A stretch of 32,655 nt of DNA from Colwellia sp. GTDB taxonomy: Bacteria > Pseudomonadota > Gammaproteobacteria > Enterobacterales > Alteromonadaceae. Where the stretch lies: the NCBI GenBank assembly GCA_022969215.1, contig JALJPA010000029.1:1-32655 (forward strand), written 5' to 3'. How positions within the stretch are numbered: the stretch's first letter is position 1; each line of letters begins with the position of its first letter. The notes below the pieces were generated by a model. The model did not search any database and was not told the DNA's origin. It saw only the letters and a program-made list of their open reading frames with translations. The translations under genes and the position numbers were made by a program. Shown piece after piece: positions 1-32,655 of the stretch.

Positions 1-199
1 CAATAGCCAAAATTTCTGACATGGGTAAGAGCTTAGTTGAGCTTGTTGGCGCTGTTGGGTAGTCACTACGCTCGGCGGCTTTAATCATCTGACGTTCATA
101 GGTTAATGCCACACCGGTGATAGACATTAAAAAAATAAAAATGGCAGCGCCACAGCCGATGATTAAATGCAGCCAAAAAAAGGTTTTTCTTATATTCAT
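1..199 (-). CDS. PepSY-associated transmembrane protein, N-terminal part
   Basis: The gene starts at the ATG at 199 and runs off the left edge, so only about 66 codons are visible. The start is preceded by AAGG seven bases upstream. The N-terminus is short and basic (MNIRKTFFWLH), then comes one hydrophobic helix (about residues 9-31) and a SITGVALTYERQ segment. This is the typical opening of PepSY_TM proteins, inner-membrane proteins often found with siderophore receptors or ferric reductases. The family call rests on this first helix only. A Fur-box-like sequence lies about 180 bp upstream, which would fit iron control. No function beyond the family can be given from this fragment. Confidence 0.65.
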   Translation of the reverse strand, partial: MNIRKTFFWLHLIIGCGAAIFIFLMSITGVALTYERQMIKAAERSDYPTAPTSSTKLLPMSEILAI

Positions 200-380
200 C
201 AATTTACCTTGAGCCAGTATTGCAAAACACCGGTTATTAAACTTCCTTGAGTACAAAAACAAGGTGAGCATCTTGCTGACCTAAAGTACGCTTACTGAAA
301 TTTAGCAGGGTGATTTTGCTGTGATTAAAGTAACGTTTTGGCGATTGTAGTACATTTGTATGGAATAAAATATAACTGGA

Positions 381-395
381 TGAGAATCATTCGTT
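381..395 (-). promoter_or_regulatory. Possible Fur box upstream of the PepSY gene
   Basis: TGAGAATCATTCGTT matches one half of the 7-1-7 Fur consensus well (TGAGAAT, 6 of 7) and the other half poorly (ATT only). It lies in the 344-bp spacer between malic enzyme and the PepSY gene, which otherwise holds only the terminator at 449-474. PepSY_TM genes are often iron-regulated, which is the main reason to report it. Confidence 0.35.
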
Positions 396-448
396 ATTGT
401 ATGCGTTTTCTGCGCCATTGGTGATCTGGCTATAAAAAGTAGCCATAA

Positions 449-474
449 AAAAGCCGCTGAAAATAGCGGCTTTT
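449..474 (-). terminator. Rho-independent terminator of the malic enzyme gene
   Basis: A perfect 10-bp stem (AAAAGCCGCT / AGCGGCTTTT) closes a 6-nt loop and, read on the minus strand, is followed by a T run. It lies 70 bp after the malic enzyme stop codon. Confidence 0.85.
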
Positions 475-543
475 GTGCTTAGTAGTTATTTTTACTAAAC
501 TTTATCAGTGAAACTAGAGAATAGCTTCATATAAGAAAATGGC

Positions 544-1791
544 TTAAGTATCATTCATATAGTTATCAGGTAAAGGCAGTGCAGCAACGCCAGAGTCTAC
601 TGCGGCTTTAGCAACGGCTAAGGCAACATCCTTACATAAGCGAGGATCCATTGGGCGAGGGATTATGTAGCCTTTACCAAAAGATAAGGCTTTTTCGCCA
701 CTGGCTTTTAACACACTTTCAGGTACTTCTTGTTTAGCAAGTTCTCTAATGGCATGTACGGCAGCAATTTTCATTTCGTTGTTAATTTTACGAGCGCGAA
801 CATCTAAAGCACCACGGAAAATAAACGGGAAACATAAAACATTGTTTACTTGGTTCGGGTAATCAGAACGGCCAGTCGCCATAATTAAATCACTTCTTAC
901 ACTGTGCGCAAGTTCAGGCTTAATTTCAGGATCTGGGTTAGAACAAGCGAATATAACCGGGTTATCAGCCATTTTCAAAACCTGCTCAGGGCTAAGCAAG
1001 TTAGGACCAGATAAGCCTAGGAATACATCAGCGCCTTCAATAACGTCGTCTAAAGTTCTTTTGTCGGTGTTGTTAGCGAAACGTGTTTTATACTCAGATA
1101 AATCACTACGGCGAGTATGAATTACACCTTTAGTGTCGAGCATGTAAACTTTTTCACGCATAGCGCCACATTGAATTAATAGCTCCATACAGGCAATCGC
1201 GGCAGCACCTGCGCCTAAACAGACGATATTTGCTTGCTCGATTTTCTTATTTTGAATTTCTAAAGCATTGATCATCGCAGCGGCAGTCACGATAGCAGTG
1301 CCGTGTTGATCATCATGAAATACTGGTACCTTACAACGCTCTTTTAGCGCTTTTTCAATAATGAAACATTCAGGCGCTTTGATATCTTCTAAGTTAATGC
1401 CACCAAAGCTATCAGCAATACAGGCAACCGTATTAATAAACTCTTCAGTAGTTTTATGAGTTACTTCAATGTCAAAAGAGTTAATGTCGGCAAAACGTTT
1501 AAATAATAATGCTTTACCTTCCATTACTGGTTTTGACGCCATTGGACCTAGATTACCTAGACCAAGTACTGCAGTACCATTTGAAATAACGGCAACCGTA
1601 TTACCTTTAGCGGTATATTTGTAAACATCTTCAGGGTTCTTGGCGATTTCTCGACAAGGCTCGGCGACACCAGGGCTATAAGCTAGCGATAAATCGGCAC
1701 TTGTTTCGGCGGGTGTAGTGATGGCTACGGCAATTTTACCTGGAGTTGGCAAGGCGTGATAATCCAGTGCTGCTTGTTTAAAATCAGACAT
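544..1791 (-). CDS. NAD(P)-dependent malic enzyme, short form without PTA domain
   Basis: Oxidative decarboxylation of malate to pyruvate and CO2 in the cytoplasm. The 415-aa protein carries SLAYSPGV (35-42), the VLGLGNLGP segment (75-83), the metal/acid region around [12 protein letters not shown] (132-143), [10 protein letters not shown] (159-168) and the dinucleotide-binding GAGAAAI (193-199). Large MaeB enzymes of gammaproteobacteria are near 760 aa because of a C-terminal phosphotransacetylase-like domain; this one ends before it, as in the short bacterial malic enzymes. The ATG at 1791 has an AGG upstream. It lies 139 bp after the permease gene on the same strand and may or may not share its transcript. 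In this setting it can turn malate made from purine-derived glyoxylate into pyruvate (inference). NAD versus NADP preference cannot be read here. Confidence 0.9.
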
Positions 1792-1930
1792 GTGTGACCT
1801 ACTTTTATAGTTATAAGATTAAGGGTATAAATAAAGGGAGGTACTCAACATGCTGGTTGGGGGTAGCATGCCGAATACCAATAAAACTTGTTATTATGAA
1901 ACTGTTGTTAAGGAACTTTTATTCTGAAAA

Positions 1931-3472
1931 TTACATCGTGGACTTCACTTCGGTAACTCTCGGATAAATCAGTAAAAATGCACCTATCATCAGGTAACCT
2001 CCGACAATACCGGTTAGGTGCGGCATATGCATAGTTGCTGAGTGCAAGATACCAATAGATGCCATTATAGCAGCAGCGATTGAAAACCAACCGGCATGTT
2101 TGAACTGAGCATCAATGACATTAGCGACTATAGAACCCCACACTAAGCCAGTAATAATGGCTCCTTGTGATAAGGCTTGATGACCGAGCAAGTGTGCACC
2201 TTGTTGTGACATGGCGATTACCATTGCAGGGTCGGTTAAATTAGGTAAATTTTGCGCGCCAACATCACGCAGGGCATTCATCATTGAACCCCACTTGACC
2301 ATAATAAAGCTGGAAACATGCGGCATCATGGCGAGTATGATGGCAATAATATGAGACTTTTTAACACTAGTAGCGCTGTGTGATATCAGTGATATGGCAA
2401 CAAAAACTAAAATAGGTGCGGCGGCAGATAACGGGATAAGGTTACTTAAAAAAGCCAATAGACCAAAAGTTGCCGCTAAGAAAAAGACGATACCGACACC
2501 AAGTACATAACCACAACGGGCTTTCATCGCTTTATATACCGGGTGGCCAATATAAACCGTTGTTGGAAAAGGCGAGCCAAAAAGAGCGCCAATCATGGTG
2601 CCAACACCGTCGGTAACCTGACAAACCGCTACCGGATATTCATCGCCAGCAGATTCAGCCGACTCAACGTTATTCATGGTTTCAATAAAATTATATATTT
2701 GCACAGGAATGAGTACTAAAAACAATTCCATATGATTAAATAAATGCTGTAGGCCAATAATTAAATCGCCAAAATAAGGGATAGGGGGATTAAAGGCGAC
2801 CCCTTCAAAGCTGATTGACGTTTCGCCCATGACTAGTGCGATAACGGTACCGACTATCAATGCCGCTAAGCCAGCGGGTAAATTGAACGGTAATTTAAAC
2901 TGTCCAACTAAACCCCAAATAATAATCATCAGGGAAGCAAAACCTACCACAGGACTTTCTAAAATACTGGCTAAGGAAACGCTGCCAATAAATACTAAAG
3001 CAATACCACAGAGTGTGCCAAGCATGCCAGCACGTGGGGTAACACGTTTTAAAAATGGTCCAGCAATGGCACCAAATGCGGCAACAATACCACCAATAAA
3101 ACCAGCGGCAATACCAACTTGCCAAGCAAGTTCAGCATCTTGAGTTGCCCAATAAATAGGGCCAATAACACCAAATAAGTAAACAAACATTACCGGTGTA
3201 CTAATACCGTAAGGTAGAGCCGTTACGTCGTTTCGGCCAGTTTTAGCCGCTAAACGTCTTGCCATTAAGGTATAGACAACAACGCCGGCAAGAATGGCAA
3301 TGGCAGCACCGGGTACGATGCGGCCAAAGACAATCTCAGTTGGCATATTAAAAACAAACTTACAGATACCACTTAAGACAATAAGATTGGTTAAGTTATC
3401 GGTAAAAAGCGCCCAAAAGGCACTGAGATCACTTCGATGAAAAAGTTTATATTCGCTACTTTCTGTATTCAT
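1931..3472 (-). CDS. NCS2-type purine/xanthine permease
   Basis: An inner-membrane protein of 513 aa, mostly hydrophobic, with about a dozen predicted helices. The N-terminal region and the conserved NDVTALPYGISTP segment (about 80-92), followed by a hydrophobic VMFVYLFGVIG stretch, match the permease group related to NCS2/AzgA nucleobase transporters. Its start at 3472 has a strong Shine-Dalgarno (AAGGGGGAA). It follows the Tsx-type channel gene by 107 bp on the same strand and is probably cotranscribed from the operator region near 4501. Context points to uptake of a purine base, urate or a ureide, but the substrate cannot be fixed from sequence. Two overlapping ORFs of 60-104 codons in other frames are coding shadows. 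Confidence 0.8.
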   Translation of the reverse strand: MNTESSEYKLFHRSDLSAFWALFTDNLTNLIVLSGICKFVFNMPTEIVFGRIVPGAAIAILAGVVVYTLMARRLAAKTGRNDVTALPYGISTPVMFVYLFGVIGPIYWATQDAELAWQVGIAAGFIGGIVAAFGAIAGPFLKRVTPRAGMLGTLCGIALVFIGSVSLASILESPVVGFASLMIIIWGLVGQFKLPFNLPAGLAALIVGTVIALVMGETSISFEGVAFNPPIPYFGDLIIGLQHLFNHMELFLVLIPVQIYNFIETMNNVESAESAGDEYPVAVCQVTDGVGTMIGALFGSPFPTTVYIGHPVYKAMKARCGYVLGVGIVFFLAATFGLLAFLSNLIPLSAAAPILVFVAISLISHSATSVKKSHIIAIILAMMPHVSSFIMVKWGSMMNALRDVGAQNLPNLTDPAMVIAMSQQGAHLLGHQALSQGAIITGLVWGSIVANVIDAQFKHAGWFSIAAAIMASIGILHSATMHMPHLTGIVGGYLMIGAFLLIYPRVTEVKSTM

Positions 3473-3579
3473 AGTTCCCCCTTGTAAGTGCGCTATTGCT
3501 ACTATTAAGCGCTGTCGATAATGAGTAATAATAGCGCAGTTTGTTTTTAATTTACGCGATTCAATAGGCTATTAGCCTA

Positions 3580-4407
3580 TTAGAAACGCCATACAGCAAG
3601 AAGCTGTGCTGCATTATCATCAGTACCTTTTTCACCTAGTTTATTTTTCCAGTATTGGTATTCAATACCAACGAATAAACGTTGTGCTTTTTGTCCTAAT
3701 ACTTCACCTAAATCCAAACGAATTTGCGGTTGAAATAGAATCCATGATTCTAACTCGGTAGTGCCAAAGTTATTAACTTGGCTACGGCCATCGATATACT
3801 CTAAGTGACCTTCAATGCTCCAGCTTGTAGAACCAATTTTAAATGGATAAGCCCAAGAAAAATCAACCATAAAACTAGAGTCTTCATCAACTACGGTAAA
3901 GACCGGAGAATCTGCACTGCCACCACCTTGATGGATATAACCAGTTACATCTATTTGCGCAAAAGCAAAACCAGGTAGGTCTAGTGCAAATCTCACACCC
4001 GGTAATACCCAAGCACTGTTTACTTCAGGAGCGAAGTTAAAACCTGCGACTATACCGATATCTTTTACCGGACCAAAACTGAGGTCATTACCCGTGATCG
4101 CGCCTAAACTAAAGTTTGAATACCACTCACCATAAAGCTCACTTGAGTCGGATACAGGGAAGTTAGCATCGTTATTCACTGAGTAACGTGAGTAATCCAT
4201 AAAGAAGAAGTTATCGCCGTATTCCCAACCGCCAGCATGTTGGAAGGTGATGATGGTAGTATCCGCGGTGCCACCGGTACCCACTCGTTCTAATTCACCT
4301 AGTGCTTGAATTTGAACTTCGGTATTGCTCCAGATTTCTGCAGATGCCATTGGTGCAGATAATGCTGCAGTTAATGCAAGTGCGGTAAGTGATGCTTTCA
4401 TATTCAT
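3580..4407 (-). CDS. Tsx-family (OmpK-like) nucleoside-specific outer membrane channel
   Basis: A 275-aa outer membrane beta-barrel. The signal peptide covers residues 1-23 (cleavage after MASA, before EIWSNTE). The mature part has alternating aromatic strands, the GGWEYGDNFFFMDYSR segment near residues 59-74 typical of the Tsx/OmpK channel family, and ends in AVWRF, the C-terminal phenylalanine used for barrel insertion. Tsx channels let nucleosides cross the outer membrane. The gene is first in a minus-strand unit with the purine-type permease and is divergent from the aminotransferase. The palindromic operator at 4501-4516 lies about 95 bp upstream of its ATG. Together this suggests that an outer and an inner membrane purine importer are induced as one unit (inference). 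Confidence 0.85.
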   Translation of the reverse strand: MNMKASLTALALTAALSAPMASAEIWSNTEVQIQALGELERVGTGGTADTTIITFQHAGGWEYGDNFFFMDYSRYSVNNDANFPVSDSSELYGEWYSNFSLGAITGNDLSFGPVKDIGIVAGFNFAPEVNSAWVLPGVRFALDLPGFAFAQIDVTGYIHQGGGSADSPVFTVVDEDSSFMVDFSWAYPFKIGSTSWSIEGHLEYIDGRSQVNNFGTTELESWILFQPQIRLDLGEVLGQKAQRLFVGIEYQYWKNKLGEKGTDDNAAQLLAVWRF

Positions 4408-4500
4408 AGTGTCTCTCTTAATGTAATTTATTTTTAATAGTTATATTGATTTTTGTTTTAATTTTTTTAAAAATGTCCGTATGTCACAATTTTCCGTAAC

Positions 4501-4516
4501 TTGACACATGTGTCAG
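4501..4516. promoter_or_regulatory. Palindromic operator, likely for the RutR-like TetR regulator (site 1)
   Basis: TTGACACATGTGTCAG contains a perfect 14-bp inverted repeat (4502-4515); including flanking bases 4499-4518 the dyad is 20 bp with one mismatched pair. It lies between the divergent tsx (ATG 4407) and aminotransferase (ATG 4595) genes. The same 16-mer, with one difference, occurs upstream of xdhA (21845-21860). The known E. coli RutR operator, TTGACCANNTGGTCAA, has the same length, centre and outer TTGAC bases. Assignment to the TetR protein encoded at 6673-7302 is an inference. Confidence 0.75.
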
Positions 4517-4594
4517 GTTGCGATTAACTAAGATACATCAGGTTGTTTTGTAAACACAACAAAAAATTAAAACTAAAATAGAAGGTAAAGTAAT

Positions 4595-5716
4595 ATGACG
4601 TTTAAATCATTTAATCCGCCGCAAAGAATTTTAATGGGCCCAGGCCCTTCAGATGTAAGTGCACGAGTACTTTCTGCGCTGGCTAGACCAACTATTGGTC
4701 ACCTTGATCCTTTATTTATCAATATGATGGATGAAGTGAAAACCTTACTACAATATGCTTTTCAAACCAAAAATGAATTCACCATTGCTTTATCAGCACC
4801 GGGTTCAGCAGGTATGGAAGCATGTTTTGTAAACTTAGTCGAAGCTGGCGATAAAGTCATTGTTTGTCGCAATGGTGTGTTTGGTGAACGTATGATTGAA
4901 AACGTTACCAGAATTGGCGCAGAGGCTATAGTTGTTGACTCTCCTTGGGGGCGAGCTGTTGAAATTGATAAGGTAGCCGCGGCATTAAATGATAATCCTG
5001 ATGCTAAGTTTCTAGCCTTTGTTCATGCTGAAACGTCAACGGGAGCAGTGTCAGACGCACAAGCCCTATGTAAATTGGCCCAAGAGCACGAGTGCTTAAC
5101 GATTGTTGATGCTGTGACGTCATTAGGTGGTATTGAGCTTAAAGTGGATGAATGGGGTATTGACGCTATCTATTCAGGTACTCAGAAATGTATGTCCTGT
5201 GTGCCAGGTATTTCGCCTATCTCTTTCAGCCCTAAGGCAGTAGAAGTAGTACAAAACCGTAAAACTAAAATCCAAAGCTGGTTCTTAGACCAAACTTTAG
5301 TTATGGGTTATTGGTCTGGTAAAGGTAAGCGTAGTTACCATCATACTGCGCCAGTAAACTCTTTATATGCACTGCATGAAGCCTTGATAATGCTACATGA
5401 TGAAGGTCTAGAAAACAGCTGGGCACGTCATAGAGAACAACATGAAGTGTTAGCTAAAGGTCTGAAAGAATTAGGTATTGAGTTTATCGTACCAGAAGAT
5501 GAGCGCTTACCTCAGTTAAACGCTATCTACATTCCTGACGGCGCTGATGATGCTAAAGTAAGAAACTACTTACTAGAGCATTACAACCTTGAAATAGGTG
5601 CAGGTTTAGGTGCATTTGCTGGTAAAGCATGGCGCATTGGTTTGATGGGACATGGAGCTAAAAGTGAAAATGTTGCCTTATGTTTATCAGCATTAAAAGA
5701 TGCCTTGAATCAATAA
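4595..5716 (+). CDS. Class V aminotransferase using glyoxylate (AGXT / PucG type)
   Basis: A PLP enzyme of 373 aa that transfers an amino group to glyoxylate, giving glycine. Visible are the N-terminal GPGPSD (15-20), SAPGSAGMEA (67-76), the cofactor-ring aspartate in VDAVTS (D172), the Schiff-base lysine in SGTQKCMS (K198), and YHHTAPVNSLYALHEAL (248-264). The family includes alanine-glyoxylate aminotransferase and (S)-ureidoglycine-glyoxylate aminotransferase (PucG). The island has allantoicase and ureidoglycolate lyase, which release glyoxylate without ureidoglycine, so alanine- or serine-glyoxylate transamination is the simpler reading; the sequence alone does not settle it. The gene is divergent from tsx, shares the operator at 4501-4516, and is monocistronic, ending at strong terminators. 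Confidence 0.85.
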   Translation: MTFKSFNPPQRILMGPGPSDVSARVLSALARPTIGHLDPLFINMMDEVKTLLQYAFQTKNEFTIALSAPGSAGMEACFVNLVEAGDKVIVCRNGVFGERMIENVTRIGAEAIVVDSPWGRAVEIDKVAAALNDNPDAKFLAFVHAETSTGAVSDAQALCKLAQEHECLTIVDAVTSLGGIELKVDEWGIDAIYSGTQKCMSCVPGISPISFSPKAVEVVQNRKTKIQSWFLDQTLVMGYWSGKGKRSYHHTAPVNSLYALHEALIMLHDEGLENSWARHREQHEVLAKGLKELGIEFIVPEDERLPQLNAIYIPDGADDAKVRNYLLEHYNLEIGAGLGAFAGKAWRIGLMGHGAKSENVALCLSALKDALNQ

Positions 5717-5752
5717 AGGCACAATAAAACTCTCTAAATAGTTTTATTAATG

Positions 5753-5785
5753 AAAAAAAGACCACCTTTCGGTGGTCTTTTTTTT
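5753..5785 (+). terminator. Rho-independent terminator of the aminotransferase gene
   Basis: The stem AAAAAAGACCACC / GGTGGTCTTTTTT closes a TTTC tetraloop and continues into a T run. It lies 37 bp after the stop codon. The A run on the other side would let it work on both strands. Confidence 0.9.
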
Positions 5786-5800
5786 CGTATAGTGAAATCT

Positions 5801-5826
5801 AAACGGCTTTTGTTAGCCGTTTTTTT
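5801..5826 (+). terminator. Second terminator-like hairpin in tandem
   Basis: AAACGGCT / AGCCGTTT forms an 8-bp stem with a 6-nt loop and runs into TTTT. It directly follows the first terminator. The rest of the spacer up to 6125 holds only a short possible gene remnant (5948-6082). Confidence 0.6.
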
Positions 5827-5947
5827 AGTCTTTTATTTCATCATACGGAATAATAAAGGTGTTTGAGATATTTTAGCGGGCTTTTTTTATATGTTGAAAT
5901 GCTGATTAACTTCGAATACAGCTTTAAACGTTCATTATTAGAGTTAA

Positions 5948-6082
5948 TTGCAGTGGCAACCTGCTCTGCTTTCCATCGCTTTATTGGTGTTTATTGTGAA
6001 AGAACAAGCGAACATTAGCGATATTCATAGCCGTAATATTAAAAATAGTGAACATTTGTTTGGGCAAAAGTGGACCAAATGA
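5948..6082 (+). pseudogene. Possible remnant of a membrane protein gene (C-terminal end)
   Basis: Between the terminators and the DUF4442 gene one frame reads about 43 codons beginning QWQPALLSIALLVFIVKEQ and ending in GQKWTK before a TGA. A stop codon closes the frame just upstream of the TTG at 5948, and no ribosome binding site is visible. A hydrophobic stretch followed by a charged end looks like the tail of a membrane protein; the HSRNIKNSEHLFG part faintly recalls the end of PlsY-like acyltransferases. This could equally be chance. No function is claimed. Confidence 0.25.
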
Positions 6083-6125
6083 TAAGTTAGCTTAGTCATT
6101 AACGTTACCTTTAAAGCTATTTATT

Positions 6126-6596
6126 ATGAATCAGATCAATAAAACCTTATCGACCTACAATAAATTGGAAAAGTACCCCTTTGGCAAGAAAATATTCTCC
6201 ATTATAGTCAGTCGGGTCGCGCCTTATTTTGCCACTATTAGCCCTAAAATTTCAGAATTAATACCTAACCAGTGCACTTGTCTTATTAAAAAAAAGAAAA
6301 AGGTCTTTAACCATATAAAAACAGTGCATGTGATAGCTATTTGTAATGGTTTAGAAATGGCTATGGGAGTAATGGCGGAAGCATCTATACCTAAACATCT
6401 TCGCTGGATTCCAAAAGGCATGACGGTTGATTATACCGCCAAGGCGGGTAGTGACATTCGATGTGTAGCAAAGGTAAAACAAGAAGATTGGCAGCCTGGA
6501 GATTTGCTCGTTAACATCACAGCCTATGATGAAGACGATATTGTTGTGGTAAAAGGAACCATTAAGCTTTGGATTTCTGAAAAACCAAATGTATAA
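6126..6596 (+). CDS. DUF4442 hotdog-fold protein, thioesterase-like
   Basis: A 156-aa protein with no signal peptide. The segment TVHVIAICNGLEMAMGVMAEASIP (about 66-89) followed by RWIPKGMTVDYTAKA (93-107) is the signature arrangement of DUF4442 proteins, which share the hotdog fold of acyl-CoA thioesterases (PaaI/YiiD-C relatives). The aromatic-poor N-terminal 50 residues and a lysine run (KKKKK, 55-59) precede it. The ATG at 6126 has only a weak ribosome binding site. It stands alone on the plus strand between two minus-strand blocks and has no evident link to purine breakdown. Substrate unknown. Confidence 0.75.
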   Translation: MNQINKTLSTYNKLEKYPFGKKIFSIIVSRVAPYFATISPKISELIPNQCTCLIKKKKKVFNHIKTVHVIAICNGLEMAMGVMAEASIPKHLRWIPKGMTVDYTAKAGSDIRCVAKVKQEDWQPGDLLVNITAYDEDDIVVVKGTIKLWISEKPNV

Positions 6597-6611
6597 CCAT
6601 TTTTCTAATTA

Positions 6612-6639
6612 GCAAGCCGCTGTTGAGCTGGCGGCTTGC
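6612..6639. terminator. Hairpin between convergent DUF4442 and TetR genes
   Basis: A perfect 9-bp GC-rich stem (GCAAGCCGC / GCGGCTTGC) with a 10-nt loop sits in the 76-bp gap between two convergent stop codons. Neither strand has a proper T tract, so termination is likely but not textbook. Confidence 0.5.
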
Positions 6640-6672
6640 CTACTAAGTTAAGCAGCTAAAGTATGGCTTCCG

Positions 6673-7302
6673 TTACTCAGTTAAACCACAACCTTTTAAG
6701 ATAATGCTAGTTAGTGATGCCACGACCTCATCAAAATCCTCATCATTCATCGCTTCTTTACCAAAACCAGCCAGTACTTGCACATTAAAATCAGCATAAT
6801 GCTGGGTTGAACTCCAAATAAGAAATAACAAATGATATGGGTTAATAGCGTCTATTTGGCCTTGTTTAATCCAAGTCTCTATTACGGCAATTTTTTCATC
6901 TAACCATTGTTTGAATTCAGTATGTAAGTAATCTTTTAGAATCGGAGCGCCATGGATCATTTCACTGGCGAAAATCTTTGAACCATCAGGATCATGCTTA
7001 GCATGCATAATTTTTTCTTGGATATAAGCAGTAAGAACCGTTTTAGGGTCATCATCAACACTTAAGGTATCAAAGCTAGTATTCCAATTGACAGTAATCT
7101 CGCTAAGTAATTGTTGATAAAGCTCAGTTTTATCATTGAAATAGTAGTGAATGTTTGCTCTGGGAATATTGGCTCGTTCGGCAATGCGCTTAATAGAGGC
7201 ACCTTTAAAACCGTGAGTAACAAACTCTGTTTTGGCCGCAGTTAAAATAAGCGCGACGTTCTTTTGACGAACTTGTCCGACAGACTCTTTTTTTACCGGC
7301 AC
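6673..7302 (-). CDS. TetR-family regulator, RutR-like
   Basis: A 209-aa cytoplasmic repressor-type protein. The N-terminal helix-turn-helix is clear: ASIKRIAERANIPRANIHYYF (about 35-55) followed by KTELYQQLL. The C-terminal part (IFASEMIHGAPILKDYL; LIWSSTQHYADFNVQV) matches the ligand domain of RutR/YcdC, the E. coli regulator of pyrimidine and purine breakdown that binds uracil or thymine. The start is a GTG at 7302 with GAGG upstream; no in-frame ATG exists nearby upstream. It lies inside the purine island, between glcB and DUF4442, and the two 16-bp dyads at 4501 and 21845 resemble the RutR operator. No such dyad lies in front of this gene itself, so strong autoregulation through that site is not evident. 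The ligand is probably a purine intermediate (inference). Confidence 0.85.
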   Translation of the reverse strand: MPVKKESVGQVRQKNVALILTAAKTEFVTHGFKGASIKRIAERANIPRANIHYYFNDKTELYQQLLSEITVNWNTSFDTLSVDDDPKTVLTAYIQEKIMHAKHDPDGSKIFASEMIHGAPILKDYLHTEFKQWLDEKIAVIETWIKQGQIDAINPYHLLFLIWSSTQHYADFNVQVLAGFGKEAMNDEDFDEVVASLTSIILKGCGLTE

Positions 7303-7479
7303 AGATACCTCATAACTTCATTTATAGTAGAGGAAATAACTTTATAACAAGTTGCAATCGACAGCCATAGCTTTCTGGTAAATGGAATGATTAATTTCTA
7401 TAAATAGCTCTAGATCATGGTTGGGGCATCGCTGTAGTAGAGAGTATGCAGTAAATGTTAGTAAAAGCTAGAAAGCAAA

Positions 7480-7514
7480 AAGCAAGATGACTTAGTGGTG
7501 AAGTCATCTTGCTT
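7480..7514 (-). terminator. Terminator at the end of the purine gene train
   Basis: A perfect 14-bp stem (AAGCAAGATGACTT / AAGTCATCTTGCTT) with a 7-nt loop lies 38 bp after the glcB stop. Read on the minus strand it is followed by TTTTTGC. This marks the 3' end of the xdhA-to-glcB gene train. Confidence 0.9.
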
Positions 7515-7552
7515 ATCATTGCTGGTCAAGTGTTGAGCTAGTGCTATTAATA

Positions 7553-9742
7553 TTAATGCGCTGCTTTTACTTCCAGACGTCTTTTGTGTAATAACGGCTC
7601 GGTATAACCGCTGGGTTGCTTTTTACCTTGGAAGATTAAATCTGTCGCGGCTTTAAAGGCAATACAATTGTCAAAGTTGGTTGCCATAGGGCTGTAACCA
7701 GAATCGCTAGCATTTTGTTTATCAACAATAACGGCCATGCGTTTTAGTGATTCATTTACTTGTGATTCAGTAATGATGCCATGGTGCAGCCAATTGCAGA
7801 CATGTTGACTCGAAATTCTTAAGGTAGCTCTATCTTCCATACGGGCAATATTATCAATATCAGGTACTTTTGAGCAGCCAACACCTTGGTTTACCCATCG
7901 ACCAACATAGCCTAAAAGGCCCTGAACATTATTGTCTAATTCTTTTTGAATCTCTTCAGCTGATAATTGCTCACGATTTTTTAGTAAAGGAATCGTTAAC
8001 AAGTCAGTTAAGTCATCAATGTTGCCAGGCTTAGTAAATTCAGCTTGCATAGCAAATTGTATTTCTTGAACATTGACCTTGTGATAATGCATTACATGTA
8101 AAGTTGCCGCAGTTGGTGATGGCACCCATGCACAGTTAGCACCTGATTGTGGGTGTGCGATTTTGCTCTGCATCATATTCGCCATTTCATCAGGAATAGC
8201 CCACATGCCTTTACCAATTTGCGCCTTACCTTGCAAACCGGCTTTTAAACCAATACGAACATTTCTGTTTTCGTAAGCTTCAATCCAAGGTTCGTGTTTC
8301 ATCAATTCTTTTTGTGTAACAGGACCCGCTAACATACTGGTATGTATTTCATCACCAGTACGATCTAAAAAGCCCGTATTGATGAAAGCAAGACGGGTTT
8401 GTGCGGCGCGGATACACTCTTTTAAGTTAGCAGAGGTGCGACGTTCTTCATCCATAATACCCATTTTAATGGTGTTTTCTTCTAAACCTAATACACGTTC
8501 GACCGCGCTGAATAAATCGTGACTAAAGGCTACTTCTTCAGGGCCATGCATTTTAGGTTTTACAATATAAATGCTACCTGCTTTAGAGTTGGTAAATTTA
8601 GAGTTACCTTGTAGGTCGTGCAGAGATATTAAGCTGGTAATTAAACCGTCAACAATACCTTCTGGAACATTCTCATCGTTTTCGTTAACAATCGCGTCAG
8701 TAGTCATTAAATGGCCGACGTTACGGATAAATTGTAAACTTCTTCCTGAAAGAGTAAACGCTTCTTTAGTCGGAGATAAGTAGCTACGATCTTCATTCAA
8801 TGTACGGGTAATGGTTTTATCACCCTTTTGAATGCTTTCTGTAAGGTCACCTTTCATTAGACCTAACCAGTTGCGATATACCAAGGTTTTGTCCATTGGA
8901 TCAACGGCGGCAATAGAGTCTTCACAATCTTGGATAGTACTTAACGCAGATTCTAATACCACATCTTTAACAGAGGCTGCATCAGTTTTGCCAACGATAT
9001 TGTCTTTATCTATCTGAATTTCAATATGTAAACCGTTATGACGACATAATAATGCCGTCGGATATAAAGTTGAACCAGTGTAGCCAACAAATTGGCTAGC
9101 ATCTTTTAATTGAACTTTTTCACCGGATAATAGGGTGACAGTAAAGCTCTTGTGCTCAATGTGGTAACGAACTGCATTGATATGACTGCCACTGCTTAGT
9201 GGCAGGGATTCATCAAGAAATCTACGGGCGTAAGATTGAACTCTACGGCCACGAGCTGGATTATATTCTTTAGTTGCTTTAGCACCGTTATCGTCGCCGA
9301 TAACATCAGTGCCATATAAAGCATCATACAAACTTCCCCAGCGAGCATTGGCTGCATTGAGAGAAAATCTAGCATTCATCAAGGGTACAACGAGTTGAGG
9401 ACCCGCAATGCGGGCAACCTCGTCGTCGACATTCTTGGTTGAGATAGTGAAATCAGCTTGTTCTTCTACCAGATAACCTATCTCTTTTAAAAACAACTCA
9501 TAGCTCGGTTGATTAAAAGGTTGGTTGGCAGGATCCGTATGCCATGTATCAATTTGCGCTTGTAAACTCGCGCGCTTTGTCAATAACTGTTGATTACGCG
9601 GGGTAAACTCAGTTAAAACCTCGGCAACAGAATCCCAGAAGTGATCGGCAGTAATACAAATGCCAGGTAACACTTCATCATTTACTAAATTAAATAAACA
9701 GCCTGCAACTTTATAACCGTGCTTGATTGTTTTTTGCTTCAT
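7553..9742 (-). CDS. glcB: Malate synthase G
   Basis: Condenses glyoxylate with acetyl-CoA to malate in the cytoplasm. At 729 aa it has the length of the monomeric G isoform (about 720 aa), much longer than malate synthase A. Recognisable blocks include the N-terminal GICITADHFWDSVAEVL region, the GRSLQFIRNVGHLMT segment, the IVKPKMHGPEEVAF segment and MGIMDEERRTSANL, which carries active-site residues. The ATG at 9742 has AAGGATAAG in front. It is the last gene of the train, 63 bp after puuD, and ends at a strong terminator. In most bacteria glcB goes with glycolate oxidase genes; here it is placed to capture the glyoxylate released from ureidoglycolate. Confidence 0.95.
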   Translation of the reverse strand: MKQKTIKHGYKVAGCLFNLVNDEVLPGICITADHFWDSVAEVLTEFTPRNQQLLTKRASLQAQIDTWHTDPANQPFNQPSYELFLKEIGYLVEEQADFTISTKNVDDEVARIAGPQLVVPLMNARFSLNAANARWGSLYDALYGTDVIGDDNGAKATKEYNPARGRRVQSYARRFLDESLPLSSGSHINAVRYHIEHKSFTVTLLSGEKVQLKDASQFVGYTGSTLYPTALLCRHNGLHIEIQIDKDNIVGKTDAASVKDVVLESALSTIQDCEDSIAAVDPMDKTLVYRNWLGLMKGDLTESIQKGDKTITRTLNEDRSYLSPTKEAFTLSGRSLQFIRNVGHLMTTDAIVNENDENVPEGIVDGLITSLISLHDLQGNSKFTNSKAGSIYIVKPKMHGPEEVAFSHDLFSAVERVLGLEENTIKMGIMDEERRTSANLKECIRAAQTRLAFINTGFLDRTGDEIHTSMLAGPVTQKELMKHEPWIEAYENRNVRIGLKAGLQGKAQIGKGMWAIPDEMANMMQSKIAHPQSGANCAWVPSPTAATLHVMHYHKVNVQEIQFAMQAEFTKPGNIDDLTDLLTIPLLKNREQLSAEEIQKELDNNVQGLLGYVGRWVNQGVGCSKVPDIDNIARMEDRATLRISSQHVCNWLHHGIITESQVNESLKRMAVIVDKQNASDSGYSPMATNFDNCIAFKAATDLIFQGKKQPSGYTEPLLHKRRLEVKAAH

Positions 9743-9805
9743 TTCTTATCCTTTTTCTTTATCTTTCATTTGGCTCAATACCAATTCAAATAATGTTCTT
9801 TAAGC

Positions 9806-10993
9806 TTATTTGATTTGGTTTAACCAAAGTGACAAGGTTAAACGCTCTTCGTCAGTCATTTTGGTTTTATTCATAAAGGGCATATCTTTGCTGTCGATTA
9901 CACGCGCTTTGATTCTTGGTGCCCATTGCTCAATTGAAGCTGCATCAGTAAAGAGCACACCACCTTGAGCTGTTTGGAAGATATTATCGGTGTTATTTTC
10001 GCTATGACAAGCACTACAACGTTGTTCAACAATTTTTTGCACATCAGCGATAGTAACTTTTTGTGCTAGTTGCTCTGGAGTTGCTTCAAGTTTTGCAGGT
10101 GCAATAGCATAAGCTAAAGCAATTGTCGCAACAATTGAACCAACTATAAGCATAGGCTTGTTTCTACCAAAGTGACGTTGTACGAAATACTCTCTGATCG
10201 CAGCACCAATTAAGATAAGTGCTATTAATACAATCCAACCAGCATTGTGGTTATATGTCATTGGGTAGTGATTAGAAATCATGATGAAAATTACCGGTAA
10301 GGTAATGTAAGTATTATGGGTAGAACGTAACTTAGCATTTAAACCATATTTTGAATCAGGCTTACTTCCGTCTTCAACGGCTTTAACTAGTGCACGTTGT
10401 GAAGGCATGATACCGAAAAATACGTTGCCAGCCATGATAGTACCCATAACAGCACCCATATGCATGTAAGCACCACGTGGGCTAAATACTTGCATTAAGC
10501 CGTAAGATAACGCTGTACCAAGTGCTAATAAGATAATACCTAGAATTAAACCGTGATCTTTAAGTTTAGTACGAACTAGCACTTCATAAGCACCAACACC
10601 AACAATAATAGTACCTAGACCGTATGCAATTGCTTGCATTTGAGTCATATCAGAACCCGTTGGGATCAGGTAAGTTTCAGCACCAACATAAAACATTAGT
10701 ACTAATAAGAAGAAACCTGTAATCCAAGTTGTGTATGCTTCCCACTTAAACCAATGTAAAAGTGTTGGCATTTTTTCTGGCGCTAGTTTGTATTTAGCGA
10801 CTTCGTAAAAACCACCACCATGGATAGCCCAAAGGTCACCTGAAATACCTTTTTCTGCTTTCCAATCCGGTGGCGTTTCTAAATGGTTATCTAACCAAAC
10901 AAAATAAAATGAAGCACCAATCCAGGCGATACCTGTAACAACATGTGCAAAGCGAATGGCTAAGTTTAGCCAATCTGTAATATACGGGTCCAT
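9806..10993 (-). CDS. puuD: Membrane-bound urate oxidase with C-terminal cytochrome c domain
   Basis: Oxidises urate to 5-hydroxyisourate. The 395-aa protein has about eight hydrophobic segments between residues 10 and 300 (the urate oxidase N-terminal domain), with conserved HVVTGIAWIGASFYFVWLD (17-35) and STHNTYITLPVIFIMISNHY (224-243). After a helix at about 281-300 comes a cytochrome c module: CSACH (326-330) binds heme and Met371 or Met374 in DMPFMNKTKM is the likely sixth ligand. PuuD enzymes pass electrons to cytochrome c instead of oxygen, so no hydrogen peroxide is made. No uricase of the soluble UOX or FAD HpxO type is seen, so this is the only urate-oxidising gene in the island. 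The ATG at 10993 has AAGGAAAG upstream. A 224-bp spacer separates it from guanine deaminase. Confidence 0.95.
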   Translation of the reverse strand: MDPYITDWLNLAIRFAHVVTGIAWIGASFYFVWLDNHLETPPDWKAEKGISGDLWAIHGGGFYEVAKYKLAPEKMPTLLHWFKWEAYTTWITGFFLLVLMFYVGAETYLIPTGSDMTQMQAIAYGLGTIIVGVGAYEVLVRTKLKDHGLILGIILLALGTALSYGLMQVFSPRGAYMHMGAVMGTIMAGNVFFGIMPSQRALVKAVEDGSKPDSKYGLNAKLRSTHNTYITLPVIFIMISNHYPMTYNHNAGWIVLIALILIGAAIREYFVQRHFGRNKPMLIVGSIVATIALAYAIAPAKLEATPEQLAQKVTIADVQKIVEQRCSACHSENNTDNIFQTAQGGVLFTDAASIEQWAPRIKARVIDSKDMPFMNKTKMTDEERLTLSLWLNQIK

Positions 10994-11112
10994 AGTCTTT
11001 CCTTTTGTACGCCTACTCGAAGTCGACGTTTTATAATTTTATGATTAACTAAATTTTTATCTAAATAGCTTTACTCAATAGCGTGTTGAATAACTCTTTT
11101 CTCTTAAGCGAT

Positions 11113-11137
11113 GTTGCCTTAGACCCAGCTAGGCAAC
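11113..11137 (-). other. Intercistronic hairpin, guanine deaminase to puuD gap
   Basis: GTTGCCTTAG / CTAGGCAAC pairs over 9 bp with one bulge and a 6-nt loop. It lies in the 224-bp spacer and has no T tract on the coding strand. The rest of this spacer shows no gene or clear promoter. Confidence 0.4.
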
Positions 11138-11217
11138 TTTCTGTTATATGTAGTACTGGTATTTTTATTAGCTTCTTCGCCTGTAGTAAGTGAAGCGCTT
11201 TAATTTACCTTAGTGAA

Positions 11218-12543
11218 TTAAATGCGTTCTCCCATGATATGGGTGGCTTTAACGTGCCTATCATCACCTAATATACTTAAGGCAAATAGTTTTTCTGTTA
11301 AGGTTTTACAGCGAGCAATACGTCTTGCCATTAGCGGTGTTGCTTGGTAATCAAGTACGATAAAGTCAGCTTCAGCGCCTTTAGTAAAGTTACCAATAGT
11401 CCCCTCTAAATCTAAAGCAACCGCGCCACCTAAAGTCGCTAGGTAGAATGATTTAAACGGGCTTAATTTATCGCCACGTAATTGTTGGGTTTTATAAGCT
11501 TCATTTAATGTCGTTAACATTGAGAAGCTTGTACCTGCGCCGATATCAGTACCTAAACCTACATTTACATCGAATTCCTCAGCTTGTTTTAAATTAAAAC
11601 AACCGCTGCCTAAAAATAGGTTGGAAGTAGGGCAGAAGGCAATGGCTGAATTGGTATCACTTAAACGCTGACATTCATGGTCATGTAAATGTACACCATG
11701 AGCAAAAACACTACGACGACCTAATAAGCTGCTTTTGTCGTAAACATCTAGATAACCGTCACTGTCTGGGAATAACTCACTAACCCAAGCAATTTCGTCT
11801 TTGTTTTCTGAAAGGTGAGTGTGCAGGTAAACATCAGGGAATTCTTTTAATAATTCACCGGCTTTGTTTAATTGCTCAGTTGAACAAGTAGGTGCAAAAC
11901 GAGGGGTAACCGCATAAAGTAAACGGTCAGTGTTATGCCACTTTTCAATTAATGCTTTGCTGTCTACGTAGCCTGACTCAGTGGTATCTTGTAAGTCATC
12001 AGGGCAGTTTTGGTTCATCAAAACTTTACCACAAATCATACGTAATTTTTTCTGTTGAGCAATAGTGAAGAAGGCTTCAACAGACTCTTTATGTACTGTA
12101 CCGAAAACTAAGGCCGTAGTAGTACCAGCATCTAATAGTTGTGTTAAGAAAAATTCAGCAACACGTTTACCGTGTTCAATATCAGCGAATTGTTTTTCTT
12201 CTGGGAAGGTGTAGTTTTCTAACCACTCAAGTAATTGCGCACCGTAAGAAGCAATCATCTCAGCTTGTGGATAATGTACATGAGTATCAATAAAGCCAGG
12301 CATGATTAGGCCATTGTCATATTGAGTAACCTTAATATCTGCTGCGAGTGTTGCTAGTAATTCCTGCGCATTACCTACCGCTTCAACTAAGCCATCTTTG
12401 ATGACTAAAAGTCCATCTTCAAAATATTGGTAACTTTCTTCTTCAGATACTTTCGCCGGGTCGGCTAAAAAATGCAGTATCTCACCGCGGTACGCTTTGG
12501 TACCTGTGTTAGTTGAAGAACTGTTTGAAGTATTATTAGACAT
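11218..12543 (-). CDS. guaD: Guanine deaminase
   Basis: Converts guanine to xanthine and ammonia, feeding xanthine dehydrogenase. The 441-aa amidohydrolase has the metal-binding PGFIDTHVH (H88, H90), HTHLSEN (H241, H243), FAHGVH (H282) and GLGTDIGAG (D333), all expected for a zinc guanine deaminase, as is the PQAEMIASYGAQLLEWLENY segment just after the first HxH, typical of GuaD. The N-terminus is Ser/Thr/Asn-rich (2-15) before TKAYRGEILHF. The ATG at 12543 is used. It lies in the train between ureidoglycolate lyase and puuD. Confidence 0.95.
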   Translation of the reverse strand: MSNNTSNSSSTNTGTKAYRGEILHFLADPAKVSEEESYQYFEDGLLVIKDGLVEAVGNAQELLATLAADIKVTQYDNGLIMPGFIDTHVHYPQAEMIASYGAQLLEWLENYTFPEEKQFADIEHGKRVAEFFLTQLLDAGTTTALVFGTVHKESVEAFFTIAQQKKLRMICGKVLMNQNCPDDLQDTTESGYVDSKALIEKWHNTDRLLYAVTPRFAPTCSTEQLNKAGELLKEFPDVYLHTHLSENKDEIAWVSELFPDSDGYLDVYDKSSLLGRRSVFAHGVHLHDHECQRLSDTNSAIAFCPTSNLFLGSGCFNLKQAEEFDVNVGLGTDIGAGTSFSMLTTLNEAYKTQQLRGDKLSPFKSFYLATLGGAVALDLEGTIGNFTKGAEADFIVLDYQATPLMARRIARCKTLTEKLFALSILGDDRHVKATHIMGERI

Positions 12544-12624
12544 ATTGGTAAACCTATTACTTATTTTATTGCTATCTATTTGTGCTGCTATTTATACTAG
12601 CTGCACTAAATTAATTAATTTTTT

Positions 12625-12656
12625 ATAATTCGATTCATCAAGGTGAATCAAATTAT
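12625..12656 (-). other. Intercistronic hairpin after the ureidoglycolate lyase gene
   Basis: ATAATTCGATTCA and TGAATCAAATTAT pair at 12 of 13 positions around a 6-nt loop. It starts 4 bp after the allA stop. On the coding strand it is followed by AAAAAATT and not by T residues, so it is not a standard terminator. Confidence 0.5.
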
Positions 12657-12659
12657 TGA

Positions 12660-13169
12660 TTATTCTGCTAGCGTGATAACGATTGAACCGTCGAGTTTTT
12701 CAACATCGCAGTTATCGCCTTCACCGCCACGGTCAACAACTAAAAAGTCGCTAACTTCATTCAACGCTAAACAGAAATGGTGCCAAGTACCTTTATGGTA
12801 ATTAACACCTTGCTCTGCTGTCGCTAGAAATACTTCAATTTTTGCAGTATCAAGCTCGCCTTTGGGTGCAACAACAACCACATAAGGTTGTTTGCCTGTA
12901 GGAATAAACGCTTGGCTGCCTAAAGGATGGCGTTCCATCATTTTGACAGGTAAAGGAAAAGCCAGCGGGGTGGAACGAAAAATATTAATCAAGGTTTTAC
13001 CCTCTTGCTCAGCAACGTCAACGTCAGCAAGATTATGATAACGCATGGTGTGGCCATCATTAATGGCGAAATGTTCAGCACTTTCGGACACTGAAATAAC
13101 ATCCCCATAAGCGGAGAAATTCTCTGCCGTTAGCTCTTGGGGTACAACATTAATGATTTTACTGGTCAT
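12660..13169 (-). CDS. allA: Ureidoglycolate lyase
   Basis: Cleaves (S)-ureidoglycolate to glyoxylate and urea, the last step of the ureide pathway here. The 169-aa protein shows the family pattern: ENFSAYGDVI near the N-terminus (about 16-25), FRSTPLAFPLPVKMMERHPLG (about 64-84), SQAFIPTGKQPYVVVVAP, then YHKGTWHHFCLAL and FLVVDRGGEGDNCD. The cupin-like fold and the HPLGSQAF and WHH segments are those of AllA/DAL3 enzymes. Its product glyoxylate is used by glcB downstream. The ATG at 13169 has AGAGAGA in front. Confidence 0.92.
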   Translation of the reverse strand: MTSKIINVVPQELTAENFSAYGDVISVSESAEHFAINDGHTMRYHNLADVDVAEQEGKTLINIFRSTPLAFPLPVKMMERHPLGSQAFIPTGKQPYVVVVAPKGELDTAKIEVFLATAEQGVNYHKGTWHHFCLALNEVSDFLVVDRGGEGDNCDVEKLDGSIVITLAE

Positions 13170-13281
13170 CTTAATCTCTCTGTTAACGGTTAATATTTTT
13201 CTACTGGCTTGAAACTGTTGCTATCTACTAGTTAAGTGCTACTTAGCTATTACTAAAAAGTAGATTATTGATACTGAGCGA

Positions 13282-13623
13282 TTAGCTACCACGGTAAGTA
13301 GAGTAGCCATATGCTGTTAGCAATAATGGAATATGGTAATGAGTACCGCTGGCATCAATTTCAAAAACGATATCAACGTATGGGTAAAACCCTTCTTCTT
13401 TGTTCGCGGCAAAATATTGTGCCGTGGCAAAATGCATACGGTAAACACCTGCTGGTAATTTTTCATCATCAGCTAATAAACCGGGTAAACGACCATCAGT
13501 ATTAGTAACTCCGCCGTTTATCTCTTTCCAGCCTTCGCCGTCTTGAGCAAACAACGTAATTGGAACATTTTGCGCAGGTAAACCACGGGTTGTATCTAAT
13601 ATGTGAGTAGTAATTTGACTCAT
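13282..13623 (-). CDS. uraH: 5-hydroxyisourate hydrolase (transthyretin-like)
   Basis: Hydrolyses the unstable PuuD product 5-hydroxyisourate to OHCU. At 113 aa it has the usual length for cytoplasmic enzymes, with no signal peptide. Diagnostic residues are present: THILDTTRGLPA at 6-17 (active-site H7), R45 in NTDGRLPGLL, HYHIPLLL (H96/H98) and the C-terminal YRGS tetrapeptide that separates hydrolases from true transthyretins. The start codon at 13623 has a good AAGGAAAG. It follows the decarboxylase gene by 38 bp. A 64-codon ORF on the opposite strand is a shadow. Confidence 0.95.
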   Translation of the reverse strand: MSQITTHILDTTRGLPAQNVPITLFAQDGEGWKEINGGVTNTDGRLPGLLADDEKLPAGVYRMHFATAQYFAANKEEGFYPYVDIVFEIDASGTHYHIPLLLTAYGYSTYRGS

Positions 13624-13661
13624 ATTCTTTCCTTAAAATTTATCTTAACTGGTGTTTGGGG

Positions 13662-14174
13662 CTAGCTTTCAGCTAATGCTTTATCAATGCGCAGTTGGAA
13701 GATTTTTCTTTGCTCTTCAGCAGCATTAACAAGCTCTTGCGCTCGGCTGTTTGGTAAACGAGCTTGCAATAAATCAGACATTTGTTGAGCACTTTTACCC
13801 GTTGCACAAACAATAAAGATAAAGCCGAATTTTGCTTCGTAATCGCTGTTACCTTGAGAAAGAACTTCCAGCACAGTGTCGTTAGCTTCTTTTACTAATC
13901 CTTGCTCGTTACCGGCTAATTCTTTGGTATTGGCATACTTAGCACGTAGGCTACTAACATCACCAATCTTTGGATGACCTTCAAAGGCTTCAAAATAATC
14001 CTGCTCAGTTAAACCTAACCAAGCATCATCAGCAGCTTTTTTTATCGCCTGCGTATTAGCAAATGGACGAGCTACCACCATGTTGTTTACCCAAGTACTT
14101 GAAGTACAACATTGCATAAACGTATGGTTAGCATCAGCTGCTGGTAATTGGTTTAAATCTTCTAATAACATCAT
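13662..14174 (-). CDS. uraD: OHCU decarboxylase
   Basis: Decarboxylates 2-oxo-4-hydroxy-4-carboxy-5-ureidoimidazoline to (S)-allantoin. The 170-aa protein has the catalytic HPKIGD motif (67-72, catalytic His67), the SLRAKYANTKELAGNEQ segment (75-91, which includes the usual E-Q pair) and KFGFIFIVCATGKSA near the C-terminal half, all signature elements of UraD. Two in-frame ATGs (14174 and 14171) stand next to AAGGAAAC; the second has the better spacing, so the start is uncertain by one codon. No peroxisomal-type or secretion signal is present. Confidence 0.95.
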   Translation of the reverse strand: MMLLEDLNQLPAADANHTFMQCCTSSTWVNNMVVARPFANTQAIKKAADDAWLGLTEQDYFEAFEGHPKIGDVSSLRAKYANTKELAGNEQGLVKEANDTVLEVLSQGNSDYEAKFGFIFIVCATGKSAQQMSDLLQARLPNSRAQELVNAAEEQRKIFQLRIDKALAES

Positions 14175-14197
14175 GTTTCCTTAAATCTTTACTGCAA

Positions 14198-14232
14198 ATT
14201 AGCAGCGGCATTTAGTCAATGCCGTTGCTAAT
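14198..14232 (-). other. Strong intercistronic hairpin, allantoicase to uraD gap
   Basis: ATTAGCAGCGGCATT and AATGCCGTTGCTAAT pair over 15 positions with one mismatch around the loop TAGTC. It starts 9 bp after the allantoicase stop and fills half of the 66-bp gap. On the coding strand no T tract follows, so it is better read as an mRNA 3'-end or processing element than a terminator. Confidence 0.6.
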
Positions 14233-14240
14233 CGTGTTAA

Positions 14241-15299
14241 CTAACCTTGGCGGTTACCAAAAACACGCATACGAGAAATACCACCATCAGGGAAGATACT
14301 TAAACGCACATGAGTGAAAGGCTGATCTTTTTCAACAATGATTTCTTTAGTGAATAAGTGTTCACGATGAGCATATAACTTAGTACTTGGAATAATTGCT
14401 GTCCAAGTTACGCTGGCTGCGCCTTTAGTGAAGTCATCGCTATCGCTGATACAACCTTCAAGCATAAAGGTATCAGGGAAATTACCTTTAAAGTGACAAG
14501 TATCAATGATGACTTTGTTAACACTACCGGTAGCGGCAAGTTTAACAATTGACCAATCTGGACCTGGATCACGACGACGTTTAGTTTCCCAACCATCACC
14601 CATGTTGGCGCCACGGCCAGGCATGATTAGGTTGTTTTTGTCTGAGAAGAACATATCAGAAACTAATAATGCTTTTGCACCGTTTTTAATCGAAGCTAGG
14701 TCGATTAGTTCACCGTCTACAAAATCATTCCAGTTTACATCTGCTTCACCGTAAACGCGGAAACGAGCAATACCACCGTCAGGGAACATAGTTAAACGAA
14801 CATGGGTATAAGCCGTGTCGTCTGAGATTTCAAAAAGGTTTTGGCTATGAGCTTTAACTTCAGTAGCTTCAAAAATAGTTTGCCAAACAGTATCTTCATT
14901 TGGTTGAACTTCACTTACACAAGCTTCTACAGATACTTTCTCTGGCGCGTTACCACGGAAATAGTTGGTATCAATATCAAAAGCTCGGATAACACCACTG
15001 ATGCCTAAACGGATAATACACCAATCAGAGTCACGACCATTGTTACGACCGTAACTTCTGCGTGATTCCCAACCGTCCATCCATTTACCACGTTCAGTAA
15101 ATTTCTCTTCGATGAAAATACCACGGCCAACTTTTAATAAGTTTTCCATTTCAGAAAAGAAATCATCACTACATGAAAGCGTTTCGCCACCAACTTTTTC
15201 GCTGGCTAAATCAACATAATGTGTTTTTAGTTTTTGCTCTAGCACTGCATCTTCGGCAGATAATTTATTTTGTGCTAACCAATCTTCAATTATTTCCAT
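14241..15299 (-). CDS. alc: Allantoicase
   Basis: Hydrolyses allantoate to ureidoglycolate and urea. The 352-aa protein is built from two tandem allantoicase repeats of about 140 residues (roughly 38-184 and 208-348), seen from paired blocks: DGWESRRS (75-82) with DGWETKRR (235-242), FDIDTNYFRGNAP (107-119) with VIIDTCHFKGNFP (263-275), and RLTMFPDGGIARFRVYG (168-184) with RLSIFPDGGISRMRVFG (332-348). The ATG at 15299 has a strong AGGAGA. Having allantoicase and not allantoate amidohydrolase means that both ureido nitrogens leave as urea and no ureidoglycine is formed. Confidence 0.95.
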   Translation of the reverse strand: MEIIEDWLAQNKLSAEDAVLEQKLKTHYVDLASEKVGGETLSCSDDFFSEMENLLKVGRGIFIEEKFTERGKWMDGWESRRSYGRNNGRDSDWCIIRLGISGVIRAFDIDTNYFRGNAPEKVSVEACVSEVQPNEDTVWQTIFEATEVKAHSQNLFEISDDTAYTHVRLTMFPDGGIARFRVYGEADVNWNDFVDGELIDLASIKNGAKALLVSDMFFSDKNNLIMPGRGANMGDGWETKRRRDPGPDWSIVKLAATGSVNKVIIDTCHFKGNFPDTFMLEGCISDSDDFTKGAASVTWTAIIPSTKLYAHREHLFTKEIIVEKDQPFTHVRLSIFPDGGISRMRVFGNRQG

Positions 15300-15322
15300 T
15301 ACTTCATCTCCTGTTAACGCTA

Positions 15323-15353
15323 CGTTAGCTGAGCCTATTCGGCTGAGTTAACG
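15323..15353 (-). other. Intercistronic hairpin, allantoinase to allantoicase gap
   Basis: CGTTAGCTGAGCC and GGCTGAGTTAACG form a 13-position stem with two imperfect positions around TATTC. It lies about 25 bp upstream of the allantoicase start, close to its AGGAG. No T tract follows. Confidence 0.45.
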
Positions 15354-15452
15354 TGCGTGAGTTATCTTCTGTTTTTTTGTTTTTAATGCCTGCTAATAAC
15401 GCGCGGGTAAGTCTAACTATTGACCTTCGTACCTTGTGATACGAACAACCGC

Positions 15453-16808
15453 TTACAGCTGACCTTTAAGTAGCGGTCGGCCTACTGGCGTGTTAATGAA
15501 TTCATCTTGTTGATACACATGATGGCCACGGACAAACGTATGGTTTACTTGACCCTGCACCTTACGACCCGCATAAGGGGTAATGTTGTGTTTGTGTTTG
15601 ATCATTTCAGTGGTAATGGTGTATTCAACAGTTGGATCAAATACACAGAAATCAGCATGATTTCCTATTTTAATCGCGCCTTTAATACCATCTAAGCCAG
15701 CGAACTTAGCTGTTTCAGTAGACATCAAACGTGCTAGATCCACTAGGGTAAAACCACGGTCTTTGGCTTCAGTCCAAATTAACGATAAACCAAATTGCAG
15801 TGCTGAAATACCACCCCAGGCTTTTTCAATATCGCCAGTATCAATATGTTTTAATTCCGGTGTACAAGGCGAGTGATCAGAAACGATAAAGTCTAAGCGG
15901 CCATCTTTAACGGCTTGCCATAAGTGTTCACGGTTTTTGTTTTCACGGATTGGCGGACAACATTTGAATAGAGTTTTACCATCAGGAATATTTTCAGAGG
16001 CAATGGTTAAATAATGAGGACAAGTTTCAGCAGTAAAACGTAAACCTTCTGCTTTGGCTTGTGCAATAGTGCTCAATGCTTCATCAGAGGATAAGTGCAC
16101 GATATGAACTTTACAGTTATCACCGGCAGCTTTAGATTCACGAGCCATATCAACCATTAACGAGATAGCATCGTTTTCCCAACTCTTTGGTCGTGATGCT
16201 AAGAACGAGTTGTATTCTTTGGTGATTTCAACATCATCAAAATGGCCACAATCAAGCTCTGCGTGGATCAAGTAAGGCACATCATGTTTGGCTAAAATAG
16301 GCATAGCCGCACGCATGTCTTTTGCTGAAACAGGTGGGAACTCTTCGATACCTGAATCAATTAAGAAAGATTTAACACCTAAAACACCTGCGTTAAGTAA
16401 GTCATCTAAATCATCAATATTGTGTGGCACAACACCACCCCAAAAACCACAATCAACCCAAAGTTTGTCGTGTACAGAATCAAGTTTTTCTTGAAAAGCG
16501 GCTTTGGTCGTTGTTACTGGAATACAGTTCAACGGCATATCAACTAAGGCAGTAATACCACCAGCAGCAGCAGCTTGGGTTGCGGTATTAAAACCTTCCC
16601 ATTCAGTACGGCCTGGTTCGTTAATGTGTACATGCGAGTCAACTAGACCTGGCATGATAACTTGTTCGCCAAAGTCTTTAACTTCGCAGCTTAGCGCTTC
16701 GCCATGACTATGAATGGCAATGATTACTTCATTTTTAACTTCAATACAAGCCGCGATCATTTTTCCTGCAATCACTACTTGGGTACTTTGTAGAGCAAAA
16801 TGGGTCAC
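15453..16808 (-). CDS. allB: Allantoinase
   Basis: Opens the allantoin ring to allantoate. The 451-aa amidohydrolase of the dihydroorotase/allantoinase class shows both metal sites: DSHVHINEPGRTEWEGF (57-73, H59 and H61), the carboxylated lysine in GVKSF (K146), IHAE (H182), IVHLS (H238) and VSDHSPC (D311). FNTATQAAAAGGIT and ETCPHYL (261-267) are typical of AllB. The start is GTG at 16808 with GAGGAG eight bases upstream; the next ATG would lose the first strand of the beta domain. Three inverted repeats fill the gap to xdhC upstream. Confidence 0.95.
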   Translation of the reverse strand: MTHFALQSTQVVIAGKMIAACIEVKNEVIIAIHSHGEALSCEVKDFGEQVIMPGLVDSHVHINEPGRTEWEGFNTATQAAAAGGITALVDMPLNCIPVTTTKAAFQEKLDSVHDKLWVDCGFWGGVVPHNIDDLDDLLNAGVLGVKSFLIDSGIEEFPPVSAKDMRAAMPILAKHDVPYLIHAELDCGHFDDVEITKEYNSFLASRPKSWENDAISLMVDMARESKAAGDNCKVHIVHLSSDEALSTIAQAKAEGLRFTAETCPHYLTIASENIPDGKTLFKCCPPIRENKNREHLWQAVKDGRLDFIVSDHSPCTPELKHIDTGDIEKAWGGISALQFGLSLIWTEAKDRGFTLVDLARLMSTETAKFAGLDGIKGAIKIGNHADFCVFDPTVEYTITTEMIKHKHNITPYAGRKVQGQVNHTFVRGHHVYQQDEFINTPVGRPLLKGQL

Positions 16809-16866
16809 CTTGCTACTCCTCTAAATTGATAAACCTGAACGTTTTAAATGTGTTTTAAAAAATGAG

Positions 16867-16923
16867 CCTGACTCGGTTTAATTAACTTTATTGGTAATAA
16901 CGCTTTGTTAAACCGAGTTCAGG
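16867..16923 (-). other. Long inverted repeat between xdhC and allantoinase
   Basis: CCTGACTCGGTTTAA (16867-16881) and TTAAACCGAGTTCAGG (16908-16923) are complementary over 15 bp with a single bulged base, around a 26-nt loop. It occupies the middle of the 178-bp gap upstream of the GTG start of allantoinase. No T tract follows in the direction of transcription. Confidence 0.55.
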
Positions 16924-16928
16924 TCAGT

Positions 16929-16948
16929 AAATATGTGCGAGCATATTT
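16929..16948. other. Short AT-rich inverted repeat in the xdhC-allB gap
   Basis: AAATATG (16929-16935) and CATATTT (16942-16948) form a 7-bp stem with loop TGCGAG, followed by TTTATTT on the plus strand. It has terminator shape only in the direction opposite to the genes. Confidence 0.35.
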
Positions 16949-16966
16949 TTTATTTAAACTTCTACT

Positions 16967-16994
16967 TGAGCTAACTTCTGAGTTTGTTAGCTCA
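16967..16994 (-). other. Inverted repeat overlapping the xdhC stop codon
   Basis: TGAGCTAAC and GTTAGCTCA are a perfect 9-bp pair with a 10-nt loop; the xdhC stop codon (16987-16989) lies in the first arm. On the coding strand AGTAGAAGTTT follows, which is not a standard U tract. Confidence 0.5.
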
Positions 16995-17883
16995 CTTCTT
17001 CGTTGACTAATCTTTTTAACTCTTGCCAAGCAATACCGCGTTTTGAGCTTTTTGGCTTGGCGTCTTTTTGTCTATTGGCGTCTGGATTGGCAACGCTATT
17101 GGCAGCCAACTGGGCTTGATAAAGCTGAATGATTTCACCTGCAACTGACACGGCAACTTCCATTGGCAATTTGCCTTGTACTTGTGCTAAGCCAATAGGA
17201 CAGTTCATCTTCTCTACTAAGCTTTTTTCAATATCGCGGTGTTGAAATCTTTGTTGAAAACGACGCCATTTGGTATCAGAAGCAATTAAGCCTGAATAGG
17301 CAAAGTCAGCGCGCTTTAGAATATTATGACTAATCTCAAAATCGAGTTGATGATTATGTGTCATTACTATGTAGTAACTGTTTGCCGGCATAGCAGCAAC
17401 TTCTTCAGCAGGCTCTTCGCTAACTATCGCAGTGACATTTGAATAACTGTCGATATCATCAGGAAATTGTTCAGCGCGGTTATCAACCCAAGTTATGCTA
17501 CAAGGTAAACCCGCTAGAATAGGGATTAGTGCTTTACCAACATGACCAGCACCAAATAATATTATATTGGCACCACTAGCGCTAAAACATTCAAATAATA
17601 CGCTGGCATCACCACCGCAACATTGACCTAATTGTGCACCTAGCTGGAAATGCTCAAGTTGTTGACAAGCTTCACCGGAAGTCAACAATTGATGAGCACG
17701 TTTAATCACCTTATGTTCAAGATGACCACCACCGATAGTGTCAAAAATATCATCATTAGTTATCACCATTTTGGTGCCACTATTACGTGGCGTTGAACCG
17801 GTTACACCGACAATTGTGGCAACAACATAGGCTTTGCCTTGTTTGTTTAGTTGGTGTACTGCACCGGTCCAATTTAACTTCAT
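16987..17883 (-). CDS. xdhC: Xanthine dehydrogenase accessory protein XdhC
   Basis: Binds molybdenum cofactor and delivers the sulfurated form to XdhB. From the ATG at 17883 the protein has 298 aa. The open frame extends 26 codons further, into xdhB, but the ATG at 17883 has a good site (TAGGTAGGAAT) and the extra residues look like read-through of a basic stretch, so the shorter form is chosen. Visible are GVTGSTPRNSGTKM near the N-terminus (XdhC/CoxI domain), TIGGGHLE, a glycine-rich nucleotide fold FGAGHVGKAL, and VMTHNHQLDFE (XdhC C-terminal Rossmann domain). The last 30 residues are lysine/serine-rich. It starts 28 bp after the xdhB stop. Confidence 0.93.
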   Translation of the reverse strand: MKLNWTGAVHQLNKQGKAYVVATIVGVTGSTPRNSGTKMVITNDDIFDTIGGGHLEHKVIKRAHQLLTSGEACQQLEHFQLGAQLGQCCGGDASVLFECFSASGANIILFGAGHVGKALIPILAGLPCSITWVDNRAEQFPDDIDSYSNVTAIVSEEPAEEVAAMPANSYYIVMTHNHQLDFEISHNILKRADFAYSGLIASDTKWRRFQQRFQHRDIEKSLVEKMNCPIGLAQVQGKLPMEVAVSVAGEIIQLYQAQLAANSVANPDANRQKDAKPKSSKRGIAWQELKRLVNEEVS

Positions 17884-17911
17884 GATGATATTCCTACCTA
17901 TTAAGGGCGAA

Positions 17912-20299
17912 TTACTTCGCCGTACCCGCTGTGGTTGATGCTTTAACTGCTTCAACAGCAAATAACACTCGCTCTGGCGTTGCAGGTGTATCTAGTGCTG
18001 GACTAACTTTGTAGTCAGCTACACTAGCAATAGCATCTTTCATTGCCGACCATACCGCCATACCTAACATAAACGGTGGCTCACCAACTGCTTTTGAGTT
18101 GTAAATAGTGCGCTCTGGGTTTGGAGCATTGGGTACTAACGCTACGCGGAAGTCTTCAGGTGCATCATTGATAGCTGGAATCTTGTATGTTGCCGGGTTG
18201 TTTGAAAGTAAACGACCTTGCTCATTCCATACGAGTTCTTCAGTTGTTAACCAACCCATGCCCTGAACAAAAGCACCTTCGATTTGACCGATATCAATCG
18301 CTGGGTTAATTGAAGCACCAACATCTTGTAAAATATCAGTACGGGTAACTTTATACTCACCCGTTAAGGTATCTATGATTACTTCAGAAACACAAGCACC
18401 TGTTGCGAAGTAGTAGAATGGACGTCCTTTACCAGCAGCACGATCATAGTGAATCTTAGGTGTTTTGTAGAATCCTGTAGAAGATAATGAAACACGATTC
18501 ATGTAAGCAATTTGCGAGAACTCAGCAAAGCTAAAGGTTTGCTCACCAACAATAACATTGCTGTTTTCAAATTGAACTTGTCCAGCTTCAACGTCATATT
18601 TCTCACAAGCAAAGTCAATTAAACGTTGCTTGATGGTTTTAGCAGCCGCTTCAGCCGCTTTACCATTTAAGTCGGTACCTGAAGAGGCAGCTGTAGGAGA
18701 TGAGTTTGGCACTTTATCAGTACGAGCAGCAGAACAAGCAACAGTATCAACATCAACTTGGAATTCTTCAGCAACGATTTGCGCTACTTTAGTATTCAAG
18801 CCTTGACCCATCTCAGTACCGCCGTGGCTTAAGTGAATTGTGCCATCAGTGTAAACATGAACGAGTGCACCCGCTTGGTTTAAATGCTGAACAGTAAAAG
18901 AAATACCAAATTTAACCGGTGTTAAGGCAATACCTTTTTTCAGTATGCTGCTATTAGCATTATATTCAGTGATCGCTTTACGACGTGCTTGGTAATCTGA
19001 ACTTTCTTCTAATGAGTCAATAATTTCGCTTAAGTTGTTATGTTCAACTGTCTGATCATAATGGGTAACGTTGCGATCATCTTTACCGTATAAGTTAATT
19101 TTACGGATTTCTAATGGATCTTTACCAAGGTGACGGGCAATATCATCCATGACCATTTCGATAGTCATCATACCTTGAGGACCACCAAAACCACGGTAAG
19201 CGGTATGAGAAACAGTGTTTAGTTTACAACGGTTACCGGTAATAGTTGCTTGATCTAAGTAGTAAGCGTTATCAGAGTGGAACATTGCTCTATCAACAAT
19301 CGCATCAGATAAATCTGGTGAGTAACCACAGTTACCATTTACTTCGATGTTGATGCCTTTGATTTGACCATTTTCGTCAAAACCAACGGTGTAGTTGTTT
19401 TCAAATGGGTGACGTTTACCTGTCATTACCATATCGTCTAAACGTGCTAACTTAAACTTAACTGGACGTTTTGTTTCATTAGCAAGTAAAGCGGCAATAC
19501 ATGCCCAAGGTGCAGCTTGGGTTTCTTTACCACCGAAACCACCACCCATACGGCGCATATCAACTAAAACTTTGTTTAATGGAATATCAAGTACTTCAGC
19601 TACTAACTTTTGTACTTCACTTGGATGTTGTGAAGAAGTGAAGATGCTCATGCCACCATCTTCAGTAGGCTCTGCCGTTGAAACTTGGCCTTCAAGATAC
19701 ATATGCTCTTGACCACCAACAACGATTTCACCAGATAATTTATGCGCTGCAGCTGCAATCGCTGCGTCTGAATCGCCACGTTTCAAACCATGTGGAGGAC
19801 GAACAAAGTTTTTCTTAGCTAGAGCGTCTTTCACTGTAAGTACAGCTTCAAGTTCTTCATACTCAACTTTTGCAAGTTTAACTGCTTTACGGGCAAGGTC
19901 GAAACTGGTTGCAGCAACGGCGAAAAGCGGTTGACCAATAAATTCTACTTTACCAATAGCTAATACTGGGTCACCTGGGAATACCGGACCGATATCAGTA
20001 TGACCTGGTACATCTTCAACAGTAATTACTGAAACAACACCTTCTGCAGCTTTAACTGCAGATAAGTCCATTGAAATGATGTTAGCGTGTGCCATAGTCG
20101 ATTGACCAACCGCGGCATGTAATTCGCCACGAAGAGAAGGACGGTCATCAACATAAATCGCTTCACCAGCAACTTGTTTGTCAGCACTTTCATGTTTTTT
20201 GTGAGTACCAACGCCACCTAAACCAACACCAACTTGACCTTCAACAACATTTTTATCTGTGTTTGAACTAGCTTTTTTTACATCAATTAGAGTACGCAT
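17912..20299 (-). CDS. xdhB: Xanthine dehydrogenase, molybdopterin-binding subunit
   Basis: Large subunit that oxidises hypoxanthine to xanthine and xanthine to urate. The 795-aa length matches two-subunit bacterial enzymes such as Rhodobacter XdhB. Molybdopterin contacts are seen in GGQEHMYLEGQ, RRMGGGFGGKETQ, AYRGFGGPQGM, GGTEMGQGLNTK and SPTAASSGTDLNG; the catalytic base is E740 in KAVGEPPFML near the C-terminus. The start overlaps the xdhA stop as TAATG, so the two subunits are translationally coupled. No Tat signal is present, so the enzyme is cytoplasmic. A 63-codon ORF inside it is a shadow. Confidence 0.97.
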   Translation of the reverse strand: MRTLIDVKKASSNTDKNVVEGQVGVGLGGVGTHKKHESADKQVAGEAIYVDDRPSLRGELHAAVGQSTMAHANIISMDLSAVKAAEGVVSVITVEDVPGHTDIGPVFPGDPVLAIGKVEFIGQPLFAVAATSFDLARKAVKLAKVEYEELEAVLTVKDALAKKNFVRPPHGLKRGDSDAAIAAAAHKLSGEIVVGGQEHMYLEGQVSTAEPTEDGGMSIFTSSQHPSEVQKLVAEVLDIPLNKVLVDMRRMGGGFGGKETQAAPWACIAALLANETKRPVKFKLARLDDMVMTGKRHPFENNYTVGFDENGQIKGINIEVNGNCGYSPDLSDAIVDRAMFHSDNAYYLDQATITGNRCKLNTVSHTAYRGFGGPQGMMTIEMVMDDIARHLGKDPLEIRKINLYGKDDRNVTHYDQTVEHNNLSEIIDSLEESSDYQARRKAITEYNANSSILKKGIALTPVKFGISFTVQHLNQAGALVHVYTDGTIHLSHGGTEMGQGLNTKVAQIVAEEFQVDVDTVACSAARTDKVPNSSPTAASSGTDLNGKAAEAAAKTIKQRLIDFACEKYDVEAGQVQFENSNVIVGEQTFSFAEFSQIAYMNRVSLSSTGFYKTPKIHYDRAAGKGRPFYYFATGACVSEVIIDTLTGEYKVTRTDILQDVGASINPAIDIGQIEGAFVQGMGWLTTEELVWNEQGRLLSNNPATYKIPAINDAPEDFRVALVPNAPNPERTIYNSKAVGEPPFMLGMAVWSAMKDAIASVADYKVSPALDTPATPERVLFAVEAVKASTTAGTAK

Positions 20300-21768
20300 T
20301 AGTTATTCACCACTCGTGTTTCAATTACGTTACTTGTATAGGCGCTTTGTAGCTCTATATAGCACTTTTCAATAAGGTTCTGAGCCACGGTCATACGGTA
20401 CTTATCAGAAGCACGTACATCAGTCATAGGTTGGAAATCAGATGCTAAAGCTGCTTTTGCTTGTGCAACAGTCTCTTTAGTTAAGCCTTTACCTAATAAT
20501 GCCGCTTCAGCAGCTGAACCACGCTTAGGAATACCAGCCATGCCACCAAATGCTAAACGTACATTTGTTACTTTTTGACCATCTTGCTCAATGAAGAATG
20601 CTGCTAATACCGCAGAAATATCATCATCTAAACGTTTAGAGATCTTGTAAAGCTTAAGTGTTTGACCAGCAACTGGCTTAGGAATTGTAATTGACTTGAT
20701 AAATTCAGAAGTTTTCAGCACAGTCTTTTTGTAATCAAGAAAGTAGTCTTCAACTAAAATTGTACGCTCTACGCCGTTAAGGTGTAGTGTCATTGTTGCG
20801 CCAAGAGCGATAAGTGCAGGAGGCATATCACCGATAGGTGAAGCGTTACCTACGTTTCCGCCTAAAGTACCAGTGTTACGTACTTGTTTGGCTCCAATAC
20901 GTTCGATCATATCACCCAAGTCAGGGTAGTTATGATGTAAAGTATCGATAAACTCGCTGTAAGGTACCGCTGAACCGATAACTATTTCAGTATCAGTTTC
21001 TTCCATAGTCGTTAATTCAGCAACATTACCGATATAAACAAGCTTTTTAACAACGGCTAAGTTTTGCGTAACTGAAAGCGCTAAATCGGTTCCACCAGCA
21101 AGTAACGTTGATTTAGGCTCTCTGACTAATTCAGTCGCTAACTCATCAATGTTCTTAGGAGCAATATAAGTATTACCATTGCCATTTAATGTTGGTGTTG
21201 GTAATTTTTCGAATTCGTTAAGCGTAGCAAGTGTTTCTTGATAGAACTTAGCAAAAGAATCATCAGCAGTATTTTCGCTTGAAGTAATTGCAGCATCAAT
21301 AATAGAACGGTAGCCAGTACAACGACATAAGTTACCCGCTAAAGCTTCAAGAACTTCATCACGATTTGGGTTTTGATTATGTTTGTGTAAAGCAAAAGAA
21401 GACATTACAAAACCAGGGGTACAGAAACCACATTGTGTACCATGGTTGTCTACAATAGTTTGTTGGGCGTGATGTAACTTAGCGCCGTCTTTCAAATCTT
21501 CAACTGTAATTAGTTGCTTACCGTGTAAGTTACCAACAAAGGTAATACAAGCATTAACTGCTTTGTAGTTAAGTTGTTTGCTGTTTTCAGCATCTAGCTC
21601 AGCTAACACTACGGTACATGCACCACAGTCACCTGAAGCACAACCTTCTTTTGTACCAGATTTAAATTGTTGCTCACGTAAGTATTGTAAAACAGTCGTA
21701 TTAGGATCTAAGTTTTCAATCTCTACAACATCGTTGTTCAACAGGAATTTTATTGTATTTGCTACCAT
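20299..21768 (-). CDS. xdhA: Xanthine dehydrogenase, FeS/FAD subunit
   Basis: Small subunit that carries electrons from the molybdenum centre to NAD. The 489-aa protein has an N-terminal ferredoxin-like [2Fe-2S] site (C43, C48, C51, C74), the second [2Fe-2S] site (C113, C116, C148, C150 in CGFC and CRC), then the FAD domain with LLAGGTDLALSV and RNTGTLGGNVGNASPIGD. It is the first gene of the train; its ATG at 21768 is 77 bp from the operator at 21845-21860, and GGAAAGAAT lies just ahead of it. The gene order xdhA-xdhB-xdhC with TAATG coupling is the common one. Confidence 0.97.
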   Translation of the reverse strand: MVANTIKFLLNNDVVEIENLDPNTTVLQYLREQQFKSGTKEGCASGDCGACTVVLAELDAENSKQLNYKAVNACITFVGNLHGKQLITVEDLKDGAKLHHAQQTIVDNHGTQCGFCTPGFVMSSFALHKHNQNPNRDEVLEALAGNLCRCTGYRSIIDAAITSSENTADDSFAKFYQETLATLNEFEKLPTPTLNGNGNTYIAPKNIDELATELVREPKSTLLAGGTDLALSVTQNLAVVKKLVYIGNVAELTTMEETDTEIVIGSAVPYSEFIDTLHHNYPDLGDMIERIGAKQVRNTGTLGGNVGNASPIGDMPPALIALGATMTLHLNGVERTILVEDYFLDYKKTVLKTSEFIKSITIPKPVAGQTLKLYKISKRLDDDISAVLAAFFIEQDGQKVTNVRLAFGGMAGIPKRGSAAEAALLGKGLTKETVAQAKAALASDFQPMTDVRASDKYRMTVAQNLIEKCYIELQSAYTSNVIETRVVNN

Positions 21769-21825
21769 TATTCTTTCCGCTTTAATTGTATTTTTAAGTA
21801 TCGACTTGAATATTTGTATGCATTT

Positions 21826-21853
21826 ACTATAGCAGAATAAATAGTTGACACAA
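21826..21853 (-). promoter_or_regulatory. Candidate promoter of the xdhA-glcB gene train
   Basis: On the minus strand TTGTGT (21853-21848) and TATAGT (21831-21826, 5 of 6 to the -10 consensus) are 16 bp apart. The -35 element lies inside the operator 21845-21860, which would let a bound repressor block polymerase. Confidence 0.5.
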
Positions 21854-21860
21854 GTGTCAG
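21845..21860. promoter_or_regulatory. Palindromic operator upstream of xdhA (site 2)
   Basis: TTGACACAAGTGTCAG differs from site 1 (4501-4516) by one central base. The half sites TGACAC and GTGTCA are perfectly symmetric. It is 77 bp upstream of the xdhA ATG and overlaps the candidate -35. Apart from this control region, the spacer to 22248 holds only a small inverted repeat (TGTAAA / TTTACA, 21873-21891) and no gene that I can support. Confidence 0.75.
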
Positions 21861-22248
21861 CTTCGTGTTTTTTGTAAACCCTTGATTTACATAGTTAGCG
21901 GAATAGATGGGTAGACATCACTGAATCTAGTAGGGGTGTAGCGGTATTTCCCTTAATATCATTTGTTCTTTTGAGCTTTTTTATGGTTTTTACTATGTGA
22001 AATATGGCGGAAAGTGAATTCATATCATGGCAAAGCAGGCTCGATGAAACATATTAATATCGAGCATTCCCTCGGCCAAAAGTCGTTGATAAAATCCGAT
22101 AATAAAGCGGCTAGAAATGGCTTGTTAGACGCTTAAATATCAGAGTGTTTTTCTAGGATTTTTCTATTTTTAGCAATCACTAGCTTTTTCATAGGACTTT
22201 CGCGGCTGTTTTTTTCATTGTGGTGTACTCAATAAAAAGGAAGACTAA

Positions 22249-23954
22249 ATGAAACTTAATACATGTGTAACGGCGCTCTTTTTATCAGCCACTAGCCAGG
22301 CACTCTTTGCCGGTGCAACTTATGCCAATGAAGCTTATTCCGATGAAAGTTATGCCATTGAAAAAAATTCAGCCATCGAACCGATTATGGCCACAATTCC
22401 CGCAGGTAGTTTTGAAATGGGTTCAATAGCGAGTGAAAACTCGCAGCCGCTACATCAAGTTAATGTCAGTGAATTCAGCATGGGTAAATATGAAGTGACA
22501 GTAAATGAGTTTCGTCAGTTTGTCGAAGCCACTAATTATGCTGTACCACAAGAATGTCGCCATCAACTCAATGGTTGGTTTAGAGCTTATTCAAAAGGTA
22601 ACTGGGAAACTAATGCCTTAAACACCAGTGAATTTCAGCCAGTGGTTTGTATTAATTGGCAAGCCGCCAATGCTTATAGCCAATGGTTGGCAAAAGAAAC
22701 GGGTAAACCGTATCGCTTACCAACAGAAGCTGAGTGGGAATACGCTGCCAGAGCAGGCACTAAAACTGATTACTTTTTTGGTGATGACACCGATCTTACC
22801 AAAGTATGTGATTATGCCAATACTGCAGACTTAATGGGTGAGAACGTTTTACAACGTGATAGTAATACCAGTTATTACAATTGGTCGGGTGACATGTCAA
22901 ATTGTGATGACCATTCAGCCTATGCCAGCATAGTGGGCATGTATAAAGCTAATCAATTTGGTTTACATGATGTGGTGAGTAACGTTTTAGAAATGCTGGC
23001 AGATTGTCGAAGTGTCGAAGTGTCGATTATAGCAATACCCCCATTGATGGCTCGGCTTTCATTGATGAAAAATGTGAAAGTCGCTCAACCCGTGGTGGCA
23101 GTTGGCACTGGAGTCATTCACCTTTAGCACAACGCGGCAGTATCCCAGAAGACTTTTCTGGTGGTGTTGATGGCTTTAGATTAGCCCTTGATGGCAAAGC
23201 GCCTAAGTTATCTTCAGCGAGTAAAAAGTTCTTAGCAAGATTAACCTTTGCTCAGCAACAAGAACAAAAACGACGGGATATACAACCTGCTTTCCCTGAT
23301 GCGGTCAGTAATGTAAAAATACAACAAGATGATAAAACAGTCACCATCAGTTGGGATAAAAGCGAACAAGAAGATGTTGAAAGCTACCGTGTATATCGCA
23401 ATGAAGTTACCGGCGGTATGTTCAAATTGTTAGCGACGAATTTAACTACCACTAGTTTTACTGAGCCGAAAATGGGGTTAATGAAGTACGACTATGCTGT
23501 GGTTTCGGTGAGTTTTCATCAACAAAGTCACTATAGCGAAGTTTCTACCCAAGCGGGATGGGTTGCTATTCCAGGTCGCGTTGAAGCTGAATGGGCTGCT
23601 GAATCGAGTGATAGCTCGCTGACACGCACTTCAGATGACGATGGTGGTTACAACTTCACTGGTATGGGCGGAATTGGTGCTGAAGCACAATTTACTTATC
23701 AAATAGAAGTGCCTGAAGCAGGTCTATATAAATTGGCATATCGGGTTGCTACGCCACGTGATACTAAAGGTTTTGAAGTCTTAGCTAATGATAAAAAAGT
23801 GGGCGTTGAGTTAGTGACTGCAACGGGCGGTTATCATGAGTGGCAGACGCAACAGGGCTTAGAAGTTCAATTGCACAAAGGTAGAAATACCGTGACCTTG
23901 AAATCTTTAGATAATAACTGGAAGCTTAATTGGTTAACGCTAACTAAGAGCTAA
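22249..23954 (+). pseudogene. Secreted SUMF1-FnIII-CBM-like protein gene, frameshifted
   Basis: Two overlapping frames (22249-23127 and about 23004-23954) together encode one protein. It has a signal peptide (1-26, cleavage after ATYA), a SUMF1/formylglycine-enzyme-type domain (from IPAGSFEMGS at about 51, through KPYRLPTEAEWEYAARAG, to RGGSW and DGFRLAL in the second frame), a fibronectin type III domain (from about VKIQQDDKTVTISWD) and a C-terminal CBM6/35-like module starting GRVEAEWAAESSDSS. The break is an 8-bp tandem copy of TGTCGAAG at 23005-23020. Removing one copy gives ADCRSVDYSNTPIDG in one frame and a 565-aa product. The two cysteines used by true formylglycine-generating enzymes after GGSY are not present (GGSWHWSHSPL), so catalysis of that kind is unlikely even when intact. 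A good AAAAAGGAAG site precedes the ATG. No sulfatase gene is nearby. Confidence 0.85.
23005..23026 (+). repeat. 8-bp tandem repeat that breaks the SUMF1-type gene
   Basis: TGTCGAAG is present twice (23005-23012, 23013-23020) and continues with TGTCGA (23021-23026), 2.75 units in all. Loss of one unit restores the frame exactly. Confidence 0.9.
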
Positions 23955-23985
23955 TATTTTAGTTAAATAGTCAGTGATAAACCAT

Positions 23986-24022
23986 AAAGGCAGTACTTAT
24001 TTGATTAGTTACTGCCTTTTTT
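23986..24022 (+). terminator. Terminator after the SUMF1-type gene
   Basis: AAAGGCAGTA and TACTGCCTTT form a 10-bp stem followed by a T run; it lies 31 bp after the stop codon. The remaining spacer up to 24265 shows no gene. Confidence 0.85.
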
Positions 24023-24265
24023 ATGTGAGGTGGAGTGTATTAGCTCAAAGCTGATTAGACTCTTTTTGTAAATAAGGTCTTAGCAAGCCTTACCGCCGCG
24101 AAACCACCATAGCCGTCGTTCGTAATTTAATTAATAATGATCACTTTGTGCGCTAAGTGGACTTTAGCTTATAATTTTTTGCCATATATTTTCTAATGGT
24201 TAATTTTAAGAAATCAGTGTGCTATCTTGGCTGCGAAATTATTACTATCATAGGATTATAAGAGA

Positions 24266-24706
24266 ATGGTTGTTTATACAGTCGGTACATTTGATTTATT
24301 GCATGTTGGTCACCTTGCCTTGTTGGAATACTGCGCGAGCTTAGGTGATACAGTTGCCGTTGGTGTTGCCTCTGACGAAGTTGTTAAATTGTATAAGCCT
24401 AATGCTCCGGTTATTCCTCTTGAGCAACGTATAGAAATGCTTCTTGCTCTAGGCTGTGTGGATATCGCACTTCCCTACCATGAACTTGATTATATCGCTG
24501 TTTGTAAGGAAGTTAAGGCTGATATTTTTGTGATTGGCGAAGACTGGGGGAGAAAACCTCATAATAAGGGTGTAGAAGAATATTTAAAAAATCATGGTAA
24601 GAAAATTGTTCAGGTTAACTATCATCCGAATAATTCATCGACTAAAATCAAGGCACAAATTATCGCTCAATATCAAATTGATGCACATACATATAAAAAA
24701 TTATAA
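24266..24706 (+). CDS. Cytidylyltransferase-like nucleotidyltransferase (TagD type)
   Basis: A small 146-aa enzyme of the HxGH nucleotidyltransferase family. GTFDLLHVGH (7-16) holds the nucleotide-binding HVGH, EQRIEML (53-59) and VIGEDWG (89-95) are the middle motifs, and SSTKIK (124-129) matches the STTKIK of glycerol-3-phosphate cytidylyltransferases. It should transfer CMP or AMP from CTP or ATP to a phosphorylated small alcohol or sugar. The acceptor is not readable from sequence: glycerol-3-phosphate, ethanolamine phosphate or a heptose are all possible. It is a lone plus-strand gene with AAGAGA ahead of its ATG, and its neighbour downstream is a repeat-rich region. Confidence 0.8.
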   Translation: MVVYTVGTFDLLHVGHLALLEYCASLGDTVAVGVASDEVVKLYKPNAPVIPLEQRIEMLLALGCVDIALPYHELDYIAVCKEVKADIFVIGEDWGRKPHNKGVEEYLKNHGKKIVQVNYHPNNSSTKIKAQIIAQYQIDAHTYKKL

Positions 24707-25184
24707 AATAAACTTGTGTAATGTCTTATATAAATAACAAAAGCATCCAAGGTACTTTGATCTTACCCCGCCCCTGATGCAAGGCGTTGGTACAAAATCT
24801 AATCCAAACCCTGTTTTTACAGTTTAAGCCTAATGACCGCAGTGTGGTAAAAGTGATCGTTAAATAAACGGAGCTAGAGTCCATTTAAAATGTATGTCGC
24901 GGTGGCGACGACACCCAAAGGGGACTAAACACCGACCCCCCTTTGGAATCCCCGGTGCTGCTACATCAAACGTAATCCTACATTCAGCACTATATCTTCG
25001 ACGTACAGCAATGAAGGTACATCAGGTCAATATGCTCCTGCATTGTCTAATAAGGTACATCCTGTACCGTCTTGTGCCACATTGCTTTTGCCATCATCCA
25101 TGATGCAATACGTGAACACTTTCATTCATTTCATCGTTTGTTAAAGCAGACTTGGTGCTGGTTGTAATAGTGGTACTTTTAACC

Positions 25185-25260
25185 GTCATTCCCGAAGTTA
25201 CTTGTCGGGAATCCATATTACTAAGAACTAGATCCCCGACAAAGTCATCACGGGGATGAC
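25185..25260. repeat. REP-like palindrome inside the repeat region
   Basis: GTCATTCCCGAAG...GTCGGGAATCC (25185-25214) is mirrored by GATCCCCGAC...CGGGGATGAC (25231-25260). The two arms are imperfect reverse complements, and each arm itself holds a small CCCGA / TCGGG hairpin. This is the shape of the dispersed GTCATTCCCG repeats known from many gammaproteobacteria. Confidence 0.6.
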
Positions 25261-25337
25261 ACTTGCTAGATTACGTGGCTGTGCCAAATACTCCAACTCC
25301 CATCTCAGCAATTCAATCACCAACTAGCAAGGGTAGG

Positions 25338-25363
25338 CCTCGACCCGAGACACGATGTCGAGG
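25338..25363. repeat. Short inverted repeat in the same region
   Basis: CCTCGAC and GTCGAGG are a perfect 7-bp pair around a 12-nt loop. Its meaning is unknown; it may be part of the larger repeat. Confidence 0.35.
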
Positions 25364-25564
25364 GCTGCCGTTGTTCATGGACGATAAATCGGCAGGAATC
25401 GTGGTTTACGCTAGTTGGTGTTTGAATGTTCTGCTGAGTAGGGCGTCGCAGGGGTTCCAAGGGGAGGCGCGGCGGTACGTCGCCCCTTGGGTGTGGTCGC
25501 CACCGCGACGCCAAGCAGATAAACAAACGCTAAGCTGTTTGATAAGGTCAAAAACAAGGCACAA

Positions 25565-25597
25565 AAAAAGCTAAAAAAGTGACTCTTTTAGCTTTTT
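25565..25597. terminator. Terminator of the cysJIH operon
   Basis: AAAAAGCTAAAA and TTTTAGCTTTTT form a 12-bp stem with a 9-nt loop, 33 bp after the cysH stop. The A and T runs on both sides allow action in either direction. Confidence 0.85.
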
Positions 25598-25629
25598 ATT
25601 TTTACCGCTTAAATTAGTTATTAAAGCGA

Positions 25630-26391
25630 TTAAATACCATCACCATCGGTATGCAAACCACACTCTCGTTGGCCAGCGCCAAAACGGGTATCTTCTTCAG
25701 TCATACCAAGTGTTAATGGTTTAGTGCTGTGTACATCACCCACTGATACATAGCCTTCATCCCAAAGTGGGTGGTAAGGCAAATTATGCTTGGTTAGGTA
25801 TTCATGCACGTCTTTATTCGTCCAGTCTATAATTGGATGTACTTTATAACGGCCACGTAAGGTACTGACTACCGATAAACCTTCTCGGTGAGCTGACTGT
25901 TGACGACGAACACCTGAAAACCAGGTGTTTGCCTTAAGATCTGATAGACCTCGCTCAAGCGGTTCAACTTTATTACGGCGGTTATAGGCTTTCAACGTAT
26001 CATCACTTTGTGCCCATTCTTCACCGTATTTAGCTTGTTGCCAAGCAGCACTTTCTTTCGCTTGATACACATGTAAGTTTAACTTTAGTCGATCGGTTAA
26101 CTGCTCAATAAAGCGGTACGTCTCAGGAAACAAGTGACCCGTATCAGTAATTAATACCGGAATATTGCTATCTACCTGGGTAAGTAGGTGTAGCATCACC
26201 GCAGATTGAATGCCAAAGCTAGACGATAAGACAAATTCTCCCGGTAAGTTATCCATCGACCATTCTACTCTGGCAATAGGTGATTCTTTTTCAAGAGATT
26301 GATTCCACTCGCCTAACAAAGGGTTAGGAAAAGCTAGCTCTAAAGGTCTAGCAAGGCCTTTCTCTACCACGTCTGCTGAGGTATTAAGCAT
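25630..26391 (-). CDS. cysH: Phosphoadenosine phosphosulfate (PAPS) reductase
   Basis: Reduces PAPS to sulfite with thioredoxin in assimilatory sulfate reduction. The 253-aa protein has the PP-loop-like [17 protein letters not shown], the [15 protein letters not shown] segment, [13 protein letters not shown], and the C-terminal ECGLH with catalytic C244. The extra cysteine pairs of iron-sulfur APS reductases are absent, so the substrate is PAPS. Its ATG at 26391 overlaps the end of cysI by 8 bp, so the two are translationally coupled. It closes the operon. Confidence 0.96.
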
Positions 26392-28138
26392 GATGGAAAT
26401 CCCTAAAACTGACGATAACTTGCTCCACTATACCGACGCGAATAACAAAGTCACCAAAGGCTTCGCCTTCATTGCGCTCTGCTGACCAACGGGCACTTAA
26501 AGCATCAATTTCGCTCAGTACACCTGCTTCATCAACATTCTCTTTATATAGTTTTGGTACACGAGAGCCGGCTAAGTCACTACCTAAATACATATTGTAC
26601 TTACCCGGACCTTTACCAATCAAACCTATTTCAGCAAGCATTGCGCGACCACAACCATTTGGACAACCAGTCACACGTAAAATAATGCTTTCATCTTTCA
26701 AGCCATTTTTAGCTAAAATAGCTTCAACATCGTCTACTAAGCCTGGTAAGTAACGCTCGGCTTCAGCCATGGCTAATGGACAAGTTGGGAAAGCAACACA
26801 AGCCATTGAGCTCTTACGCTGATTAGAAACACCATCATTAATTAAACCATGCTCACGAGCAAGCTGCTCAATTGCGGCTTTATCTGCTTCGGCAACACCG
26901 GCAACAATTAAGTTTTGGTTTGCGGTTAAGCGGAAGTCGCCTTGATGGATTTTGGCAATTTCACGCATACCGGTTTTTAATGTCTTACCGTCTAAATCTG
27001 CTCTAAGAGAATCAAGAATACGACCATTTTCGATAAACAAGGTTAAGTGATGTTTGCCATCAATACCGGCAACCCAACCAAAACTATCACCACGGGTGGT
27101 GAACTCGTATGGACGAGAATCGTTAAAGTTAATACCAGCACGGCGTTCTACTTCGGCTTTAAAGGTATCAACACCAACTCGGTCTAGGGTATATTTAGTT
27201 TTCGCATTTTTACGGTTAACACGATTACCCCAATCACGTTGCGTCGTAACAACCGCTTCGGCAATCGCTAAGGTATGTTCTTTCGGGATAAAACCAAAGT
27301 CATCAGCACAACGAGGGTAAGTTGCATTATCACCATGAGTCATGGCTAAGCCACCACCGACAAGTACGTTAAAGCCGATTAATTTACCGTCTTCACTAAT
27401 GGCAACAAAGTTTAAGTCATTGGCATGAACGTCGATATCGTTATTCGGTGGAATAACTACGGTGGTTTTAAACTTACGTGGTAAATAGTTACTGCCTAAA
27501 ATAGGCTCTACTACTTCACCTTCAGTTGTTTCAACACGTTCTTCATCTAGCCAAATTTCCGCGTAAGCACGCGTTTTTGGTAATAAATGTTCACTGAGTT
27601 TAGTGGCCCATTCATACGCTTCTTGATGTAATTCTGACTCAACCGGGTTAGAAGTACAAAGCACGTTACGGTTAACATCACCGGCAGTCGCAATGGAATC
27701 AAGGCCAATACTGTTAAGAGTTTGATGCATTAACTTAATGTTTGGCTTCAATACCCCGTGAAACTGAAAGGTTTGACGAGTGGTCAAACGAATGCTGCCA
27801 TACGAGGTATAATCATCAGCAAACTTATCAATAGCTAACCATTGTGTTGGATTAATAATACCACCGGGTAACCGCGCTCTTAGCATGACATTATGTAATG
27901 GCTCTAATTTTTGCTTTTGACGTTCGGCGCGAATATCACGGTCATCTTGTTGATACATACCGTGAGTACGAATTAACTGTGAGTTATCGCTAGTGAAACC
28001 ACCGGTCATTCTATTGGCTAAATCGTCAACAATAGTGCCACGCAAAAAATCTGATTCTGCTTTCATGCGTTCGTTATCGGCTTGTTTACCTTCAACAATC
28101 AATACAGGGTTTTCAACTTTGGTGAAATTGTTGCTCAT
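26384..28138 (-). CDS. cysI: Sulfite reductase (NADPH) hemoprotein beta subunit
   Basis: Six-electron reduction of sulfite to sulfide. The 584-aa protein has the four cysteines that hold the siroheme-linked [4Fe-4S] cluster at C447, C453, C492 and C496 (CVAFPTC and GCPNGCGR); this 6-39-4 spacing equals that of E. coli CysI. The siroheme-binding N-terminal half includes [12 protein letters not shown] and [15 protein letters not shown]. It starts at 28138 through a TAATG overlap with the cysJ stop and overlaps cysH by 8 bp. Confidence 0.97.
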
Positions 28139-29979
28139 TAGTAAACATCCTTCTGGTAACGCTTATTAGATCTAAGTGATTTTAAATAGTCTTCTGCTTG
28201 CTCGGCAGTTAATTTTCCGTGCTCTTGGATAATTTCGTTCAGGGTTTGGTGAACATCTTTAGCCATGCGATTAGCATCACCACAAATATATAGGTGTGCG
28301 CCACGTTCTAACCAGGAAAATACTTCAGCTGCTTGTTCTTTTAATCTGTCTTGCACATAGATTTTCTCGGCTTGGTCACGAGAAAAAGCGACGTCCATAC
28401 GTGTTAACAAACCCGATTTTAAATAGTTCTGCCATTCAGTTTGGTATAAGAAGTCTTGAGTGAAAGTTTGATCACCAAAGAACATCCAGTTGTCGCCACC
28501 AGCATCACGCGCTTCACGTTCTTGCATAAAGGCTCTAAATGGCGCAACACCGGTACCAGGTCCAATCATGATCACAGGAGTATCGTCTGATTGTGGTAAT
28601 CGGAAATTGTCATTATGTTCAACAAATACTCGTACTTTTTGACCTTCTTCTAAACGCTCGGTAAGAAAGCTTGAAGCGCCGCCAGTGCGTGTATCGCCAT
28701 TGGCTTCATAACTTACCAAGCCAACGGTTAAATGTACTTCTTCTTCAACTTCAGCTTGCGCTGAAGCGATTGAATATAAACGTGGGGTGATTTTACGTAA
28801 AGCATCGACAAATTCTTGTGCATTAACGTCAGCTTTTGCCAAGTTCACCACATCAATAATTTGATGCTCGCCGGCAAATTCACGTGCTGTGTTTTTATCG
28901 CCAGCTACAGTAACTAATTTGCTGTCTTTAGAAGCTTGCGCCCAAAATTCAATAAATGATGGCGCCGTTTGGGTAATTTCTAATTGGCTGATTAGTGCAG
29001 CTTTAAGTGAAAACTCTTGTACTTCACCTGAAACTTTAAAACTAACTTTTTCATCGCCAGAGAAGTTAAGCTCAGTAAGCAATTTAGCCACAAGTGTCTC
29101 ATCATTTTCAAACCAAACACCTAAAGCATCACCGACTTGATAAGTTAAACCAGATTCACCTAAATCAATTTCAATGTGACGAACATCTTTAGCTGAATCA
29201 CGACCCGTAATTTTTTGACTTAGTGAGAACTCAGCTGACAATGGATTTTGCTTTGAATACTGACTTGCAGCACCTGCCGTTGGTAAATCAATAACAGTTG
29301 CTAAAGTTGCATCTGCTTGAGTTAATTCGTCTTTTAAGCTTTCAACTATGCTCAACGTCCAGCTTTCACTGTCACTATCGTAATCAACATCACAGTCAAC
29401 ACGTGGGGTAACTTGTTTAGCACCTAGCGCTTGTAAACGTTCATCAAAATCTTGACCTGTTTTACAGAAAAACTCATAGCTGCTGTCACCTAAGGCTAAA
29501 ACACTGTAGCTTAGGTTAGGTAATTTAGGGGCTTTCTTGCCTAATAAGAATTCATGAAACTCAATGGCATCATCAGGTGGCTCGCCTTCACCATTTGTAC
29601 TGGCTACAATTAATAGATGTGTTTCATTTTTTATTGCTTTAGCTTTATAGTCGGCAATGTTTTTAAGAACAACATTAATACCTGCCGCTTTAGCACTTTT
29701 TTCTAGCTGACCCGCGACACCTTTAGCATTACCGGTTTGCGAGGCATATAAAATAGTTAAGGTTTTGGCTACTACTGTGGCAGCAGCGGGGGCTGGTGCC
29801 AGCTGAGCATATTGGCCTTGCTCGCTTCTCGCTGCTAAATAACCACTTGCCCAAGCAAGTTGTAGTGATGAGTAATCAGCAACGCTTTGTTTTAGTGAAG
29901 CCAGTTGATTAGCATCTAAGGCACTACCATTGTTTGCTGAATTTGATGTATTTTGATTTAATAAGCGCTCTGGCAACAT
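28138..29979 (-). CDS. cysJ: Sulfite reductase (NADPH) flavoprotein alpha subunit
   Basis: Passes electrons from NADPH through FAD and FMN to CysI. From the ATG at 29979 the protein is 613 aa (E. coli CysJ 599). The frame is open for 43 more codons upstream, but those would run through the leader hairpin and the divergent promoter region, and MLPERLL is a normal CysJ-like start. Domains in order: flavodoxin ([20 protein letters not shown], then [12 protein letters not shown]), FAD-binding ([20 protein letters not shown]), and NADPH-binding ([25 protein letters not shown]). The C-terminus ends RYQKDVY as usual. A strong hairpin lies directly upstream of the start. Confidence 0.95.
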
Positions 29980-29981
29980 AA

Positions 29982-30018
29982 CTATTTTCACCCATGACAA
30001 TTGATGGGTGAAGAATAG
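29982..30018 (-). promoter_or_regulatory. Leader hairpin that covers the cysJ ribosome binding site
   Basis: CTATTTTCACCCAT (29982-29995) and ATGGGTGAAGAATAG (30004-30018) are complementary over 14 bp with one bulge, around an 8-nt loop. In the cysJ mRNA the 3' arm ends two bases before the AUG and contains GGGUGA, the only Shine-Dalgarno-like bases present. The stem would therefore hide the site. Confidence 0.6.
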
Positions 30019-30059
30019 ACAAATTAGAGTAAGATCAAAAGGAATAGATAGCGATTTTT

Positions 30060-30076
30060 TATTCCAAAATGGAATA
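30060..30076. promoter_or_regulatory. 17-bp palindrome between cysJ and the transglycosylase gene
   Basis: TATTCC-AAAAT-GGAATA is a perfect 6-bp dyad with a 5-bp centre, located in the 122-bp divergent spacer. Its shape would suit a dimeric regulator; a LysR-type such as CysB is conceivable for a cys operon, but no specific match is claimed. Confidence 0.4.
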
Positions 30077-30101
30077 TAGAATGATAAAAGGGTTTTAGTT
30101 G

Positions 30102-30794
30102 ATGTCAATTGAAGTTAAGCAAAGGGTAAGTACCAACGTTATGTTACTAAACCGATTACAAAAAATGCATTGTTGTAGCTTTGCTCTTTTATTTTTATCA
30201 GCCATATATACTGATACCAGCTATGCATCAGAAAAAAAATCGGCCAATATCTACACCTATAAGTCTTCTGCCGGGGTAACGTCTTTCTCTGATATAGAAC
30301 CTTTTGATGTCGCTTTCAGTCGTTATCGCTTTGATTGCTATGCCTGTCAAGTCGACTCCCTAATTGATTGGCGCCAAGCCAAGTTATATTTACAGCCTTA
30401 TAAAAATGACATAAATCAAGCGGCATTAAAGCACGGTATTGATCCTGCCTTTGTCCGTGCTGTTATTCATGCTGAGTCTCATTTTAATCCACAGGCCATC
30501 TCTAAGCAGGGTGCCCAAGGGCTAATGCAGTTGATGCCGGCGACAGCTAGAGCATTAGGGGTGAAAAATTCCTTAAGTGCTCAACAGAATATTAATGGCG
30601 GTGTTAAGCATTTAGCACGTTTATTGAGAAAATATAACGGTAATAATAATCTTGCTGCGGCAGCCTATAATGCTGGCGAGGGTGCAGTTAAACGGCACGG
30701 AGGCATTCCACCTTACAAAGAGACGCAAGTCTATGTCGAGCGGGTTGGTATTTTACATTATAGATACGGGCGCTTCTCGCACGTGAGTAACTAA
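30102..30794 (+). CDS. Lytic transglycosylase with DUF4124-like N-terminus
   Basis: Cleaves peptidoglycan glycan strands in the periplasm. A start at the ATG at 30102 (AAAAGGG nine bases ahead) gives 230 aa; a later ATG at 30141 is possible. A hydrophobic signal segment at about 24-42 (cleavage near TSYA) is followed by NIYTYKSSAGVTSFSDIEP (49-67), which resembles the DUF4124 motif. The SLT domain covers about 103-215: catalytic E125 in IHAESHFNP, QGLMQLMPATA (139-149), NINGGVKHLARLL and AAAAYNAGEGAV (185-196). It is divergent from cysJ. A TTG just before the ATG is not needed as start. Confidence 0.9.
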   Translation: MSIEVKQRVSTNVMLLNRLQKMHCCSFALLFLSAIYTDTSYASEKKSANIYTYKSSAGVTSFSDIEPFDVAFSRYRFDCYACQVDSLIDWRQAKLYLQPYKNDINQAALKHGIDPAFVRAVIHAESHFNPQAISKQGAQGLMQLMPATARALGVKNSLSAQQNINGGVKHLARLLRKYNGNNNLAAAAYNAGEGAVKRHGGIPPYKETQVYVERVGILHYRYGRFSHVSN

Positions 30795-30807
30795 TAGTAG
30801 CAATTAG

Positions 30808-30844
30808 AAAGGCCGTGGCTATTTATCTATAGTCACGGCCTTTT
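30808..30844. terminator. Terminator between convergent genes
   Basis: AAAGGCCGTG-CTAT and ATAG-CACGGCCTTT form a 14-bp stem with one mismatch, followed by TTTATTTT. It serves the transglycosylase gene and possibly the convergent barrel gene. Confidence 0.85.
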
Positions 30845-30870
30845 ATTTTGCAATTAATGCGAGTTATTCT

Positions 30871-31626
30871 CTAAAAATGAACAATCGCACCGGCAAAGAA
30901 GCCGTCATAAGTTAAATCACTGTAGAAGTCATCTAAGTCATTTAACTCCATTTTCATGGTGCGATAACCTAAAGTTACGTCAAAATCTACCGCTAGGTTA
31001 TCTAGAATGGAGTAACTTACGCCAATTTGAGCATCATAAATGGTTTGGTCGTCGTAGCTCATAAAGTTTGCTTCTGCAAAAACGTTTAAACCAGTAAAAG
31101 GCAAACCGATAATCGTTGAAAGATAAGCCATTGGGATAATGCCAGAAACATCTAAACCACTTTGCAGCATGGTAACTGGCTCAACAATATTGATAGTTGC
31201 ATCTAGATCACGCGCCGTTAAACCAAAATCAAAGGATAATAAATCATTATCAAATACTTCGTAATAAAGGGTGTAATCAACAAAACTGGCATCAAGAGTA
31301 GTATCTAAGGTTGAATTCGCTTGGTAAGTAACGTTGTCAAATTTAAAGCTACTGGTAACTTGAGTACCGCCAATAGTATCTAGTGATGTTGATGCTATTT
31401 TAATATTAGGGATTAACGGAATTGGGTGTTCAAAAGCCACATAAAAGCTGCCTTGATTTTGGTCATCAAAATCAAATACTGTTTGGTTATCTAAACCTTC
31501 ACCAAAACTACCACTTGCTTCATTCGCCCAAATTTGGCCACCAATGTACAAGCCTAATAAGGTATCAGCTTGCGCAGTAGCAGACATTAATACTGCAACG
31601 CTGGCGGCTAATAAAGTTTTTTTCAT
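30871..31626 (-). CDS. TIGR04219 family outer membrane beta-barrel protein
   Basis: A 251-aa protein with a signal peptide (1-20, ending ATAQA|D) and then repeated amphipathic beta strands. The opening LLGLYIGGQIWANEASGSFGE and the C-terminal DGFFAGAIVHF, ending in phenylalanine, are typical of this family of outer membrane proteins from Alteromonadales and Vibrionales. Function is unknown. It starts 4 bp after the stop of the DUF2333 gene and is clearly in the same operon. Confidence 0.85.
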   Translation of the reverse strand: MKKTLLAASVAVLMSATAQADTLLGLYIGGQIWANEASGSFGEGLDNQTVFDFDDQNQGSFYVAFEHPIPLIPNIKIASTSLDTIGGTQVTSSFKFDNVTYQANSTLDTTLDASFVDYTLYYEVFDNDLLSFDFGLTARDLDATINIVEPVTMLQSGLDVSGIIPMAYLSTIIGLPFTGLNVFAEANFMSYDDQTIYDAQIGVSYSILDNLAVDFDVTLGYRTMKMELNDLDDFYSDLTYDGFFAGAIVHF

Positions 31627-31630
31627 TTTG

Positions 31631-32626
31631 TTATCCTTTGGTTAAAAGTTCATTTAAATCAATTAATGCTGCATTGGCGCGAGAAATATAATTCGCCATA
31701 ACTAATGAGTGATTGGCAAGCAGACCAAAGCCACTGCCGTTTAAAATCATCGGGCTCCATAATGATTCTTGGCTGGCTTCCAACTCACGAATAATTTGTT
31801 GTAAACTAATTTTGGCATTCTTATTCTCTAACACGCTATTAAAATCAATTTCAATGGCTCTAAGTAGTTGTAGTAATGCCCAAGTTGCTCCTCTGGCTTC
31901 ATAGAAAACATCATCTATTTGCCACCAACTAGTTTTTAGCTGTAAATAAGAAACACCTTGGCTAGATTGCTCTGCGCGATTATCGCCGGCTAAATCGGTG
32001 TTAACTTGTTCACGACCAACACTTAAACTTAAACGGTGTGAGTAACTGCCGAGACGTTTTTGAACTTCGTCAAGATAAGCACGTAAGTTATCAGCGCGAG
32101 CGTAAAATTGTGCCTTATTGATGCCATTACTACTGACTAATGCCGTACGGTAAGCATAAAGCTGTTCGATTGCTTTGCCATATTCAGATTCAGCGCTTGG
32201 CATTGCCCAATTTTTACTATCGATATTAAAGCGTGGTTGCGCCTCTTTTAAATGTTGATTCACTAAGGATTGCGATTGTGAACGACTAAAATCTTTACGC
32301 ATGACTAAGGCCATATCACGCACCATTTCTAAAACACCAAATTCCCATGCCGGCATATTATCTAAAAACAGTGACGGTGGCATGATGTCATTTGATAAGT
32401 AACCACCAGGTTTATTTAATAGCATTTCACTGACTTTTATTAAGGCAGTTGTGGTGGTGTAACCTACTACAGGAGCAACATTTTCAGCTTTGGCATCTTG
32501 TGTTACTTCAGAATGAATATTAATGGACGCAGGTTCACTACTCCAATAAACACCAACGCCGTATAGAATAAAAAAAATGCCGGTAAAAGCCCAGACAATA
32601 ATTTTTGTAGAGATCATGGTTTTCAT
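31631..32626 (-). CDS. DUF2333 family inner-membrane-anchored protein
   Basis: A protein of 331 aa from the ATG at 32626, which has TTGGAG five bases upstream; the GTG two codons earlier overlaps that site and is less likely. One N-terminal transmembrane helix (about 8-28: IVWAFTGIFFILYGVGVYW) anchors a large periplasmic part. NKPGGYLSNDIMPPSLFLDNMPAWEFG (about 72-98) and the C-terminal SPMILNGSGFGLLANHSLVMANYISRANAAL are hallmarks of DUF2333. No biochemical role is known. It is cotranscribed with the TIGR04219 barrel, and a possible link between the two is only positional. Confidence 0.85.
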   Translation of the reverse strand: MKTMISTKIIVWAFTGIFFILYGVGVYWSSEPASINIHSEVTQDAKAENVAPVVGYTTTTALIKVSEMLLNKPGGYLSNDIMPPSLFLDNMPAWEFGVLEMVRDMALVMRKDFSRSQSQSLVNQHLKEAQPRFNIDSKNWAMPSAESEYGKAIEQLYAYRTALVSSNGINKAQFYARADNLRAYLDEVQKRLGSYSHRLSLSVGREQVNTDLAGDNRAEQSSQGVSYLQLKTSWWQIDDVFYEARGATWALLQLLRAIEIDFNSVLENKNAKISLQQIIRELEASQESLWSPMILNGSGFGLLANHSLVMANYISRANAALIDLNELLTKG

Positions 32627-32655
32627 AGCCACTCCAAGGATAAATTGTTGGTTAT

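Follow-up and report, generated by a model that had tools for sequence, protein, structure and literature searches.

Organization of the purine catabolism locus

The window analysed here is a 32,655-nt stretch of a Colwellia draft genome (G000; 5.04 Mb in 434 contigs, 87% complete), and the nearest named genomes are Colwellia as well, with 90–92% identity in the TetR protein discussed below. Its minus strand carries a gene train from xdhA to glcB (7553..21768), which is the 14-kb purine train of the initial annotation; the genes were assigned by profile matches and are presumably read as a single transcript. The order is xdhA, xdhB, xdhC, allantoinase, allantoicase, OHCU decarboxylase and HIU hydrolase, after which the train continues with further genes: ureidoglycolate lyase, guanine deaminase, urate oxidase (Urate_ox_N family) and malate synthase G (glcB). 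A terminator-like hairpin of 14 pairs (7514–7480, minus strand), identified by consensus match only, lies after glcB and before the gene for a RutR-like TetR protein, the candidate regulator (6673..7302, minus strand; PF08362 and PF00440, with Arg48 in the recognition helix). The minus strand also holds tsx (3580..4407), coding for a Tsx-type outer-membrane channel that matches PF03502 above its cut-off. On the plus strand, a class-V aminotransferase gene (4595..5716) has alanine-glyoxylate aminotransferase as its nearest solved relative, with PucG further down the list of structural matches. Beyond tsx lies a permease-like open reading frame of 513 aa (ORF; 1931–3472) that had no Pfam match at E ≤ 1e-5 or NCBIfam match at E ≤ 1e-3; outside the window, a single locus (L141) among the stretches searched gave a match to it.

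Two copies of a candidate palindromic operator and their promoters

A 16-bp palindrome, termed here the A box (YTGACAC-NN-GTGTCAR; the xdhA-type form is TTGACAC-NN-GTGTCAA), is present twice. Operator 2 (TTGACACAAGTGTCAG, 21845–21860) is located 5' of xdhA, and operator 1 (TTGACACATGTGTCAG, 4501–4516) in the intergenic region between tsx and the aminotransferase gene. The coordinates confirm what the initial annotation had noticed, namely that the two sites differ at one central base and lie 17 kb apart (17.3 kb by coordinates). Its distance of 77–92 bp to the start codons is correct for xdhA (ATG at 21768) and has to be amended for operator 1, which is 79–94 bp from the aminotransferase ATG (4595) and 94–109 bp from the tsx ATG (4407).

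A scan of the window allowing up to three mismatches returned four matches against 0.29 expected, a number reached by none of 100 shuffles; these were both operators, operator 1 again on the other strand, and one stray match at 17807. In the whole draft genome, exact matches to TTGACACAWGTGTCAG occur at operators 1 and 2 only. Relaxing the search to YTGACACNNGTGTCAR yields one more site at 14/14, which is CCGG-centred and lies within an EAL-domain ORF, and six sites at 13/14; read backwards, the pattern is found at one place. Self-regulation of tetR through an A box of its own was considered and dropped, as the window has nothing of at least 12/14 besides operators 1 and 2.

The candidate xdhA promoter proposed earlier, TTGTGT-16-TATAGT overlapping the operator, is present on the minus strand as described. 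Its −35 hexamer (TTGTGT, 21853–21848) lies within operator 2 and has 3/6 consensus bases, and a 16-nt spacer leads to TATAGT (21831–21826), which with the TG ahead of it forms the candidate extended −10 element TGCTATAGT (21826..21834). The −35 match is weak, and the pair is absent from the output of a consensus promoter scan. In relatives, an extended −10 element (TGnTATAnT) was found 3' of the xdhA box in 14/25 distinct promoters compared with 0.2% in shuffled sequences, usually at a distance of 13 nt. Because the element follows the box in these promoters, the box is predicted to cover the −35 region. An operator lying over the core promoter, the arrangement of a ligand-released repressor, is thus predicted here.

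The candidate regulator is related to RutR and differs from it in a DNA-contact residue, the proposed operator and the gene neighborhood

The protein encoded at 6673–7302 scored 45.5 bits against PF00440 (cut-off 24 bits) and 167.6 bits against PF08362 (cut-off 25 bits), which places it in the TetR family with a RutR-type C-terminal domain. Its best match in the PDB is E. coli RutR (PDB 3loc, 4jyk, 6z1b), a TetR-family protein of pyrimidine utilization, with a gapless alignment over residues 17–205. Scores against the RutR equivalog models remained below their thresholds (TIGR03613, 176.6 of 368 bits; NF011584, 151.3 of 230 bits), and the gene adjoins purine genes, at the end of the purine cluster, instead of pyrimidine-utilization (rut) genes.

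The RutR operator has the letters TTGACCANNTGGTCAA, and we refer to the RutR-like palindrome TTGACCA-NN-TGGTCAA as the B box. Set against these letters, the xdhA boxes of the Arg48 clade (TTGACAC-NN-GTGTCAA) share the outer letters and have CAC/GTG in place of CCA/TGG as inner letters. The proposed targets are purine genes. What is common to both systems is the 16-bp length of the palindrome and the set of uracil-contacting residues, as given in a RutR study (PMC10891134): RutR W77, Y97, W167, Q171 and Q179 correspond to W73, Y93, W163, Q167 and Q175 of the window protein, which are kept in 105, 97, 105, 105 and 103 of 105 distinct proteins, respectively. RutR K52, which the same text equates with a guanine-contacting lysine of QacR (PMC10891134), aligns with residue 48. 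This DNA-contact position is Arg in the window protein; across the 105 distinct proteins, 54 have Arg there and 51 have Lys. Within positions 47–53, residue 48 alone fully separates the two groups, which were themselves defined by that residue, and position 38 separates them almost as well.

The box is conserved at both entry points and its class follows the TetR protein

A TetR relative at E ≤ 1e-40 was found in 80/147 genomes of the family, and 26/147, counting the window's own, have a best protein that shares at least 53% identity with the window TetR. A 14/14 A box occurs somewhere in 22 of these 26 genomes as compared with 10 of the remaining 121 (Fisher P 9e-15). Among the ten, eight boxes are CCGG-centred, one lies inside an ORF (G100) and one precedes xdhA in a genome that is 85% complete and has no TetR relative at E ≤ 1e-5 (G048). 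The four exceptions among the 26 carry weaker boxes: one of 12/14 before xdhA (G040), ones of 13/14 upstream of xdhA (G080 and G057), and one of 12/14 before guanine deaminase in a genome where xdhA was not found (G008).

For a survey of promoters, we collected up to 40 kb around each orthologue together with 80 named loci, giving 117 stretches. Of these, 69 were dropped for having no xdhA start or less than 150 nt before it, and 48 provided usable xdhA upstream regions. Five of the 48 had been selected via their box, have no TetR gene on the contig and are all 14/14 A by selection; the remaining 43 comprise 28 rows with an Arg48 protein and 15 with a Lys48 protein. An A box of at least 12/14 precedes xdhA in 23/28 Arg48 rows and 0/15 Lys48 rows, and a B box of at least 12/14 in 1/28 and 11/15, respectively; the rows are not independent, and one (L154) repeats another (G091). 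In shuffled regions, A boxes of at least 12/14 arose in 18/4800, B boxes of at least 12/14 in 5/4800, and 14/14 A boxes in 0/4800. In the sole B-positive Arg48 row (L175), the match is a single hybrid 12/12 box next to an A box. In the five Arg48 rows with no box in the 400 nt before xdhA, the box is further upstream: at 13/14 and ~390 nt from xdhA in one (G124), and at 14/14 on the tetR side of a longer tetR–xdhA stretch in four (G130, G069, L169 and L171). The four Lys48 rows that lack a B box include a Pseudomonas with nothing above 9/14.

At the other entry point, a box of at least 13/14 precedes the aminotransferase gene in 12/12 distinct loci, three of which (G101, G003 and G052) have two boxes. 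The box moves with the front of the operon: in four Paraglaciecola loci with an Arg48 regulator and no xdhA nearby, a box of 13 or 14/14 precedes allantoicase. These data support the interpretation of the initial annotation that one operator stands at both entry points of purine use. Its proposal of a single two-promoter regulon fared well in that the operator is conserved at both points and tracks the TetR protein, a regulator that the initial annotation did not identify. The two promoters may not be the full set, given a 13/14 box before bhcBCD in the same genome and boxes at receptor genes of a nucleoside locus in one related genus, and the regulon is probably larger in some relatives.

Arg48 and Lys48 paralogues coexist in single genomes

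In a protein tree, the Arg48 proteins form one clade (93/82), and 92% of 200 bootstrap trees show a single change; the association of Arg48 with the A box thus counts as one evolutionary event. That residue 48 alone sets the operator code is no more than a hypothesis: the tree holds one switch, and position 38 is nearly as separating. Two Shewanella genomes with an Arg48 regulator and adjoining purine genes (L149 and L157) fall inside a Colwellia/Thalassotalea group of the tree, possibly by transfer of the purine cluster.

Of the 26 Arg48 genomes, 24 encode one or more additional RutR-like proteins (E ≤ 1e-40). The window's genome has a second one on contig C268, 41% identical, with the helix LPKANILYY and Lys48. 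Its neighbors, as read by eye from the translations, are udk, nupC, deoC, tdk, deoA and an outer-membrane receptor gene, and in a relative (G061) the corresponding udk, nupC, deoA and receptor genes were identified by scan. Contig C268 carries, upstream of deoA, the one 14/14 B box that the genome has, along with two of 13/14 and two of 12/14, and seven further 13/14 B places are on other contigs. Lys48 is present in every one of the 24 additional paralogues examined from Arg48 genomes (20 plus those of G000, G013, G061 and G095; those of G041, G120, G130 and G069 were left out). Within the loci of the 20, of 3.4–5.7 kb each, a B box of at least 12/14 was found in 16/20 and a 12/14 A box in 2/20. 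Four family genomes in which a Lys48 protein leads xdhA were examined (G047, G082, G141 and G089), and each has only one RutR-like protein. In three genomes (G061, G013 and G095), A and B boxes stand close together at promoters of receptor genes in the nucleoside locus.

Tentatively, with slightly less than even confidence, we propose that RutR-type paralogues are insulated by this operator split. The change from Lys48 to Arg48, perhaps with position 38, would have turned CCA/TGG into CAC/GTG and uncoupled purine catabolism from nucleoside salvage; a Thalassomonas-like genus would then have brought the two signals together again by setting both boxes at promoters of receptor genes in the nucleoside locus.

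Proposed mechanism of purine regulon control

Based on the sequence comparisons, we consider it quite probable that the A box is the operator of the RutR-like TetR repressor encoded at 6673–7302, which holds off both promoters until a purine metabolite binds, and that this operator diverged from the B box together with the Lys to Arg change at position 48. First, a TetR dimer on operator 2 would cover the −35 region of the xdhA promoter, while a dimer on operator 1 would occupy the tsx/aminotransferase intergenic region, leaving both promoters off. A metabolite of the purine pathway would then enter the RutR-type pocket and release the repressor. Release would allow uptake through tsx, production of the enzymes leading from xanthine to glyoxylate, and production of the glyoxylate sinks, malate synthase G and the aminotransferase. 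The Lys48 paralogue of the same genome goes with B boxes at nucleoside-salvage genes.

Since the uracil-holding residues of RutR are kept, the inducer probably shows an -NH-CO-NH-CO- ring edge. Allantoin is probably the first candidate, followed by urate or xanthine, all three of which would have the imide edge of uracil in common. Allantoin is favored because the box stays before allantoicase where the locus has no xdhA, and because, according to a P. aeruginosa study, allantoin stimulates the gcl/glyoxylate cluster near the RutR-type gene PA1504, whose role is not yet known (PMC12694930).

Alternative readings of the box

The box might be read by another, unlinked regulator, for example the reader of a CCGG-centred motif with the same half-sites, TTGACACCGGTGTCAA, which by its appearance we take to be LacI-like. 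Each of six family members, all with no TetR orthologue (G017, G045, G063, G111, G113 and G138), has three to five copies of that motif, which is probably the operator of another regulator. The A box before xdhA in G048, where no TetR relative was detected, points the same way, as do 14/14 A boxes that precede pgi genes in some genomes, once beside a LacI gene. However, none of the surveyed xdhA boxes is CCGG-centred, and the class of the xdhA box follows the class of the TetR protein, which is unexpected for an unrelated regulator. We regard this reading as unlikely.

Some TetR-family proteins are activators. The TetR protein could accordingly bind the box as an activator or co-regulator and not as a simple repressor, and RutR has been called an indirect activator of carAB in one report (PMC10891134). 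The box overlaps the predicted −35 region, and the extended −10 element usually follows 13 nt further on, which argues against activation; this reading is somewhat less likely still.

Formation of a transcription terminator or RNA hairpin by the palindrome is highly improbable: a scan does mark 21843–21862 on the plus strand as terminator-like, but the palindrome is upstream of the predicted xdhA −10 element, the nearest listed plus-strand ORF (at least 100 aa) upstream ends at 6596, ~15 kb away, and operator 1 repeats the palindrome with no T-run, so that for operator 2 this reading was rejected on position. A chance match, to which the 12/14 A boxes in shuffles (18/4800) and the six 13/14 places in the genome might lend something, has a negligible probability and was rejected by the window shuffles, the genome scan, the 0/4800 shuffles with a 14/14 box and the conservation of the boxes at both promoters.

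Relation to known regulators

Control by a TetR repressor through a palindromic operator is of a known kind, and XdhR of Streptomyces is a TetR-family regulator of purine catabolism. AllR controls the same pathway as the TetR repressor proposed here but belongs to the IclR family; it responds to glyoxylate (PMC11323563). PA1504 of P. aeruginosa is likewise a RutR-type TetR protein beside purine/glyoxylate genes, a likeness drawn from its published description (PMC12694930). The Pseudomonas relatives of the window regulator have Lys48, and their boxes, where seen, are B-type. Among the best literature matches, by title and the start of the abstract, we found no description of the operator class, the purine regulon or the paralogue split. 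Taxon-specific changes in the RutR motif have been noted in a work in whose accessible text 'xdh' is absent (PMC5343134), and RegPrecise may therefore contain part of the operator and regulon findings.

The repressor reading supplies a candidate protein, operator and set of targets through which Colwellia and its relatives would control the complete purine-to-glyoxylate catabolism. It also predicts roles for uncharacterised RutR-like genes beside gammaproteobacterial purine clusters, with B boxes expected where residue 48 is Lys. The Arg48/Lys48 split between paralogues in single genomes offers a compact, testable case of duplicated repressors escaping cross-talk, and the retained uracil-type pocket suggests that a purine-derived ring may have taken over as the ligand.

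Further A-type boxes

One of the six 13/14 places in the window's genome (contig C90, 29516–29531; L139, 4017–4032), identical in G135, lies between a divergent BhcR-like IclR gene that scores below cut-off and bhcB, bhcC and bhcD, the beta-hydroxyaspartate cycle genes, which pass their NCBIfam cut-offs. G048 has a 14/14 box that is flanked on one side by an IclR gene and on the other by the start of a similar dehydratase ORF. The bhcBCD box is possibly a third promoter site, linking purine-derived glyoxylate to the beta-hydroxyaspartate cycle, or may be the divergent IclR-family protein's own site.

Phosphoglucose isomerase genes are preceded by 14/14 A-type boxes in five loci, the gene being identified by Pfam in two (L124 and L130) and by ORFs of like size in three (L132, L133 and L134); at L124, the box has a divergent LacI-family gene. 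A further 14/14 A-type box (L128, 4049–4064) precedes a TonB plug-domain receptor gene, which adjoins an amidohydrolase gene whose product is 24% identical to the guanine deaminase of the window.
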